A stretch of DNA of 64,000 nucleotides from positions 868,001 through 932,000 of the forward strand of contig NZ_LT821227.1 of the NCBI RefSeq assembly GCF_900169485.1, in the 5' to 3' direction. The position numbers were made by a program, and so were the translations under genes. Positions 1-64,000 of this stretch are shown one piece after another (positions within the stretch are counted from its first letter, which is position 1; each line of letters opens with the position of its first letter). Under the pieces are notes generated by a model, which saw nothing but the letters and a program-made list of their open reading frames with translations, ran no database searches and was not told where the DNA came from. Source of the DNA: Phoenicibacter congonensis (GTDB taxonomy: Bacteria; Actinomycetota; Coriobacteriia; Coriobacteriales; Eggerthellaceae).

Positions 1-41
1 TTTTAACTAATCACTTTTAATTGAAAATGGGAGTTTAATTT

Positions 42-1103
42 ATGTCATTAGTCGATGAGATTCATTCACTAGTTAGTGATGTTTCTTCAAAAGTCAGCGA
101 CTCCAACACTCTTGATGCACTAGAAGAAGTTCGTGTCGCAGTTCTTGGAAAATCTGGATCTTTAACAGGATATCTTCGCAACATGGGAAATGTTGCAAAA
201 GAAGAGCGCGCTGAAGTTGGCAAACTTGTCAATTCTGCTCGAAATGAAATTGAAAATAAACTAGCAGAGAAAAAAGAGAAGCTAAAAAATTCCGAAATGC
301 AGGCAAAAATTGAGTCATCTGCAGTTGACATTACTCTTCCAGGACGCTGTCAGCACCCTGGACATCAGCATCTAATATCAAACATAATCGACGAATGCAC
401 CGACATTTTCTTAGGCCTTGGCTACACAGTAAAACACGGTCGTGAGGTTGAGACTGATTACTATAACTTTACTGCTCTTAATGCGCCTGCTGATCATCCT
501 TCACGAAGCATGCAAGACACTTTTTATTGCGTTGACAATTCAGGTGAAGTTGCAAATGTTAGGGGCGAGAGTGACGTTTTGCTTCGCACCCAAACAAGTG
601 GTGTTCAAGTTCATGCAATGGAAGATGAAGAACTTCCAATTTACATAATTGCGCCTGGTAAAGTCTATCGTCGCGACGTTGCTGACCCTTCTCACTTGCC
701 TCAATTTCACCAGATTGAGGGGCTTGTTGTTGACAAAGGAATCACTTTTGGTGATTTGAAAGGCACGCTTGAATTTGTGTGCAAAGCAATTTTTGGAGAA
801 GAAAGAAAGACTCGTTTTCGTGCGCACTATTTCCCATTTACTGAGCCATCTTGCGAGGCCGATGTTTCATGCGGGATTTGTGGAGGAAAAGGCTGCCGCA
901 TGTGCAAAGGCACTGGTTGGCTTGAAATTTTGGGATGCGGAATGGTTGATCCTAGCGTATTGCGCATGAGCGGAATTGACCCTGAAATTTATTCTGGCTT
1001 CGCGTTTGGAATGGGCGTTGAGCGCATCGCTTGCTTGAAATACAACGTCCCTGACCTGCGCATGCTTTTGCAGGGTGATGAAAGATTCTTAAAACAGTTC
1101 TAG
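42..1103 (+). CDS. pheS: Phenylalanine-tRNA ligase alpha subunit
   Basis: Catalytic alpha subunit of the cytoplasmic (alpha-beta)2 phenylalanyl-tRNA synthetase, which charges tRNA-Phe with phenylalanine. The 353-aa length is normal for the family. The N-terminal third is a charged coiled-coil (tRNA-binding arm). The class II core follows, with the motif 2 region around FHQIEGLVVD and motif 3 near GFAFGMGVERIACLKY at the C-terminus. A Cys-rich insert (CGICGGKGCRMCKGTGW) resembles a zinc-binding loop seen in some PheS proteins. The ATG follows GGGAG at 29-33. pheT starts 18 bp downstream, so the two are co-transcribed. The low GC is chromosomal and unlike the DNA beyond 5.5 kb. Confidence 0.97.
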   Translation: MSLVDEIHSLVSDVSSKVSDSNTLDALEEVRVAVLGKSGSLTGYLRNMGNVAKEERAEVGKLVNSARNEIENKLAEKKEKLKNSEMQAKIESSAVDITLPGRCQHPGHQHLISNIIDECTDIFLGLGYTVKHGREVETDYYNFTALNAPADHPSRSMQDTFYCVDNSGEVANVRGESDVLLRTQTSGVQVHAMEDEELPIYIIAPGKVYRRDVADPSHLPQFHQIEGLVVDKGITFGDLKGTLEFVCKAIFGEERKTRFRAHYFPFTEPSCEADVSCGICGGKGCRMCKGTGWLEILGCGMVDPSVLRMSGIDPEIYSGFAFGMGVERIACLKYNVPDLRMLLQGDERFLKQF

Positions 1104-1121
1104 AGCGATGCGGAGATAAAC

Positions 1122-3623
1122 ATGTTAGCACCATTAAAATGGATAAACGAATATACAAACATTCCTTTCTCGACAGATGAGGAAATTAAAACTCTATGTG
1201 ACCGCCTTGACCTAACAGGAACTGGCGTTGAGGGCATCGAAAAGATGGGCAGCCAATTTGACCACGTTGTCACAGGCGTTGTTCTCAAGAAAGAAAAGCA
1301 CCCTGATTCTGACCACATGTGGGTTTGCAAGGTTGGTGTTGGTGACAAAAACGTCGGCGCTGACGGCGAGCCTGAACCATTGCAAATTGTTTGCGGCGCT
1401 CAAAACTTTAATGAGGGAGACCACATTGTTGTTGCAATGATTGGAGCTGTTCTCCCTGGTGATTTTAAAATCAAGAAGTCAAAACTTCGCGGTGTTGCGT
1501 CTTGTGGGATGAATTGCTCAGCTCGAGAATTGGGACTTAGCAACGATCACGAAGGAATTATGATTTTGCCAGAAGATACTCCAGTTGGAATGCCTTTGGC
1601 GCAATATTTGGACAAGAATGAGGTTGTGCTTGATCTTGAAATCACACCTAACCGCCCCGATTGTCTGTCGGTGCGTGGTCTTGCGCGCGAGTTTGCTGCA
1701 ATGAATGGCAGAGATTGGACCGACCCAATTGCAGATGATTTCGCAAAGTTAAAAGCTTCTAAAACTGAAACGACAGTTGAAGACGAAGTTGACGTTACTG
1801 TTGAAGATTCAACTCGTTGCCCTCGCTACACAGCAGCTGTAATAAAAGGTGTAAAAGTTGGGCCTAGCCCACAATGGCTTGTTGACAAACTTTTGTCGGT
1901 AGGGCAGAGAAGTGTCAATAACATTGTTGATGTTACAAACTACATTTTGTTCCTCTATGGTCAGCCAATGCACGCTTTTGATTTGGACTGGCTAAAAAAT
2001 GGTGAGGATAGAGCTCACATCATCGTTCGTGCTGCAAAAGAAGGCGAAAAGCTAACAACACTTGATGGCCAAGAGCGCGCTCTCACAGAAGACATGACAC
2101 TCATCACGACTGAAAGTGCGGGCCCTGTTGGTCTTGCTGGTGTTATGGGTGGGCTAAATTCTGAAATTACAGAGAACACAAAAAATGTGTGCATTGAAGT
2201 TGCAACATTTGAGCCAGGGTCAACTTCAAGGACATCTCGCAATTTAAAACTTTTTAGCGAGTCGTCAATGCGGTATGAACGTGAGGTCGATGACCACGAC
2301 ATTGACGTGCGTTCTGCCATTGCAGCTGCTTTAATTCAAGAAGTTGCAGGGGGAGAAGTTCTTTGCAACAGGCAAGGAGACTTTGGACTCGTTGATGTTT
2401 GGTCGAAAAAAACTGAGCCTGAGACGCTTGCTTTTAGATGCAATCGTTTTAGAGATTTTGTTGGCGATGATGTTCCTAATGAATTTATCGCTGAAGTTCT
2501 AAAAAGGCTGGGTTGTGTGGTTGATGGCAAGGGCGATGAGTTGAGTGTTGTTCGCCCAACGTTTAGGCCTGACCTCACTCGTGAAATTGATCTCTATGAA
2601 GAAGTTTTGAGAATTTGGGGAGAGGATCGAATTCCAAGCACTTTGCCAAAAAGCGCAAAACGTGTTGGTCATTTGACCGATTTTGACATTGTCAGAAGGA
2701 AAGTTGACAACACTCTTCGTGCTAATGGGATGAATGAAACGCTTTCCTATTCTTTTAATTCCCTCGAAGAGATTGATTGTTTCCAACCAACTTCATTTAA
2801 AGAAAGCGTTAGTGTTGAACTTTTGAATCCGCTAAATTCTGAGCAAGCGCATTTACGTCAGTCGATTTTGCCAGGGCTAATGGAATCGGTTCGTTTCAAC
2901 TCCAATCACGGAACAAAGCGTGTTGCACTCTATGAAATTGGAACAGTTTTCTCAACCACAGCTGAGAGGAAACTTCCAAAAGAGCGAACTCGTGTGGCTG
3001 GTGTTTTGTGCGGGAATGCAAAAGATAAATCTTGGGATGGTGAGGCTCGAAAATTTGATTTCTTCGACGCTAAAGGCGTGCTTGAAGATGTCGCCGACGT
3101 GCTAAACCTTCCAAAAGTGAAGTTTAAAGTTGGTGATCCAGGAGAATATTCATTCCTTTTGCCTGGTCGAATTGCTGTAATGTTTTCTGGCGGAACACAA
3201 ATCGGATGGGTGGGGGAAATTCATCCTCAAGTTTCTTCAAAATATGACACCGATGATGCAGTTTGTGCTTTTGAGCTCGACTTTGCCGCGCTTGAAAAAA
3301 CAGCCATGCCAGCTAAACCATATGTTGATTTGTCGGAATTTCCAGCAATTGAGATGGATCAAAACTTTGTTGTTGACGAGTCGGTGACATGCGAACGCAT
3401 GCAACAAGTCATCACTTCCGCTGGAGGAAAGCTTTTGACAGGTGTCTCACTTGTTGACATCTACAGAAATCCAGTAACTGTTGGCGCAGGCAAAAAGTCG
3501 ATGAGCTTCAAGTTAACCTATCAATCAACCGAAAAGACTTTAGAGTCATCGGAGGTTGAAAAATTGCACAACAAAGTTGTTACAAAAGTTGCTGGCGCAA
3601 CTGGAGCAACGATGAGAGGCTAA
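1122..3623 (+). CDS. pheT: Phenylalanine-tRNA ligase beta subunit
   Basis: Beta subunit of phenylalanyl-tRNA synthetase, 833 aa, a standard bacterial length. The protein has the expected order: N-terminal region, an OB-fold EMAP/tRNA-binding-like segment (about residues 45-160), B3/B4 editing region, B5 domain, catalytic-like core, and a C-terminal ferredoxin-fold anticodon-binding domain (about 740-833, ending near KLHNKVVTKVAGATGATMRG). The ATG follows CGGAGATAA and lies 18 bp after pheS, consistent with one operon. The following 119 bp to guaA hold only a weak 6-bp hairpin at 3634-3654 with no T-run, so no convincing terminator is seen. Confidence 0.97.
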   Translation: MLAPLKWINEYTNIPFSTDEEIKTLCDRLDLTGTGVEGIEKMGSQFDHVVTGVVLKKEKHPDSDHMWVCKVGVGDKNVGADGEPEPLQIVCGAQNFNEGDHIVVAMIGAVLPGDFKIKKSKLRGVASCGMNCSARELGLSNDHEGIMILPEDTPVGMPLAQYLDKNEVVLDLEITPNRPDCLSVRGLAREFAAMNGRDWTDPIADDFAKLKASKTETTVEDEVDVTVEDSTRCPRYTAAVIKGVKVGPSPQWLVDKLLSVGQRSVNNIVDVTNYILFLYGQPMHAFDLDWLKNGEDRAHIIVRAAKEGEKLTTLDGQERALTEDMTLITTESAGPVGLAGVMGGLNSEITENTKNVCIEVATFEPGSTSRTSRNLKLFSESSMRYEREVDDHDIDVRSAIAAALIQEVAGGEVLCNRQGDFGLVDVWSKKTEPETLAFRCNRFRDFVGDDVPNEFIAEVLKRLGCVVDGKGDELSVVRPTFRPDLTREIDLYEEVLRIWGEDRIPSTLPKSAKRVGHLTDFDIVRRKVDNTLRANGMNETLSYSFNSLEEIDCFQPTSFKESVSVELLNPLNSEQAHLRQSILPGLMESVRFNSNHGTKRVALYEIGTVFSTTAERKLPKERTRVAGVLCGNAKDKSWDGEARKFDFFDAKGVLEDVADVLNLPKVKFKVGDPGEYSFLLPGRIAVMFSGGTQIGWVGEIHPQVSSKYDTDDAVCAFELDFAALEKTAMPAKPYVDLSEFPAIEMDQNFVVDESVTCERMQQVITSAGGKLLTGVSLVDIYRNPVTVGAGKKSMSFKLTYQSTEKTLESSEVEKLHNKVVTKVAGATGATMRG

Positions 3624-3742
3624 CTCTCTGTTCAATGCGTTAATAATTCGCATTGTTCCATCGGTTTTAGCTTTTTAATGGTGACTAATTTGAGTAACTA
3701 ATTTAGTGCAAGCGCGATTTACTACATAAAGGAATTTAGAAC

Positions 3743-5335
3743 ATGAACAACAGTCAAAAGAAAGTGCTCGTTTTTGATTTTGGTGCTCAATATGGGCAGT
3801 TGATTGCTCGTCGCATTCGTGATTTGGGTGTTTATTCTGAAATTGTCCCATGCGACTTGACTGCCGATGAGGTCAAACAAATGAGTCCTTCGGCGCTTGT
3901 TTTTTCTGGTGGTCCCGCAAGTGTTTATGCAGATGATGCTCCATCAATTGACCCTGCTGTGTTAGAACTGGGAATTCCAATCCTTGGGTTTTGTTATGGG
4001 CATCAGATTATTGCACACACGCTTGGAGGGAAAGTTGGCCACACTGACAAAGGTGAATATGGCCCTGCATCCCTTCACGTAAAGCCATCTGTTTTGTTTG
4101 AAGGAACGCCTGACACACAAACCGTCTGGATGAGTCACCGTGACGCAGTTGTTGAAGTTCCTGCTGGATTTCGTGTTGTAGCTTCAACAGATGTGTGCGA
4201 AATTGCTGCGATGGAAAACGTTGAGAAGAAGATTTTCACTACTCAATTTCATCCTGAGGTTAAGCACACAGAATGCGGAAATCAAATTTTGGGCACTTTC
4301 CTGTTTAAAGTCTGCGGCCTAGAAAAGACATGGTCAATTGACAATTTGGCTGAAACTCTCATTGAAGACATTAGAAAAAAGGTTGGAGACTCTCGTGTAA
4401 TTCTTGGTCTCTCAGGGGGCGTTGATTCAAGCGTTGTTGCTGCACTTCTTTCAAAAGCTATTGGAAAGCAGCTCATTTGCGTTTTTGTTAACCATGGGCT
4501 ATTACGAAAAAATGAGCCAGAGGAAGTTGAAGACGTTTTCTCACGCCAGTTTAATGTCGATTTCATTCATGTTCATGCAGAAAAAAGATATTTAGACCTT
4601 CTAAAAGGTGTTAGTGATCCAGAGCAAAAGCGAAAGATAATTGGAACTCAGTTTTGGAAAGAGTTTTTTGCAGTTGCAAAAGAGAAGTCGGCCGATGGCA
4701 CTCCAATCAAGTTTTTAGCTCAAGGAACAATTTATCCTGACATCATCGAAAGCGGAGCCAGAAAAACTGGTGGTAAGGCATCGACAATCAAGAGTCACCA
4801 CAATTTGATACCTTTCCCCGATGGTGTCTCGTTTGATTTGATTGAGCCATTAGACCATTTCTTTAAAGATGAGGTTCGCTCGCTTGGAACATCGTTGGGC
4901 CTACCAAATTCCATCGTTTATCGTCAGCCTTTCCCAGGTCCAGGTCTTGCAATTCGCATCATTGGCGACATTGATGAAGAAAAGTTAAGAATTCTGAAAG
5001 ATGCCGATGCTATTGTGCGTGAGGAACTCAACGACTACAACGACCGCCTTTTTGAGGAGACGGGAGACATTCATTCGGAGCATTCCTGTTGGCAATATTT
5101 TGCTGTTCTTCCTGACATCAAAAGCGTTGGAGTGATGGGGGATGAACGCACCTATGAGCGCCCTGTTATCGTTCGCGCAGTTGAGTCAAGTGATGCTATG
5201 ACTGCCGATTGGGCCAAGCTCCCTCATGACGTGCTCGCTCGCATTTCCTCCCGCATAGTTGCTGAGGTCCCGGGCCTTAATAGGGTGTGCTATGACATCA
5301 CGTCTAAACCACCAGCCACGATTGAGTGGGAGTAA
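3743..5335 (+). CDS. guaA: GMP synthase (glutamine-hydrolysing)
   Basis: Converts XMP to GMP using glutamine and ATP in purine synthesis. It is 530 aa with a class I glutamine amidotransferase N-domain (nucleophile Cys in GFCYGHQI, His/Glu in QFHPEV), then the ATP-pyrophosphatase domain with P-loop LSGGVDSSV, then the GMPS dimerization domain. It ends with the highly conserved ...KPPATIEWE. The ATG is preceded by AAAGGAATTTAGAAC. The last codons (GAGTGGGAGTAA) form a known hotspot where genomic islands integrate without destroying the gene. The GC-rich element starts within about 150 bp, so this copy is the intact chromosomal gene that also serves as attachment site. Confidence 0.97.
   Translation: MNNSQKKVLVFDFGAQYGQLIARRIRDLGVYSEIVPCDLTADEVKQMSPSALVFSGGPASVYADDAPSIDPAVLELGIPILGFCYGHQIIAHTLGGKVGHTDKGEYGPASLHVKPSVLFEGTPDTQTVWMSHRDAVVEVPAGFRVVASTDVCEIAAMENVEKKIFTTQFHPEVKHTECGNQILGTFLFKVCGLEKTWSIDNLAETLIEDIRKKVGDSRVILGLSGGVDSSVVAALLSKAIGKQLICVFVNHGLLRKNEPEEVEDVFSRQFNVDFIHVHAEKRYLDLLKGVSDPEQKRKIIGTQFWKEFFAVAKEKSADGTPIKFLAQGTIYPDIIESGARKTGGKASTIKSHHNLIPFPDGVSFDLIEPLDHFFKDEVRSLGTSLGLPNSIVYRQPFPGPGLAIRIIGDIDEEKLRILKDADAIVREELNDYNDRLFEETGDIHSEHSCWQYFAVLPDIKSVGVMGDERTYERPVIVRAVESSDAMTADWAKLPHDVLARISSRIVAEVPGLNRVCYDITSKPPATIEWE
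5324..5335. other. Candidate ICE attachment core at guaA 3' end
   Basis: GAGTGGGAGTAA, the last codons of guaA. The 3' end of guaA is an established anchoring site for tyrosine-integrase islands, and an xis-int module lies just downstream. Base composition changes sharply after this point. The matching right-end copy would lie beyond the window; no second copy of the 12-mer was noticed inside. Confidence 0.6.
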
Positions 5336-5462
5336 ATTGCAAGGTCAGAGGCCACTTTTTACCTAATCTAATGTTTTGTAATTTTGTGTAATTTATACCC
5401 ATTTCGTTAGGGAAAAGCTGTAAGCCACTGGAAAAAGCTCTCAAACGGAAATCGCAGAATTC

Positions 5463-5489
5463 AGACCCGCCGAAGCCTCGGCGGGTCTT
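5463..5489 (+). terminator. Hairpin downstream of guaA
   Basis: Strong GC stem: AGACCCGCCG pairs with CGGCGGGTCT across a short loop, followed by TATTCTTCC. It lies 128 bp after guaA and would terminate guaA transcription or insulate the element end. Confidence 0.7.
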
Positions 5490-5919
5490 ATTCTTCCCAG
5501 ATAGGGCACACTTTTCGCTTCTGCGCCATCAAGAGAAATAGACAGTATTGGACAATATTGGGAAGCTTTCCAAAAGAATGGCGTCGGTTAACCACTCGCC
5601 ACAGTTGCACGGGTGTATTTTTCGCCCGAAACGGCGAAAATAGTACCATTTTGAACTCACCCCCATTTTGGACGAGCTTTCTTTATGTTTTCCCAGTTCA
5701 GGATGGGGTGTAAAAAGTCGGGCGGTACTGACGAAATCACCGATTTTGCGGCGGATTTCGATCAACTTGCGCTCTGGCCAAGGCTCGGAAAACAGTACCG
5801 GGCGATCAAATGTCTCACGAAATAGTCCATCCATGATTCCGAAACAAGGCCCTCTTGGAGATGGCGGGCGGTACTATTCGACGCTTTGCCGCCTGTGCGA
5901 GCATTTCAAGCCATAGAAA
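5490..5919. other. Non-coding element end with four spaced AGTACC motifs
   Basis: No convincing gene. Open frames on both strands (for example 5529-5834 minus and 5668-5916 plus) lack ribosome binding sites and recognisable domains. The stretch contains AGTACC/GGTACT in alternating orientation at 5642, 5724, 5794 and 5870, about 70-82 bp apart. Each sits in related flanks (CGGGCGGTACT at two sites, CAGTACCGGGCG at another). Their position between the presumed attachment site and the int module fits arm-type recombinase or accessory-protein sites, but this is inference. Confidence 0.4.
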
Positions 5920-5947
5920 GAGAGGGACGCCAAACGGCGTCCCTCTC
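5920..5947 (-). terminator. Hairpin after the XRE repressor gene
   Basis: Perfect 12-bp stem GAGAGGGACGCC / GGCGTCCCTCTC with AAAC loop, 26 bp beyond the stop codon of the minus-strand repressor. The minus-strand tail reads TTTCTATGG, so the T-run is weak. Confidence 0.65.
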
Positions 5948-5972
5948 AGTGCATCGATATAGAGTTTGGGCT

Positions 5973-6428
5973 CTACAGCTTGAACGACGATTTCCAGGAC
6001 TTGTAGTCGTCCTCGCTCATCTCGCCGCTTTCGAGATCTTCCTTCGCGTTGTGCCAAGCCCTTATAGCCTGGACCATTTTCTGCGCACCGTCAGCCTTCG
6101 GGTCTATAGAGAGACTGCCGTCCTCGTTTGGGATGATGCCGAACGCGCCTTCTAGCTGGAAGAGTACTCCGAGCGCTTCTCTGGCACTGTTTATGTCGTA
6201 TGTGATCAAAGCCTCCGGCTCTATGCCGAGTCCCCGCGCTATCGCCGACAGCTGTGCCTTGCTCGGAGTCCTGTTCCCCAGCTCGTAGTTCCTTATCCCC
6301 GGCTCAGACATCTCGACCTCCTCGGCCAGCTCGGCCTGGGTCATTCCAGCGCGTTTCCTGTAATAGCGGATAAGCTGGCCCGTGCTCAGATCTTCGGCCG
6401 TAGCGGCATTGGATGCGGCTTTGCTCAT
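5973..6428 (-). CDS. XRE-family transcriptional repressor of the ICE
   Basis: 151-aa cytoplasmic DNA-binding protein. Residues about 17-75 form a classic HTH_3/Cro-CI domain (IRYYRKRAGMTQAELAEEVE, then EPGIRNYELGNRTPSKAQLS). The C-terminal half (about 76-151) is acidic and probably mediates dimerization. It is divergent from xis-int. Its own promoter, TTGAGT-17-TAGAAT on the minus strand, contains operator O1 between the two hexamers, and the xis promoter contains O2 in the same place. This geometry strongly suggests autorepression and repression of excision. A fourth operator copy lies upstream of parA. The binding specificity is inferred from arrangement, not shown. Confidence 0.88.
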   Translation of the reverse strand: MSKAASNAATAEDLSTGQLIRYYRKRAGMTQAELAEEVEMSEPGIRNYELGNRTPSKAQLSAIARGLGIEPEALITYDINSAREALGVLFQLEGAFGIIPNEDGSLSIDPKADGAQKMVQAIRAWHNAKEDLESGEMSEDDYKSWKSSFKL

Positions 6429-6461
6429 CTCTCTCCTAGCTCCGAATCGTCCAACCGCCTC

Positions 6462-6490
6462 ATTCTAAAACAGTTCACATATGAACTCAA
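6462..6490 (-). promoter_or_regulatory. Promoter of the XRE repressor
   Basis: Minus strand: -35 TTGAGT (6485-6490), 17-bp spacer, -10 TAGAAT (6462-6467), 34 bp from the start codon. The spacer is almost entirely filled by operator O1 (6472-6487). Confidence 0.6.
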
Positions 6491-6553
6491 GTTATTGACA
6501 GTTCAAATATGAACTGATAGGATTTTCAAGCATCATCCGTTCAATAGTGAACT
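6472..6553. promoter_or_regulatory. Operators O1-O3, AGTTCA-N4-TGAACT
   Basis: Three 16-bp palindromes: O1 6472-6487 (AGTTCACATATGAACT), O2 6500-6515 (AGTTCAAATATGAACT) and O3 6538-6553 (CGTTCAATAGTGAACT, one mismatch). O1 sits inside the repressor promoter, O2 inside the xis promoter, and O3 in the xis leader just before the ribosome binding site. A fourth perfect copy is at 19676-19691 before parA. Confidence 0.8.
6495..6523 (+). promoter_or_regulatory. Promoter of xis-int operon
   Basis: Consensus -35 TTGACA (6495-6500), 17-bp spacer, -10 TAGGAT (6518-6523). Operator O2 occupies the spacer, so a bound repressor would exclude RNA polymerase. Confidence 0.65.
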
Positions 6554-6571
6554 GTTAGGAAGGAGACGGAC

Positions 6572-6769
6572 ATGGAAGCAACCACGATGCGAATGATGAA
6601 GTGCTCGGAGGTAGCCGAAAGGCTCGGAATCTCCCGCACCTCCGCGTACGAGGTCATCCGCGAGCTCAACCAGGAGCTCGCGGACAAAGGGCTCATCACG
6701 AGGCAGGGTCGCGTGAGCGCGGACTACTTCGAGAAGAGGTACTTCGGCGGGAAGGACGGCATCCAATGA
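6572..6769 (+). CDS. Excisionase-like small HTH protein
   Basis: 65-aa protein with a winged/MerR-type helix-turn-helix (MMKCSEVAERLGISRTSAYE) as found in excisionases and HTH_17 proteins. The ribosome binding site is AAGGAGACGGAC. Its TGA overlaps the ATG of the first integrase (ATGA), so the two are translationally coupled. Position, size and coupling to int suggest a recombination directionality factor that favours excision. It could also be a simple regulator, since it lacks family-specific residues that would settle this. Confidence 0.7.
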   Translation: MEATTMRMMKCSEVAERLGISRTSAYEVIRELNQELADKGLITRQGRVSADYFEKRYFGGKDGIQ

Positions 6770-7854
6770 CGGCGAGGCGAGAGAAGAACGGAACCTACAC
6801 GAGCCAGTTCTGGTACGAGGACATCTACGGCAAGAGACGCCACAAGTGCAAGAGGGGCTTTGCGACCGAAGAGGAGGCGGACGCGTTCGAGGAGGCCTTC
6901 TTGCGCAAGGCGCGCGGCTCCATGGAGATGAAGCTCGCGGACTTCGTCGACGTCTACCTGGAGGATGTCAAGGCCGATCTTCGGGAATACACGCTCAGGA
7001 CGCGCCTCTACATCATCAACGACAAGATCATCCCCGAGCTCGGGTGTAAGCGAATGAAGGACATCGAGACCGTTGATATCATCCAATGGCAGAACAAGAT
7101 GCTCTCACATCGACGCCCGAACGGGAGCCCTTATTCCGAGACTTATCTGAGGACTATCAACAGCGCACTCGGCGCGATCTTCAGCCATGCCGCCGCGTAC
7201 TACGACCTGAGCCCCAACCCGATGGCGAAAGCGCCAGGCCTGGGCTCGAAGAAGACCAGGGAGATGAAGTTCTGGACGAAGGACCAGTATCTACGCTTCT
7301 CCGAGGAGCTGGACGTCGAGGGGGTCCTCTTCTACGCGTTCGAGGTCCTCTACTGGCTCGGGCTGAGGATCGGCGAGCTTCTCGCTCTCGTTCCTGAGGA
7401 CATCAACTTCAAAAGCTCGAAGCTCCACGTGGGGCATTCGTTCCAGAGGTTCAACGGAAGGGACGTCATCACCGATCCCAAGACCGATAAGTCGATAAGG
7501 GACGTCGTCATGCCCCTGTTCGTGAGGGACGAGCTCTACAGGCTCGTACACGAGATCCCGAGCGTGGAGCCGGGAGAGCGCATCTTCGCGAGCGTAAGCA
7601 AGAGCATATTGAAAGCGGAGATCGACCGGATCTGCGAGAAGCTCGATGGCGTTCCCGCGATCCGCGTGCACGACCTTCGCCACAGCCATATCTCGCTGCT
7701 GATAAACGAAGGGTACAACGCACTTGAGATCGGCGACCGCGCCGGTCAGGAGTCAATGGAGATCACGCTCCAGTACGGGCACATGTTCCCCGAAAGCGAT
7801 GATGAGATGGCCGACTCCCTCCAAGAGTACAAGGAGGGCCGACATGACGCGTAG
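6766..7854 (+). CDS. int: Tyrosine recombinase (integrase 1)
   Basis: 362-aa site-specific recombinase of the Tn916/phage type. It has an N-terminal arm-binding domain (FWYEDIYGKRRHKCKRGFAT), a SAM-like core-binding domain (about 55-155) and the catalytic domain (about 165-345). Visible active-site residues are R201 in LGLRIGELLAL, H302 and R305 in HDLRHSHISL, and nucleophile Y337 in LQYGHMF. The usual second His/Trp (GH) is Gln at residue 328 (AGQES), an uncommon substitution. The ATG overlaps the excisionase stop. It would integrate the element at guaA, or share that job with integrase 2. Confidence 0.88.
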   Translation: MTARREKNGTYTSQFWYEDIYGKRRHKCKRGFATEEEADAFEEAFLRKARGSMEMKLADFVDVYLEDVKADLREYTLRTRLYIINDKIIPELGCKRMKDIETVDIIQWQNKMLSHRRPNGSPYSETYLRTINSALGAIFSHAAAYYDLSPNPMAKAPGLGSKKTREMKFWTKDQYLRFSEELDVEGVLFYAFEVLYWLGLRIGELLALVPEDINFKSSKLHVGHSFQRFNGRDVITDPKTDKSIRDVVMPLFVRDELYRLVHEIPSVEPGERIFASVSKSILKAEIDRICEKLDGVPAIRVHDLRHSHISLLINEGYNALEIGDRAGQESMEITLQYGHMFPESDDEMADSLQEYKEGRHDA

Positions 7855-8212
7855 AAACGACGACAGGCAGCGGTCCGTGACCATCGGCTTCCGCGTCAGC
7901 AAGGAGCAGGCGGAGCGCATCGACCTACTCGTGGCGCTCAGCGGGAAGACCAAGCAGGACTACATCGTGGAGCGGCTTGAGAACGAGAGCATGGAGGTCA
8001 TACCCTCGCCCAGGATGCAGAGGACGCTCCGCGACGAGATGCGCAAGCTCTGCTCCCAGCTGGAACTCTTGAGGAGAGGCGAAGAGCCTAGCGAGCGCCT
8101 CTTGGCCACGTGCGACCTCGTCGCGAGCGTTTACGCGAGCCTCGGAGAAGATGTCTGCGTGCAGGCGCCTAAGACGAAGGACGAGATGCTCCTGAACATG
8201 TCGAGGTGCTGA
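7844..8212 (+). CDS. Ribbon-helix-helix DNA-binding protein between the integrases
   Basis: 122-aa protein starting at an ATG with AAGGAGGG upstream and overlapping the end of integrase 1 by 11 bp. The N-terminal part (RSVTIGFRVSKEQAERIDLL, then SGKTKQDYIVERLEN) is a typical RHH/CopG or MobC-like fold, with the rest alpha-helical. A homodimeric DNA-binding role is likely, either as accessory factor for recombination or as regulator of the second integrase that starts 3 bp downstream. It resembles relaxosome proteins but lies away from the mob genes. The exact function is not known. Confidence 0.65.
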   Translation: MTRRNDDRQRSVTIGFRVSKEQAERIDLLVALSGKTKQDYIVERLENESMEVIPSPRMQRTLRDEMRKLCSQLELLRRGEEPSERLLATCDLVASVYASLGEDVCVQAPKTKDEMLLNMSRC

Positions 8213-8214
8213 CC

Positions 8215-9345
8215 ATGCCAGCGTACCTAGACGACAACGGAACCTGGTACGCGCTCTTCTACTACGAGAACTTTAAGAAAGAGAAGAAGAGGAAGAAGAA
8301 GCGCGGCTTCGGGACCGAGCAGGAGGCAAACGACTACGAGGACGACTTCAAGGCTAAGGCGTCGCTTGCAAGGTATCTGCCCTTCAAGGACTTCGCAGGC
8401 ATCTACATGGAGAACGTCGGCCCGAGGGTGCGGATCTCCACCTATGACACGAAGGTCCAATCGCTGAGCAAGTGGATCATCCCCTTCTTCGAGAAGAAGC
8501 CCCTGAACGAGATAACGTCGATAGACATAGTCCACTGGCAAGTTTGGCTGTCGGAGGCGAGGAAGAAGAACGGGGAGCCCCTGGCCCCCACCTACGTGAG
8601 GAAGCTCAACAGCGAACTTGCGGCCATCTTCAACCACGCGGCCAAGAACTACGACTTGGATCCCAATCCCGTCAAGAAGGTAAAGAAGACGGGCAAGCAA
8701 AAGACCGACGAGATGAAGATATGGTCGAAGACAGAGTTCGACCTGTTCCTCGACGCCATTTGCGACAAGGTGGCATCGTACTATGCCTTCGAGATACTTT
8801 ACTGGACGGGCATAAGGGAGGGGGAGCTCCTGGCGCTCACGCCAGCGGACTTCGATTTCGAGAACTGCTACCTCGATATAAGCAAATCCGTGTACAGGAG
8901 AGGCGGCGAGGACATCGTCGGGCCACCGAAGACGGAGAAGTCCTACCGGCAGTTCAGGATACCGAGGTTCCTGGCGGAGGAGGTAGAGGAATACATCAGG
9001 CTCTTCCTCCATATCGCGGACGATGAGCGGATCTTCGAGGGACTGACCAGGAAATATCTCTGCAATGAGATGGATAGGGGCTGCAAGATAGCGGGAGTAA
9101 AGAGGATCCGCGTGCACGACCTTCGCCACAGCCACGTCTCCATTCTGATAGACATGGGCTACAGCGCGACCGACATCGCCAACCGGGTAGGACACGAGTC
9201 CATCGACATCACGTACCGGTATGCGCACCTGTTCCCGAATTCGCAGCAGGACATGGCGGCGAGATTGCAAGATGCAGGCTCCCAGAGGAGATGCGTACAG
9301 AAATTCGAAGGGTGTCCCATTTGTGCGCACCCTTCATCTGGCTAG
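8215..9345 (+). CDS. int: Tyrosine recombinase (integrase 2)
   Basis: 376-aa tyrosine recombinase, paralogous to integrase 1 along its length (arm-binding domain, core-binding domain, catalytic domain). Catalytic residues are complete: R201 (TGIREGELLAL), H301/R304 (HDLRHSHVSIL), H327 (VGHES), Y336 (YRYAHLF). The C-terminal tail (about 355-376) has an unusual CPICAH group that might bind metal. The start is taken as the ATG at 8215; a GTG at 8206 would add three residues. Two adjacent integrases in one operon may act as a pair, or one may be a relic of a second element. Confidence 0.87.
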   Translation: MPAYLDDNGTWYALFYYENFKKEKKRKKKRGFGTEQEANDYEDDFKAKASLARYLPFKDFAGIYMENVGPRVRISTYDTKVQSLSKWIIPFFEKKPLNEITSIDIVHWQVWLSEARKKNGEPLAPTYVRKLNSELAAIFNHAAKNYDLDPNPVKKVKKTGKQKTDEMKIWSKTEFDLFLDAICDKVASYYAFEILYWTGIREGELLALTPADFDFENCYLDISKSVYRRGGEDIVGPPKTEKSYRQFRIPRFLAEEVEEYIRLFLHIADDERIFEGLTRKYLCNEMDRGCKIAGVKRIRVHDLRHSHVSILIDMGYSATDIANRVGHESIDITYRYAHLFPNSQQDMAARLQDAGSQRRCVQKFEGCPICAHPSSG

Positions 9346-9379
9346 CATTGTATGCTTGCCGAAAACGAGAGGTAGCTAG

Positions 9380-9745
9380 GTGAAGATGACTGAAGAAACC
9401 ACAATGGCCATTCCAGATGATGTTCGTGCTACTCTCATGGCGTTTGACGACGACTACCTTGCGGATGTGCTCAGGCTCTGGGATTGCGATTTCATGGATT
9501 GGTATGAACCTTTCGCTTTGATTTTCAGGTTTGAGTCGGATGACGTAATGATCTGGTGCGAGAACGAGGTTATAAAGCACAACCTAGGCGCAGTTGGTGG
9601 TGGGAATGTCGGCGATCACTTACCTGAAACCGTTAAGGCAAGCATCGAACCTGATGCTTGCCTTTGTTGGTTGCGCGACAAAAGCTATGATGAAATTATC
9701 GGATCAACGATGGTAAGCCGTGAGCTAGTTAAACGCTTATTGTAG
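9380..9745 (+). CDS. Hypothetical acidic protein
   Basis: 121-aa acidic, Trp/Asp-rich soluble protein with no signal peptide or membrane segment and no family I recognise (FDDDYLADVLRLWDCDFMDW). AGAGG lies 7 bp before the GTG at 9380; the ATG at 9386 is an alternative start. GC content is lower than in the integrases. It stands alone between integrase 2 and the convergent defence operon. Anti-restriction or regulator roles are possible for a small acidic ICE protein, but nothing shows this. Confidence 0.55.
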   Translation: MKMTEETTMAIPDDVRATLMAFDDDYLADVLRLWDCDFMDWYEPFALIFRFESDDVMIWCENEVIKHNLGAVGGGNVGDHLPETVKASIEPDACLCWLRDKSYDEIIGSTMVSRELVKRLL

Positions 9746-9785
9746 TTTGTTCCGATATTGTCGTCGGTAAAACAAACTTACCGTT

Positions 9786-11636
9786 TTAGAATTCGACATT
9801 GTCGAAAGTAAACGCCTCCAAAGCTTGGCTAATTAGTTTGTCCGTACGGCTTTTAATTTGATCGCGCGTCCATTTATCTACAGACACCAAATCTTCGTTT
9901 AGGTTAAGGCCATTGCGATAGCCCACATTGAATCCGTTTGAATCCTTTCTATCTCGCTTTTCAACGAATGACATATTGCTGAGTTTGGAGTTGTAGCCAG
10001 AAATCGTCAGATTGCCCAGCGTGTGCACAAGTTCAGCTTGGATTTTTTGTGCCTCTGATCTGTCGCCGCCCCCAATCATATCTACCCATTCCTGGGGAAT
10101 ATTTTCTCCCTGTGGGAAGACGTGTTCAATTGTCCATACGTAATTCCCGGAAGGATAGCGCTCCCATAACCCTTTCATTTCCTTGGTAACGCTGGGCTCT
10201 GCCAGAACAGTGAGTATGAATCGTGTCATATCCGGGTTGACATCATAAATCGGGCCAGCCAGTCGTTCTTCGAACGCTGCGTCGCTTGCAGAAATGTCAA
10301 CCAAGCGCTCGCGGATGTACTTAGCGGCCTCGGTGCCCTTGAGATTGCTATCTTCAATGCCTTCGCAAATGCTTATGAACAGGCGCTCAAGATCTCGGGT
10401 CGGTGGAGTATCTGTGATGTTTCGCCTTACGAAGAAGAGGGTGAGCAGCTCAACGATTCTCGCCAGCATACGATCATCTATTTTCAGCTCCACGCTTTTT
10501 TTCATGAGATGTAGGAGGAGCAGATACGACGGAACGCCCTGCGCTCTTGCAAGCTCCGTAAGTTCCGATTCGAGGTCTTTGTCCATGCCTTCACGGTTGA
10601 TGCCGATAATCTTAGAGTAGATCGATGAGTTTTCGATGAGCTCGTCCAAGACGCTCAATGCGCCGTTCTCTTGTCCAATTCTCTTCTCATAGATCTTCAG
10701 TAAGTTGGATCGTGTCGCCACGGATCCGAGTGGCAATTGCGCGCCTCCATCTTGAACGAAAGGCTTATTGATCGCCCTCCTGAATGCATCATAGTTTTGA
10801 CGGAAGAACCTCTCTTGCGTCGTGTAATCATCGCCTAGATTGCGTAGCATCTCCTGCCATTGATCGAAGTAGTAATCCAGCTCGTTTTCGTCGGCGTCAG
10901 CAACCTTTGCGAGCAGAGTGTTCTTTATCAAGTCGACAGCAGACAGCGGAACACCACGGTTGTTGAGAGAAGCAAATAGCGTATAAGCATCCGCATGGCT
11001 GTCTACACTTATTTGAACGAGAACGGCAGAGCAAAGTAGTCTGCTCATCTCAAGTAGCTTCTGGATGGATTGCTCATCGTCTAAACCGCAGATCTCTTCT
11101 CCCAGCCTGTCGTAGAAATAGTCGAACGCCTTTGCTATCTTTCTAACCCCATAGTATTTAGGCTTTTGCATCACAACATTGAGCCCAGCGTGCTCTTTTA
11201 ATGTCCATCGATAGTCCTCTAAATCGTGATTTTGAACCTGGGGCACAACACGACTCGTTCCTTTGTCTGCTTTGAGAATAAGCCTGTTTCGCAGTGGCCT
11301 CACATCATCCGAACTAATATCTTCATCTATAGCGTCAGGATGTTCGTTAATCCTTGCATATAGAGCACATAGAAGTAGGCTTATGGTCGTAAGTCGCTGC
11401 TGCCCATCGATGACCTCGAAATCTATGACGTTGGTTTTTGGATCTATCTCGCCTTGTATCACGATTATGGAACCAAGGAAGTATCCCGGGTCATTGTCAA
11501 AGATATCATCATAGAGGTTGGACCAATCACGCTGACCCCAAGTGTACTCACGTTGATACCTTGGTATGTAGTAGACCTTTGAAGCATCGGTCGATAGGAT
11601 ATTTGCAATAGATGGGTCACTAACATTCTTAATCAT
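9786..11636 (-). CDS. DUF262/DUF1524 protein, GmrSD-like Type IV restriction candidate
   Basis: 616-aa protein when started at the ATG at 11636, which has ACAGGAAAACAAC upstream. A longer frame opening at 11699 would overlap the upstream gene. The N-terminal DUF262 domain has YYIPRYQREYTW and the nucleotide-binding/ParB-like DGQQRLTT (about 77-84). The C-terminal DUF1524 region has an HNH-type core (WTIEHVFPQ ... LGNLTISGYNSKLSNMSF). This fused architecture is that of GmrSD and relatives, nucleases that attack modified phage DNA. It is the last gene of the WYL and Type ISP operon, suggesting a layered defence. Lower GC than the conjugation genes points to separate acquisition. Confidence 0.85.
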   Translation of the reverse strand: MIKNVSDPSIANILSTDASKVYYIPRYQREYTWGQRDWSNLYDDIFDNDPGYFLGSIIVIQGEIDPKTNVIDFEVIDGQQRLTTISLLLCALYARINEHPDAIDEDISSDDVRPLRNRLILKADKGTSRVVPQVQNHDLEDYRWTLKEHAGLNVVMQKPKYYGVRKIAKAFDYFYDRLGEEICGLDDEQSIQKLLEMSRLLCSAVLVQISVDSHADAYTLFASLNNRGVPLSAVDLIKNTLLAKVADADENELDYYFDQWQEMLRNLGDDYTTQERFFRQNYDAFRRAINKPFVQDGGAQLPLGSVATRSNLLKIYEKRIGQENGALSVLDELIENSSIYSKIIGINREGMDKDLESELTELARAQGVPSYLLLLHLMKKSVELKIDDRMLARIVELLTLFFVRRNITDTPPTRDLERLFISICEGIEDSNLKGTEAAKYIRERLVDISASDAAFEERLAGPIYDVNPDMTRFILTVLAEPSVTKEMKGLWERYPSGNYVWTIEHVFPQGENIPQEWVDMIGGGDRSEAQKIQAELVHTLGNLTISGYNSKLSNMSFVEKRDRKDSNGFNVGYRNGLNLNEDLVSVDKWTRDQIKSRTDKLISQALEAFTFDNVEF

Positions 11637-11676
11637 TGTTGTTTTCCTGTGTCTTATCGGACGGCTGTTGCTGGAA

Positions 11677-14600
11677 TCATTCTTCCGTTTGCCAAGCAAA
11701 AGGCCAATTCGCAGGTTGCTCTAATTCGTTAAGAGGAGGCAGAAGGCTAATGATGCTTTGTGTCTCCATAGCTACAGTCACAAGACGAGGGATTAGGCCA
11801 CTGATGTAGGCGTGATCTTCGCTATAGTCGTTGGGGTCGTTCACAATACCCGAAGCATTGTCCGTTTTCACCTGATAACGGTCTATTAACCATTCTAGCG
11901 GGCTGCGTCCATTTACCTTGTAATCATTGGCAGCTTCTGGAATGTCGGTAAAGGTCAGGTTCCCGTTATAGATGAGCGTCGTATGATCATCCACCTTCTT
12001 GCCCGTTTCTGGATCTTTGCGCTTGCCCCATTTCATTTTCTGCACTCGACCGGGATTGTCCAGATTGCCTCGGTACGTTAAAGGATATGGTTGAACGTTC
12101 TCGTAATCTAGGTGCAGCTGCGCGAGTTTTCGACCCGCTAAAGAAAATGCTCTAAAGTCCTCTGCAAGTGGAATACGAGGTAGTTCCTTCTTCAGGTTTG
12201 CTTCGAACCTGCTCCTATATTCAGGAGAATGAAGGATGCCATAGATATAGTAGAAAATATCTTCTTTGGTCAGCTCGACTCCGCCATGCTTTTTCGTACG
12301 AGCTGCCTGTTTACCATGCGCATCAAAAGCGCGCGGATAAATCTTTCTAAAAACATCTAGCGCCTCATCAGTAATAGCATCACGCCGTTCTGGTTCTCCT
12401 GACTCAAAAGAAAAAAGACCACCGAGCTCATTTCTTCTTTCATACCAATACATAGGAAAGAAAAGTCCCTTTTCAATCAAGTCGTAGCTAGGAATGCTGT
12501 CTACGATAAAGCAAGAGCTTTTCTTACTGCCGGGTCCTGATACCCCAATGCATAGGTTATAAGTTGTCCGTTCAGGAAAAATCTGCGGTATTTGATAAAC
12601 ACAGTTATTCATTTGGCGGCTTAGGTAGAGGTACTGCTCCGAAAACGGACGATAAGCTGTATCCCGAATAGCATCTCCTGAGAAAGTACCTCTCTTTTGC
12701 TGAACGAGATCTGATTTTAGTTCTCGAGTCCACTTGATCCGTGTCTCGTCTGAATCAACAAATGCATCGATGTTTTTCGGTTTGCCAGATGCTAGCCATC
12801 TATCGATCTCCTCGTTGTATGCTTCCGTCATTCTGGACATGTTGCGCTCCAACTCGGAGAAACTGTAATTCACTGCCCAAGGATCGCGATTTGTCTTAAC
12901 GCCACTTGACCAATTGATAAAGATCCCATGTGGTTCTTTGCCCTTTTCGATTCCGAGGGGTGCGAAATCGTACCAAGAATCGTCACGCTGGTTGAGCCAA
13001 TCCCCATGCCGATCCGGGACGATCCGATCCCATTCAAAAGCATCGTCTTGAGCAGCATCCTTGATTATTGCGAGCTTCTCTTCCCGTGTGAGGTAATCAC
13101 CGATGTCGTGGTAGTGAATAACACCGCGTTCCTCGGAGTTCGGATTCTTGATGAGCATAGTTATGACAATTGCAGCGCGTGATCCAGATCCGAAAATCTT
13201 ACCTCCTTCTTTCCGAGATTGCTCACCTTGCGTGTATTGGTTACCACGCAGATTGAACACATAAATCGAGCTAAACTCATCGGCGAGGGTCTTGCGGAAT
13301 CCATCCGTAGAGCCGCCGTCGAGCCAGCCACCGTTAGTGACGAAGGAGACGATGCCCCTGTTTCCGATGCGGTCAGACGCCCATCGGAATGCCCGGATGT
13401 ACGAATCGTACAGCGAGTTCTTAAGGGTTGCTGTTGAACGATCTGCATAGGTCGCCCTTATCTTCGCATCCAGCGTTGGGTACGAGAGGTTCTTTGCGTT
13501 GTCGTTTTCGTTCTTTTGACCGGCAGAATAAGGTGGATTCCCCACAATGACGTTGATGGGAGTTTCCATCTCCTTGATTATACGCTCCGTGTTGTCCACG
13601 AACATCTCAATGTCGAGCGGATCGCCTTCCTCGTACATCTGGAACGTATCCGTCAGAACTGCGCCCTCGAAAGGTACGTACTCCCCAGAGACGCGTGAAT
13701 GGTAGGCATACTCGATGTTGATGGTCGCTATGTAGTAGGCAAGCAGAAGTATCTCGTTGCACCATATCTCGCTACGGTACTTCATCGGCAACTTGTCCGT
13801 CGGCATGAGCTCTTCGTCCTGTATAAGGTTCACGATGAAGGTGCCAGTGCCCGTGAAGGGATCGAGTATGTTCACCCCCTTGTTGGCCAGGCTCAGTCCA
13901 AATTCCTTACGCAGCAGGCGATCAGTAGCATGCAGGATGTAGTTCACAACCTCATTCGGCGTGTAAACGATGCCCATCTTCTCGGATGTCGCCTTGAATG
14001 CCTGACTGAAGAATTTCTCGTAGAGTTCCTTGATGATCTTCTGCCGTCCGCCATCGGTCTTTACGCCCTCAGCTCTTAATTTGACGCTTGAGTACAATTC
14101 AGCGAGTTCCCTTTTCTCACCTTCTGTCTCTATACCATACTGCCTCAGCGTATCCACCATTTCTTCCATGGCGATAGAGACAGGATTCGAAGAAGCGAAT
14201 TCGGCTCCGGAAAAGAGCGCCTCGAATACGGGGAGCGTGATCATATGCTGGGCCAACATTTCGACGGCTTCATCCTCAGTGATACCGTTATTCAGGGAGT
14301 CTCTCAGACCTTTGAGGAATGACTCGAATTCCTTTGATGCGGGACCTTCGTTTAGGACGAGCTCGCCTACGCGCTCGATGTGTCGTTTGGCGATCTGCCC
14401 GATATCCTTTGCCCAATCTTCCCAATATACCTTTGTGCCGCACTTCTTGACGAGCACCGCATTGACCGCTTCTTGCAGCTCTTGATCCGTGAAGAATATC
14501 TTCATTTGCTCGCCGGTCTCGGCATCCTCTGCTGGCAAGTTATCACCTTTGCCGTCATGCTCAGAAGGAGGCTTGGCCTGATCCTTGCTGATGTTGATGA

Positions 14601-17358
14601 CGTCCACAACAGCTGTGGTGGCTGGATCGTATTCGAGCCCGTTGATCGCGCCGTCAAGCCTCTCGTCGTGGCTTCTGAGAGCTTGCACAATTTCCCAGAC
14701 GACCTTGAAGGCGTCGGTGTTGTCGAGTGCCTCCTCTGGCGTCATTCCCGCAGGTATGACCACGGGGAGGATGATGTAACCATATTCCTTGCCCTCGAAT
14801 CGGCGCATGACGCGCCCGACGGCCTGAACCACCTCGATGCGGGACTTCTTGGGCTGCAGGAACATGATGGCGTCGAGATTCGGGACGTCCACGCCTTCCG
14901 AGAGGCAGTGGACGTTTGACAGCACGTGGCATTCGCCGCCGTCCTCGTCGGGATCGTCGACGTCAGCTAGCCAACGCAGCTTCTCCTTGCGCAGGCCCAT
15001 GTCCATGGTGCCGTCGACATGGTCGACGCGACATTCCAGGAGGGGAACTTCGTTTCCCTGCTCGTTTTCATATTCGAGGTACGCGTTCACGGTCTGCTGG
15101 AAATACTCTGCCATGCGCTTCGATTCGGGGATGGTCGAACAGAATGCGACGGCGTTCTTGAGAGCTACACCCTCGTCGCCCTTGCCTTGATCGGCTAGAC
15201 CTTTCCAGCACCCTATGACCTTCGCTGCATCGGTGATCTCGAACCCATCTTCCTGCGCCATTGCCATCTGGTAGACATCGCTCACGACATCCTCGGAAAC
15301 CGTGAGGGCGATCACCCTGTAATCTGTGAGAAGACCCTCGTCCACAGCACGCCCGAACGTAAGGCGGTAGAAGACGGGACCGAACTTATCGATGTCATCC
15401 ATCGATGAGATCTCGTAGTTCTCCGTCTTAGCTTGCCTTCTGGCGTTGTCGCCATAGAGCTTGGGAGTCGCCGTCATGTAGAGGCGCTTCTTCGCTGATA
15501 CGAGTCTGTTGTTGTGGACCTTGGTGAACTCGCTCTGATTCTTGAGATCGTCCACGATCTCGGAAGCACCGGTGGTTCTGTGGGCCTCGTCGCAAACGAT
15601 CAGATCAAAGGGGTCGAGTCCCTTTCTCTGCGCGTCCGATACGACCTGGATAGACTGATAGGTTGAGAAGATAACGTTGACCCCAGACTTGCGGTCGAAC
15701 TTCGATATCTGGTTGTACAGGTCGTCTGGATCAGTGGTAGCGGGATACGGGATGTCGGAGAGCGATGTCTCCCACGTATCGCCATCAGTGCTGGATGCCT
15801 TGGCATCCGAGCATACTACTGCGCAGCGCATAGGGCGCTTCGACTGGTTGGCCCATTCCCTCATAGTCTGCGAGACGAGGGCAATCGATGGAGCCAGGAA
15901 AAGAACTACCGACCCTTCCGGGAGCAGCTCCTCTTCAAGCCTAAGGGAGGTCAGGGTTTTTCCCGTGCCACACGCCATGATGAGCTGACCGCGCTCATGT
16001 ACGTCGAAACCGTCAATGCAGGCATCGATGGCCTCGCGCTGGTGCGGCAACGGATCCTTGAACTTGCGTTCCATGGTTTCGCGACCTTCCATGAAGGCGT
16101 CCCAGTCCACCTCGGATTGCGCCATACCATCAGCAAATAGCCTTACGGTGTCCCATTGCTTGGCTATCTTGTTTAAGTTTGGTCCGAAATCGGCGCAGGT
16201 CGTGACGATCATGTTGTGCTTGTACTGATCCGTGGCACCGGTTTTGCCGTAGAACGTGGCGACATCGTTGTAGTCCAACGTGGCCTTCTGGTAGCACTTG
16301 CATTGGATCGCCCAGTAGCTTCCGTCCTCCGCGTCTTGGGCGACGAGATCGATGCCCATATCTATGCCGTCGTTCGTCGGCGCGTCCTTCCACATCCATA
16401 CGCGGCTGAACCTCTGGCTGTATACTGGGTCATGCTCCAGATAGAATCGGGTAGCGCGCTCGAATTTGTCTCCCTTTTCCCGTTCGCTTTCTGATGACGC
16501 CCTGATCCAGTCGATCACCTGGTATATCATGCGCGATGAGGACTGGTCGAACCTCACGCTTGCCGCATCGGGATAGTGCTTGCCCTGAAGTTTGAGGACG
16601 TTCTCCTCGACCTCTTTGAGCATCGACTCTTCGAGCGAGAGCACATCGACCACCCATGCGCACTGGAGATAGGGGTTGTAGATGCCCACCTTGGTGACGC
16701 CTTTGAACTCCTCTTGTTCCGAATGGAGGCTCAGCAGGTAGTAGAGAAGCACCTGGAGGGTCGAGTTCTTGTTCGGCTGGGCCTTCCTCACTTTGAGATC
16801 CCATATGGTGTCGGGCGTGAGGTAATCGGCGTCACCTGATTCGATGCTGTCGGAATAGCCTCCGCTGAAGGTGAAGCCGCTTGAGATCACGGGACCGTTC
16901 TCTGAGAAGAATTCGAGTGTGCGCTCTATGAGCGTTTGTATGTCAGATACGGTCTGATCGTCGGGTTTGATCTCGGACACTGGCTTATAGGCCCTGAACC
17001 CCGCCCTGAAAGCGGAATCGAATCCCGACAGCTTGCAGATGTCAACGATCCCCTGTGGAGAAATGCCAGCCCCAACGCTGAAGTTCTCACTGAGATCGGA
17101 GATAAGTTCCTCGGCTTGGTTTGTCGCCCCCACTAAAGATGCACCTGCCAAGGCAACTGAGAACACTTCCCTCGGAGCCGTTCCCTGCATGAGTCTCGTG
17201 CCGTAATCGACCGCGAGTCCCACCAGAGACGGGTGGACGTTGTAGTTCCCGGAGACGACTCGACTATCTTCATATTGGATCATGTCAAACTTCGAAAGGG
17301 GCAAATACCCCTTCCTAGGCTGATGTGCCGTTCCAACAATTTGTGTTACTGAGGGCAT
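11677..17358 (-). CDS. Type ISP-like restriction-modification enzyme with extra N-terminal nuclease-like region
   Basis: 1893-aa single-chain restriction enzyme. An Mrr-like PD-(D/E)XK nuclease sits at about 290-400 (D337 in GIDMGIDLVA, Q352-x-K354 in IQCKCY). The superfamily 2 helicase covers about 430-880 (Walker A GTGKT 464-468, DEAH 590-593, QAVGRVMRR). A linker is followed by an N6-adenine methyltransferase (about 1110-1420; motif I DPFTGTGTF at 1166, motif IV NPPY at 1274-1277), and a target-recognition region occupies the C-terminus. This order matches LlaBIII-type enzymes. The first 285 residues are additional and contain a second candidate nuclease core, DADYL ... WDLKV (D178, D187, K189). 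It lies between the WYL regulator (13 bp) and the DUF262 gene (40 bp). Expected function: modify the host genome and cleave unmodified phage DNA during translocation. Confidence 0.9.
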   Translation of the reverse strand: MPSVTQIVGTAHQPRKGYLPLSKFDMIQYEDSRVVSGNYNVHPSLVGLAVDYGTRLMQGTAPREVFSVALAGASLVGATNQAEELISDLSENFSVGAGISPQGIVDICKLSGFDSAFRAGFRAYKPVSEIKPDDQTVSDIQTLIERTLEFFSENGPVISSGFTFSGGYSDSIESGDADYLTPDTIWDLKVRKAQPNKNSTLQVLLYYLLSLHSEQEEFKGVTKVGIYNPYLQCAWVVDVLSLEESMLKEVEENVLKLQGKHYPDAASVRFDQSSSRMIYQVIDWIRASSESEREKGDKFERATRFYLEHDPVYSQRFSRVWMWKDAPTNDGIDMGIDLVAQDAEDGSYWAIQCKCYQKATLDYNDVATFYGKTGATDQYKHNMIVTTCADFGPNLNKIAKQWDTVRLFADGMAQSEVDWDAFMEGRETMERKFKDPLPHQREAIDACIDGFDVHERGQLIMACGTGKTLTSLRLEEELLPEGSVVLFLAPSIALVSQTMREWANQSKRPMRCAVVCSDAKASSTDGDTWETSLSDIPYPATTDPDDLYNQISKFDRKSGVNVIFSTYQSIQVVSDAQRKGLDPFDLIVCDEAHRTTGASEIVDDLKNQSEFTKVHNNRLVSAKKRLYMTATPKLYGDNARRQAKTENYEISSMDDIDKFGPVFYRLTFGRAVDEGLLTDYRVIALTVSEDVVSDVYQMAMAQEDGFEITDAAKVIGCWKGLADQGKGDEGVALKNAVAFCSTIPESKRMAEYFQQTVNAYLEYENEQGNEVPLLECRVDHVDGTMDMGLRKEKLRWLADVDDPDEDGGECHVLSNVHCLSEGVDVPNLDAIMFLQPKKSRIEVVQAVGRVMRRFEGKEYGYIILPVVIPAGMTPEEALDNTDAFKVVWEIVQALRSHDERLDGAINGLEYDPATTAVVDVINISKDQAKPPSEHDGKGDNLPAEDAETGEQMKIFFTDQELQEAVNAVLVKKCGTKVYWEDWAKDIGQIAKRHIERVGELVLNEGPASKEFESFLKGLRDSLNNGITEDEAVEMLAQHMITLPVFEALFSGAEFASSNPVSIAMEEMVDTLRQYGIETEGEKRELAELYSSVKLRAEGVKTDGGRQKIIKELYEKFFSQAFKATSEKMGIVYTPNEVVNYILHATDRLLRKEFGLSLANKGVNILDPFTGTGTFIVNLIQDEELMPTDKLPMKYRSEIWCNEILLLAYYIATINIEYAYHSRVSGEYVPFEGAVLTDTFQMYEEGDPLDIEMFVDNTERIIKEMETPINVIVGNPPYSAGQKNENDNAKNLSYPTLDAKIRATYADRSTATLKNSLYDSYIRAFRWASDRIGNRGIVSFVTNGGWLDGGSTDGFRKTLADEFSSIYVFNLRGNQYTQGEQSRKEGGKIFGSGSRAAIVITMLIKNPNSEERGVIHYHDIGDYLTREEKLAIIKDAAQDDAFEWDRIVPDRHGDWLNQRDDSWYDFAPLGIEKGKEPHGIFINWSSGVKTNRDPWAVNYSFSELERNMSRMTEAYNEEIDRWLASGKPKNIDAFVDSDETRIKWTRELKSDLVQQKRGTFSGDAIRDTAYRPFSEQYLYLSRQMNNCVYQIPQIFPERTTYNLCIGVSGPGSKKSSCFIVDSIPSYDLIEKGLFFPMYWYERRNELGGLFSFESGEPERRDAITDEALDVFRKIYPRAFDAHGKQAARTKKHGGVELTKEDIFYYIYGILHSPEYRSRFEANLKKELPRIPLAEDFRAFSLAGRKLAQLHLDYENVQPYPLTYRGNLDNPGRVQKMKWGKRKDPETGKKVDDHTTLIYNGNLTFTDIPEAANDYKVNGRSPLEWLIDRYQVKTDNASGIVNDPNDYSEDHAYISGLIPRLVTVAMETQSIISLLPPLNELEQPANWPFAWQTEE

Positions 17359-17371
17359 GGATTCTCTTCCT

Positions 17372-18352
17372 CTATTCCTCTATCAAGCCTTTTAGATACT
17401 CGTTGTACTCTTTCTTCAAGCTTTTCGGCCCATGTATTCTCACAGTGCCTCCGAGCCCCGCAATCCAGCCGAAGAACGGCTCGGACTTGCGGATCTTCAC
17501 GATCGCTTTAGCGGTCTCATCGTCGTGCTCGTACATCTCAGCGGCATCGCCGAAGCGATCCATGATAATCTCCACCTTGTCACCGTCGACGAGGAGCGTC
17601 GCAGTGACGGGCTCCCCTCCGAAGCGCCCGAAGCTCTCGTGGTCGTCTCCGTCGAATGTATGATGCGTGATCTCGTCGTTCCGCGTTGCCGCGTTTTGGG
17701 ACACCCGTAAGCGCTCCATGCGGTCTATCCTGAACTCGGTCATGCACTCATGATCGTCGTTCCACGCGGTCAGATAGTAATAGCCACCCCAGTAGGTGAT
17801 GCCCACGGGCGTCACCTCATGCGGCTTGCCGTCGTGGGTCGCCTTGCGCTCGCCCTTGAGGTTGAACTTGTAGTACATGAAGGAGACCTTCTTGTGCTGG
17901 CGCATGGCGTCATGCAAAACGTCGATGCATCCGAACACCCCGTCCTTCTTGGACGTGATCCTTCCCTGCACGTGTATCCGCCGATCGAGCAGCGCCCGCT
18001 CATGGTCGCTCGCGAGCAGCTTCAGGTTCGTGGTGAGCGACCTCGACTGGCTCTTCGTGAGGAACTTGCACGATTCCACAGCGTCCACCAAAAGCATCAG
18101 CTCGGACAGTGTGAAGTCCCGCCTCACGACCGCGTACTGCACCGGGTTCCTCTGGTAGGTGCGGATGTCGAGACCGAATTCCTTGAGCGTCTCAAGGTCG
18201 CGGTAGACGCCCTTGCGCTCCGCCGGTATCTCGTAGGCATGCAAGCGATCGATGAGCTGCGTCATAGACAGCCCGTGGCTCTCGTCGGTCTCCTCTTCGA
18301 GGATGCGCTTCAGGTACAGCAGCTTCAGCTTGGACTTGCTGTTGTTCGCCAT
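17372..18352 (-). CDS. WYL-domain transcriptional regulator of the defence operon
   Basis: 326-aa regulator with an N-terminal winged HTH (about 8-75, LLYLKRILEEETDESHGLSM and VYRDLETLKEFGLDI), a central WYL domain (about 140-215, KVSFMYYKFNLKGE, YYLTAWNDDHECMTEFRIDRMERL) and a WCX C-terminal domain. WYL proteins of the CapW/BrxR type repress defence systems and respond to nucleic-acid ligands. This one is the first gene of the minus-strand operon, 13 bp before the Type ISP enzyme, so it probably controls it. No clear inverted-repeat operator was found in the 50 bp upstream. Confidence 0.88.
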   Translation of the reverse strand: MANNSKSKLKLLYLKRILEEETDESHGLSMTQLIDRLHAYEIPAERKGVYRDLETLKEFGLDIRTYQRNPVQYAVVRRDFTLSELMLLVDAVESCKFLTKSQSRSLTTNLKLLASDHERALLDRRIHVQGRITSKKDGVFGCIDVLHDAMRQHKKVSFMYYKFNLKGERKATHDGKPHEVTPVGITYWGGYYYLTAWNDDHECMTEFRIDRMERLRVSQNAATRNDEITHHTFDGDDHESFGRFGGEPVTATLLVDGDKVEIIMDRFGDAAEMYEHDDETAKAIVKIRKSEPFFGWIAGLGGTVRIHGPKSLKKEYNEYLKGLIEE

Positions 18353-18797
18353 GATCCCTGTCCCTTCTCTTGCGCCCCATCTGTATTACATGCGTTGATT
18401 ACTCATTCTAAGCGATGATCTCGAACCTCCGTTCCGGGTGTCCCTTTTTCGCATAACTTCTCCGCCCGGGCGGAGCGTCTTCCCACGCGGGCGTGCTGTT
18501 TCCTTCATAGACGCAACCTCCGCATCTCGCACATGCCCCTTCGCCTTCCTTGAACGTCGCACCCTCGCACAGCGCCGCTCGTTGCCGCGCAAGGGCCGCG
18601 ATGCTTTTCCAATTTCTTTTCAGGGATGAACTCATTTCCTACGACCCCGAAAACAAATAGGAAAACCAGCACGGCAGAGATGCTTCCTCGATCCGCCGTT
18701 TCGCTTCCTCCCTTGCACGGCCGCGACGCCGTGCGCCATGCGCCTCACAAGGCAGGCCAAAGGGGCCGTGCCGAAGACGAATTGGAGGTCGATTCGA
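18353..18797. other. Intergenic region between defence operon and YraN-like gene
   Basis: 445 bp without a confident gene. It must hold the promoter of the minus-strand defence operon and possibly that of the YraN-like gene. A 75-codon minus-strand frame (18408-18635) encodes a Cys-containing peptide (CARCGGCVY) but its ribosome binding site is too close to the ATG, so I do not call it. A small GC hairpin CTCCGCCCGGGCGGAG lies near 18460-18475. Confidence 0.35.
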
Positions 18798-19172
18798 ATG
18801 AAGGAATTCAGCAAGCACGTACAGGACGCGGCAGAGATGTTCCTCAAGCGCCGGGGCTACGAAATCCTCGATGCGAACTGGGAATGCCCGGACGGCGAAG
18901 GGAAGTTCGACATCGTCGCCGACGACGAGGACTCAATCGTCTTCGTCCAGGTGAAGGGGCGCGACGGAAGGGTCGAGGGGTTCGGCTTCGACGAGGCCAC
19001 CATGCAGCGCGATGACTTCGAGCGCATGTCGATGAGCTACCTCGCCAAGAACCCGGACATCTGCAACTGCGCGGTGCGCTTCGACGTCGTCGCCATAACG
19101 GTCGTCGGCGAGGACAGGGCGATGATCCGCCACCACATCAACGCCATGAGCTACGGCCTCTCGGAGGAATAA
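18798..19172 (+). CDS. YraN-like (UPF0102) predicted nuclease
   Basis: 124-aa protein resembling the YraN/UPF0102 family, a restriction-endonuclease-like fold. FLKRRGYEILDANWECPDGEGKFDIVA is followed by SIVFVQVKGR, giving the E...D...QVK arrangement of a PD-(D/E)XK site. The ATG at 18798 has TTGGAGGTCG upstream; an upstream start at 18738 would add an atypical basic extension. YraN proteins are linked to DNA uptake and repair but their substrate is unsettled. On an ICE it may process transferred or recombining DNA, which is inference. Confidence 0.75.
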   Translation: MKEFSKHVQDAAEMFLKRRGYEILDANWECPDGEGKFDIVADDEDSIVFVQVKGRDGRVEGFGFDEATMQRDDFERMSMSYLAKNPDICNCAVRFDVVAITVVGEDRAMIRHHINAMSYGLSEE

Positions 19173-19275
19173 ACGACCTCCGTTCCTCCAGAGGAGGACA
19201 CCCGCTCCCGTCCGGGTCGCAAGGCCCGGGCGGGATCCCGGGGACATCCAGCAACGATTGAAAGGACGCACGAAA

Positions 19276-19653
19276 ATGGGACTCGACATGTACCTCACCC
19301 GCAGAGCCAAGGGCGGAAACGCCGAGCACGAGCTTCTGGCCTACTGGCGCAAGGCGAACCACATCCACGGCTGGTTTGAGCGCAACACGACCGACGGATA
19401 CATCGAGAACTGCGAGTACTACCCGGTCTGCAGACAAGACCTCGTATGCCTCATGGACGACTGCAAGCTCGTGAAAGGAAACCGCTTTCTGGCACCCAAA
19501 CTCCTCCCAGTGCAGGAGGGATTCTTCTTCGGGGCATTCGGCTACGGCGACGAGTACTACACCGACTGCATCGACCAGACGATCAGCATGCTGGAGCACG
19601 TGCTCAAGGAGACCGGCGAGGAGGACGAGCTCTTCTACCACGCATGGTGGTAG
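19276..19653 (+). CDS. Hypothetical phage/ICE protein
   Basis: 125-aa soluble protein beginning MGLDMYLTRRAKGG, a start typical of a widespread phage and plasmid hypothetical family. The body is Tyr/Trp-rich (ELLAYWRKANHIHGWFE, FFFGAFGYGDEYYTD). AAAGGACG precedes the ATG. It sits between the YraN-like gene and the parA operator palindrome, whose hairpin starts 10 bp after its stop and may double as a terminator. Function unknown. Confidence 0.65.
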   Translation: MGLDMYLTRRAKGGNAEHELLAYWRKANHIHGWFERNTTDGYIENCEYYPVCRQDLVCLMDDCKLVKGNRFLAPKLLPVQEGFFFGAFGYGDEYYTDCIDQTISMLEHVLKETGEEDELFYHAWW

Positions 19654-19663
19654 CGATCGCAAA

Positions 19664-19703
19664 GTACCCTAAAACAGTTCACAAGTGAACTGTTTTAGGG
19701 TAC
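19664..19703. promoter_or_regulatory. 40-bp perfect palindrome with fourth AGTTCA-N4-TGAACT operator
   Basis: Two 18-bp arms (GTACCCTAAAACAGTTCA and its complement) flank CAAG. The centre 19676-19691 is the same operator as O1-O3. A promoter with the same layout overlaps it: TTCACA (19678-19683), 17-bp spacer, TACTAT (19701-19706). The XRE repressor therefore probably controls parAB too. The hairpin could also stop transcription from the gene upstream. Confidence 0.7.
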
Positions 19704-19739
19704 TATACCGAATGTAATACATATCCACATGAAGCGCCC

Positions 19740-19784
19740 AACCTCCAACCTGCGGGCGCGAGATGCAAGGGAGAAAGGACAAGC
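19740..19784 (+). promoter_or_regulatory. Conserved leader L1 before parA
   Basis: AACCTCCAA, a GC-rich stretch, then GAGATGCAAGGGAG just before the start codon. The same arrangement precedes the genes at 45402 and 52147, with a further copy at 52242-52295. CCTCC can pair with the GGAG of the ribosome binding site, so a translation-controlling hairpin is possible. Confidence 0.55.
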
Positions 19785-20552
19785 ATGCGCACCATAGCCA
19801 TCTCCAACTACAAGGGAGGTGTGGGCAAGACGACGAGCGCCGTGAACCTCGCCAGCATCTACGCCGATGCTGGCAGCCGGGTGCTCCTGATCGACCTCGA
19901 CCCCCAGGCCTCCGCGACCGACTACTACGGACTCTACGACAGGGCGAAGACGGAGGGCCGAAGCTCCATAGAGCTGCTATACGGGCAGGCCTCCGTCGCC
20001 GACCTCGCCTTCGAGACCGGAACGGAGAACCTCTCCGTGATCCCGTCGACCATCGAGCTCGTCGACCAGAACGAGCTGCTGCTGCGCGAGCAGAGGCTCA
20101 AGTTCGCGCTCGACGATGCCGACGACACCTACGACATCGCGATCATCGACTGCTCTCCTGTGCTCAAGCGCCTGGCCTTCAACGCGTACCTCGCGGCTGC
20201 GGACGGCGGCATCGTCGTCATCCCGGTGAAGCTCGACTCCACGGTCATGCGGGGCACGGCGCTCACGGTGGAGGCAACCAAATCCATCGCCGAGGCACTT
20301 CGCATGCCCTGCCCCAAGTACCGAATCCTGCGCACCTGCGTTCCCGGCCGCATGACCAAAGCCGAGAGGACGGGAGCAGAGGTGCTCGACCGCTTCTTCC
20401 CCGACACGCAGTTCTCAAGTGTGATCCACGCCTCATCCAAGGTCGGCGAGGGAAGCTGGCAGTGGACGCCGGTGTCATCGTTCGAGCCCGGAAGCAGGCC
20501 TGCGCGCGACTACGCGGCCTTGGCTGAGGAGGTTCTCAATGAGCTCGACTAG
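19785..20552 (+). CDS. parA: ParA-family partition ATPase
   Basis: 255-aa ParA/Soj/MinD-type ATPase. The deviant Walker A NYKGGVGKTTSAVNLAS is at residues 8-24. LLIDLDPQASATDYYG (Walker A' region) and IAIIDCSPVLKRLAF (Walker B region) follow. It forms ATP-dependent filaments or gradients that separate DNA copies when bound by ParB on its sites. The ribosome binding site is GGGAGAAAGG. It overlaps parB by 14 bp. Expression is probably under the XRE repressor through the palindrome 80 bp upstream. Partition genes on an ICE suggest a replicating, stably inherited excised form. Confidence 0.93.
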   Translation: MRTIAISNYKGGVGKTTSAVNLASIYADAGSRVLLIDLDPQASATDYYGLYDRAKTEGRSSIELLYGQASVADLAFETGTENLSVIPSTIELVDQNELLLREQRLKFALDDADDTYDIAIIDCSPVLKRLAFNAYLAAADGGIVVIPVKLDSTVMRGTALTVEATKSIAEALRMPCPKYRILRTCVPGRMTKAERTGAEVLDRFFPDTQFSSVIHASSKVGEGSWQWTPVSSFEPGSRPARDYAALAEEVLNELD

Positions 20553-21447
20553 CGACGTCGCCAAGGCGTTCTCGATCTCCGGGCTCTTGGACGAGAAGTC
20601 AAAGACGCGCGAACGCTTCCCTGTTCTTGAGATAGCCGTCGGAGACATCGCGGCTCATCCCGCGAACGTCGCCTACTCGATGGACGCTTCTGCCATAAGG
20701 CAGCTTGCGAGCTCGATCAAGCGCGACGGCCTCACCGACCTCCCGCTCGTGAGAAGGCTTGCCGACGGCGGCTTCCAGATGATTTCCGGGCACCGCCGCC
20801 TTGAGGCATTCCGCCTCCTCGCTAAAGACGACGACGCGTTCTCGCGCATTCCCTGCCGGATCGTCGAGGGCATCACGGACGCCCAGGCGATAACGCTCCT
20901 CCACACGGCGAACTACTTCGTGCGCTCGCTCACGGTGACCGAGAGGGCATACGCGACGGAGGCCCTCGGCATCGAGGCGGAGCGGCTCCGCGCGGAAGAC
21001 CCGTCGCTCAAGGGGAAGCGAACCGAGGACATCAAGGCGGAGCTGATCGAGCAGCAGACCGGCAAGGCCGTCTCCGGAAGGACGATCTTACGCGACGAGA
21101 AGATGGCCAAGACCATCCAGAGCGACCTTTCCAGGAACTGGGCCATCGAGGCTGACGAGGGACGGCTCTCCGCATCGAGCGTCGAGATACTCAAAGGCCT
21201 ACCGAGAGAGAAGCAGACGCGCCTTTACGTGAGCCGACCCGCAGGGCTCTCCAAGAAGGAGACTACCGAGTACCTCAAGCGCAAGCTCGAACTTGAGAGC
21301 CCTTGCGACAAGAGGCTCGTCCGCATCCTCGACGACCTCCGCTCGTACATGTCCTCGATGGAGGGAAGGCCATCGAAGGCCGATTGCGAAGCAGTCGCTG
21401 AGATACGGCGGATAAGCGCCCGAATCTCGAAGATGTGCATTAAGTGA
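20539..21447 (+). CDS. parB: ParB-family DNA-binding partition protein
   Basis: 302-aa ParB-like protein. The N-terminal ParB/Srx domain (about 30-110) holds the nucleotide-binding ISGHRRLEAFRLL motif, followed by a KorB-like central HTH region (TERAYATEALGIEA, GKAVSGRTILRDE) and a helical C-terminus. It overlaps parA by 14 bp. ParB proteins clamp around centromere-like sites and stimulate ParA. No obvious parS series was found, but the inverted repeats directly downstream (21463-21536) could serve as parS, oriT or both. Confidence 0.88.
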   Translation: MSSTSDVAKAFSISGLLDEKSKTRERFPVLEIAVGDIAAHPANVAYSMDASAIRQLASSIKRDGLTDLPLVRRLADGGFQMISGHRRLEAFRLLAKDDDAFSRIPCRIVEGITDAQAITLLHTANYFVRSLTVTERAYATEALGIEAERLRAEDPSLKGKRTEDIKAELIEQQTGKAVSGRTILRDEKMAKTIQSDLSRNWAIEADEGRLSASSVEILKGLPREKQTRLYVSRPAGLSKKETTEYLKRKLELESPCDKRLVRILDDLRSYMSSMEGRPSKADCEAVAEIRRISARISKMCIK

Positions 21448-21462
21448 CCACCTTGGGACTTA

Positions 21463-21536
21463 TCGGCGCTTAGACGCCGAATCCAGCAAGTAGCCTATTG
21501 GCGTATTACATCTTCGATGTCGCCAATAGCACTTGC
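21463..21536. other. Candidate oriT (inverted repeats upstream of mobC)
   Basis: Two inverted repeats in the 264-bp gap between parB and mobC. IR1 is TCGGCG-CTTAGA-CGCCGA (21463-21480). IR2 is CTATTGGCG / CGCCAATAG (21495-21529), extended by GCAAGT / ACTTGC with a small bulge (21486-21536). The gap before a MobC-relaxase pair is the usual place for oriT. The nic site cannot be assigned by eye. Confidence 0.55.
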
Positions 21537-21711
21537 CCCGGGAGGCGATGGAGCAGTCATGTCGCTTGAGCCGCGTGGGGGCTCCGCTCCGCCAACTCCC
21601 GGGGGATCTGGCAAGCGCAGGCGCTCGGGCCTTGCACCCTTCTCCTCCGCTTGGCGGGGGATCCCCCGCGCCCCTTATACGAATTTTCGAAAAGCACTAG
21701 GAGGTAATCCT

Positions 21712-22131
21712 ATGAACCCCATGAACAAGACCAGAACCTTGAGCTTCCGCCTCGCGGAGGACGATTACCAGAAGCTCGTCGAACGCTGCCGCGTTTCTGA
21801 GCTCTCGCAGTCGAAGTACCTGCGCTACCTCATCCGGATACCCATGCTCGCTGAGGCCGCCGAGGGCGAGATCCCCGACGGCGTCGTCATCGACAGGAAG
21901 ACGATGCGCCAGATGTCGCGGGAGCTCACGCGCTGGGGCTACCACTACAACCAGGCCGTACATGCCATGAACTCGATCAACTACTACATCGTCCACGGCA
22001 AGGCGACCACCGAGCTCATCGCACCCAAGGCCGAGACCATCGAGACGGAGCTAGCGGCGGTGAACGAGAACGCCGAACGGATCGTCTACGAGCTGGCGCG
22101 CCTCCAGTGCTCGACGATCATGGAGGCGTGA
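21712..22131 (+). CDS. mobC: MobC-family relaxosome accessory protein
   Basis: 139-aa protein with an N-terminal ribbon-helix-helix (RTLSFRLAEDDYQKLVERCR, then LSQSKYLRYLI) and a C-terminal MobC motif (MRQMSRELTRWGYHYNQAVHAMNSI). MobC binds oriT and helps the relaxase open the strands. The start is set by a very strong AGGAGG, 9 bp before the ATG. The relaxase begins 3 bp after its stop. No similarity in context to the RHH protein between the integrases. Confidence 0.88.
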   Translation: MNPMNKTRTLSFRLAEDDYQKLVERCRVSELSQSKYLRYLIRIPMLAEAAEGEIPDGVVIDRKTMRQMSRELTRWGYHYNQAVHAMNSINYYIVHGKATTELIAPKAETIETELAAVNENAERIVYELARLQCSTIMEA

Positions 22132-22134
22132 GCG

Positions 22135-23364
22135 ATGCCCATTCTGAAACCTATAGCGGGCCATGGGTCGGTGGTCGGCATAAGGCGATATCTGGAGAAG
22201 AAGAACAGGGCGCTGGCCAAAGACCTGTTCAACCTCAGTTGGGACGAGAGGGGCAACTGCAACGATCCTCAAGAAGCCAAGAATCTTGTGAGATGGGACG
22301 AAGAGATGGATGCCATGAGGGCGAGCCTCGGCCACGATTCCCCGTGGAAGGGGAAGCGCGCCAGGACCTTCAAGCATTTCGTCATATCCCCCGACCCCGA
22401 CGATGGAATCGATCTTGACTCGCTTCGTGAGCTCGCTTGCGCATGGGCTCTCGAACATTTTCCCGACAACCAGATCGCCATCGTCTACCACGATGACAAC
22501 GAGGGTTCGATTCCTCACGCGCATGTGGTTGTGAACAGCTCGAATCTTGCCACGGGAAACAGGATGCAGACCGAGCATCCCGAGGACTTGAACCGGGCGC
22601 TTCAGGATATGGCGCGCGAGCGAGGGCTCACGGGACTCTCGAACGTCATGCCCGAGAAGTCCCAGAAGAGCACCGAGCCCAAGACGGCCCGCACGCGGCA
22701 GGGCATCTACTTCGGACGCGCCGAGAAGGAGATCATGCGCTCCGGCAACTACTCCTGGGTTGGCGACATAAGGGCGCGCGTGGCGCTCGCGAAGAACACG
22801 TCCCGAAGCGAGACCGACTTCATGGAGGCTCTCAGGCGTCTCGGCATCGACGTAGCCGACAACTCCTCGAAGGCCAGGCGCGACGACTGGATCTTCTCGC
22901 TCGCCGACGAGCCGACGAAGAAGGTGTCCGGCGAGAGGCTCGGCTTCACCTTCGGCAAGCAGATGCTAAGGAGCCGCTTTGAGAGGCAGTCGGCCTACCA
23001 CCCCGAGCGCAGAACCGAGGGCGAGATACGACGCCGCGCCGTGAGCGCAGTGGAACTCAACGACTTGCAAGACCTCTCCAGGCTCTCCGCCGTCCTTGAG
23101 ACGTGCGCGAAGTTCGACATCCGCTACCTGGAGGATTTCGATGCGAGGGCGGCCGCCCTCGCCCGAAGGGACCAGCTCGGCAGCGAGGGATTCAGGCGTC
23201 TGGCCGAGGCACGCGTATACGTCGCCGAGAACGGCCTCATGACAAGGAGGGGCGAAGGCGAGACGGCTCCTGCATCGACGAGAAGGCGCGGGAATCAGCA
23301 TCACCTTGCGCCAAGGACGCAGGAGGCCGAGCAGAGGCGCAACCGAGAGAGGAGCGACAGGTGA
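22135..23364 (+). CDS. MOBP/VirD2-like relaxase
   Basis: 409-aa conjugative relaxase. The N-terminal HUH domain has a candidate catalytic Tyr19 (GIRRYLE), KHFVISPDP around residue 80, and metal-binding histidines H119, H128 and H130 in YHDDNEGSIPHAHVVVN. The C-terminal half is basic and helical, with a charged tail. It nicks oriT, stays bound to the 5' end and is delivered through the VirD4 coupling protein encoded at 52-54 kb. It forms an operon with mobC and the following gene, which it overlaps at GTGA. Confidence 0.92.
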   Translation: MPILKPIAGHGSVVGIRRYLEKKNRALAKDLFNLSWDERGNCNDPQEAKNLVRWDEEMDAMRASLGHDSPWKGKRARTFKHFVISPDPDDGIDLDSLRELACAWALEHFPDNQIAIVYHDDNEGSIPHAHVVVNSSNLATGNRMQTEHPEDLNRALQDMARERGLTGLSNVMPEKSQKSTEPKTARTRQGIYFGRAEKEIMRSGNYSWVGDIRARVALAKNTSRSETDFMEALRRLGIDVADNSSKARRDDWIFSLADEPTKKVSGERLGFTFGKQMLRSRFERQSAYHPERRTEGEIRRRAVSAVELNDLQDLSRLSAVLETCAKFDIRYLEDFDARAAALARRDQLGSEGFRRLAEARVYVAENGLMTRRGEGETAPASTRRRGNQHHLAPRTQEAEQRRNRERSDR

Positions 23365-23936
23365 TAATCAAGGTTACCTACGACGACCAGAGGCTTGACG
23401 TGTTCGACACGACGACGTTCACCTCTGCCGCGCCTTTCGGCAAGACGAACATGCTCACGAACTTCGAGGTGCGCTTCGACACGATCGGCGAAGGCGGCCT
23501 TTGGATGGCTGCCCACAGCTACCAGGCAATCGAAGACGGAAATGAAAACAGCGATGAGACACCTGCCGCTAAGCGCAAGCGCGGGTGGGAGTTCCTACTC
23601 GCCGATTCCGAGGAGCTGGATCATGTCGAGCTTGTCGTCGTGGATGGCGAGGCGATCATGAAGCGCGTGTTCGGAGAGCTCGTGGATCTTCAGGCCTTCG
23701 ACGAGGCCGCATACGAATGTATCGGAAGCTCCTCAAAGGGGCTGCATGCGAGAATTGTCGAGCTCTTCGGGTATCTCAAGCGGATGACGGGAGAACCGAG
23801 TCCGAAGGTGCCGGGTATCCCGACCGATGTTGTGGATGCCGTCATCTCCTCGATCGAGGCGGAAAGCTCTGTGCGCGAGAAGGAAGAGGACGAACAGGCA
23901 GAGGAATGGGGCGATTTGGATGAAGTTGGTTGGTAG
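23361..23936 (+). CDS. Hypothetical protein co-transcribed with relaxase
   Basis: 191-aa acidic soluble protein starting at the GTG that overlaps the relaxase stop (GTGA), with GAGAGGAGCGACAG upstream. The N-terminus is beta-rich (IIKVTYDDQRLDVFDTTTF) and the C-terminus is strongly acidic (EKEEDEQAEEWGDLDE). Translational coupling suggests a role in mobilization, perhaps as a relaxase partner or DNA mimic, but I recognise no family. Confidence 0.7.
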   Translation: MIIKVTYDDQRLDVFDTTTFTSAAPFGKTNMLTNFEVRFDTIGEGGLWMAAHSYQAIEDGNENSDETPAAKRKRGWEFLLADSEELDHVELVVVDGEAIMKRVFGELVDLQAFDEAAYECIGSSSKGLHARIVELFGYLKRMTGEPSPKVPGIPTDVVDAVISSIEAESSVREKEEDEQAEEWGDLDEVGW

Positions 23937-23992
23937 TTTCGTACGTTGGCTTATCAAAGCGGTCTTCCGCTTCATGTAGGAAGGTGAGATAG

Positions 23993-24676
23993 ATGAGGAT
24001 CAATGATTTGACCAGAACCGACAAGGGAAAGCTGGCAGCAGTCTGCGCAGTCCTAGCCATCATGCTGGCTCTGGGCGTAGCGCTCGTGTCCTGCTCGGCC
24101 GATGTAAGTGCTGAAGGAATTGGAGCGAGCCGCGCCGTCGCAGACGCAGCAGGCGGATCCGTCGAGAGCATCGATGCTCCGGAGGTTGTCGAGGCCGACG
24201 AGACGGAAGATGCCTCTGCAGCTCAGCAAACAGAGGCAACCGAGCCAGCAGATGATGAGACGTTCTCGCTTGAAGGCGATGGCTCTGTCGACACGGCTTC
24301 TGCAGCATCGAAACAAACAGCCTCCATCTCATCGCACTCTGAATCGAAGAGCGAGAGCAAACCGAATGCCTCTGCCCCGACGGAAAGCTCACCGCAGAGG
24401 AAGTGGGTCGAGGACACCGAGCAGGTCTGGGTCGTGGACAAGGCGGCATGGACCGAGAGCATTCCCGTCTACTCCACTGTCGAGGTCTCGATCTGCAACA
24501 TCTGCGGTCAGGACGTCACGGGAAACACTTCCGCGCATGCGAAGGCTCATATGAAGGCTGGAGAAGGATCAGGGCACCACAGCGAGGTTCGCCGCGAGAT
24601 CACTGGATACGACACTGTGAGCCATGCGGAAGACGGGCATTGGGAGAAGAAGGTCGTAGGAGGCCATTGGGAATGA
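23993..24676 (+). CDS. Secreted lipoprotein with C-terminal Cys/His repeat region
   Basis: 227-aa protein with an N-terminal lipoprotein signal (hydrophobic residues about 15-32, lipobox LVSC, Cys34), a long Ser/Glu/Thr-rich linker, and a conserved C-terminal domain (about 140-227) with CNICGQD, repeated His (HAKAHMKAGEG) and two GHWE repeats. Similar C-terminal domains are, from memory, frequent in lipoproteins of gut Coriobacteriia. Its two Cys and several His could bind zinc. It closes the plus-strand mobilization cluster. Surface anchoring is clear; the function is not. Confidence 0.75.
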   Translation: MRINDLTRTDKGKLAAVCAVLAIMLALGVALVSCSADVSAEGIGASRAVADAAGGSVESIDAPEVVEADETEDASAAQQTEATEPADDETFSLEGDGSVDTASAASKQTASISSHSESKSESKPNASAPTESSPQRKWVEDTEQVWVVDKAAWTESIPVYSTVEVSICNICGQDVTGNTSAHAKAHMKAGEGSGHHSEVRREITGYDTVSHAEDGHWEKKVVGGHWE

Positions 24677-24741
24677 GGGGAGGCGCTTATCCTTCTTGCA
24701 TGCCTGCCTAAGTTGTTTCGTTTCTTCAGCTCGCCCTTCCG

Positions 24742-27459
24742 TTATCGCGCTACGTGCTTGCCCCGTTTGATGGCAGAAGCTCGATGCCAACTGGCTTTCA
24801 TAGCACTTGCAGCCAGTACGATTAGGCAAAAACAAATCCCCATCAGAATAGCCAAGTTGTCTCCTGTGGCACTCAAAAATCCACCATTCGAAGGATGATT
24901 TACTTTATCGTTAGCGTTCGTGCTGCCGTTGGTGCCATCTCCAGCGTCTGTACTGTTGTTAATGCCATCTCCAGTGTTCGTGCTGTCGTCGCCTTCATTG
25001 CGTGGAGTCGTGACTCCCAAACCTGCGCTTGCCTCCGAGGGGTCACACATCTCATTTCCCGCATATCGCGAGAAGATCGTGTATGCCGTATTTGGATCGA
25101 GCGACTCGAACACAGGGCTCATCTGCCAGGTCGCACCGGAAGGCAGGGTGGCAATCGTTCCATCGACGCTTTTCACCAGACAATACTCCACATTGGCAAG
25201 TCCAGCGGGTTGCTCGTTAAGCGTGATGCTCTCTGCAGTGACGGTCTTGACAGTGGGAGTCACTGGAGCTGAGGGCTTCGTGCCCTTCGCCACTTTGATA
25301 TTTGCCGTTGCTGTAGTGCTGAGAAGTTCGCGGTGCTCATCGACAGCCATTCCGTCGAATCGGGCTGTGATGGTGTTGTCACCGAGCTTCCATTCGCCTT
25401 TTCTCCACGCCTCCGTTGTAAGCTCAAGCTCCACCGTGTCACCTGACACGCTCGACGTTCCGAGCAGCTGACCGCTCTCTGGCTCGCCAAGCCAGAATTC
25501 GACAGTCGGCTCTGAGCTCTTCGTTTCGGCTTTGAACATGGAGACGAAAGGCGATGTGAGCTTTGATGCCAGCTTTGTGTTGGCTCCGTATTTGGCGGTA
25601 TCTATGGAAACGCCATCGCGCTCAGCGCCGAGAGACATCGTGGGCGCCATCGCAAGCACTCCATTCCCAGAGTAGTATCCCTGTCCGGATATGGATCCGT
25701 ACACTTCGATCCTGCCGTTGCAGACGATGTCGCCATTGTTAAGAAGTTCACCGTAGCAGATGAGGGTGCCATTGCAAATCACCTTGCCGCCGGTGTCAAC
25801 AGTCAGCGTCTTGTCCGCAGCTACCGTAAGCATCTTGCCGACAGGGATGGTCAGTGTCTTGCCATCGGGAACGGCGATATTGCCCGATGCATCTGCCATG
25901 GACTTCTCCACGGCATAGGGGTATTCGTCTTTGGTCGCTGCGTCAGTGCTCTCGACCACGGTGTAGCCTGAGGCAGGCGCGATGCCGTAGGCCGCTCCTC
26001 CCTCAACGCCATTGCCGAGCGTCGCGCCATTCGAGGTGAAGAAGCCGCCCTGGATCGCAACGTGGGCAGCATCGCCAGAGTATCCGGCCCCGTTTCCGAG
26101 ATAGGTAGACCCATCGCGGGAAGTAAGGCTCAAGCAAGGGCCAAAGACCCGGGATCCGATCCTGATACGAGCAGATTTGCAACCATAAGCAGCGCCAATG
26201 GCAGCCGAGCCTTCGCCAGATGAGACGTTTACAGTTCCTTCGCCGATGGCTATCTCGCTGTAGGGTGACGGGTCAGGGGCACCTTTTCCACCGCCGATAC
26301 CGGCAGCCTCTCTAGACATTGCCGTTACGGTGCCACCGTTGACCAAGATGTCGCCGCTGCACCCACCGCTGCCGCCGCCGATACCCGCTCCATTGTGGGA
26401 CATGCTTTTGACCACTGCATTTTCGCTTATGTAGATATTGCCTCCACTCTGACCGTTAGCTCCTCCGATGCCAGCACCGTTAGTGCTGGCGGCGCGGAGA
26501 CTTCCTGATCCATGAATGACGACAGATTGCATGCCATTTTCGAGACCTGCGCGATCGTCGCCCGATGAAAGCGAGTTGGTCGAGCCATCGGCCAGATTGA
26601 GCAAAAGGCCTCCTGAAGCTATACGGAGAGCAGCTTTATCAGTACGGGCGTCCGAAAGACCGTCAAGTTCGATGGCTGTGTTATTAAAGGTGATGTCTGC
26701 ATAGTTGTCTTCATTGTTGTTGCCTACATCGACTATGATCCCGGCGTTGGTGACATCTCCGTTCGTCGAGATGGTCAAAGGCGTGGTCATCTTGACCCTG
26801 AGTTCGCCCCAGTCGGCGCCCGCGTCATAGACCCAGTCGTAATCAGTGCCGAGTGTGCCACCCTCTATTACGAAGGGACATGCATGGCGCAGGACCAGAT
26901 GTAACGTACTGTCCTTTTGAATACTGTAATCCTGCAAGGTATTGTCGTCTTCGAGCTGCTTTCCTGCAAAAATCAATCTCTGCTGATCGATTGGTATTCC
27001 CTCTTTATCCCTGATCATTGCCTTTACGTCTTCTATTCGATCCGTTGGCTCAACCTCAAGAGTTATATGTTTTCCCGTTAGGGTCTTTACGAATATCTGC
27101 ATCGCTGACATCGGTTCGCCTTGTGGTCCAGCGAGCGCTTCACGAACTGCGTTGTACCGATCCATATGCAGTCCGTCGCGCTTATCTTCTGGGATAGCAC
27201 TAATGGCATCGGAGATCGCTTGCATGGCTTCATCCATTGCATGCGCATCTTCAGCAGATAGCGTTTCGGGGTCGGGCAACCCATCTATCAGCGCATTGAC
27301 CTTCACGACAGCATCGTTGGTTTCCAAATCCAAGGCTTCGGCTTGTATAGATATTGCGTCCGTTCCGTCCAATTGCGGCTCGATCGCAAAAGCCATCATG
27401 GGCATCGTGCCGAAGATCAGAGTTAGGCAAAGTAGTTTGTTGAGCATGCGTTTAGCCAT
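24742..27459 (-). CDS. Secreted wall-anchored protein with near-eukaryotic ubiquitin domain
   Basis: 905 aa. Signal peptide 1-25 ([17 protein letters not shown]). A helical region precedes a ubiquitin domain at residues 120-191 (DNA 26887-27102) that begins [11 protein letters not shown] and ends STLHLVLR. By my count it matches human ubiquitin at 60 of 72 positions. L8, I44 and V70 and Lys 6, 11, 27, 33, 48 and 63 are kept; Lys29 is Met. The final LRGG is absent, so it should not be conjugable. Then come Gly-rich beta-helix-like repeats (about 280-500, repeated NGAGIGG), Ig-like segments, and a C-terminal sorting signal variant (LSATGD, membrane helix, basic tail). It heads nothing downstream but lies in a cluster of three surface genes. 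GC is lower than in the conjugation genes. Confidence 0.9.
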
Positions 27460-27479
27460 GATGATGCGTCCTTTTCAGT

Positions 27480-29865
27480 TCACTTTCGAGCATGTTTGCC
27501 GCGATAGGGGCTCAGCTTGCTGCTCCAGGAAAGCACCAACACTGCAGCGGAGATGATCGATATCGCCGTAAGGAGCAGTATGCTGCGCTGCATGCCGTCG
27601 CCTGTGGACGGGAGGCCGCCCCTCGAATCCTGTTCGTTCTTTCCAGCCGAAGAGCCGGCGTTATCGGCTACATTCGATCCATTGTCAGTGCCAGCCTGAC
27701 CGCTCTCGTCCGATACGGTCGGACCATCAGGGTCGCCAGGGTTCTCGGAGCGCGCGGTCAGCGTTCGGTTGGACGCTTCCCAGTCGTAGGCACGGGAAAG
27801 CTGATTGAAGTCTGCTCGGCTGCAGTAGGTTGTCACCTTGTCGCCCTCTGATACAAGAAAACAGTTCTTGCTGTTCGTGCAACCGCTCGGGAAGTGCCAC
27901 CCATCCGGGATGGACGTTATGGCAGGACAGTCCGCAAAAGTCCCCTGCATGTTCTTCACGCCGTCCGGGATTGCTGGCAAAGCTTTGAGCAACGTGCAGC
28001 CCGAAGAAGCGTAGGCTGCATTCACTACGCTATCTGGAATTTTCGGTGCCTCAACAAGAGAGATGCAGCCATAGAAAGTGCCGTCCATATCTTCCACGCT
28101 GCTTGCCTCTGACATATCGGGAGGAGCAACAAGGGCAGTGCAGCCCTGGAAAGTGCTGTTCAGATTTGTTGCTTTTCCTGGAATTTTTGGCGCCGCTGCA
28201 AGAGATGCGCAGTTGAAAAACGTGCCGAACAGGTTAGTTGCGCTGTCTGGCAGCGCAGGAACGCTCCTCAAAGAGATGCACTCATAGAAGGTGCCGGTCA
28301 TGTTCGTAACACTGCTTGGAATCGATGGCACACTTTCAAGCAGTGCGCAGCCATGGAAAGCTCGCGTCATTTCTTTCACGTTGATTGCATTCGACAAGTC
28401 GGGTGCGACCTTCAACGAAGTGCACCCCATGAAAGCACGGGTCATATCTTGGACGTTGCTCGCATTCGACATATCAGGCGCGGTCTTTAGCAAGGTGCAA
28501 TTTTCGAAGGTGCCAGCCATATCCGTAACACTAGTTGGTATGACAGGCGCTCTCTCAAGCGACGTGCAGTCTTGGAAAGTTCGCCTCATGTTCGTCACAT
28601 TGCGCGTATTCGACAGGTCTGGTGCGGAAACAAGGGACGTGCAACCGTCGAACGCCATGCTCAAGTCGGTCACAGCATCTTGGATCGCTGGTGCGCTTGT
28701 AAGCGAGGTGCACCCGTAGAAGGCACCGCTCATGTCCGTAACGCTGATCGCATTCGTCATGTCGGGCGCCGCCGCAAGAGCAGTGCAACCGGAGAAACAT
28801 CGAGACAGATTCGTCACGCTGTTCGGAATCGCAGGCGCAGTCGTAAGAGAAGCGCAGCCCGTGAAGGTGCCACTCATATCTTTCACGCTATTCGGGATTT
28901 CGGGTGCAGCCGTAAGAGAGGCGCACCGAGCAAAGGTGCCGCTCATGTCGGTCACGCCACTAGGGATTGTTGGAGCCGAGACAAGACCGGTGCAACCATA
29001 GAACCAATCTCGCATGGATGAGGGTGTTACGCCGCTTTCGATCGTAACTGATCTGATCTTCTCTGCCTGAGAACTCCAAGGAGCATCAGGAGTCGAAAAC
29101 GCCACGTCGCCACTTCCGCTTATATGCAGAGATCCGTCGCTGTATAGCGTAGCGATCACATTAGCAGTATTAAGGGCGCCGATCTCCCATTTTCCGACGA
29201 TGCTGACCGAAGGCCCAGGCGTGGGTGTCGGCGAAGGGTCGGGGTCGGGCTCGGGGGTCGTCTCGGTCGCCATCGTCGCGTAGGTCATCCTTTGGCCATC
29301 TTCCGTCTTTTCCAGCCATACCTTGCAATTCTCAAAGCTGTCGATTCCCATACCGCTGGCGGAAACGGAGCCCATGTCGCTGACTGCCTGCGCCCATGCA
29401 CCGTCGCTGTTCTGCGCAACCAGGTAGGCGCCTGATGGAACATTCGAATAATCAACCTTTGAATAGTCTGAAGCTATCGATGCGGACCCAAGATCGACCC
29501 CTTTATACCTCAAAGTAAAAGCACCGTCACCCGTCACGTTTTCAATCGCCAAAGCACCGTTGGACAATGCCGACGGCGCAGCAGAGGCAAAAGCGACAGA
29601 TGACAGATCCAGCTCGAAGGCGGGCTTCATCGCGATATTATAAACAACGTTCTCGGAAATCACGTATCTGCCTGAGGCCGCTGCCAGAGCATAGATGTTA
29701 TAATTTGCAAAAGGTGTACGAAGCCAGAAATAGCCGCTGTTTCCCCAATACGTATTATCTATGCGAAGACCATTGTTCAATGAGTCCGCACTGTTCGCGC
29801 CGACGGTGATATATCCGTCGGCACCATGATCATAATCCCCATAAGCCGGATACAGTTTTCCTATC
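27480..29865 (-). pseudogene. 3' fragment of LRR/BspA-like wall-anchored protein
   Basis: About 795 codons of a surface protein. It starts inside a domain with YPAYGDYDHG and YFWLRTPF, then a Pro-rich linker (PDPDPSPTPTPGP). About 16 tandem repeats of roughly 23-25 residues follow (NSVTDMSGTFTGCASLTTAP type, BspA/DUF285-like LRRs), and then LPSTG at residue 764 of the open frame with membrane helix and basic tail. There is no signal peptide or start: the 5' part lies on the other side of the IS110-family element (31484-32026). The repeats would form a ligand-binding solenoid on the cell wall in the intact protein. Called a pseudogene because the two halves are about 1.6 kb apart. Confidence 0.85.
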
Positions 29866-29890
29866 AACCTATAATTTGATTGCGTTTTAG

Positions 29891-29949
29891 ACCTCTTCCG
29901 CAACGGCTAAGTATCTGGTGCGAAAACGGCTCCGCGTTGCGGAAGAGGT
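29891..29949. repeat. Inverted repeat spanning the left IS boundary
   Basis: ACCTCTTCCGCAACG (29891-29905) and its exact complement at 29935-29949. The left arm contains the 12-bp sequence TTCCGCAACGGC that also flanks the IS on the right (31412-31423). The right arm lies inside the IS, in the non-coding tail after the transposase. Confidence 0.7.
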
Positions 29950-31423
29950 AGGCCTTTTTGGGCGCAGAAGGCCGGCCCCTGCTATAATGCGGGAGCGGCA
30001 GGCGGAGCGGGGCGCTCTGCTTGGCTACGCCGCCGCAGTCGGCGGCTCGTACAAGGTGCCGTTCTTCAGCATCGCGTAGACGACCTCTACGCGTCTGCGC
30101 GCCAGGGCAAGGCATGCTTGGCTGCGGGTCTTGCCCTCGGCGATTTTCTTCATGCAGTAGGCTTCCTCCATGGATCCTTCTTGGAACGCTGCGAGGGTTG
30201 CGGACTGGACGAGGGCGTTCTTCAGGCGGCGGTTGCCGCCCTTGCGCTTTCTCTTCCCCTTGATAGTGCACGAGTCCTTCTTCACGGGCGCGACGCCTGC
30301 GTACGAGGCCAGATGGTGGGCGTTCGCGAAGCGGCCGATGTCGCCGATTTCGGCGGCGATCGTCGCGCCGTACACGCGGCCGATGCCGGGGATGCTCTCC
30401 AAGAGCTCAACCTCGGCCACCTGCTTGGAGAGGCGCTCCAGCTCGGCGCTGAGCTCCTTCTCCTCGGCTTCGAGCTCGATGACGCGTCTCGCGATTTTCT
30501 TGGCCTGCCCCTCGATGACGGCGGTGGCGGGCAGCGTCACGGTCTGCTCGGACAGCGCCTCGAACACCGTCTCGGCGAGCTTCGGGCCGCGCGTTTTGCG
30601 GTACTTGAGGCCGCCGGCCCACTTGGCCACGCGCGCCTTGCCGGCGCGCCTCAGGCCCTGGGGTCCGCCGTAGCGCTCCACCAGGCGTATCTCGAGGTCG
30701 TTGTGCAGTTTTGCTTTGCTGAGCACCTTGTCGAGCGCGGGGCAGGCCCGGTGCAGCAGGTCGTGCAGGCGGTTGTAGCAACGGGTCCGCTCGCGCACGA
30801 CGTCGTCGCGGCACGAGGAGATGACCTTGATCTGCGCCATGATCTCGGAGCGCTCGCCCACAGGTTCGATGAGGCGCGGCGCGCTGCGGGAGACGTCGGC
30901 AATGATGAACGCGTCTCGCGCGTCGGTCTTGTCCTCCCCGTAGGCTTCCGCCACCTGCTTGAACTTGCGAGGCGGGAGGTGCGCGACCTCGAGTCCCATG
31001 TCCTTGGCCACGGCCACGGCCAGGCTCCCGAACGCCCCGCATTGATCGACGGTCACGAGCATGCGCTCCCCGAGCGAGCTCGCCTTCGCGAGCGCCTCGC
31101 GGATCATCGCCTCGTCCTGCGCGACTGGGCCTCTCGCGAGGGGGTCGTCGCCGTCGCGGTCGAGCGCGACCATGTAGTGCCCCGTCTTGCCGACGTCGAT
31201 GCCGCAGAACACGTCGTACGCCGCGACTTCAGATCTCTTCACGCTTCTCCGATCTCTCGATGGGGCTGGCGCAGTCGTTGGGCGCACCGCCTTCGGCAGA
31301 ATTCTACGAGCGTAGGGCAGCAACCTTATGAGCGATAAGCGGGCGCCACGGAATCCGGTGGCATGATAGGAAAAGTCCTTGGAAGACAATTGCCGAGAGC
31401 CGGTGTCCAGATTCCGCAACGGC
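29896..31423 (-). mobile_element. IS110-family insertion sequence
   Basis: About 1.52-kb element with one transposase gene and no terminal inverted repeats. Direct copies of TTCCGCAACGGC at 29896-29907 and 31412-31423 probably mark the borders, with one copy belonging to the target. Non-coding ends are 128 bp (after the transposase) and about 170 bp (before it). IS110 elements encode a guide (bridge/seek) RNA in such an end. The element splits the LRR surface-protein gene. About 90 bp of extra sequence (29866-29895 and 31424-31483) lies between the IS and the gene halves. Confidence 0.75.
30025..31242 (-). CDS. IS110-family transposase (DEDD recombinase)
   Basis: 405-aa RNA-guided recombinase when started at the GTG at 31242, with GGAGAAGC upstream. 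Longer upstream frame is not family-like. The N-terminal RuvC-like DEDD domain shows GIDVGKTGHYMVALD, VTVDQCG and DKTDARDAFIIAD. A coiled-coil precedes the C-terminal Transposase_20 domain with SIPGIGRVYGATIAAEIGD, SYAGVAPVKKDS (candidate catalytic Ser) and KGGNRRLKNAL. The domains look intact, so the element may be active. It moves its own IS using a guide RNA from an IS end. Confidence 0.92.
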   Translation of the reverse strand: MKRSEVAAYDVFCGIDVGKTGHYMVALDRDGDDPLARGPVAQDEAMIREALAKASSLGERMLVTVDQCGAFGSLAVAVAKDMGLEVAHLPPRKFKQVAEAYGEDKTDARDAFIIADVSRSAPRLIEPVGERSEIMAQIKVISSCRDDVVRERTRCYNRLHDLLHRACPALDKVLSKAKLHNDLEIRLVERYGGPQGLRRAGKARVAKWAGGLKYRKTRGPKLAETVFEALSEQTVTLPATAVIEGQAKKIARRVIELEAEEKELSAELERLSKQVAEVELLESIPGIGRVYGATIAAEIGDIGRFANAHHLASYAGVAPVKKDSCTIKGKRKRKGGNRRLKNALVQSATLAAFQEGSMEEAYCMKKIAEGKTRSQACLALARRRVEVVYAMLKNGTLYEPPTAAA

Positions 31424-31483
31424 CAGCAGGAAGGCCATGCATCGGCTCTTCCTGAAAGTCATTATAGAGAAATCAACTTGTAG

Positions 31484-32026
31484 AATTGTGGAATAAACAC
31501 TGTTGTTCTTAGTGTCGTTCGTATATATCGTCGAGGTTTTCATCAAGGCTTGCTCTGCACCTGTAAAAAACGAACTTTCCGCATCTCGCAAAGCTTCTCT
31601 TAGCTTGCTTGCGCCGTAATGATTCGGAAACACCTCTGTTGGAGTTTCGCCTTGATACACACAACCCCACTCAGCGTTATAGGGCATAGCGTTCATGCTT
31701 TGCTGAAACACTTGTGTTTGCCCAAGCTGACTCGCCGCGAACAAGGTCAGGCTTCCAATGCTTTGGCTGCCTGCGATCCACCATGCTTGTGCATCACTAG
31801 GACCGTTTTGCCCAAAGTACACCTTTGCTGCCTTTGCTGTTCCATCAGCGTCGTTCGTGTTGAACTGCATCAAATCGCCCTTATCAGCGAACTGCGCAGT
31901 GTCGGGCGATTCCGCCGCATGAGCAGTCGTCGGCCCTATTGGTGTCAAGGTGACAATCAGCGTCATCGCGATCAGCAGCGATAAGAGCGTCTGTCCTACT
32001 GACTGGTTGCCCATGATCTTCTTCAA
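31484..32026 (-). pseudogene. 5' fragment of the IS-split LRR surface protein
   Basis: First 180 codons of a secreted protein with an AxA-type signal peptide (SLLIAMTLIVTLTPIGPTTAHA, about 14-38). The following mature part (WWIAGSQSIGSLTLFAASQLG, YNAEWGCVYQGE) matches the start of the domain continued as YPAYGDYDHG in the fragment at 27480-29865. Its frame runs on into IS-adjacent DNA and ends in unrelated residues. A truncated secreted peptide could still be made. The next upstream gene, the papain-fold protease, ends 15 bp away, suggesting one surface-protein operon. Confidence 0.8.
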
Positions 32027-32041
32027 GCTCGATTTCCTTTC

Positions 32042-34960
32042 CTATCGACTCATTCGACGCCTTGACGCAAGCGCCAGCGCGGCCAGAGCAGCAAGCAACG
32101 CCAATGCAGCGATTGCAAGCGCCATGCCGTCCCCTGTTGCTGCCAAACCCGAACCGCCAGCAGGAGAACCAAAATACGGATCGGTCGAAACCTGATCTTT
32201 CGATCCTCCCGCATTAGCTAGGTCATTCGGCTCCTCGACAAGCTGGCTCGCAGGGATGGTCAAAGCTTTCACGCACACGTTCGTAACGTAACGATCGCGT
32301 CCTGAGATCCTTTCATTAGATCCCTCCGAGTCCCCCTCCAGTCCATCTCCAGAGGCACCTATGGTCGGAGAATCCTCGGGAGCAGTTGTAACATTGCTCG
32401 CGATATCCTGACCATAGCCCTTGGGATCGATCCAATTCTTCCCATCCGCTGAAACGAAGCTTGCCTCTTCATTGCCGTTCGCATCCTTGCCCATATGCAC
32501 CGGCACCGCATCAGGCATCTCAGGGTCGGGCGTATAAGCTTCGACTGCGATTGGGAAATCATAGGTGGGCGTTTCCATACGAACGACCACTGAGAAGACA
32601 TCACCCTTGGATAGCCTCACTGGTGCGCTGAGTGTGGCGGTGTGATACCCCGGACGCGCCACCACGCCTTCTTGCGTAGACGCCAGCTCCCCCGACGTTG
32701 GATTCTGCTCATCAGTAAGTCTCTTATATACTTCGATGCGATAGTTCGTGTTGATTCCCGTAGCGCACATCGTCACGCGATCAAGTGCTTCATCGTCGCG
32801 TTCGCTCGTGAAGACGTTTGCCGCATAGCCGACATTCGAGTCTCCCGTTCGAAGAGAATTGCACCAACCTAGGGTATCATTTTGATAGATTGCCTCATTT
32901 TCGCGGCCGAGGTCTCCTTTGAATACGCCGATGAAACCAAGCGAAGCGTCCTCATAAGAAATCCAGAAGTACCCTTCGTCTCCTTGTTCAGTGCCCCAGG
33001 AATTCTTGATGAGCCATGCGCCGTCGGAGTGCGGACGCATCGTCTCATTGAAATTGAAGCGCGAATAGGTGTCATCCCAACCAACCAGTGCAGTCGCATG
33101 GTCGGCAACTGCCTGACCCGCCGTAGGACTCAGATAGTATGCCGAGGTCTCGAAGTTGAAATTCCCCATATCCTGCCGACTTGCGAACTCGATGACAACG
33201 ACCCCGTCATTCTTAACAGCATCCTTGATCGCCTGCCTGGAAACTCCGTCTTCGGTCTGCTCCCAATAGGGGTTGTCGTAACCTGCATCGAAGAGGATGG
33301 AATCAGTGAAGCGCACATCCGAAACGTAACGGTGAGATTCATCCATGGCCACAGGGCCGTCATTCGTTCCCTCCTTGACCAGAGCAGCCCCTTTCCCTGC
33401 GGCCAAGCTTGCTGAAAGACGTTTCGAATCGACACCGCCACCATACGGATCAAACTCATCAAAATACTCCGTGTGATTGAACTCGCGCTCCTCCTTTCCC
33501 GTTTGCTCGAAATAGAGCATCTGGTAGGGAGATAGCTCAAGGGACTGACCCGTTTTCCTTAGCACAGAAGATTCAATGGAAGCCATTGTCGCAAACGAGA
33601 AGCAGGTATCCGTTTGCCCTTGGTTGCGAACAGGAGTCAGCAACCCTTCGTCGCGCAAGTTGTATGCCGACTCGTCACGCGATACATCGCTCGGAACATC
33701 AGCAGAGGCAACGCCGGTTGACCTGAATACGCGGCCATCTGGCTCGGCGAACGATGCGGCAAGAGCGTATAAGCGCCCATCGTAGGCTGCTACCGCAGGC
33801 TCGAACACCTTATCGTCCGACAATCTAGACCAGTACGGCTCGAACGTACCCGACTCTTCTGAGAAGATGTAGGTGTCTGCCTGCCCATCAGCAGAGAGCG
33901 GGCCGACCATGGCTATACTGTCGACGTAACCTTCCACCGCATCTGACCATGCCCTTATCGGAGCAAAGGCACGCCTAGCATTCGTGTTGGGGGCAAATTC
34001 AGGGAAGGCGTTTTCTAGCAAGGTACCAGTGTTTCCGCGCACGACCTCCATCGTTCCATTGGATTCGTCGTATGCGTATAAACTATCACCGCTTGCTACA
34101 ACCTGCGGATTGACGCGCTCGACAGCGAGGGTCGCGATTTGCCCCGTCGAGCCATTGCTCAGATCATAGGAAGAGACGCGGCTAGCGTCGCCCTCGTCTC
34201 CACCCACAAGTGCCAAGGTTCCCGCATGGTTTATGATGGTTGATCCCTTTTGGACGCCCGCGCTCGAAATGCTGCTCCATTGTCTAACCGACGGGTCGAA
34301 GGCGTACATCTTCACCTGAGCCTTACTGGAATCACTCCAAATTCGCGCAACTCCGCCGTCCAGTTGCTCCATGGACGTCCCCTTCACGATCAGAAGGCCG
34401 TCCCAGAGAGCCGCCGAGGCATCGGCCAGAGGTTCTGGAAGAGCAGCGCTCTTCTCCCAACTGTCAGCTTGCGTGTCGTAGCGCCACATAGCCCGAACGA
34501 AAGGTGAATCCTCAACTGGCTCGGTATTGGGCAGAGCGTAGAGGTATCCTTGCAAAGGCTGTAGGATTCCACCCGCTTCGCAGTCTGCAAAATCGTCATA
34601 TTCGTAAGCGTCTCCCTCTGCCTGAGGAAGCGCATGCATTTTTTCATACACGGAATAACTGGGGCTCACGAAAAAAGTGCGGCGCGCCGCCTTACCAGCC
34701 GAGGTAGAAACTGTTGCTTCGACCGTGCCCGAAAGCCATTCTTCGTCAGAAATCCTGAAAGCGATCTCGTTATCGGTCCATGAGCTTATTGCTGTGGAAT
34801 ATGCCGTGTGGTCATCACCCAGGCCTGCTTGGATCATAGCCACCTGCCCTTGCGAAGACCCGAATCGAGCACCCGTGATGGTTACAGTCTTGCCGCTCTC
34901 GTCGACTTCGAGCGAATCGAGCCTGGGGCCAATGCTCATGTACGGTAAGGAAGCAAGCAA
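32042..34960 (-). CDS. Papain-fold (C1) surface protease, 5' end probably replaced
   Basis: Up to 972 aa from a TTG; an ATG at 34939 is the first methionine of recognisable protein. An IPT/TIG-like Ig domain (about 11-98) precedes kelch-like beta-propeller repeats (about 100-410), then a C1A peptidase (about 430-690) with catalytic Cys453 in NQGQTDTCFSFA, His621 in DHATALVGWDD and Asn653 in LIKNSWGTEQGDEGY. A C-terminal stalk ends in the sorting signal LAATGDG, a membrane helix and RRRMSR. No signal peptide is in frame; a hydrophobic leader-like stretch occurs in another frame just upstream, where the tet(W) segment begins. The catalytic triad is complete, but secretion is doubtful. Confidence 0.8.
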   Translation of the reverse strand: MLASLPYMSIGPRLDSLEVDESGKTVTITGARFGSSQGQVAMIQAGLGDDHTAYSTAISSWTDNEIAFRISDEEWLSGTVEATVSTSAGKAARRTFFVSPSYSVYEKMHALPQAEGDAYEYDDFADCEAGGILQPLQGYLYALPNTEPVEDSPFVRAMWRYDTQADSWEKSAALPEPLADASAALWDGLLIVKGTSMEQLDGGVARIWSDSSKAQVKMYAFDPSVRQWSSISSAGVQKGSTIINHAGTLALVGGDEGDASRVSSYDLSNGSTGQIATLAVERVNPQVVASGDSLYAYDESNGTMEVVRGNTGTLLENAFPEFAPNTNARRAFAPIRAWSDAVEGYVDSIAMVGPLSADGQADTYIFSEESGTFEPYWSRLSDDKVFEPAVAAYDGRLYALAASFAEPDGRVFRSTGVASADVPSDVSRDESAYNLRDEGLLTPVRNQGQTDTCFSFATMASIESSVLRKTGQSLELSPYQMLYFEQTGKEEREFNHTEYFDEFDPYGGGVDSKRLSASLAAGKGAALVKEGTNDGPVAMDESHRYVSDVRFTDSILFDAGYDNPYWEQTEDGVSRQAIKDAVKNDGVVVIEFASRQDMGNFNFETSAYYLSPTAGQAVADHATALVGWDDTYSRFNFNETMRPHSDGAWLIKNSWGTEQGDEGYFWISYEDASLGFIGVFKGDLGRENEAIYQNDTLGWCNSLRTGDSNVGYAANVFTSERDDEALDRVTMCATGINTNYRIEVYKRLTDEQNPTSGELASTQEGVVARPGYHTATLSAPVRLSKGDVFSVVVRMETPTYDFPIAVEAYTPDPEMPDAVPVHMGKDANGNEEASFVSADGKNWIDPKGYGQDIASNVTTAPEDSPTIGASGDGLEGDSEGSNERISGRDRYVTNVCVKALTIPASQLVEEPNDLANAGGSKDQVSTDPYFGSPAGGSGLAATGDGMALAIAALALLAALAALALASRRRMSR

Positions 34961-35021
34961 CCGAAAACAAGAGATAGACCGCCAGCACTACACTATTCCG
35001 AACCAAAGACCAAAAGATAAG

Positions 35022-35061
35022 CATTGTGGGAAAATCTAAACTTTTGGATTTTCCTACAATG
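35022..35061. repeat. 40-bp near-perfect palindrome at the left of the tet(W) segment
   Basis: Arms of 19 bp (CATTGTGGGAAAATCTAAA and near-complement, with two G-T wobbles) around a 2-base centre. It lies where GC-rich protease DNA changes to AT-rich tet(W) DNA. It could be a terminator protecting the two sides, a recombination site, or an end of the mobile segment. Confidence 0.65.
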
Positions 35062-35266
35062 CCAACTACGGCGGAATCCCTCCCACTCCTTATATCTTTC
35101 TGTATACATTGAATTTGTATTTAGTAAAATGCAGACAACACCACGGATCGGCTTTTGGTTGGACAATTCCAACCAAACACCACAGCAGACAGCAGAAAAC
35201 ATTCTGAACGCTAGGAAGCCGGTATGATTGTTACATATAAGGGGAAGAAAAATTTCTTTTAGGTAC

Positions 35267-35295
35267 TTGCTTTCCTAAAACTGATGTGATACAAT
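35267..35295 (+). promoter_or_regulatory. tet(W) promoter
   Basis: TTGCTT (35267-35272), 17-bp spacer, TACAAT (35290-35295), about 28 bp before the leader peptide start. The arrangement corresponds to the known tet(M)/tet(W) promoter region. Confidence 0.65.
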
Positions 35296-35323
35296 GATTT
35301 AATCCAGAAAAGGAGTAAAAAAT

Positions 35324-35347
35324 ATGCGGCAAGGTATTCTTAAATAA
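35324..35347 (+). CDS. Short leader peptide upstream of tet(W)
   Basis: Seven-residue peptide MRQGILK preceded by AAAAGGAGTAAAAAAT. The same start region is present before tet(M) in Tn916. Its coding bases (GTATTCTTAAAT, 35334-35345) can pair with ATTTAAGAATAC at 35419-35430, so ribosome movement through it can reshape the leader RNA. Confidence 0.65.
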   Translation: MRQGILK

Positions 35348-35515
35348 AACTATAATCAAATAGTGGGAACAAAGGATTATGATAGCTCCTTTTGTAGTGG
35401 CTTAGTTTTTTGTACCCAATTTAAGAATACTTTTGCCTTATCAATTTTGACATATCCCCAAAAACAGCAATCACAAACAGGTGTATGCTGTATATGTGTA
35501 TGTCCGCAACTTATA

Positions 35516-35554
35516 ATCCCCAGTGGTAAAAGTATTTTACTGCTGGGGATTTTT
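35516..35554 (+). terminator. Attenuator hairpin in the tet(W) leader
   Basis: ATCCCCAGTGGTAAAA pairs with TTTTACTGCTGGGGAT and is followed by TTTTT, a Rho-independent terminator 35 bp before tet(W). It is the counterpart of the tet(M) attenuator: tetracycline-slowed ribosomes are expected to prevent its formation and allow readthrough. Confidence 0.8.
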
Positions 35555-35588
35555 ATGCCCTTTGGGGCTGTAAAGGGAGGACAATCAC

Positions 35589-37508
35589 ATGAAAATAATC
35601 AATATTGGAATTCTTGCCCATGTAGACGCTGGAAAGACGACCTTGACGGAGAGCCTGCTATATGCCAGCGGAGCCATTTCAGAACCGGGGAGCGTCGAAA
35701 AAGGGACAACGAGGACGGACACCATGTTTTTGGAGCGGCAGCGTGGGATTACCATTCAAGCGGCAGTCACTTCCTTCCAGTGGCACAGATGTAAAGTTAA
35801 CATTGTGGATACGCCCGGCCACATGGATTTTTTGGCGGAGGTGTACCGCTCTTTGGCTGTTTTAGATGGGGCCATCTTGGTGATCTCCGCTAAAGATGGC
35901 GTGCAGGCCCAGACCCGTATTCTGTTCCATGCCCTGCGGAAAATGAACATTCCCACCGTTATCTTTATCAACAAGATCGACCAGGCTGGCGTTGATTTGC
36001 AGAGCGTGGTTCAGTCTGTTCGGGATAAGCTCTCCGCCGATATTATCATCAAGCAGACGGTGTCGCTGTCCCCGGAAATAGTCCTGGAGGAAAATACCGA
36101 CATAGAAGCATGGGATGCGGTCATCGAAAATAACGATGAATTATTGGAAAAGTATATCGCAGGAGAACCAATCAGCCGGGAAAAACTTGCGCGGGAGGAA
36201 CAGCAGCGGGTTCAAGACGCCTCCCTGTTCCCAGTCTATCATGGCAGCGCCAAAAATGGCCTTGGCATTCAACCGTTGATGGATGCGGTGACAGGGCTGT
36301 TCCAACCGATTGGGGAACAGGGGGGCGCCGCCCTATGCGGCAGCGTTTTCAAGGTTGAGTACACCGATTGCGGCCAGCGGCGTGTCTATCTACGGTTATA
36401 CAGCGGAACGCTGCGCCTGCGGGATACGGTGGCCCTGGCCGGGAGAGAAAAGCTGAAAATCACAGAGATGCGTATTCCATCCAAAGGGGAAATTGTTCGG
36501 ACAGACACCGCTTATCAGGGTGAAATTGTTATCCTTCCCAGCGACAGCGTGAGGTTAAACGATGTATTAGGGGACCAAACCCGGCTCCCTCGTAAAAGGT
36601 GGCGCGAGGACCCCCTCCCCATGCTGCGGACGACGATTGCGCCGAAAACGGCAGCGCAAAGAGAACGGCTGCTGGACGCTCTTACGCAACTTGCGGATAC
36701 TGACCCGCTTTTGCGTTGCGAAGTGGATTCCATCACCCATGAGATCATTCTTTCTTTTTTGGGCCGGGTGCAGTTGGAGGTTGTTTCCGCTTTGCTGTCG
36801 GAAAAATACAAGCTTGAAACAGTGGTAAAGGAACCCTCCGTCATTTATATGGAGCGGCCGCTCAAAGCAGCCAGCCACACCATCCATATCGAGGTGCCGC
36901 CCAACCCGTTTTGGGCATCCATAGGACTGTCTGTTACACCACTCTCGCTTGGCTCCGGTGTACAATACGAGAGCCGGGTTTCGCTGGGATACTTGAACCA
37001 GAGTTTTCAAAACGCTGTCAGGGATGGTATCCGTTACGGGCTGGAGCAGGGCTTGTTCGGCTGGAACGTAACGGACTGTAAGATTTGCTTTGAATACGGG
37101 CTTTATTACAGTCCGGTCAGCACGCCGGCGGACTTCCGCTCATTGGCCCCGATTGTATTGGAACAGGCATTGAAGGAATCGGGGACGCAGCTGCTGGAAC
37201 CTTATCTCTCCTTCATCCTCTATGCGCCCCAGGAATACCTTTCCAGGGCTTATCATGATGCACCGAAATACTGTGCCACCATCGAAACGGCCCAGGTAAA
37301 AAAGGATGAAGTTGTCTTTACTGGCGAGATTCCCGCCCGCTGTATACAGGCATACCGTACTGATCTGGCCTTTTACACCAGCGGGCGGAGCGTATGCCTT
37401 ACAGAGCTGAAAGGATATCAGGCCGCTGTCGGTCAGCCGGTCATCCAGCCCCGCCGTCCAAACAGCCGCCTGGACAAGGTGCGCCATATGTTTCAGAAGG
37501 TAATGTAA
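35589..37508 (+). CDS. tet(W): Tetracycline resistance ribosomal protection protein Tet(W)
   Basis: 639-aa EF-G-like GTPase that binds ribosomes and releases tetracycline. Sequence and length match Tet(W) as I know it, ending in ...[11 protein letters not shown]1 motif AHVDAGKTT (10-18), DTPGH (G3) and NKID (G4) are present. The EF-G domain II and the domain IV-V region follow. GGGAGGACAATCAC precedes the ATG. The gene and leader are AT-richer than the ICE and read on the plus strand against minus-strand neighbours, so they came as a separate segment. Expression is likely inducible through the attenuator. Confidence 0.97.
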
Positions 37509-37558
37509 AGATACATAATCGTCAAGACGGCAACAATCAGAAGTTATGGAGGGTAACA

Positions 37559-37879
37559 ATGGAATATAGTAAGGAAGATTTAATGGAAGCAAAAAAGCAA
37601 ATTTGGGGAGTGGGAGAGAACATGGGAACAGAGGAAAGTAAAAAAATCTGGGAGGAGAACGCACAATTTTGGGATAATGCAATGGGTGACGAATCTAATG
37701 AATTTCACAGAGAGGTAGTGCGTCCCAAAGTAACGGAACTTCTATCTCCTAATCCTGCGGATTACATTTTGGATATTGCGTGTGGCAATGGAAATTATTC
37801 TTCGTATCTTGCACAAAGAGGCGCTTCGGTTGTCGCTTTTGATTACAGCAAAAAAATGATAGAATTGGCTCTCAGAGCC
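37559..37879 (+). pseudogene. Truncated SAM-dependent methyltransferase downstream of tet(W)
   Basis: About 107 codons from the first ATG (RBS GGAGGG). The frame has an N-terminal MEYSKEDLMEAKKQI segment, typical of a different small protein. A second start at 37622 (MGTEESKKIWEENAQFWD) leads into a class I methyltransferase with motif I LDIACGNGNY and acidic loop VVAFDYSKKMIELA. After about 37879 the sequence is antisense response-regulator and kinase DNA, so the last two thirds of the methyltransferase are missing. The first segment may be the relic of a second fusion. No activity expected. Confidence 0.75.
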
Positions 37880-37911
37880 AGTTCCTCGTCATCTACTGCT
37901 ATTACGTTCAT
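37880..37911 (-). pseudogene. 5' stump of a LytTR/AlgR-type response regulator
   Basis: The minus-strand ATG at 37911 overlaps the kinase stop (ATGA) and reads MNVIAVDDEELALRA, the canonical start of a receiver domain with its acidic pocket (DDEE). After about 14 codons it runs into the methyltransferase fragment at the palindrome GGCTCTCAGAGCC (37867-37879). The rest of the regulator is absent from the window. It was clearly the partner of the sensor kinase. Confidence 0.75.
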
Positions 37912-39200
37912 GAATTGCCTTCTAGCTTATTTGATTCGCGAGGGATGCGAATCGTCACCTGCGTGCCGTGGTTGGGCGCGCTTCTCACCTCAAGCGTCGC
38001 CCCGCTAATGTCGGCTAACCGCTTGCGGACGTTCTGTATGCCGATGTGTGCGGATGGGTCGAGGTCGCGGTCGGGATCAAAGCCGATCCCGTCGTCGACG
38101 ATAGAAATCTCATAGAACGCCTCGTCTTCTCTTGTGGATATACAGATCTCGCCTCCATCCTCTTTGACTGTGATGCCATGGCGGACGGCGTTTTCCGCGA
38201 GCGCCTGCACGGAAAGCGGCGGAAGAGAGAAGCCTTTCGATTGGATGTCGTAGCGGACGCGCAAGCGCTCTCCAAATCTCAGCCTCTCCAAGTCGAGGTA
38301 TGTGGCGGTGTGCTGCAACTCCTTCTCGAAGGGAATGGGGCTCTTGCTCGTAAGCGAAGCCATGTTCTCACGCAAGAATGCAGAGAAGCTGCCTATTGCC
38401 ACAACCGCTTCGGCGGGGTCACTTGAACATAGTTCGCGTATGCCGGTCAGTACGTTGTAGAGGAAATGCGGCTGTATCTGGCTGAGCATGATGTCCGAGC
38501 GTGCCTCAACAAGCTCGCGCTCGCGCTTCTCGAGCAGCGCCTTACGCTCGGACTGGATGTTCAGGAACACGAGGAGTATCGCGATTGCCACGAAAGAATT
38601 CATGAGTGCGACTCCGTAATTCAGCACCTGTATGATTTCAGCGACGATGGGAAGCGCTATGTAGCAGGCGAACCCAAGTAGCTCCTTTGCACTCAAGCAT
38701 GATCGATAGCGAACCACAATCGCGGCATTGCGCAAATGGAGGAAGACCGGTATCAATTGCGCCGCCAAGAAATACCGGCCTCGCATGTACCCATGCTCGG
38801 CGTCGACTGTGAAGAACATCCCGTTGAACAGAGATGCCACACAGCCAAGAAGATAGACAGCGAACAGCACGACTGAGAGCTTGAAGTAATCGTGCGTTAC
38901 CTCATGGCGCTTTGAGATGAATGCGACGATGTATCCTGTGAAGAAGAGAAATAAGGGCACAGGTGCAACATAAAAAAAGAATGTGCCAATAAGTACAAGT
39001 GCATATTCTACTTCGCCGAGCGGTAAAGCAAAGCACCAAGCCACCATGTCGCCGACCGCCATTATCAAATTGCACGCACAGATTCCGACGAAGCATCGGT
39101 TGACGTTATCTCTGCGGTCGCTGGATATGAGGACATATCCGCCAAGTATCAGACAGAGAAATGCGCTATAAGCATCGAATGCTATGTTGAATTGATCCAT
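37908..39200 (-). CDS. LytS/YesM-type sensor histidine kinase
   Basis: 430-aa membrane kinase. Six or seven hydrophobic segments fill residues 1-215. A short coiled coil leads to a His_kinase domain with phosphoacceptor H245 in QIQPHFLYNVL, followed by an HATPase with N-box LAENAVRHG and DDGIGFD. The N-terminal membrane array resembles peptide or small-molecule sensors of the Agr/7TMR type. Its stop overlaps the start of a response regulator that was destroyed by the tet(W) segment, so it is now an orphan. It diverges from the BASS transporter gene, 216 bp away. Confidence 0.88.
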   Translation of the reverse strand: MDQFNIAFDAYSAFLCLILGGYVLISSDRRDNVNRCFVGICACNLIMAVGDMVAWCFALPLGEVEYALVLIGTFFFYVAPVPLFLFFTGYIVAFISKRHEVTHDYFKLSVVLFAVYLLGCVASLFNGMFFTVDAEHGYMRGRYFLAAQLIPVFLHLRNAAIVVRYRSCLSAKELLGFACYIALPIVAEIIQVLNYGVALMNSFVAIAILLVFLNIQSERKALLEKRERELVEARSDIMLSQIQPHFLYNVLTGIRELCSSDPAEAVVAIGSFSAFLRENMASLTSKSPIPFEKELQHTATYLDLERLRFGERLRVRYDIQSKGFSLPPLSVQALAENAVRHGITVKEDGGEICISTREDEAFYEISIVDDGIGFDPDRDLDPSAHIGIQNVRKRLADISGATLEVRSAPNHGTQVTIRIPRESNKLEGNS

Positions 39201-39416
39201 CGCCCGTCTTTCTGCTTATCTGTCACGAACCATCCGCCGTCTCTGTCGTTTTCAACGACACTATTATCCGCTCAGAATCCACATGCGTCCAACATTGTGC
39301 TTTGATTGCTATTCTGAATCAGGGGTTTAACATCGCGTAAGCTGGATCCTGAATGCAAGAGTATACGAAGAAGTTCCTGGCTATTCATCAACGACCGAAA
39401 AAGTGAAAGGAATTTA

Positions 39417-40346
39417 GTGAACGAATACATCCAACGGTGCACTGCATTGGTAGTCCTCATCGTCGCAGGGGTAAGCCTCTTCTTTCCCGTCGCGGGCATT
39501 TGGGTGCAAACCTCATGGATCAATTATCTGCTCATGATTGTCATGTTTGGTATGGGTCTTACGATGAAGGTCGGTGATTTTGTTTCCGTGTTCACTTCTC
39601 CCAAAGAAGTGGTCATAGGTTTTGTAGGCCAATTCGCGTTCATGCCCCTTTTGGCCTACCTAATCGGCACCTTTTTTGGATTCGGTCCGGAGCTCATGGC
39701 CGGATTGGTCTTGGTGGGAACATGCCCGGGTGGGACTGCAAGCGATGTTATGACCTACTTAGCAAAAGGCGATGTAGCTCTTTCGGTGAGCATAACCGCC
39801 GTGAACACCTTGCTAGCGCCTATCCTTACACCGCTTCTTACCTTGGCGTATCTGGGTACAACCATGAATGTCGATGCGTTTGGGATGTACCTCTCTATCG
39901 TGCAAGTGGTCATCGTGCCGATTCTTCTAGGACTCTTGATTGGAAAGTTATTAGGGAATCGAGCGGCAACCGTCTCGAAAGGGATGCCCACCGTATCTCT
40001 CGTAGCGATTTGCCTCATTATTATGGCGGTCGTTTCTCACAATGCGCAGCAGATCTTCGCAACAGGCATATCAATCCTTGCTGCTTGCATCCTTCTCAAT
40101 CTGCTGGGTTATGCGGTAGGCTATCTTTTGGCAACCATCGCGAGATCTTCGCTTGCACGAAAGAAAGCACTTTCTTTAGAGATCGGCATGCAGAACTCGG
40201 GATTGGCGACCACGCTTGCCGCCACCGCATTTCCTAACATGGCATTGGCGACCGTGCCAGGCGCAATGTTCTCCGTTTGGCACAACATATCGGGCGCTTT
40301 ATTGGCATCTATTTTCCGAAGAATGGTAGACAGCGATAGCGACTAG
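39417..40346 (+). CDS. BASS-family (bile acid:Na+ symporter-like) transporter
   Basis: 309-aa integral membrane protein with about nine to ten helices and family motifs (MFGMGLTMKVGDF, GTCPGGTASDVMTYLAKGDVALSVSIT, EIGMQNSGLATTLAATAFP). BASS proteins import organic anions such as bile acids, pantothenate or 2-keto acids with sodium. The substrate cannot be told from sequence. Start is GTG with AAAGGAATTTA upstream. It is divergent from the kinase and convergent with the sortase 1 bp downstream. In a gut element a bile-related substrate is plausible but unproven. Confidence 0.88.
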   Translation: MNEYIQRCTALVVLIVAGVSLFFPVAGIWVQTSWINYLLMIVMFGMGLTMKVGDFVSVFTSPKEVVIGFVGQFAFMPLLAYLIGTFFGFGPELMAGLVLVGTCPGGTASDVMTYLAKGDVALSVSITAVNTLLAPILTPLLTLAYLGTTMNVDAFGMYLSIVQVVIVPILLGLLIGKLLGNRAATVSKGMPTVSLVAICLIIMAVVSHNAQQIFATGISILAACILLNLLGYAVGYLLATIARSSLARKKALSLEIGMQNSGLATTLAATAFPNMALATVPGAMFSVWHNISGALLASIFRRMVDSDSD

Positions 40347-40347
40347 A

Positions 40348-41046
40348 TCACGAGCCATCTGCATTAATCGTTTGCTTTAAAGTTGCGTAAACTACGGTAC
40401 GAGTATTGCTGGTTTGGTACGAACATGTTGCAAATGCGAATAATTGCGCGGCTTCAGAGGGCTGATCCAATAGAAGATCGACATTCTCCGTCATTTCAGA
40501 AATCGTCTCTGACTTATCTATTCGTATCCGCTCGTTGTTGGCGTCCACGATGTCTACCGCAAAGATTTTGAGTTCTAATGTCTCTCCACTGCGCTTGTAG
40601 ATAATGATGCGGCTATGCTCGCGTGCATAGGCCTCATCTGAGAAACTAGCGAAGTCCGCGAACACCGAACCGTCGCTCATGTGGTGCCCGTAGACCATCA
40701 CGAAGTTGGAGGCCAAGGAACACTCGCAGTCTATGTAAGGCGTTCCGTAATTGCCTTGACCGAACACGTTGCAATAAAGGTAAGCGTTGGGCGCATCGGG
40801 AGTTGCCTGCACTATCGGCTCGTCGATGTTAGTTCCTGGCACCTCAATCCAGGCCACAACTTCTGCAGGGAGGCTGTCCCATTCGATCTGCCTTCCAGAC
40901 TCCTCCTGGTCGAGGAACTCCTCGATTGTCTGAGATACATCCAATCTGCCCTCTTTTGGCGAGCAGACTATTGTGATGACAAGGGAGGTGATTATTGCCG
41001 CCATGACAACCCCTGCGATCTTTGCGAAAGCTCTTATTCTTTTCAT
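40348..41046 (-). CDS. srtB: Class B sortase
   Basis: 232-aa membrane-anchored transpeptidase. An N-terminal signal anchor (about 8-28) precedes the sortase domain with H121 in VYGHHMSDG, catalytic C208 in FATCSY and R216 in NTRTVVYA. It cleaves sorting signals and joins proteins to the wall or to pilin subunits. It lies 109 bp after the Cna-B adhesin, whose YPKTG signal is the likely substrate. Three other surface proteins in the window carry different signals (LPSTG, LAATG, LSATG) and may need a host sortase. Confidence 0.9.
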   Translation of the reverse strand: MKRIRAFAKIAGVVMAAIITSLVITIVCSPKEGRLDVSQTIEEFLDQEESGRQIEWDSLPAEVVAWIEVPGTNIDEPIVQATPDAPNAYLYCNVFGQGNYGTPYIDCECSLASNFVMVYGHHMSDGSVFADFASFSDEAYAREHSRIIIYKRSGETLELKIFAVDIVDANNERIRIDKSETISEMTENVDLLLDQPSEAAQLFAFATCSYQTSNTRTVVYATLKQTINADGS

Positions 41047-41155
41047 CTGTTGCTCCTCGTATTAGAAAGGTGGGACGCCATGCGAGCGCCCCACCCTGCC
41101 GATTCTTAGCTCTTCGCTAAGGTATTGCGTATGTCTGCAAGCGGCCTGCTCTCAG

Positions 41156-44100
41156 CTAGTCCTCATCGGAGGCTTCGAGCACTTCCTTTTCCATCTCGGA
41201 AATGGCATCTGCCTGCTTGCGCGCACGGCGGATATAGGCGTAAGTCGCGCCAGCCGCTCCGCAGAGCAGCATCACAGCAACGCTAGCCGTCGCAGGATCG
41301 ACCTCGGCGAAGGCTCCGGTCTTGGGATAGCCCTTGCCCGGGTTCTCTGGTTCGGGAACAGGCTCAGGCTCGGGGAAGCTCACAGTCTGACCCTCGTCGT
41401 CGATGTCCTCGTGGGTGGCGATGATGTTCTCTTCTGCATCGGAGAGCTTCTCGAAGAAGACGATGTCGTGTCCTGCGAGATCGCGCGTGTCGATCTCTAT
41501 CTCGACGTCGATCGTGCCGTCATGGGTCTCGGGTGTGAACTCGGTGGTGCCGACGATCGGCAAACCGTCATCGCCCATAGTCGGGTTTCCGGTCTCCTTG
41601 TCCATGAGCATGGTGAAGAGCTTGTATGCATTGCCCGGTGTGAGCCCCGTGTAGGCAACAGTGTCGATGAGCTTAACGTTCTCGCCAATGGTGCCCACGT
41701 TCGTTCCGGTCTCGCCGTCTCGTGCCTGGGTTGCGATGTCCACGACGCTCACGGTCTGGTCCACATCGTCGATATCGGCATGAACCATGTACTCGGCCCC
41801 CTCGAACTCCATGGCCTCGAAGGCCACGAGCTGTTTGCCAGCAAGCGTTGCGCCTTTGAAGATGAAGGTCACATCCACCGTCCCGCACGATTCCTTGGCA
41901 GTGAAGGTGGTACTTGAGGTGATGGCGTTACCCTCATCGTCGAGCGCGGCCTCGCCGGTCGCCTTGTCCATGAGCGTGCCGCACGCAGTGTACTCGTTGC
42001 CGGGGATGAGGCCGGTGTATTGAATAGTGTCCACGATCGTGATGTCTTCGCGAGCCTGGCTCTCGTGCGTTCCGCTCTCGGAATCCGCGGCTATCGTCTT
42101 CATGGTCTTTGGCATGTTCTCAAGCTCGAACTCGTGCGACTGCGCCATGGCACCGCTCTCGTCCCACTCGATCATGCCCTGGTCGTTCACCTTGAAATCG
42201 ATCACTGTCGGGTTGCCCTCGTCGTCGAGGTCTGCGATGACATAGCCATCTGGTGCCTCCACCTCTTGGATGTGGTAGCTACCATGCTTGGCATATGCGA
42301 GAGAGATGACGCCGTTCTCATTGGTGGCGAGCTCCTCGTCGAAGGTGCCCTCGTCGTTCCAGACGTGGAACTTGGCACCTGCCAGAGCCTTCTCAGGGTC
42401 GAGCGCGTCGACCTTCTTGATAGAAGGTGTAGTGGGTTCGTCGGTCACAGCCTCTTCGTGGTCGTATACCGAAACATCCTGTCCCGCATATTCGAGCGCG
42501 ACCGTCTTCTCTACGACGTCGAGCGCGAAGCCGTCCTTCGCCTTGGCCTCGTATACCGTGTAGGATCCGAGGTAGAACTCAGGAGTGGTCGCCTTGCCGT
42601 CATCGCCCGTGGTGAGCGTGGCGACGATCTCGCCCTCATGGGCCCGGATCGTGCCGTCGGGCGTGGCGATGGTCTCGGCCGCCTTAACGATGTATACCGA
42701 CTCGTTTACCGCATCTCCTGTGATGGAATCGGTCTTTGCGACAGTGATGGTGGCCTTCTGGGGCATGTTCGCGAACTCGATCACGAGCGGATCGTCCCAC
42801 CCGTTGTAGGCAGCGCCCACATGGAACGCCTTACCCTCAAGCTCCTTCACGTAGCCGTAGGGTGCCTGGACCTCCTTGAGCGTGTAGTCGCCCTCTTCGA
42901 GGAGCATCGGCAGCGTCAGCTCGCCTCGCTCGTTGGCAGTCCATGTGTCGATGGTCTCCTCCACTGGGTAGTGCGATGTGTAGGTGACGAGATCGCCGTT
43001 TTGGTCCTCAAGCTGGAAGCTCACGGGAAGCGGGACCTGACCTCCAGTCTCTGCGTCCACTTTGACCACCTTGAGCGGCGTCTGGGGGATGTGGTCATTC
43101 ACGAGCTGCGGAGGAAGATACTGGCCCTCCTCGCGGATGGTAGTCTTCCAATCCTCCACGGGAAGCAGGGTCTTTCCCCACTCCGCCTTGAATGCATCTG
43201 CCACATCTTGCGGGATCACCTCGTGCACGCGGTAGGTGCCGTATGCGAGCGCGCCCGTCCAATCGGCAGGCTTGCTCCAGCCGTTGACGCTGGCGTTGTC
43301 GTCCTTGGTAGTGGCAAGACCGTTGTCGTCCACCGTGATGGTGCACACGCGGTCGCCGGGCTCCACGAGCTTGCCCGTCACGGGCGAGAGGACGGCATTC
43401 TCGGAATCGTTGTAGAGCTCGAACTTGACGCCGGGAACGAGCACGCGCACGACTTCCTGGGGCATGTCTCCGTCGGGCTCGTCGTATACCGTCACGGGCA
43501 CCTCCTTCACGAGGCGGAAGTCACCGCGCTTCACGGTGTCTGGCACCTTCGGCGTGTTGTAGGTGTAGACGCTCTCGCCGACAGCGCCGTCTGGCGTGAT
43601 GCGAACGCAGAAGACCTTGGGGTCTCCTCCGTGCCCGTCATCGAGGTTGTAGCCCTGGGGTGCACGGGTCTCTTGGATGAGCACCGTGCCGAGCGGGATC
43701 GAAGCGTCCCCGTTGGTCTGGTAGTAGAGGGGGTCTCCCGAGTGCTTGTACTCGTCAGAGAGATAGGCGAATCCGTCAACATCGGTCTCGAAGACCCATG
43801 TGCGAGAAGGCTCGCCGGACGCCTCAGCTGATGCGGCATCCGTGTAGTCGCCTGCGAAGTAGCGCACTGTGAAAAGCGCGCCTTCGAGCGTGGCGTCGCC
43901 TTGCGGGCGGCTCTCGCCCGTATCGGCATCGACCTTGCCGACGAGCATGCCGACGGGATCTGACTGCGGGATGTCGGAGACGGTCTGGCCGTTAACGCGC
44001 GCGGTCTCGTCCGAGGCCACCTTCACCGGGTACACGGTCGGGTCGATCGCGTGCCCCGGTGCCTGCTTGGTCTCCTTCACCCAATAGTCGCCCGGCTCAA

Positions 44101-44923
44101 GCTCCTCTAAGATGCCCCAGCCGTCCCCGTCGGTGGTGATGGAGCCAGCCACGTCCGTGAGGCCCGAGTTGCGGTACACGGTGTAGACCGCGCCCTCCAC
44201 GGAGTAGAGCGGGTTGCCCTCGCACATCTCCTCGTTGGCCGTGACCTTCACCAGGTCGATGTTGCCGTAGGGGGTATACTTGAACGAGAGGATGATCTGG
44301 GTGCCAGCTCCGGTGTAGAGCTGGAACGCCTCGAAGTTCGAGGGAACGTCGGCCGTTCTCGCGGCGATGAGGCGTCCCGTTGCGTTCGAGTTGATCATGC
44401 TTCCGTCGGCACCGAAGCCGATGACGTTCTTCCTAGCCCAGCTCTTGAAGTCGGCGTTGCAGCCGTAGAGCGCGTACGAGCCGTCGGAGGTGTACGTGTC
44501 GGACACGAGGATGTGGGCGCAGGCCGCGTAGCGTGACGCCGTCATCTCGGTGCCGTCGTACCACTTGTCCGGCCATAGGCTCGCATCGAAGCCGGGGCTC
44601 CCGTAGGCGAACCAGAGGTCCGCCACCACCTCGGCGTTGCGCCCGGAGGGGGCGTCGATGGAGCTCTTGGCGTAGCTGCCGGGAGAAGGCGTTGCCGATT
44701 GGGGGTCGGCGCAGTAGGCCATCTCGCCGTCGGCCTCCATCCAGGTGGTGTGGTATCCGCCGTAGTGGATCTTGCCGCCCGTCGTGAGGTTCGCGCTCTC
44801 GGCGGCATAGGCGCTTTTGCCCTGGACGCCGAGCGTCCCGAGCGCCGATGCCAGGGCGATGAGCGCGGCGAGCATGCATCGTAGGGCCTTGGAGGCGAGC
44901 GCTGCTTCAGTGATGTCTTTCAT
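41156..44923 (-). CDS. Large Cna-B/VaFE-repeat wall-anchored adhesin
   Basis: 1255 aa. Signal peptide about 1-40 (LAALIALASALGTLGVQGKSAYA). The N-terminal domain has YCADPQSATPSPGSY, similar to thioester-type adhesin heads. Many SpaA/Cna-B Ig-like repeats follow (GDYWVKETKQAPG, GDYTLKEVQAPYGY, GSYHIQEVEAPDGY), then two VaFE-type repeats (TIQYTGLIPGNEYT, TVAYTGLTPGNAYK), the sorting signal YPKTG (1199-1203), a membrane helix and an acidic tail. Isopeptide-stabilised stalks of this kind carry adhesins away from the cell. Its place between the VirB6 region and a sortase suggests mating-pair adhesion, like PrgB or Cna-type proteins of Gram-positive ICEs. Confidence 0.9.
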   Translation of the reverse strand: MKDITEAALASKALRCMLAALIALASALGTLGVQGKSAYAAESANLTTGGKIHYGGYHTTWMEADGEMAYCADPQSATPSPGSYAKSSIDAPSGRNAEVVADLWFAYGSPGFDASLWPDKWYDGTEMTASRYAACAHILVSDTYTSDGSYALYGCNADFKSWARKNVIGFGADGSMINSNATGRLIAARTADVPSNFEAFQLYTGAGTQIILSFKYTPYGNIDLVKVTANEEMCEGNPLYSVEGAVYTVYRNSGLTDVAGSITTDGDGWGILEELEPGDYWVKETKQAPGHAIDPTVYPVKVASDETARVNGQTVSDIPQSDPVGMLVGKVDADTGESRPQGDATLEGALFTVRYFAGDYTDAASAEASGEPSRTWVFETDVDGFAYLSDEYKHSGDPLYYQTNGDASIPLGTVLIQETRAPQGYNLDDGHGGDPKVFCVRITPDGAVGESVYTYNTPKVPDTVKRGDFRLVKEVPVTVYDEPDGDMPQEVVRVLVPGVKFELYNDSENAVLSPVTGKLVEPGDRVCTITVDDNGLATTKDDNASVNGWSKPADWTGALAYGTYRVHEVIPQDVADAFKAEWGKTLLPVEDWKTTIREEGQYLPPQLVNDHIPQTPLKVVKVDAETGGQVPLPVSFQLEDQNGDLVTYTSHYPVEETIDTWTANERGELTLPMLLEEGDYTLKEVQAPYGYVKELEGKAFHVGAAYNGWDDPLVIEFANMPQKATITVAKTDSITGDAVNESVYIVKAAETIATPDGTIRAHEGEIVATLTTGDDGKATTPEFYLGSYTVYEAKAKDGFALDVVEKTVALEYAGQDVSVYDHEEAVTDEPTTPSIKKVDALDPEKALAGAKFHVWNDEGTFDEELATNENGVISLAYAKHGSYHIQEVEAPDGYVIADLDDEGNPTVIDFKVNDQGMIEWDESGAMAQSHEFELENMPKTMKTIAADSESGTHESQAREDITIVDTIQYTGLIPGNEYTACGTLMDKATGEAALDDEGNAITSSTTFTAKESCGTVDVTFIFKGATLAGKQLVAFEAMEFEGAEYMVHADIDDVDQTVSVVDIATQARDGETGTNVGTIGENVKLIDTVAYTGLTPGNAYKLFTMLMDKETGNPTMGDDGLPIVGTTEFTPETHDGTIDVEIEIDTRDLAGHDIVFFEKLSDAEENIIATHEDIDDEGQTVSFPEPEPVPEPENPGKGYPKTGAFAEVDPATASVAVMLLCGAAGATYAYIRRARKQADAISEMEKEVLEASDED

Positions 44924-44934
44924 CTTTCGCCTCC

Positions 44935-45402
44935 TTAGCGCGCGACGGGCTCGGCGCGGCGAGCCTCGCGGTCCTGGTTGGCCGACGCCTCGCGGGCGTC
45001 CCTGGCCTTGTCGTCGAGCGAGGCGAGGTAGGCCTCGCGGCCCTTGCTGATCGCCTCCTTGAGCTGTGCTGGCATGACCTTGACGATGTCCTTGACCTGC
45101 TTCCCGTCCTCGTCGAGGACAGGATTCCCGTCGGCGTCGAGGGCGTCCTTCTTGAGCCAGACCTCCTTGTCCGCCAGAAGCGGGATGTCGCGGAAGTTCT
45201 CGCCCTTGAAGCGTGAGGGGTTCACGAACAGGGGCGTGAACTGGTAGTAGCTGACGTCCACTCCGTCGATGATGGTGCCCTTCGGCAGCGTCACCGAGTT
45301 GAACGTCTTGGTCTCGCCTGTCTTGCGGTCTGGGTACTCGATGTTCTCCCTCACGAAGTTCTTGTGCACGGTGACGTAGACGTTCTTCTTGTTATCTTCC
45401 AT
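44935..45402 (-). CDS. Conserved ICE protein in the transfer operon
   Basis: 155-aa soluble protein (NVYVTVHKNFVREN, TLPKGTIIDGVDVSYYQFTP, SRFKGENFRDIPLLADKEVW) with a charged, Arg/Ala-rich C-terminal helix. The start at 45402 has AAAGGAGCACTCAC; the frame upstream is not conserved. It lies between the VirB6-like gene and the adhesin and carries the repeated leader L2. The N-terminus is beta-rich and recalls single-strand-binding or DNA-binding OB folds, but I do not recognise the family. Confidence 0.65.
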   Translation of the reverse strand: MEDNKKNVYVTVHKNFVRENIEYPDRKTGETKTFNSVTLPKGTIIDGVDVSYYQFTPLFVNPSRFKGENFRDIPLLADKEVWLKKDALDADGNPVLDEDGKQVKDIVKVMPAQLKEAISKGREAYLASLDDKARDAREASANQDREARRAEPVAR

Positions 45403-45458
45403 GTGAGTGCTCCTTTGCATCTCTTGTCGATCTCTGGGCGCGGCGTTGTTTGGAGGTT
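45403..45458 (-). promoter_or_regulatory. Conserved leader L2
   Basis: AACCTCCAA, then a GC-rich stretch, then GAGATGCAAAGGAG and the start codon of the 155-aa protein. Same arrangement as L1, L3 and L4. Confidence 0.55.
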
Positions 45459-45531
45459 CGCCGCATCTTTCTGCCTTAGCGTTTACCACCCGATTCCATA
45501 GGCACCACCTCCTCTCAGATCGTCCTAGTCA

Positions 45532-46536
45532 TCAGAAACCGCTCACGATGTCGCGCGCCCAGGCACCGCTCTTCACGAGCGAGAGCACGAGCAGGATGCA
45601 CATGGCGAGGTACTGGAGCGCGTAGGTGAGCCCGTTCGCGATGGCGTCGATGGGCGTCCCCGTTTCGGGGTTCACGGCGACGATGCCGCCCAGGATCACG
45701 GGGAAGCTGATGAGCAGGATCAGGATGATGAGGCCCGCTATGCAGACCGCCCCGAAGCTCTTCAGGTACCCGAGACCGATCTGGCGCGTCTGGTCGAAGC
45801 CCAGGAACGCCAGCGGTATCGGCGAGAAGGCCGCCATGATGTAGAGCTGTATCGCTCGCGCCCAGCAGACGACGAGCGCCACGATGTAGGCGATGAGCAC
45901 GACGAGCCAGCTGATTATCGCGACTATCAGGAGCGCCAAGAGAGCAGACAGGTCATCGTCGCCGGTGACGATGGACACCACCGTCATGTCGAGAGCGCCG
46001 CCCGTCCCGAACAACCCCTCCACGCGGTCTATCGCGAGCCCTATCACCTCGTAGATAGCGGCCATGAGGTCGAAGGAGTGCTGGATCAAGAACAGGAACA
46101 CGGCGAAGAACACGAGGAGGAACACGACCTCCTTCACTCCCGGCAGCGACTGGTTACCGTCCATGCGCTGCGAGATCTCGATGAGCTTCAAGGTGAACAC
46201 GAGCCCGAGCACCCCGCAGCCTATCGGCAGCACCGCCACCTGCCAGACGCCGCGCGCGATGTCGTACATCGACACGTCGCCAGCGCTCGTGAGCATCGTC
46301 TCGAAGGGAGCCGAGAGTACGCCGTTCGCGCCGATCGATCGCATGACATCGGTCTGCGCCGCGAAGATCCAGTTGCACCAGTCGCGCAGCACCCCGCAGA
46401 GCCATGCGTTGATGTCGTCTGCGATCGAGCCCCATGCGAAGTGCGTCGGGATGAGGAGCGCCGAGAGGAGTGCGAAGGCGGCCGCGAAGGCCAGTATGAA
46501 CCGTCTGCTTGAGACGAGGCTTCCTAGCTTCTCCAT
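45532..46536 (-). CDS. VirB6/TrbL-like conjugation membrane protein
   Basis: 334-aa polytopic membrane protein. The N-terminal signal-anchor (RRFILAFAAAFALLSALLIP) is followed by an extracellular Trp/Cys segment and about six further helices (VVFLLVFFAVFLFLIQ, LLALLIVAIISWLVVLIAYI, AGLIILILLISFPVILGGIV). The motif AAFSPIPLAFLGFDQTRQIG is typical of TrbL/VirB6 channel proteins. It probably forms the inner-membrane pore with VirB4 and PrgI. The ATG at 46536 follows the stop of the preceding lipoprotein-like gene by 5 bp. Confidence 0.85.
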   Translation of the reverse strand: MEKLGSLVSSRRFILAFAAAFALLSALLIPTHFAWGSIADDINAWLCGVLRDWCNWIFAAQTDVMRSIGANGVLSAPFETMLTSAGDVSMYDIARGVWQVAVLPIGCGVLGLVFTLKLIEISQRMDGNQSLPGVKEVVFLLVFFAVFLFLIQHSFDLMAAIYEVIGLAIDRVEGLFGTGGALDMTVVSIVTGDDDLSALLALLIVAIISWLVVLIAYIVALVVCWARAIQLYIMAAFSPIPLAFLGFDQTRQIGLGYLKSFGAVCIAGLIILILLISFPVILGGIVAVNPETGTPIDAIANGLTYALQYLAMCILLVLSLVKSGAWARDIVSGF

Positions 46537-46541
46537 CGGGA

Positions 46542-47285
46542 TCAGAGCGCCTCGATTGTGCCGTCGGATGCGCGCGTGACCGAGATCATGGTCGATGCGC
46601 CATCGTCGAGCGTGAACGTGGTTGTCGCAGCTCCGCTCGCGTAGTCTATCCACGCCTCGGCGTCCCAGATGGCACGGCTGGCGTTGGGCGAGACCGCCGC
46701 CGCCCGTGCGGACACGGCTGCCTCGATCTTGGCGGCCTCTACCCCCATGGCCTCCTCCAGCTTGGAGGTGACGCCCATGAACGAAAGCGTCCTCTCGCCG
46801 AGGAGCACCTTCTTGTACGAGCATGCGAGCGCATCAGTCCTCAAAACGGTGTCCGCGCCTTCGGTGGCCACGGTAACGAGATAGGGACTTGCGGCCTCGG
46901 TCAGCGACTTCGAGGCGAGCACGGTCGCCGTTAAGGTCGTGTCGGTCGCCTCTTCTGTGTCGAGCGTCCAGTAGGTGACGTTTGTCTGGCCGTCCTTCGC
47001 CTCGACGAATGCGCCCTTGACGATGGAGAGCGTGTAGGTGGGATCTTCTATGCCCGTCCAGGAGGTGCCGACGAGCGCTTCCAGTCCTGCCGTCGCATCC
47101 GTGCGCCCTTCTGCAGGTGCGCCTTGCTGGGACGCAGATGATCCTTCCTTCTCGACGGCCTCGATGGCAGAATTTGTGCTTTCAACGTCCTCGCGGGCGA
47201 GCGAGCATCGTGCCACGCCCGACCCGATCAGCAGCAGCACGGCGATGACGGCGGCTGCGAACATGAGCTTGTTCTTCTTCGACAT
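46542..47285 (-). CDS. Secreted/membrane-anchored transfer protein
   Basis: 247-aa protein with an N-terminal hydrophobic segment (KLMFAAAVIAVLLLIGSGVARC, residues about 6-27; the Cys could be lipidated). A mature domain follows with GTSWTGIEDPTYTLSIVKGAF and TMISVTRASDGTIEAL, beta-rich. GGAAGAGGAA precedes the ATG. It sits between the NlpC/P60 hydrolase and VirB6 genes (13 and 5 bp gaps), where Tn1549-like elements carry a DUF-type envelope protein. Likely an extracytoplasmic channel component; no exact family assigned. Confidence 0.7.
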   Translation of the reverse strand: MSKKNKLMFAAAVIAVLLLIGSGVARCSLAREDVESTNSAIEAVEKEGSSASQQGAPAEGRTDATAGLEALVGTSWTGIEDPTYTLSIVKGAFVEAKDGQTNVTYWTLDTEEATDTTLTATVLASKSLTEAASPYLVTVATEGADTVLRTDALACSYKKVLLGERTLSFMGVTSKLEEAMGVEAAKIEAAVSARAAAVSPNASRAIWDAEAWIDYASGAATTTFTLDDGASTMISVTRASDGTIEAL

Positions 47286-47298
47286 TTCCTCTTCCTTC

Positions 47299-48933
47299 CT
47301 ATCTGATCTTGATGGCGCTCGTGAAGTACGACGCGCCGCTTGCAATCGTGCAGGCCGCGCCTGTGTGCGGCTCGTGGATGTATCGGTCGTCCCCGATGTA
47401 GATGCCCACGTGCCCGGGCCTCCACAGGATGTCGCCGGGCGTGGCCTCCGACACCGGGACCTTGCGGCCGAACGCCGCCTGGTCCTCTGAGTTTCGCGGG
47501 ATCGCGATGCCCGCCTGCCGGTAGCAGTACTGGGTGAGCCCCGAGCAGTCGAGGCCGACCCCGGGCGTGGTGCCGCCCCACACGTAGGGCACGCCGAGCT
47601 GGCTGTAGGCGGCGGCGACGATCGCGTCTGCCGAGAGAGCTCCGCCCTCAAGGTCCTCGACCGTCATCGAGTCGAACCTGCGCAGGTTGTACGCGTCGAG
47701 CGCCGCCTTGAGCGATTCGACGTAGGACGATGACGTCGCCCATCCCGCGTCCTTGAGCCCCTCTGCCATCTTGTCGGAGGAGTGCTCTGCGACAGCCTGC
47801 CTGATGAGGGCGTTGTTCCTGTAGTGGGCGGCCTGGAGGAACACGCGGCTCCTGAAGCGTATGCACTCGACGTCTCCCTTGAAGACCGTGAAGTATGCGG
47901 TGATCGTGGATATCTGCCCGGGCGTGTACTCCTCATGTGTCGTCCACCCGGCCTTGCCCGCCACCTCCGGTGCCGAGGCGAAAGATGACGCCCACTTCAT
48001 CCCGAAGAGGTTGTGGTCGCGCGTCGCGAGCTGGCTCATGGTCTCTCCCTGGCCGGACTCGCAGATGATCTGCGCGATGGTGCACCCGGCGGGGTGTCCG
48101 AACTCCTCCTGGCAGCGTATGGCCTCCTCGACCATCTCGTAGGTGATGTAGGGCGGAAGCCCCTCCATGGAGCGCTTCTTGTCCTCGGCGTCCCAGAACC
48201 CGAAAAGCGCCGATACGATCTGGCCGACGAGGAGCGCGACGAGCACGAAGGCAATGATGCCTGCGAGCACGCCTCCGGCGGTCGCGATCCCGCTTCCGCC
48301 GACGGCACCGGCGATGGCGGTGCTGCCCGATGCTGATGCCGCCGTCTTCGCGGCACCGCCTGCTGCCTGTGCGGACGCTTGCGCCGCGCGGGCCTGTCCC
48401 GGGGCCGCTGACGCAGAGGATGCCTTGCCCGCTCCTGCGGCACCGGCGCTCTTGCCCTTCGCGGTCCCTGCGCCCTTGCCGCCCTTGGATGCGCGCACAG
48501 CTCCCTTCGCCTTGCGCTCCCGTGCTGCTGCGATGCCGCGCTTTGCGCCCTTCCCGGCGTCGTATGCGCCCTGCGCGCCCTCGAACTCGTCGGTGTCGTC
48601 GAGCTCGGACACCGCCTGGCGCTCCAGCACCTGGCGCACCTTGAGCCGCCCGTTCGTCTCGTCCGCCACATGTGGTGTACCCTCTGATGGCCCCTGGGCC
48701 GAGGCTGGCTTATTTCCTGCGCTTGCGGAGGCCGCCGCCCTTGCCTTGCGGGGGTTTCCCTTTGCGCCTTCCTTCGGGCGGCGCGTGCCGAGGGCGTCCT
48801 CCCTGCTCGCGAGCGTGGAGAGGCTCTGGGCCTCGTCGTCTTTCACGATTCCCGAGTTCACGGCGTCGACCTTCTCCGCCGTGACGATGTCGGCGATGGT
48901 GGAGCGATCCTTGTCGAGTTCTCTCGGATCCAT
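47299..48933 (-). CDS. Bifunctional peptidoglycan hydrolase of the conjugation system
   Basis: 544 aa. The cytoplasmic N-terminus (1-205) is Ala/Lys-rich. A membrane helix (about 215-245) leads to an N-acetylglucosaminidase-like domain (about 260-415, candidate catalytic E292 in CESGQGETMS, HNLFGMKW) and an NlpC/P60 endopeptidase (about 430-544: C463 in LDCSGLTQYC, H508 in RPGHVGIYIG, H520 in YIHEP). It opens the wall locally for the transfer channel, as CwlT/TcpG-type proteins do. The stop of VirB4 immediately precedes it. Confidence 0.92.
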   Translation of the reverse strand: MDPRELDKDRSTIADIVTAEKVDAVNSGIVKDDEAQSLSTLASREDALGTRRPKEGAKGNPRKARAAASASAGNKPASAQGPSEGTPHVADETNGRLKVRQVLERQAVSELDDTDEFEGAQGAYDAGKGAKRGIAAARERKAKGAVRASKGGKGAGTAKGKSAGAAGAGKASSASAAPGQARAAQASAQAAGGAAKTAASASGSTAIAGAVGGSGIATAGGVLAGIIAFVLVALLVGQIVSALFGFWDAEDKKRSMEGLPPYITYEMVEEAIRCQEEFGHPAGCTIAQIICESGQGETMSQLATRDHNLFGMKWASSFASAPEVAGKAGWTTHEEYTPGQISTITAYFTVFKGDVECIRFRSRVFLQAAHYRNNALIRQAVAEHSSDKMAEGLKDAGWATSSSYVESLKAALDAYNLRRFDSMTVEDLEGGALSADAIVAAAYSQLGVPYVWGGTTPGVGLDCSGLTQYCYRQAGIAIPRNSEDQAAFGRKVPVSEATPGDILWRPGHVGIYIGDDRYIHEPHTGAACTIASGASYFTSAIKIR

Positions 48934-51528
48934 CTAGCTTCGGCTTTTCTTTGCGTTTGACTCGAAGGCATGGGCGCGCTTCAGCTGCGCGATCTCCTCG
49001 GGCTTGGTGTTCCACAGGTCGTAGAGCGCGCCTTTTGGGAAGTCGTCCCGGATGGGCACGCGCGCGCCACCAGCGACGAGCAGCCCCTCTCCGGCCTTGA
49101 TGGACTCGTCGATGTACTCCTTTTCCGCAGCAGAGAGGGAGAGCATGTCCGCCCATGCGGCGAGGTCTTGGCTCGCCTGCTTGTGCAGCAGCATGAAATC
49201 CGAGTTCAGCACCATGGTGCGGGCGCGCTCGTGGGTGAGCATGTGGGAGGTGTTCTGCGAGATGCCGGTGCAGATGAGGTTGAACTTGCGCCCCTCCGCC
49301 CAGAACTTCGCGAAGTAGTCGATGATGGTCGGGTGTCCGAAGAGCGACTGCACCTCGTCGATGTAGAGCCAGGTGGTGATGCCCCGCTCGAAGTTCGCGT
49401 ACATCCGGTTGCGCACCGCCTCAAGCGCGGTGAGCATGCCGAACACCCGCATGTTGGTTGAGAGGTCGTGCAGATCGATGTTGGTGATGCGGTTGTCGAA
49501 GCCCACGTTGGACTGGCGGTTGAAGAAGGAGAGCGCGCCTGTGACGTATCGCTCGTACCTGAGCGCGATGTCTCGCGCCTCGGTCTCGGGCTGGCCGCTC
49601 AGTATCTCGTGGAAGTCGGAAAGCGTCGGCACGCCCTGCCCGTCGGCGCACTTGGAGTATGCCGCCTCGACGCATCTCGTGATGATCGACTTGTCGGCTT
49701 CGGGAAGGCCTTCCGAGGACTCCGCCATCATCGCGCTTGAGAGAGCCAGGAACGCGTCGATCTTGAACGCGAGCTGGGCAGCGTCCGCGCGACCCTCCAC
49801 GTCCGAGAGGTCGAAGGGGTTGAGCGCGGTGTCCGCGTCGGGGGCGAGCCGGACGTTCACGCCGCCCAAGGCCTCGATGAGGTTTCCGTACTCGCCAGCG
49901 GGGTCGAAGATGATGATCTCGTCCTCCGGATAGGCGAGCACTGTATTGGTGATCTCGCGTTTCACGGAGAAGGACTTCCCGGAGCCGGGCTTGCCGCAGA
50001 CGAACCCCATGGGGGAAGCGAGCTTCTTGCGGTTGCATATGACGAGGTTGCCCGACTGCTTGGACTGCCCGTAGTAGCCCCCGCCCTCCTGGTTGAGCTC
50101 TAGCGAGGCGAAGGGCATCTGCATGGCTATCTGGCCCGTGGTGAGGTAGCGGGTGACGTCGATGTGGTTCATGCCCAAGGGGAGCACCGAGTTCAGCGCC
50201 TGGCGCTGCCGGTAGTAGAGCGGCTCTATACCGAGCGAGTTGCCCTGACCGATCGACACGATCTGGTCGATCTGGCGCTCAAGTGCATCAACAGTATCGG
50301 CGTAGGTGTAGATGAGGCCGGTGTAGGTGAAGAGGCGCTCGTTCTTGTTGCGAAGGAAGTCCAAGAGCTCCTCGGCCTCCTCCTTGGAGTAGCGCAGCTC
50401 CGGAGGCAGGATCGTATAGTCGTAGCCCTTCTTCATAGCGCTCATCTGCTCGTCGATGATCTCCTTGTCCATCCAGTCGAGCTGGCGCTTCACGAGCGCG
50501 AGGGCGTCGGACTGCGCGATGGGATGGATGTGCAGGTTCACCGAGAGCGGCATGGGAAGGTCGATGATCTTGGCGAGGTAGTCGTCTTCGAGCATCGAGC
50601 CGAACGTGCGGATGGAGACCACGCAGCCGTAGGCGTCGTCCACCCGGAATATGTCTGCCCTGCCGTGCGGCTTGAAGTCGATGAGCGCTGGCGCTATGAG
50701 GTCTTTTGTCCTCGTGTTGGACACGGGGCTCACCTTGTCCCAGTCAAACGTGAAGGGTGATTTCGGGCGCAGCTGCGACTGGATCGCCTCGATGCGCTCG
50801 GTGCCGTTCAGGGCGTGCGCCTCGCAGCGGATGCGCGAGAGCGTGTCGATGACGTCGCCCTTTATGCGGGAGAGCTTCGGCACCGCCTCCCAGACGTCGT
50901 CTGCGCCCACCATGTAGGTGAGATAGCGGTGGCGCGTGAGGTTGGAGACCCCCTCTCTCATCTTGTCGTTGAGGATCCGGTTGTACTCCCTGGCGTACTT
51001 CTCCGTGTCGGGGTCGGACGCCTTGAAGAAGCGCTTCTTGCCGATCTCCTCGTCGGGGATGGGGACGTTTGCGATCGTGAGCTGTACGCAGGAGTCCGCT
51101 CCGAAGTAGTTGTAGAGCGATGAGAGCACGGTGAAGATGTTCTGCTGGTTCTCGCGGCGCGCCGACTGGTAGGAGATGTCCGAGAACTCGATCGTCTGCG
51201 AGAAGAGCCCTTCCTCTACCTGGGCTATGCCGTCCTTGTAGATGGCGTCGTAGCCGATGTAGGAGGCGGTCTCGCCCGCCTGGGCGCGCGCCTTCTTCTG
51301 TCGCTTGAGCTTCTCCTCGTGGGTCTTCTTGGATCGGTCCGACTTGCTGGCAGAGCCCATCAGCTGCTTAATGAAGCTCGACGAGCCCGACCTCTCGCGC
51401 TTGGCCTTCGCCCGCGCTGCGCGCTCGGATCTGATGCGCGCCTTCGCGAGCCTCTTCTCAGCCTTGAGCCTCTCCTTGTCGCTCGCTCTCTCTTTCCTTG
51501 CACTTTTCGCATTCTCTCGTTGGCTCAT
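48934..51528 (-). CDS. virB4: VirB4/TraE-type conjugation ATPase
   Basis: 864-aa ATPase that powers the type IV secretion channel. The N-terminus (1-85) is extremely basic. The CagE/TrbE-like domain follows, and the C-terminal RecA-like domain contains Walker A GKPGSGKS (512-519), Walker B TWLYIDEVQSLF and QNTSHML. GGAGCAGAGG precedes the ATG. Its first 71 bases overlap the end of the PrgI-type gene in another frame. The protein is full length. Confidence 0.93.
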   Translation of the reverse strand: MSQRENAKSARKERASDKERLKAEKRLAKARIRSERAARAKAKRERSGSSSFIKQLMGSASKSDRSKKTHEEKLKRQKKARAQAGETASYIGYDAIYKDGIAQVEEGLFSQTIEFSDISYQSARRENQQNIFTVLSSLYNYFGADSCVQLTIANVPIPDEEIGKKRFFKASDPDTEKYAREYNRILNDKMREGVSNLTRHRYLTYMVGADDVWEAVPKLSRIKGDVIDTLSRIRCEAHALNGTERIEAIQSQLRPKSPFTFDWDKVSPVSNTRTKDLIAPALIDFKPHGRADIFRVDDAYGCVVSIRTFGSMLEDDYLAKIIDLPMPLSVNLHIHPIAQSDALALVKRQLDWMDKEIIDEQMSAMKKGYDYTILPPELRYSKEEAEELLDFLRNKNERLFTYTGLIYTYADTVDALERQIDQIVSIGQGNSLGIEPLYYRQRQALNSVLPLGMNHIDVTRYLTTGQIAMQMPFASLELNQEGGGYYGQSKQSGNLVICNRKKLASPMGFVCGKPGSGKSFSVKREITNTVLAYPEDEIIIFDPAGEYGNLIEALGGVNVRLAPDADTALNPFDLSDVEGRADAAQLAFKIDAFLALSSAMMAESSEGLPEADKSIITRCVEAAYSKCADGQGVPTLSDFHEILSGQPETEARDIALRYERYVTGALSFFNRQSNVGFDNRITNIDLHDLSTNMRVFGMLTALEAVRNRMYANFERGITTWLYIDEVQSLFGHPTIIDYFAKFWAEGRKFNLICTGISQNTSHMLTHERARTMVLNSDFMLLHKQASQDLAAWADMLSLSAAEKEYIDESIKAGEGLLVAGGARVPIRDDFPKGALYDLWNTKPEEIAQLKRAHAFESNAKKSRS

Positions 51529-51916
51529 TGGCCTCTGCTCCTTTTCGTCTTGCGATCCTCTTCGCCCTGCGCGTGGGCCTTCCCGCCTCGGTGCGCGGGA
51601 GCGCCTTGTCTGCCGGGCTCTCGTAGAGGAGCCTCTGGTCTTTCAGGTGGTGGTTGATCAGAAGGGGCGCGAACTTCTCGGCGCGCATCCCGAACGGCCG
51701 CCAGAACCCGGCGAGCCAGAAGGGTATGGATGCGCACATGACGGGGAACGCCGCGTCGGCGACCTCTATGCCGACCCAGAAGTGGCATATCGCCGCCACG
51801 AGGATCGCCGATCCGAAGCCGCCCGCCACGCACGCGAGCGTGCGGAAGGAGAGCTTCCCGACGATCTTCTCCTCGTACTCGCCGATGTCCTTCTGAACGG
51901 GGATCTGAAGCGACAT
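51458..51916 (-). CDS. PrgI-family conjugation membrane protein
   Basis: 152-aa protein with two central membrane helices (about 29-46 and 50-70, LACVAGGFGSAILVAAICHF, AAFPVMCASIPFWLAGFW) after the family start MSLQIPVQKDIGEYEEKIVGKLSFR. PrgI proteins sit directly before VirB4 in Gram-positive elements and help form the channel. The C-terminal 45 residues are charged and lie in the overlap with virB4 (71 bp, out of frame). Confidence 0.88.
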   Translation of the reverse strand: MSLQIPVQKDIGEYEEKIVGKLSFRTLACVAGGFGSAILVAAICHFWVGIEVADAAFPVMCASIPFWLAGFWRPFGMRAEKFAPLLINHHLKDQRLLYESPADKALPRTEAGRPTRRAKRIARRKGAEANEPTRECEKCKERESERQGEAQG

Positions 51917-51931
51917 GGCCTGTCACCTGCC

Positions 51932-52147
51932 TTAGGCTGGCAGCCAGGACGTGTCGAGCATCCCGAAGTAGACCGCTGCGGCGATGATGATCGCGCCGCC
52001 AGCGATGGTGGATATTGCGGAGGCAATCTGGCTGCCTCCCTGCTGCTCTCGTATGGCGAGGCCGAGCGAGACCGCGCCCCAGACGACCAGGAAGCCGCCG
52101 AGGAAGGTCACGCAGCCCGATACGAGGCTGATGATGTTTGCGAGCAT
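51932..52147 (-). CDS. Maff2-like small membrane protein (VirB2-like position)
   Basis: 71 aa with two hydrophobic helices separated by a short charged loop (SGCVTFLGGFLVVWGAVSLG, then AISTIAGGAIIIAAAVYFG). Size, topology and place between VirD4 and PrgI match the Maff2 family of Tn1549-like elements, which may act as pilin-like or channel subunits. The leader L3 with AAAGGAACACCCAC precedes the ATG. Confidence 0.78.
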   Translation of the reverse strand: MLANIISLVSGCVTFLGGFLVVWGAVSLGLAIREQQGGSQIASAISTIAGGAIIIAAAVYFGMLDTSWLPA

Positions 52148-52199
52148 GTGGGTGTTCCTTTGCATCTCGATTCGCCCGCGCCTGCGGTACTTGGAGGTT
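52148..52199 (-). promoter_or_regulatory. Conserved leader L3
   Basis: AACCTCCAAGTACCGC, GC-rich stretch, GAGATGCAAAGGAA, then the ATG of the Maff2-like gene. Nearly the same first 16 bases recur in L4 96 bp further upstream. Confidence 0.55.
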
Positions 52200-52241
52200 C
52201 CAGGTGGCGGGCTGATGGTAGAATTTCGGGTCGAGGGGCAC

Positions 52242-52295
52242 GTGCGTGCTCCCTTGCATCTCGGCTGCGACGGCCGGTCGCGGTACTTGGAGGTT
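52242..52295 (-). promoter_or_regulatory. Conserved leader L4 (tandem copy)
   Basis: AACCTCCAAGTACCGC ... GAGATGCAAGGGAGCACGCAC followed by a GTG. The frame that follows (VPLDPKFYHQPATWNLQV) looks non-genuine. This is probably a tandem copy of the leader that lost its gene, or a very short upstream open reading frame. Confidence 0.45.
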
Positions 52296-52337
52296 CTGCC
52301 CCGGCCCTTGGGTCTAGGCACCTGTCGCAGCCATTGC

Positions 52338-54164
52338 TCACGCTTCCATAAGCGCTCCCTCCCTTCTCGCCCGGTACGCCCTGAAGTCGAACGCCCCCGC
52401 GCTCTCTGCGGCCTTGAGCGCCCCGTGCCTCGGGTGCGCCTCAAGCGGGTACTTCTTGTCCTTGAACGCCTGTGCGCCGTTTATGAGCACGAGCGCCTCG
52501 TCGCGCGGCAGCCTCGCCACCTCGGAGGCCTGCATGAGCTCGCGCTCTATGAGGCCGTAGTTGTGCGTGTAGGTGGGGTTCGCGCCCCGAGAGTCGTTCA
52601 CGGAGACGTTGGCGACGGTCTGCTTGCCGATCATGTCGGCGATCTTCTGGTTGGTGTCTGCCGACTTGCCCCCGAGGAACAGCAGCGTGTCGCAGGCGTT
52701 CATGATGGTCTTGGCGTTGTTCTCCCCGTATGACTCCTCAAGCTGGGAGAGGGACTGCAGGATCATCGAGACCGCGATGTTGCGGCTTCGCGTGACGGTG
52801 ATCATGCGCTCGAAGTCCGGGATGGTGCCGATGTTCGCGAACTCGTCGAACATGAAGTGGACGCATCTGGGAAGACGTCCCGAGAAGCGCGAGAGCGCCG
52901 TCTCGCAGAGCGAGTCGAGCGACTGCTGCATGAGAAGCGCGAACACGAAGTCGAAGGTCGAGTCCGTGTCCGACATCGAGCAGAAGAGCGCCACCTTCCT
53001 GTGCTCGTCGCCCATATGCTTGAGCTCCATCTCGTCGTAGCGAAGGAGCTCTCTCATCTCGGCGATGTCGAATGGCTTCATGCGCACGTTGCACGAGACC
53101 ATGATGGACTTAAGTGTCTTTCCCGCCGCCACCTTGAACTGCTTGTAGCTTGAAAGTGCGAAGTCGTCCTCGGGGCGCACGGGCGCTGCCACCTTCGCCC
53201 ATTCGAAGCCCCCGGTGCCGTTGTCGAACGCGCGGGACGCCCGGTCGTACTTCTTGGCCGAAGGGCTCCTCACGAGCCTCTCTCCGGTCTCAAGCTCGTT
53301 GAAGAGCATGTCGAGCGGACTCAGGTAGTCCTCGTCGTCCTCGCGGGCGTCCGCGAGCGAGAGCAGCGACAGGAGCCCCGGCACGTTCCTGTCCTCCTCC
53401 GGGCAGTGCAGAAGGAGGTAGGAGACGAGGGCCGTGTAGAGGAGCTTCTCGGCGTTCTCCCAGAACGGGTCCCCTGTATGGTCCTTGTCGCCGGTGGTGT
53501 TCTTGATGAGGCACTCCACGAAGCGCAGCGTCGCCGCCTCGCCGTCGATGTAGGCGATGGGGTTGAAGTGCATGGAGCTTGCGAAGTCTATGGTGTCGAA
53601 TGTCTTGATCTCGTAGCCGAGCCCTTCGAGGACGTGGCCCATGTCGTGGATGAGCGTGCCCTTGGGGTCGGTGATGAAGTAGTTGGCGTTACCCTGCATG
53701 AGGTTCGGCTTCACGAAGTAGCGCGTCTTTCCCGTGCCGGGGCCGCCTATGACGAGCACGTTGTCGTTCGTCTCGGTCCTCTGGTCGTGGGTGGCATCGA
53801 TGAGGCGGATGCTCGCCCGCTTGGTGAGGATGATGTTGTTGTCGGCGTCCTTCCTATCCGAGTACGCCTCGATCTCCTTCGCCGTCGCCCAGCGCGCGCT
53901 CCCGTGCTCCTCGCCCTTGCGGTAGAGCCCTCTGCGCTCCCACCGTCTGACCCATACGAGCCAGACGGCGCACGCGCAGGCGCATCCGATCGCGAGCGGC
54001 AGAGGATCCATTGACGGGATCGCCCCTTGCGCCGCGAGGTCCATCGCCGTTGAGACGAGGTCGGCCTCTGAGCTTCCTGCGGCCACGACGGCTGCCGTGG
54101 CGGCGTTGCCGATGAGGAGGGCTGCGCCCGATAGCGCCGCGATGAGGATGAGCTCCGACTTCAT
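52338..54164 (-). CDS. virD4: VirD4/TraG-type coupling protein
   Basis: 608-aa hexameric ATPase that links the relaxase-DNA complex to the channel. Two N-terminal membrane helices (about 5-28 and 55-72) precede Walker A GGPGTGKT (140-147), ITDPKGTLIHDMG, Walker B VHFMFDEFANIG and QSLSQLEESYGE. The C-terminal tail binds substrate. Its start overlaps the end of the PcfB-like gene by 4 bp, the usual PcfB-PcfC arrangement. Confidence 0.94.
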   Translation of the reverse strand: MKSELILIAALSGAALLIGNAATAAVVAAGSSEADLVSTAMDLAAQGAIPSMDPLPLAIGCACACAVWLVWVRRWERRGLYRKGEEHGSARWATAKEIEAYSDRKDADNNIILTKRASIRLIDATHDQRTETNDNVLVIGGPGTGKTRYFVKPNLMQGNANYFITDPKGTLIHDMGHVLEGLGYEIKTFDTIDFASSMHFNPIAYIDGEAATLRFVECLIKNTTGDKDHTGDPFWENAEKLLYTALVSYLLLHCPEEDRNVPGLLSLLSLADAREDDEDYLSPLDMLFNELETGERLVRSPSAKKYDRASRAFDNGTGGFEWAKVAAPVRPEDDFALSSYKQFKVAAGKTLKSIMVSCNVRMKPFDIAEMRELLRYDEMELKHMGDEHRKVALFCSMSDTDSTFDFVFALLMQQSLDSLCETALSRFSGRLPRCVHFMFDEFANIGTIPDFERMITVTRSRNIAVSMILQSLSQLEESYGENNAKTIMNACDTLLFLGGKSADTNQKIADMIGKQTVANVSVNDSRGANPTYTHNYGLIERELMQASEVARLPRDEALVLINGAQAFKDKKYPLEAHPRHGALKAAESAGAFDFRAYRARREGALMEA

Positions 54165-54709
54165 CGGATCTTCACCTCGACCTTCTCGATCTGCCTCGTT
54201 GCCTCCTTGGCCTCGTGCGCCGCCTTAGATGCGGCCTTCGCTGTCTCGGCCTTCCTCTCCAGCGGCTCTTGGTCGCGCTCCTCGGTGAGCTCGCGCTCGC
54301 GCATCTTGCAGGCGCGCTCCGCCGCCGCGTCGACGTCGTGCTCAAGGTTTCCGAACACCTCGTCGACCTCGGGGGCGTCTGCCACTCTGAACACCAGATG
54401 GTCGCGCCCCTCGACATCGACGAAGTCGTGCTCGATGGCGGCTTCTGTGAGCCTCTCGCCGATGATCTCCCTCAAGGTCGCGTAGTCGGGGAGCTCCTCG
54501 AACTCCGAGAGGTTCAATCGTGCGTACTCGCGAACACCCTCGCGCTCGGCTTCCGCTGATGGCTCCTCGATCTGGCCCCTCAGGTTCCTGATGGCGCTCT
54601 TGAGCCTCTCGGCGCTTGCCCGGATAGCATCCTGGCTCGCGTCCTGGCCCATCCTGAGCATCCAGTCGAAGAGCTTCTCTCCGCTCTCGTCTCCGAAGTC
54701 GCTTGCCAT
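54161..54709 (-). CDS. PcfB-like (DUF3801) conjugation protein
   Basis: 182-aa mainly helical cytoplasmic protein (FDWMLRMGQDASQDAIRASA, RLKSAIRNLRGQ) with a long coiled coil at 135-182 (RERELTEERDQEPLERKAET). PcfB partners the coupling protein and brings relaxase substrate to it. The 4-bp overlap with virD4 supports this. GGAGGGCGAC precedes the ATG. Confidence 0.83.
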   Translation of the reverse strand: MASDFGDESGEKLFDWMLRMGQDASQDAIRASAERLKSAIRNLRGQIEEPSAEAEREGVREYARLNLSEFEELPDYATLREIIGERLTEAAIEHDFVDVEGRDHLVFRVADAPEVDEVFGNLEHDVDAAAERACKMRERELTEERDQEPLERKAETAKAASKAAHEAKEATRQIEKVEVKIR

Positions 54710-54728
54710 GTCGCCCTCCTCTTCTCTT

Positions 54729-55472
54729 CTATCGGATCGTCTCGCGCGCCTCGCTTGCGCGGTCGGCGCGTTGCTGGTTCTCGGATGCGCGCAGCGCCGC
54801 CTGCGTGCGGTCAGCTAAGCTCTCCGTCGTCCTCTCGGCCTTGTACTGCTCTGCCCTCTCCACCTGGGACTTGATCACGTCTAGAAGGGACATTCCCTCC
54901 TGCGTCTGGTCGACCATGTAGTCCTGGGTCGGGGCGTTGACGGTTAGGAGCTTGCCCATGTGGCTGAGCGCCACGTGGATCCGGAAGTCGTCGTTTCTCG
55001 CGGCCACCCAGCCGTCGTCGAGATAGGGGAAGGCGTTGCCTGTCCACTGCATGTCGGATTTGGGGGGAAGGTAGTGCAGGTGCTTGCACTCATCGACCGT
55101 GGCGAGGCGCATCCCCGCGACGTAGCGGGTGAGCTCCGAGATGTCTCCCGCGATCCTCTTGAAGCTGAGGGACTCGAAGGGAACCCAGGTCTTCCCGTCC
55201 TGCTTGAGCGTCCACCACTCGTCGCCCCCGTCCACCTGCTGGATGAACGCGAGGTCGCCGTAGACGACTCCCTGCCTGATGGCCCAGTTCCCGGCCTTGA
55301 AGAAGTCGGAGAGGTCCTCAAGCGAGAAGCAGCGGTCGAACTCGTAGGGGTACTCCTCCAGATAGGGGTCGTCCTGCCAAGCGTATCCGCCGCGCTTGAC
55401 CCAGCCGTTCTTCTGGCAGATCGCCTCAAGGCTTTCCTGTTCCTCTGCCGTGACCGGCACCATGTTGTACAT
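54729..55472 (-). CDS. Conserved ICE protein upstream of PcfB
   Basis: 247-aa soluble protein, Trp/Tyr-rich (NGWVKRGGYAWQDDPYLEEY, GNWAIRQGVVYGDLAFIQQV, WWTLKQDGKTWVPFESLSF) with a charged coiled-coil C-terminus (about 190-247). GAGGAGGAGACGGAA precedes the ATG at 55472; longer frames upstream cross the 47-bp repeat and are not plausible. It is probably part of the transfer operon. I do not recognise a named family. Confidence 0.68.
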   Translation of the reverse strand: MYNMVPVTAEEQESLEAICQKNGWVKRGGYAWQDDPYLEEYPYEFDRCFSLEDLSDFFKAGNWAIRQGVVYGDLAFIQQVDGGDEWWTLKQDGKTWVPFESLSFKRIAGDISELTRYVAGMRLATVDECKHLHYLPPKSDMQWTGNAFPYLDDGWVAARNDDFRIHVALSHMGKLLTVNAPTQDYMVDQTQEGMSLLDVIKSQVERAEQYKAERTTESLADRTQAALRASENQQRADRASEARETIR

Positions 55473-55650
55473 TTCCGTCTCCTCCTCGGGAGCCGACGCA
55501 TGTCGGCTCCCCTCGGTTCGGTGGTTCGGCGGCGAGGCGCCGTAAGTCGTCCTCGCCCGGTTGCGTTTGTGAGAGTGTTTCGGCTGACCCGCTTCTCCTC
55601 GCCGCCCTGCAACGGTTATAGCGTGGTCGATTCCCTGATGGGACGGGGAT

Positions 55651-55695
55651 TTTTCGCACAGTCCCGCATGGTCACGGATAGTCACTTATCCATCA
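55651..55695. repeat. 10-bp-periodic repeat, copy A
   Basis: Plus strand GTCCCGCATG, GTCACGGATA, GTCACTTATC at 55661, 55671 and 55681, preceded by TTTTCGCACA and followed 9 bp after the last GTCAC by AAACCCACA. Copy B at 57590-57640 has the same plan. Copy A overlaps the last codons of the DnaC-like gene. Three same-face sites suggest a cooperative regulator or initiator binding site. Confidence 0.7.
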
Positions 55696-56470
55696 AACCC
55701 ACATTTTTCCTCGGCGGGAGCACGACCAGTCGGCATGTCTCCTTGAGCCTCTCGACTATCGCCTCGGCGCTCTCGCGCTCCCCGCTGCGCCCCATGCGCG
55801 ACTTGAGGGCGTCGGGCGCGTACTGCGACGTGACCACGGTCGGCTTCATGTTCTCGTAGCGGTCGTTGATGATCTGGAAGAGCGTGCCCATGACCCAGGA
55901 GTTCGCGTTCTCCTTGCCGAAGTCGTCGATGATGAGCACGTCGTATCCCGCATAGCGCTCGACGCCCTGCTTGGATGGGGCGTCGTAGCTCGCCTTGATC
56001 TCGTCGAGCATGGAGAGGGACGACGTCATGAGCACGCTGTACCCGCTTGCGAAGAACGCCTTGGCGAGCGCAGTGGCGCAGTGCGACTTGCCCGCGCGGG
56101 AGGGGCCTGTTATGTAGAGTCCCACGCCCGATCTCATATCGAAGGCGTCCAGGTACTCGGCGATCTCTCGCCTGTCGACCTTGGCATGGGCGAATCGGGG
56201 CTTCACGCCGCACCGCCTTAGCGCCTCGGCCTCGGCTTTGGCCCTTCGCTTCCTCTCGGCCTCCTCTGCGAGCGCTCGCTCCTCGCAAGCGCCGTCGCAC
56301 TCGCACTCCTTGGCCCCGATCCAGATGACCTTGCCGTTGAAGCCGAGGAGTCCGATGGGGTCGAGGAGGTTCCCGCACCATTCGCATCTGCGCTCTGCGG
56401 GCTCCTCGTATTCCAGGCCGCGCTCCTCGGCCGATGCCAGGGTGATGATGCGGCTCTCCTCATCTGCCAT
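55682..56470 (-). CDS. DnaC/IstB-like helicase loader ATPase
   Basis: 262-aa AAA+ protein. The N-terminal Cys cluster (C29, C32, C56, C58, C62) probably binds zinc. Walker A GPSRAGKSH is at 122-130 and Walker B VLIIDDFGKE at about 178-187, with sensor VVTSQYAPD. DnaC-type loaders place the replicative helicase at an origin. It stands next to a Rep-like HTH protein, 15 bp away, indicating a replication module for the excised element. Its 3' end lies in repeat copy A. Confidence 0.88.
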   Translation of the reverse strand: MADEESRIITLASAEERGLEYEEPAERRCEWCGNLLDPIGLLGFNGKVIWIGAKECECDGACEERALAEEAERKRRAKAEAEALRRCGVKPRFAHAKVDRREIAEYLDAFDMRSGVGLYITGPSRAGKSHCATALAKAFFASGYSVLMTSSLSMLDEIKASYDAPSKQGVERYAGYDVLIIDDFGKENANSWVMGTLFQIINDRYENMKPTVVTSQYAPDALKSRMGRSGERESAEAIVERLKETCRLVVLPPRKNVGLMDK

Positions 56471-56485
56471 CGCGCAGCTCCTTTC

Positions 56486-56941
56486 CTATCCTTCTTCTTT
56501 GTATTCTTCTTTGTTTTTAAGGTGCCAATTTGGCACCCCCTCAGGCGACATCCCGTCATCCCCTCCATGCTTGGAAGCGGACGATCTGTCAGGGGGTGAC
56601 AACTTGTCAGGTGCGCAGGACGTTCTCATCGCGCGATGGCCGAGCACGTAGCTCCTCGTGGTCATCCCGTCCCTTGCCCATTCGCCTCCGGTCTCGGCGA
56701 TAAGCCCTCTCTGCTCCAGCTCTGACACCGCCCTGATGACGGAGCGCTCGGACATGCCGAGATAGGTTGCGGTCCTCCTGCGGCTCTCGTAGAACGTCCC
56801 GCCGTCCTTGCAGAATCCGTAGATGCGCGCGAACACGAGCAGCGCCGCGCCCTTGAGCCTGAGCTCCTTCCACATGAAGGGATGCAGGACCAGGAAGGCG
56901 TCGCCGTCGCGCGGGCGCGCGGGATCTCTCTTCGCATGCAT
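56486..56941 (-). CDS. Replication-initiator-like winged HTH protein
   Basis: 151-aa protein with an N-terminal DNA-binding domain of the RepA-N/DnaD-like or helix_turn_helix_36 type (FLVLHPFMWKELRLKGAALL, RRRTATYLGMSERSVIRAVS, ELEQRGLIAET) and a variable acidic/Lys tail. Proteins of this type next to a DnaC-like loader act as initiators or primosome components. The ATG at 56941 has no strong ribosome binding site and may be coupled to the preceding gene 9 bp upstream. Confidence 0.72.
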   Translation of the reverse strand: MHAKRDPARPRDGDAFLVLHPFMWKELRLKGAALLVFARIYGFCKDGGTFYESRRRTATYLGMSERSVIRAVSELEQRGLIAETGGEWARDGMTTRSYVLGHRAMRTSCAPDKLSPPDRSSASKHGGDDGMSPEGVPNWHLKNKEEYKEEG

Positions 56942-56950
56942 GGCCGCCGC

Positions 56951-57190
56951 CTACCCGACGCCGATTTTCGAGAAGTTGCGCATGGCCCAGTCGAGCAGCT
57001 CGGCCCTGAACGCGATCGATCCCTTTTTCTGGCCCTCCATGCGCCTGAGCGGCAGGGGGTCGTTGCCCCTCTTCGAGAGCTCCCATACCTTGTTCTTGCT
57101 TATGCCTAAAAGCCGGGCCACCTCGTAGGCGTTGTAGATGTCCTGCACGGGCACCGGCTGCTTCGATGAATCGTCAAAGATCTCGGGCAT
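56951..57190 (-). CDS. Small MerR/HTH_17-type DNA-binding protein
   Basis: 79-aa protein with VQDIYNAYEVARLLGISKNKVWELSKRG, an excisionase-type helix-turn-helix, and a basic beta-wing (PLRRMEGQKKGSIAFRAEL). ACAGGAGAGTAT precedes the ATG at 57190. It is second in a run of two small HTH genes before the replication module and may regulate it, or control directionality of recombination. Confidence 0.75.
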   Translation of the reverse strand: MPEIFDDSSKQPVPVQDIYNAYEVARLLGISKNKVWELSKRGNDPLPLRRMEGQKKGSIAFRAELLDWAMRNFSKIGVG

Positions 57191-57231
57191 ATACTCTCCT
57201 GTTCTTCGTTCGAACAGACAGCCCGAGGCTC

Positions 57232-57489
57232 TCAAGACCCTTGCTGGCCTGAACCCGATAGGCGTTCGAGCATTCGCTCGATCGCCGATGGCGTCACCCT
57301 GTAGAGGCGGCCGAGATTCACTGCCTCAAGCTCGCCCTTGCGGATCAGCTGGTAGACTTTCGCTGTCGAGACGCCGAGGCTCTCGGCGACTTCCCCCACG
57401 CTAAGGAGCCGTGGCGACTTCATGTCGTTGGTCTGGTTCAGCACCGGCTCTTCGCGCTTCATTTCCCTGATATCTTTCGGCATTTGCAT
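57232..57489 (-). CDS. HTH_17/excisionase-family DNA-binding protein
   Basis: 85-aa protein. The C-terminal 60 residues form an excisionase-family HTH (LLSVGEVAESLGVSTAKVYQ, then GELEAVNLGRLYRVTPSAIE). The first 27 residues are charged; internal Met10 and Met23 are alternative starts. It is the first gene of the minus-strand replication and transfer operon, 100 bp downstream of repeat copy B. Likely a transcriptional regulator of that operon. Confidence 0.75.
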   Translation of the reverse strand: MQMPKDIREMKREEPVLNQTNDMKSPRLLSVGEVAESLGVSTAKVYQLIRKGELEAVNLGRLYRVTPSAIERMLERLSGSGQQGS

Positions 57490-57589
57490 TCCGCCTTCTT
57501 CTTGCTCGTTTCTTCAACTTCTGTCGAATGCTCTCGACTATTTTTGATGGCGGCGATGATTGCAGGTTTTCCGGGCTGGTGCTTCGTGA

Positions 57590-57640
57590 TTTTTGCGCAC
57601 AGTCCCGCATAGTCACGGACAGTCACAAATTCGCTAAACC
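57590..57640. repeat. 10-bp-periodic repeat, copy B, upstream of the transfer operon
   Basis: GTCCC at 57602, GTCAC at 57612 and GTCAC at 57622, then 9 bp to AAACCCACA, matching copy A (55651-55695). It lies 100 bp before the first gene of the minus-strand operon, where its promoter should be. Confidence 0.7.
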
Positions 57641-57694
57641 CACACAGCTGCCTTGTTCGAGGTGGCCCATCTGTCTGTTCTTTCGGACAAAAAA

Positions 57695-57716
57695 GCCCCG
57701 GCGTTTGTCGGGGCTT
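57695..57716 (-). terminator. Rho-independent terminator
   Basis: Stem AGCCCCG / CGGGGCT with 8-base loop; on the minus strand it is followed by TTTTTT. It separates a short minus-strand transcript starting right of 57717 from the transfer operon. Confidence 0.75.
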
Positions 57717-57732
57717 ATCGTGGCACCTTGAA

Positions 57733-57816
57733 TCAGCGCGAGGTTCTTGGTGACATATCTGGCTTCCTCGCGTCCGACGGCGAACTGGCCATAATCGTGT
57801 ATCTCTCGGTTCTCAT
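57733..57816 (-). CDS. Possible 27-aa peptide before a terminator
   Basis: Basic peptide starting MRTERYTIMASSPSDARKPD, with a strong GGGAAGGAGGACTGGC ribosome binding site and a terminator 17 bp after its stop. The compact RBS-ORF-terminator unit suggests a real small gene, leader peptide or small RNA. No family known. Confidence 0.35.
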   Translation of the reverse strand: MRTERYTIMASSPSDARKPDMSPRTSR

Positions 57817-58049
57817 GCCAGTCCTCCTTCCCGGTCTTGTCGGCGCTGTTGCGTCGGACACCTGGAACCAGTTTCGGGCAAACGCCCGTTTGAAACATTT
57901 CTTGCGTCGATAATAAACCCGATATCGAGAGACAGTTGTTCCAAAAAGGGACACCCATCTTGATTGAGATGATTTAATATGCGATGTTGACATGCTGTAA
58001 CAATTCGATGTCATCATTCGAGCGGCTGGTTGACGTTTGCGGAAGCGAG
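57817..58049. other. Promoter region left of the DUF4238 gene
   Basis: 233 bp with no other gene seen. Together with 57490-57732 (repeat copy B, terminator, small peptide) it separates the minus-strand transfer operon from the plus-strand accessory genes. AT-rich stretches near 57960-58010 could hold the DUF4238 promoter. Confidence 0.3.
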
Positions 58050-58964
58050 ATGAGTAGGTTGGCAGAGGAAAACGCCCCGAAGAAGCAGCACTACGTGCCC
58101 CAGTACTACCTGAGGCGCTTCTCGGATGATGGCGACAGCCTCTGGGTTTTCAACCGCAAAGCGGGTAGGACCTACAAGAGCAGAGCGGAAGATGTGTGCG
58201 AGCGGAACTACCATTACGAGATGGAGGCGAGATGTCAGAGGAGTTGGCATGGGCGTCACCTCCTCCCCGGGAAGATCGAGAAGAAGCTCTCCGAGATAGA
58301 GGGCGAGCAAGCGCTCCTCCTTCGCGAGATAGACGCCCAGCTCGATGCCGGGCGCATCCACGAAAAGGAGCGAAGGGCGCTCTTGTGGCTGGTCGGGCAC
58401 CTTATCGCGAGGCACCCTGCGATGCTTGAGGGTTACGAGCCGGACTACGATGCGATGTACGGCGATCCTGAAGTGAGATGGGGCTGCGAGGTTTTGGCCC
58501 AAGCAGGAATGGCCGACGAGATCGAGGTGCTGGCGCAAGGCGCGAACCAGATGGTGCTCGCGCTTTGGCGATGCAAGGGGAGTCCCACGTATTTCGCTAA
58601 GAACGACCTCGAAAGACTGCGCTGCCACTTCATCAGGCCGCAGGGGGAGGCTCGCTTCATCACCTCTTCCCTCCCTCCGCATTTCAACACGACACTTCGG
58701 AAGGATGGGAAGTACCACATCGACGACCTTACGCTTCCGCTGTCCTCCACCCTCGCGGTAGTCTATTCCGGCGCGGGACCGATGAAGAGCGACGTCCTAG
58801 AGGTTCCAGACAGCGCTGTTGTCAGGCTGAACTCCGGCTACCTCGTCTCGGAACCCGCGTGCGAGCAGGTGGTCTCCGGAAGAAGAGAGGATCTCGACCA
58901 AGCCCGTGTTTTCGCCCAACGCTTTCGCATCAGTGCGGCTATGGCCCGAAGGGAAAATCGTTGA
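58050..58964 (+). CDS. DUF4238 protein
   Basis: 304-aa soluble protein with the family hallmark KKQHYVPQYYLRRFSDDG near the N-terminus, LWVFNRKAGRTYKSRAEDVC, and a helical central region (ALLWLVGHLIARHPAM). DUF4238 proteins are scattered in accessory genome regions; the conserved HYVP and Arg residues hint at a nuclease-like or nucleotide-binding core, but the activity is unknown. The start is taken at 58050; a start at 58008 is possible. It is the first plus-strand gene of the right-hand accessory block, beside a DNA polymerase gene and AbiE, so a defence role is a guess. Confidence 0.78.
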   Translation: MSRLAEENAPKKQHYVPQYYLRRFSDDGDSLWVFNRKAGRTYKSRAEDVCERNYHYEMEARCQRSWHGRHLLPGKIEKKLSEIEGEQALLLREIDAQLDAGRIHEKERRALLWLVGHLIARHPAMLEGYEPDYDAMYGDPEVRWGCEVLAQAGMADEIEVLAQGANQMVLALWRCKGSPTYFAKNDLERLRCHFIRPQGEARFITSSLPPHFNTTLRKDGKYHIDDLTLPLSSTLAVVYSGAGPMKSDVLEVPDSAVVRLNSGYLVSEPACEQVVSGRREDLDQARVFAQRFRISAAMARRENR

Positions 58965-59000
58965 TGACTTGATTGCTTGCGAATATTCGCAGGTCAGCGC

Positions 59001-59023
59001 CACTGTGACAATTTGTCACAGTG
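59001..59023. promoter_or_regulatory. TGTGACA palindrome upstream of the Y-family polymerase
   Basis: Perfect palindrome with core TGTGACAATTTGTCACA (59004-59020), 148 bp before the polymerase start. The same 17-bp core recurs at 60771-60787. Probable operator. Confidence 0.65.
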
Positions 59024-59170
59024 GGTTTGGGCGAAACCTCTTTTCGGGCCCCCGTCCTTTCCGCTTCGGAAAATCCACAATCTGTTCGATTGACTGAATA
59101 AGCGATCGGGTGCATCATAGGGATTCACGAGAATCGAACACTTGTTCCCATTTGATAGCGAGGAGGTGCC

Positions 59171-60445
59171 ATGGGCGACAGGGTCATCATGCATGTCGAC
59201 ATGAACGCCTTCTACGCGAGCGTCGCCCAGCACCTCGACCCGGGGCTGAGGGGCAAGGCCGTGGCGGTGGCGGGCGACCCCGAGCGCAGGAACGGAATCA
59301 TCCTCGCGAAGTCCCGGGAGGCGAAGGCCTGCGGCGTGAAGACGGCCGAGGCTATCTGGCAGGCCAAGCAGAAGTGCCCGGACCTCGTCGTCGTGCCGCC
59401 CGACTACGCCGCCTACAAGCGCTACTCTCGTCTGGCGCGCATGATCTACTACGGCTACACAGACCTCGTCGAGCCCTTCGGCCTCGACGAGTCGTGGATC
59501 GACGTCACGGGATCCCTGCCGCTGTTCGGGGGCGACGCCATGCTCGTGGCGAGGGAGATATCGGAGCGCGTGAAGTCCGAGCTCGGGCTCACCGTTTCCG
59601 TCGGCGTCTCGTGGAACAAGGTCTTCGCCAAGCTCGGGAGCGACACCGACCCGGGCGACGGCATCGTCGCCATAACGCGCGACAACTTCCGCGACGTCGC
59701 GTGGCCCATGCTCGCATCCGAGATGGTCTACGTGGGCCCGGCCACCATGCGCAGGCTCCACTCGGCCGGATACGAGACAATAGGGGACCTCGCACATGCC
59801 GGGGACCACTTTCTGAAGAGGCGCTTCGGCAAGATCGGCATCATGCTGCGCGCGTTCGCGAGGGGCGAGGACGCGAGCCCCGTGAAGGCCATGGATCCCT
59901 CGAAGGCCGATGTGGACTATGTTGTGAAGGGAATCGGCAACGGCCTCACCGCCCCGCACGATCTCGAATGCGACTCCGACGTGAAGGCCCTCGTCTGGCT
60001 CCTCTCCGAATCCGTGGCGCAGAGGCTTCGCGAGTCACGGATGCGCTGCCGGACGGTGTCGGTGGGGGCGCGGTTCGCGCGCGACCTTTCCGGCTACTCA
60101 AGGCAGAGGACGCTGAGGACCCCGACCTGCCTCACGAGGGACGTCGCGAACGTCGCCATGGGGCTTCTGCGCTCGAACCAGCCGATCGACAAGGAGCATG
60201 CGCTCAGGGCCGTGCACGTGCGCGTGACCAATCTCGTTCCCATGGACGTGCCCGTGCAGTGCGAGCTCTTCGGGGACGCCGAGGAGGCGGAGCGCCTTGA
60301 GAGGCTGGACCTCGCCATCGACGCGCTGAGGGGGCGCTTCGGCAACACCTGCGTCAAGCGGGCGGCCGAACTTACCGACGAGGTCATGTCCGGCCTCGAC
60401 ATCAAGCGCGACAACACCGTCCACCCCGTAGGGTTCCTCAGGTAG
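59171..60445 (+). CDS. Y-family DNA polymerase (DinB/UmuC-like)
   Basis: 424-aa translesion polymerase. Palm residues D10 in MHVDMNAFYASV and D106-E107 in GLDESWIDV, the fingers region (SREAKACGVKTAEA), helix-hairpin-helix thumb (VGPATMRRLHSAGYETIGDL) and little-finger domain are present. The family core is complete. GAGGAGGTGCC precedes the ATG. Mobile-element polymerases of this kind often accompany SOS-linked transfer, filling gaps after single-strand entry or raising mutation rates. It is followed 9 bp later by a small partner gene, and both are flanked by the TGTGACA palindromes. Confidence 0.9.
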   Translation: MGDRVIMHVDMNAFYASVAQHLDPGLRGKAVAVAGDPERRNGIILAKSREAKACGVKTAEAIWQAKQKCPDLVVVPPDYAAYKRYSRLARMIYYGYTDLVEPFGLDESWIDVTGSLPLFGGDAMLVAREISERVKSELGLTVSVGVSWNKVFAKLGSDTDPGDGIVAITRDNFRDVAWPMLASEMVYVGPATMRRLHSAGYETIGDLAHAGDHFLKRRFGKIGIMLRAFARGEDASPVKAMDPSKADVDYVVKGIGNGLTAPHDLECDSDVKALVWLLSESVAQRLRESRMRCRTVSVGARFARDLSGYSRQRTLRTPTCLTRDVANVAMGLLRSNQPIDKEHALRAVHVRVTNLVPMDVPVQCELFGDAEEAERLERLDLAIDALRGRFGNTCVKRAAELTDEVMSGLDIKRDNTVHPVGFLR

Positions 60446-60454
60446 GCGGGCATC

Positions 60455-60730
60455 ATGGTCGAAGGCATCTCGGGAAGGGTCAAGCGGTACGTCAGCGTCA
60501 CGGCGCGCATGGACGAGGACGGTCGCGTGCGGCCTCTTTCCATTCAGTGGTACGACGGCAAGACCTATCCCATCGACGAGGTCAGGGACGTGCGCCGCGC
60601 CTCGTCGCGCAAGGTAGGCGGAGACGGCATCTGCTACACCGTCCGAATCGGCAACAACGTCACCTACCTGTTCTACGAGGATCCGCGCTGGTTCGTTGAA
60701 GAGGTCGTCAAGGACGGCATGTCCGCATAA
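60455..60730 (+). CDS. Small conserved partner of the Y-family polymerase
   Basis: 91-aa beta-rich protein (GRVKRYVSVTARMDEDGRVR, PLSIQWYDGKTYPIDEVRDV, NNVTYLFYEDPRWFVEEV). Its pattern resembles DUF6504-like proteins found beside translesion polymerase genes in Actinobacteria, from memory. It starts 9 bp after the polymerase stop, so it is co-expressed. A polymerase accessory role is plausible. Confidence 0.65.
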   Translation: MVEGISGRVKRYVSVTARMDEDGRVRPLSIQWYDGKTYPIDEVRDVRRASSRKVGGDGICYTVRIGNNVTYLFYEDPRWFVEEVVKDGMSA

Positions 60731-61109
60731 AAGCTCGCATTTCTTGAGCAAAACGCCAGTTCGGAGCCGCTGTGACAATTTGTCACAGCGAATGCGGGCA
60801 CCGTTCCCATCCGTTGGGCTGATGCGCTCTTTCCCGTGGCCTCCGTCGCCTCAGGTGCGCCCTGCCCCGCCTCTCATCCAGGCACGCTCGCACGGAACCC
60901 GCCATGTGCGCCGCAAGGCGCGCCCTTCCTGCGCAAAACCCGCACATGCACATCTCGCTCCTTTGACTGTCGCATGTGCAGGTTGCGGACGTGCGTCCTT
61001 TGCGAAGAAGCCCGCTTTCCTCCTTGCAGCGCAGGCGGAACCCGCGCACGACCCCGGATCACGAGGCGGTGGCACAGGGCGACCGCCGAAAGACAAGGAG
61101 GTCTTCAAA
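60731..61109. other. Intergenic region with second TGTGACA palindrome
   Basis: 379 bp with no supported gene. It holds the palindrome at 60768-60790 (core TGTGACAATTTGTCACA) and a looser inverted repeat GCACATGC / GCATGTGC (60942-60949, 60972-60979). It presumably contains the promoter of the 61110 gene. Confidence 0.45.
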
Positions 61110-61766
61110 ATGGGAAATCGAGCAGTCATCACCACGCCGGACAAGAACCTGGCACTCTACCTCCACTGGAACGGCGGCCGCGACACGGTCGAGCCGCTGC
61201 TCAAGTACTGCGAGCTTCAGGGCTACCGTCCTCCGAGCCAGGACTGCTACGGATGGGCGCGGATGGCCCAGGTGGTCGGGAACTTCTTCGGCGGGTCGCT
61301 CTCGGTGGGCATAGAGCGATACCGAAACCTTGGCGACCAGGGCGACAACGGCGTATACGTCATCGATGGTTGGAAGATAGTCGATCGCTACGCCACGGAT
61401 TACGACGAGGACTGGAACGCGGTCGGCCTGAGGCACATCGACCCTTCCGCCGAGCAGAGCGGATACGACTTCGACGAGATGCTTCACGCCTTCGATGAGG
61501 CGATGCCCGAGAACCTGAGGCTCGGCGCCTTCCTGGACGCCGAAGAGGTGCCGGTGTCCGATGTCCGCCTGGGCGACAAGGTTTGGATGAGCGCGTACGA
61601 ATCCAATCCCGAGCTCTTCGAGGTCGTGGGCTTCGGCGCGGACGATGCCCCCAGGGGCTTCAAGGGAATCCCCTTCGTCAACCGCTACGATCACGACGGC
61701 GACTACTCCTGGAACGGCAACAACTACATCGACGCCGACACCTGCCGCATCGCCCCGCGCGAGTAG
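61110..61766 (+). CDS. Hypothetical ICE/phage protein
   Basis: 218-aa acidic soluble protein (MGNRAVITTPDKNLALYLHW, GDNGVYVIDGWKIVDRYATD). The N-terminal 120 residues match a type of hypothetical protein common in mobile elements of gut bacteria. The C-terminal part (SDVRLGDKVWMSAYESNPE) looks like a small beta-barrel. AAGGAGG lies 8 bp before the ATG at 61110. Function unknown; possibly the first gene under the second TGTGACA operator. Confidence 0.65.
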   Translation: MGNRAVITTPDKNLALYLHWNGGRDTVEPLLKYCELQGYRPPSQDCYGWARMAQVVGNFFGGSLSVGIERYRNLGDQGDNGVYVIDGWKIVDRYATDYDEDWNAVGLRHIDPSAEQSGYDFDEMLHAFDEAMPENLRLGAFLDAEEVPVSDVRLGDKVWMSAYESNPELFEVVGFGADDAPRGFKGIPFVNRYDHDGDYSWNGNNYIDADTCRIAPRE

Positions 61767-61790
61767 AAGCCTCCAGCTCCGCAACGACCA

Positions 61791-61813
61791 GGGGCGCGGC
61801 TAAGCCGCGCCCC
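61791..61813 (+). terminator. GC hairpin between two hypotheticals
   Basis: GGGGCGCGGCT / AGCCGCGCCCC, nearly loop-free inverted repeat 25 bp after the stop of the 218-aa gene, with no T-run. It may be a weak terminator or RNA-stabilising hairpin just before the next ribosome binding site. Confidence 0.45.
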
Positions 61814-61832
61814 CTACAGAAAGGACAGGCAC

Positions 61833-62114
61833 ATGAATGGAAACGACATCTTCGCGACGCGCAGGGAGGATATAGTCGATCCCTCCAAGCTCACGCGCAG
61901 GGAGCTGCTCAGCGCCATCTACTGGCTCAACCAGGAGCTCACGGGCCGTGTGATATTCGGCGGGGCTGCGGCTTGCGATTACGTCGAGCGCGAGCTGAAG
62001 AGGACTTCCGCCAATTCGAAACCGGTGCTCATCGAGAGGTTCAACGATATGGTGGACGAGCTGATCGGGACCGACCCGTATTCCCGCGTGCTTCGGATCT
62101 ACGGGGAGAAGTAG
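61833..62114 (+). CDS. Hypothetical small protein
   Basis: 93-aa helical protein (DPSKLTRRELLSAIYWLNQE, VLIERFNDMVDELIG). AGAAAGGACAGGCAC precedes the ATG, very similar to the spacing and sequence before the ICE parA. It lies 111 bp before the abiE pair. No family recognised; possibly a regulator or anti-restriction-type small protein. Confidence 0.6.
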   Translation: MNGNDIFATRREDIVDPSKLTRRELLSAIYWLNQELTGRVIFGGAAACDYVERELKRTSANSKPVLIERFNDMVDELIGTDPYSRVLRIYGEK

Positions 62115-62189
62115 CGGCAATCGACGAGCAGGCTTCGGATCGCTGGCGGTCCAAGTCTGCTCGTTCTTTCGGCATGATACAAACACTTG

Positions 62190-62216
62190 CACTGAATCTA
62201 TGCTAATATATCAGTG
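62190..62216 (+). promoter_or_regulatory. abiE promoter with inverted repeat
   Basis: Extended -10 TGCTAATAT (62201-62209) lies between CACTGA (62190-62195) and TCAGTG (62211-62216). AbiEi antitoxins are known to repress their own operon by binding inverted repeats, so this may be the operator. Confidence 0.5.
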
Positions 62217-62225
62217 TGATTGTTT

Positions 62226-62825
62226 ATGGCAAATAGAAGCGAACAGAGGATCGAGCGACTGCTCGACGAGAACAACGGCGTCCTCATCGTCTCTGAGGCG
62301 ATAGGTTCGGGGATCCCGAGGAACGCGGTCTACGACTTCGCGAGGGAGCGGGGGCTGGAGAAGGCGTCCCCGGGCATCTTCGTGGATGCCGACATGTTCC
62401 CCGACGAGCTTTATCTGCTCCAGGCGCGCTACCCCAAGGTCGTGTTCTCGCACGAGACGGCCCTCTACCTCCACGACATGGCGGAGCGCGAGCCAGTCCC
62501 CATCGTCCTCACGGTGGAGTCGGGCTACCACTCGGGGTCCCTCAAGGACCAGGGCGTGAGGATCTTCTACGTGAAGCCGGAGTGGTACGGCCTCGGGATC
62601 TCCGAGGCCGAGTCTCCGGGCGGCCATGTCGTGAGGGCATACGACAGGGAGCGCACCGTCTGCGACGTCGTGCGCAGGAAGGCGGCCATGGATCCCGCCG
62701 CCTACGGCTACGCCCTCCGCAGGTACGCAGCGAGCAGGGAGAAGGACCTCGCCAGACTCGGGCGCTATGCCAGGGAGATGGGGGTCGAGAGGCAGGTGCA
62801 GCAGGCGATGGAGGTGCTTCTGTGA
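62226..62825 (+). CDS. abiEi: AbiEi-family antitoxin/repressor
   Basis: 199-aa Type IV antitoxin. The N-terminal winged HTH (RIERLLDENNGVLIVSEAIG, PRNAVYDFARERGLEKASPG) and C-terminal AbiEi domain (VVFSHETALYLHDMAEREPV, RTVCDVVRRKAAMDPAAYGY) are both present. It counteracts the nucleotidyltransferase toxin without direct contact and represses the operon. Its stop overlaps the toxin start (GTGA). The pair stabilises the element and can abort phage infection. Confidence 0.92.
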   Translation: MANRSEQRIERLLDENNGVLIVSEAIGSGIPRNAVYDFARERGLEKASPGIFVDADMFPDELYLLQARYPKVVFSHETALYLHDMAEREPVPIVLTVESGYHSGSLKDQGVRIFYVKPEWYGLGISEAESPGGHVVRAYDRERTVCDVVRRKAAMDPAAYGYALRRYAASREKDLARLGRYAREMGVERQVQQAMEVLL

Positions 62826-63679
62826 TAAAGGGCGCGCGCAGGGTGAAGGACCTGATCCGCAACAAAGCGAAGGGAGACAGCAGCAGGTCCCAGGCGCTCT
62901 TGCGCCACTACGCCATGGAGCGGTTCCTGGAAAGGCTCGCGAACTCCCCATACCGAGACAACTTCGTGCTCAAGGGCGGCATGCTGATGTCCTCGCTCGT
63001 GGGCGTGGACCAGCGCAGCACGATGGACATCGACGCGACCGTCAAGGGATTGACGCTCGATACGGGCAACGCCCTCAAGGTCGTGGAGGAGATCGCCTCC
63101 GTCGAGCTCGACGACGGCATGGAGTTCCAGGTCGGCGGCGCGGGAGAGATCATGGAGGACTCCGAGTACGGCGGCGTGAGGATTGCGCTCACGGCCCGCA
63201 TGGAGAAGACCCGCATTCCCCTGAAGATCGACATATCGACGGGGGACGCGATCACCCCGGCCGAGGTCATGCACAGATACCGCCTCATGTTCGAGGACCG
63301 CGACATCGGCATATGGGCGTACCCGGTGGAGACCGTGCTCGCGGAGAAGGTGGAGACCGCACTCGCAAGAGGAATCCTCAACACGAGGATGAGGGACTTC
63401 TACGACGTCTACATGCTCCGCGAGCTGGACGAGGGCCTGGAGCCGCCGAGCCTGAGGGCGGCGCTTGAGGCCACTATCGATAAGAGGGGCAGCAGCGTCA
63501 GTGCATCCAGCTACGCTCAAACACTGTCCGAGATAGAGGACAGCACGGCCATGGCGGAGAGATGGCGGTCCTACGGCCTGTCGAACCCATACGCTGCCTC
63601 AATCGCGTGGCCAGATGCCGTAGGGTCGCTTCGACTCCTGTGCGACGCGTGCTGGCAGGGTTCGCGAGAGTCCGATTAG
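62822..63679 (+). CDS. abiEii: AbiEii-family nucleotidyltransferase toxin
   Basis: 285-aa toxin with nucleotidyltransferase core LKGGMLMSSL ... TMDIDATVKG (G52-G53, D69, D71) and further conserved YPVETVLAEKVETALARG and RMRDFYDVYML. AbiEii/MenT-type enzymes add nucleotides to RNA targets, such as tRNA, and stop growth. The GTG start overlaps the antitoxin stop, so the two are coupled. Full length. Confidence 0.92.
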   Translation: MIKGARRVKDLIRNKAKGDSSRSQALLRHYAMERFLERLANSPYRDNFVLKGGMLMSSLVGVDQRSTMDIDATVKGLTLDTGNALKVVEEIASVELDDGMEFQVGGAGEIMEDSEYGGVRIALTARMEKTRIPLKIDISTGDAITPAEVMHRYRLMFEDRDIGIWAYPVETVLAEKVETALARGILNTRMRDFYDVYMLRELDEGLEPPSLRAALEATIDKRGSSVSASSYAQTLSEIEDSTAMAERWRSYGLSNPYAASIAWPDAVGSLRLLCDACWQGSRESD

Positions 63680-63811
63680 CCGATCGCGGATTCGGGGCCT
63701 ATATGGCAAATTTCGCTCGGAAACGGCGAGCATAACCGCCATGCGCCCAGGAAGAACCGCACCCGGATTACTCCAAAGAAGAACCCGTTTAAGACTTAGG
63801 ACGGTACAAAG

Positions 63812-64000
63812 ATGGTTATCCTCATAGGCGGAGCGAGCCATACGGGCAAGACCCTCCTGGCACAGAGGCTCATGGAGCGGTACCGCTATCCCGTGCTCTC
63901 GATCGACCTTCTGAAGATGGGACTCATCCGCAGCGGCCAGACCGAGCTTACGCCCGAGGACGACGACCTGCTCACCCCGTACCTGTGGGGAATCGTCCAA
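63812..64000 (+). CDS. P-loop ATPase/kinase, cut by the window end
   Basis: 63 codons of an open frame starting VILIGGASHTGKTLLAQRLM, with a Walker A GASHTGKT and IDLLKMGLIRSG, like small AAA/zeta-toxin or 2-phosphoglycerate kinase-type nucleotide kinases. It continues past base 64000, so length and function cannot be judged. It starts 132 bp after abiEii. Confidence 0.7.
   Translation, partial: MVILIGGASHTGKTLLAQRLMERYRYPVLSIDLLKMGLIRSGQTELTPEDDDLLTPYLWGIVQ

Follow-up and report, generated by a model that had tools for sequence, protein, structure and literature searches.

Ubiquitin is a textbook signature of eukaryotes. The closest described bacterial counterpart of the protein analysed here is BfUbb of Bacteroides fragilis, a free, secreted 76-aa protein of a Gram-negative species, which is 63% identical to human ubiquitin and inhibits sensitive B. 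fragilis strains without carrying a C-terminal LRGG (PMC5705921, PMC3352274). Jiang et al., as cited in PMC12853789, reportedly name BfUbb as a driver of intraspecies competition. The papers found in our search treat this exported ubiquitin as a singular case.

The window, i.e. the whole 64-kb stretch of DNA that was analysed, encodes a protein that shares with BfUbb a near-eukaryotic ubiquitin, a bacterial signal peptide, the lack of a terminal GlyGly, the patchy occurrence of an accessory gene and the absence of any known conjugation (PMC3352274, PMC5705921). It differs from BfUbb in its length of 905 aa, its predicted wall anchor, its identity to human ubiquitin of 83% over 72 residues, its clade and its location on an ICE. 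A signal peptide leading a GlyGly-less ubiquitin is found here, but not a free mature protein that starts at Met1. Antibacterial action is a demonstrated property of BfUbb only and not of the window protein.

The ubiquitin domain and its carrier protein

The gene and the parts of its product are arranged as follows, from the N-terminus onwards:

24742-27459, minus strand: gene of the ubiquitin-headed surface protein, 905 aa (open reading frame; SD-like AAAAGGA upstream of the ATG; PF00240)
27385-27459, minus strand: predicted signal peptide, residues 1-25 (hydrophobic stretch, AFA cleavage-like end; aligns with the signal peptide of the Frisingicoccus protein L003)
27133-27327, minus strand: N-terminal four-helix bundle, residues ~45-109 (AlphaFold2 pLDDT of 86-95 for the most part; helices spanning residues 20-84 of the model)
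26887-27102, minus strand: ubiquitin domain, residues 120-191 (60/72 identical to human ubiquitin; fold model and Foldseek; clade support 99/99)
25648-26877, minus strand: beta-rich, beta-helix-like stalk, residues ~195-604 (weak Beta_helix_3 match; strand-rich model)
24742-24876, minus strand: sorting signal LSATG, hydrophobic stretch and basic tail, residues 862-905 (from the sequence)

Aligned without gaps, residues 120-191 and human ubiquitin are identical at 60 of 72 positions, which reproduces the 12 differences counted in the original prediction. Both sequence and beta-grasp fold place the domain in PF00240. The Pfam match reached E=2.4e-27 and 94.9 bits against a cut-off of 25.4, covering positions 1-70 of 72. 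Structure modelling had been proposed as a check: AlphaFold2 with a 38-row alignment returned a confident ubiquitin fold (mean pLDDT 89.5), for which the best PDB matches in Foldseek were ubiquitins with an rmsd of ~0.5 Å over 72 columns. The hydrophobic patch (L8, I44, H68, V70) is retained. So are six of the seven lysines (K6, K11, K27, K33, K48, K63), while K29 is replaced by Met; the alignment thus agrees with the three patch residues and six lysines named earlier. The positions that correspond to ubiquitin 73-76 read H-A-C-P, and the chain continues for another 700 residues. Since the LRGG of a functional modifier ubiquitin is missing, the domain cannot be conjugated, as had been anticipated.

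Export and wall anchoring of the protein are predicted. Its C-terminus reads LSATGD followed by a hydrophobic stretch and a basic tail, i.e. the layout of an LPxTG-type surface protein with a variant motif, and the genome encodes two sortases, one of them on the ICE. The signal peptide and sorting signal proposed before therefore hold as sequence predictions. From the outside inwards, helical bundle and ubiquitin would lie at the outer end of the protein, followed by the stalk and the wall anchor. The AlphaFold2 model of the stalk is only partly confident (~residues 515-603), and the four-helix bundle matches no Pfam family. The bundle intervenes between signal peptide and ubiquitin, whereas in most relatives the mature protein starts with the ubiquitin. 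As the domain lacks the LRGG tail and is predicted to be exported, it would act as a folded extracellular binding head rather than as a modifier.

The domain provides the only PF00240 match in the genome (1.448 Mb, single contig, 99.7% complete). A profile search of the genome for E2 enzymes (PF00179) gave no match, the control set being equally silent. Contamination with eukaryotic DNA was ruled out by the single-contig genome and by a bacterial homologue of the N-terminal 119 residues: this part, comprising signal peptide and helical bundle, is 52% identical to protein L003 of Frisingicoccus caecimuris. A bacterial intracellular ubiquitin-like defence system was likewise rejected, since the protein is predicted to be exported and PADLOC gave no match for it; nor did PADLOC match its two operon partners.

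Operon and cargo slot of the ICE

The gene is located on a mobile element with the following features:

6601-7854, plus strand: left-end tyrosine integrase of the element (PF00589, PF14659)
22135-23364, plus strand: MobA/VirD2-type relaxase (PF03432)
24675-40530: variable cargo slot of the ICE, containing the operon (flanks match genomes G005 and G058, the slot does not)
27480-29903, minus strand: C-terminal part of an LRR/DUF285 (BspA-like) surface protein gene, product ending LPSTGD (PF03382, PF13306)
30025-31419, minus strand: IS110-family transposase ORF, splitting the LRR-protein gene (PF01548, PF02371)
31304-32026, minus strand: 5' part of the split LRR gene, with signal peptide, running on into the IS (translation)
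32042-34960, minus strand: operon gene 1, papain-type (C1) peptidase with a lectin-like domain, product ending LAATGD (PF00112, PF18560)
40348-41046, minus strand: sortase encoded by the ICE, lying at the slot's right edge (PF04203, E=4e-10)
52338-54164, minus strand: T4SS coupling protein (PF02534; backbone 95-96% identical in G005, G009 and G058)

Integrase, relaxase and T4SS surround the operon and confirm that it resides on an ICE, as had been suggested. The backbone is ~90-96% identical in two other genera, where it carries other cargo. Matching transfer DNA was present in 61 of 137 genomes of the same family, with 95-96% identity in G005, G009 and G058. Upon alignment to G005 and G058 the backbone matched at 88-90% from 17.4 to 24.67 kb and at 87-96% from 40.5 kb on, while the genes in between differed. 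The variable cargo slot is therefore exactly where the ubiquitin operon sits. To the left of ~6 kb the G+C content amounts to 43-46%, and to the right mostly to 50-65%. No tRNA att site was found within the 64-kb window, and a search from the left end to 20 kb beyond the window's right edge returned no direct-repeat att of at least 15 bp. Neither search located the exact ICE ends.

Within the slot, three genes form a tight operon with gaps of 15 and 20 bp, in which the ubiquitin gene comes last, 20 bp after the end of the LRR/BspA-like gene. The sorting-type endings are parallel across the operon (LAATGD, LPSTGD, LSATGD). The LRR/BspA-like gene is disrupted between 29903 and 32026 by the IS110-family insertion. 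In the called ORF of the C1 peptidase a sorting signal is present, but the N-terminus lacks a signal peptide; the start or upstream frame may be damaged. The element also encodes a thioester/SpaA adhesin. The BspA-like LRR and TED/SpaA/TQ adhesins resemble the ubiquitin-headed protein as sortase-type surface proteins of the same element, but have no ubiquitin domain.

Further genes of the element were noted in passing. A ribosomal-protection gene (EF-G-like, tet type; 34933-37511) has a 98% identical counterpart in G005, placed elsewhere and oppositely oriented; it therefore moved separately from the ubiquitin operon. At 9786-11699 and 17372-18352 a GmrSD-type restriction protein (strong PADLOC Orf5/HEC-06 matches) and a WYL regulator are found.

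A bacterial family of exported near-ubiquitins

Relatives of the domain were searched by exact peptides in 84,980 species genomes, among which 287 genome stretches encode near-ubiquitins. The detailed set of 86 loci consisted of the window, the best 80 of these 287 and 5 loci on viral contigs; among them, L035 comes from a Coriobacteriaceae MAG of the order, most likely Coriobacteriales, to which the window's genome also belongs, and has the same coordinates as G273/L087. In 76 of 82 evaluable loci the ubiquitin begins exactly at the end of the signal peptide. This layout occurs in at least 11 phyla among the kept loci (best 80 of 287), including cultured strains such as Frisingicoccus caecimuris, Leeia oryzae, Dyella, Pseudovibrio, Paenibacillus faecis and Rhodoferax lacus, while some of the MAG contigs may be misbinned. 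Seven loci without signal peptide (L052, L057, L062, L065, L075, L082, L086) could be of eukaryotic origin or stem from wrong binning; they stand outside the claim on architecture. One of them, L065, has a tandem poly-ubiquitin at 2847-3815; its short contig was assigned to Nitrospinota and probably represents eukaryotic contamination of the MAG. Many members of the family were sampled in animal guts or in waters where protists graze.

The regions that follow the ubiquitin fall into 32 homology groups without detectable homology between groups. The anchors comprise autotransporter barrels, SLH, GLUG, InlB-type repeats and IPTL-CTERM, and LPxTG in Coriobacteriia. The head is thus the constant and the anchor the variable part of the family. 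Minimal forms consist of signal peptide and ubiquitin alone (L029, L043) or of these plus a sorting tail (L083, L036, L046, L059, L027). L015 was considered as a free secreted ubiquitin of the window's clade and rejected, since its barrel continues in another frame; the ubiquitin-autotransporter gene at 9938-11200 of this locus has a frameshift between ubiquitin and barrel.

Two kinds of relatives come close to the window protein. The protein L003 of F. caecimuris DSM 28559 has a homologous signal peptide, helical bundle and ubiquitin as well as an LPxTG-like end (PQTGD), but its stalk is non-homologous (BLASTP with the ubiquitin masked) and its phylum is Bacillota. The autotransporter-type proteins of gut Alphaproteobacteria (L002, L007, L010, L014) carry a ubiquitin of the same clade, also at the outer end, but directly after the signal peptide and with an outer-membrane barrel (PF03797 in L010) in place of a wall anchor.

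The domain is patchily distributed. It was found in 1 of 138 genomes of the window's family; a Pfam survey of its class gave 12 of 398 genomes at E<=0.001, 11 of them above the cut-off. The same cut-off was exceeded in 3 of 344 genomes from the order that contains L063 (Parabacteroides), in 6 of 397 from the family of Frisingicoccus and in 2 of 43 from the alphaproteobacterial order. Phages gave no match. Plasmids gave two, one of which, annotated as 'ubiquitin family protein' and 78% identical, lies on a plasmid of Ruminococcus albus. The few matches on viral contigs were kept out of the main claims; some of them lack a signal peptide and may belong to eukaryotic viruses. NCBIfam holds no model for exported near-ubiquitins, single proteins being auto-annotated as 'ubiquitin family protein'. 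Our literature search, of incomplete coverage such that a prior description is possible, found no account of the family beyond BfUbb.

The original prediction had explained the close identity by a transfer from a eukaryote. A direct transfer is not supported by the phylogeny. In a 97-row tree the domain fell into a 24-row, all-bacterial clade (support 99/99) with members from Alphaproteobacteria, Clostridia, Bacilli, Bacteroidia and Coriobacteriia, and the four eukaryotic ubiquitins stayed outside. A grouping of the window with eukaryotes was rejected (p-AU 0.0018), where the eukaryotic side of tree and test consisted of these four ubiquitins plus NEDD8 as outgroup. Against this sample a direct eukaryotic donor is rejected. 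The nearest sequences come from an alphaproteobacterium, a clostridium and Frisingicoccus, with 67, 65 and 64 of 72 positions identical, respectively, and a DNA identity of only 73-79%. Within the clade synonymous sites are saturated, with pN of 0.06-0.18 and pN/pS of ~0.08-0.19. The low DNA identity, the saturation and the low pN/pS show that the domain has long been held by selection in bacteria and has crossed phyla. It was passed between bacteria and not freshly acquired from a eukaryote; the ultimate source of the near-ubiquitin family is presumably eukaryotic. Since Frisingicoccus shares signal peptide and helical bundle, a longer module has crossed between Bacillota and Actinomycetota. 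The exported lineage would travel as a head module that is joined to the recipient's own type of anchor and is carried here as ICE cargo.

Conserved surfaces and candidate roles

The clade is distinguished by derived residues: H12, T20, Q57 and S60 occur in 22 of 22 members, D64 in 21, N54 in 20, and R22 and D25 in 18. H12, R22, D25, N54 and S60 are found in 0 of 64 other rows. Two loci found by Pfam keep part of this set: L094 has H12, T20, R22, D25, Q57, S60 and D64 though otherwise diverged (it was found by Pfam only), and L095 has H12, T20, R22 and D25, with QDY and KDSTLH visible in its sequence. Among exposed sites the Ile44 face was the most variable across the clade (V70 in 10/22 rows, R42 in 8/22, Q49 in 10/22), and the F4/TEK (F4/T12) and D58 faces were the most conserved. 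Since the exact-peptide search could bias such a test, we used as control the 18 rows found via MQIFVKTL alone, restricted to residues 9-72. The pattern persisted: random exposed sets were at least as conserved with a frequency of 0.996 for the Ile44 face, 0.027 for F4/TEK and 0.020 for D58, values that are exploratory since the faces were picked after inspection of the data, exposure was assigned from general knowledge of the ubiquitin structure and the rows are phylogenetically related. Some of the conservation could also be due to constraints of the fold.

We lean slightly towards the following reading. The protein would be a non-conjugating, sortase-anchored exported ubiquitin head, an ICE-borne member of an old bacterial lineage, that binds a protein partner through the F4/T12 and D58 surfaces instead of the Ile44 patch. 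Domain, clade, purifying selection, family architecture and cargo slot are observed; partner binding and the surface used are what we infer. That the head is constant and the anchor variable, and that some proteins hold little beyond signal peptide, ubiquitin and sorting tail, suggests that the ubiquitin is the working part outside the cell. The drift of the Ile44 surface and the fixed F4/T12 and D58 surfaces argue that the partner is probably no standard eukaryotic ubiquitin receptor. The likeliest partners would be proteins of other bacteria, by analogy with the secreted B. fragilis ubiquitin. The head may serve as weapon, adhesin or immune decoy. More tentatively, many phyla may use ubiquitin as an exported recognition head, a module that spreads between bacteria and is joined to any anchor; in the animal-gut lineage it would have switched from the Ile44 face to another one and so recognise a partner outside eukaryotic ubiquitin biology.

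Other explanations bear on what the head does. One is that it imitates host ubiquitin and engages ubiquitin-binding proteins of eukaryotes, their E3 ligases or deubiquitinases, or else a receptor for extracellular ubiquitin. Host receptors, E3 ligases and deubiquitinases were the targets named in the original prediction; a wider version extends the idea to grazing protists. The intact patch of this copy and the 60/72 identity speak for it, as do the many members from animal guts or protist-grazed waters. Yet the Ile44 face, which most known ubiquitin-binding domains use, drifts across the clade, and the domain is predicted to lie outside the cell, where cytosolic receptors are absent. We therefore consider binding to host receptors via the patch weakened and host mimicry quite unlikely, even though BfUbb inhibits ubiquitination in vitro (PMC3352274). 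Antagonism of the BfUbb type, with the head as a contact-dependent or shed toxin against related bacteria, draws on BfUbb, the one exported bacterial ubiquitin that has been tested, which proved to be a potent toxin within its species and has a mature form starting at Met1 (PMC5705921). Other genera have free secreted forms (L029, L043), and the patchy presence (1/138 in the family, 12/398 in the class) would fit an accessory weapon. The window's head, however, is fused inside a wall-anchored protein, and BfUbb does not look clade-like, since N54 is absent from its published peptides EDGRT and KEGFPPDKIRL (PMC11773492). No immunity gene was seen, but BfUbb producers need none either (PMC5705921). 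Taken together such a toxin is unlikely.

A very stable, fast-folding ubiquitin could also be an inert spacer, i.e. a cap for building or exporting surface proteins, as interchangeable anchors and the position at the mature N-terminus would allow. Such a cap should show surface drift; instead whole surfaces are invariant, lineage-specific derived residues are kept and synonymous sites are saturated. Proteins that are barely more than ubiquitin and anchor furthermore leave nothing to cap, making this explanation improbable. Expression in the present strain is a separate matter. An IS110-family insertion interrupts the operon gene that immediately precedes the ubiquitin gene, which puts expression of the latter in some doubt: the insertion may be polar and lower it, and a weak test found no promoter-like site just upstream. 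The 905-codon frame is nevertheless intact with an SD-like sequence, and IS elements are able to supply promoters, such that we regard a silent or decaying gene as rather doubtful. It would not exclude a surface head that binds a protein partner.

Near-ubiquitins are part of exported proteins in no fewer than 11 phyla. One lineage crosses phyla in animal guts and is located here on a conjugative element; this lineage reveals which ubiquitin surfaces are retained once conjugation ceases to matter. If displayed as predicted, the head could play a role in gut bacterial competition, and ubiquitin-based assays or antibodies could be misled in microbiome samples. Antibodies that cross-react with host ubiquitin would be possible as well, for which BfUbb provides a precedent (reviewed in PMC11773492).

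Diverged members in Lachnospiraceae and Bacteroidota form a continuum away from ubiquitin. Strongly diverged exported ubiquitin-like domains from these groups (L105-L107, L111-L113), some right after the signal peptide, retain parts of the motif LEDGRTLxDYNxQ. Across 78 loci no conserved partner or immunity gene was found near the ubiquitin gene, and only common regulator and transporter families recurred. Four beta-proteobacterial loci (L058, L076, L078, L080) share a gene near the ubiquitin-headed one that by eye resembles a SET-domain lysine methyltransferase; in L058 it lies directly downstream of the ubiquitin gene.
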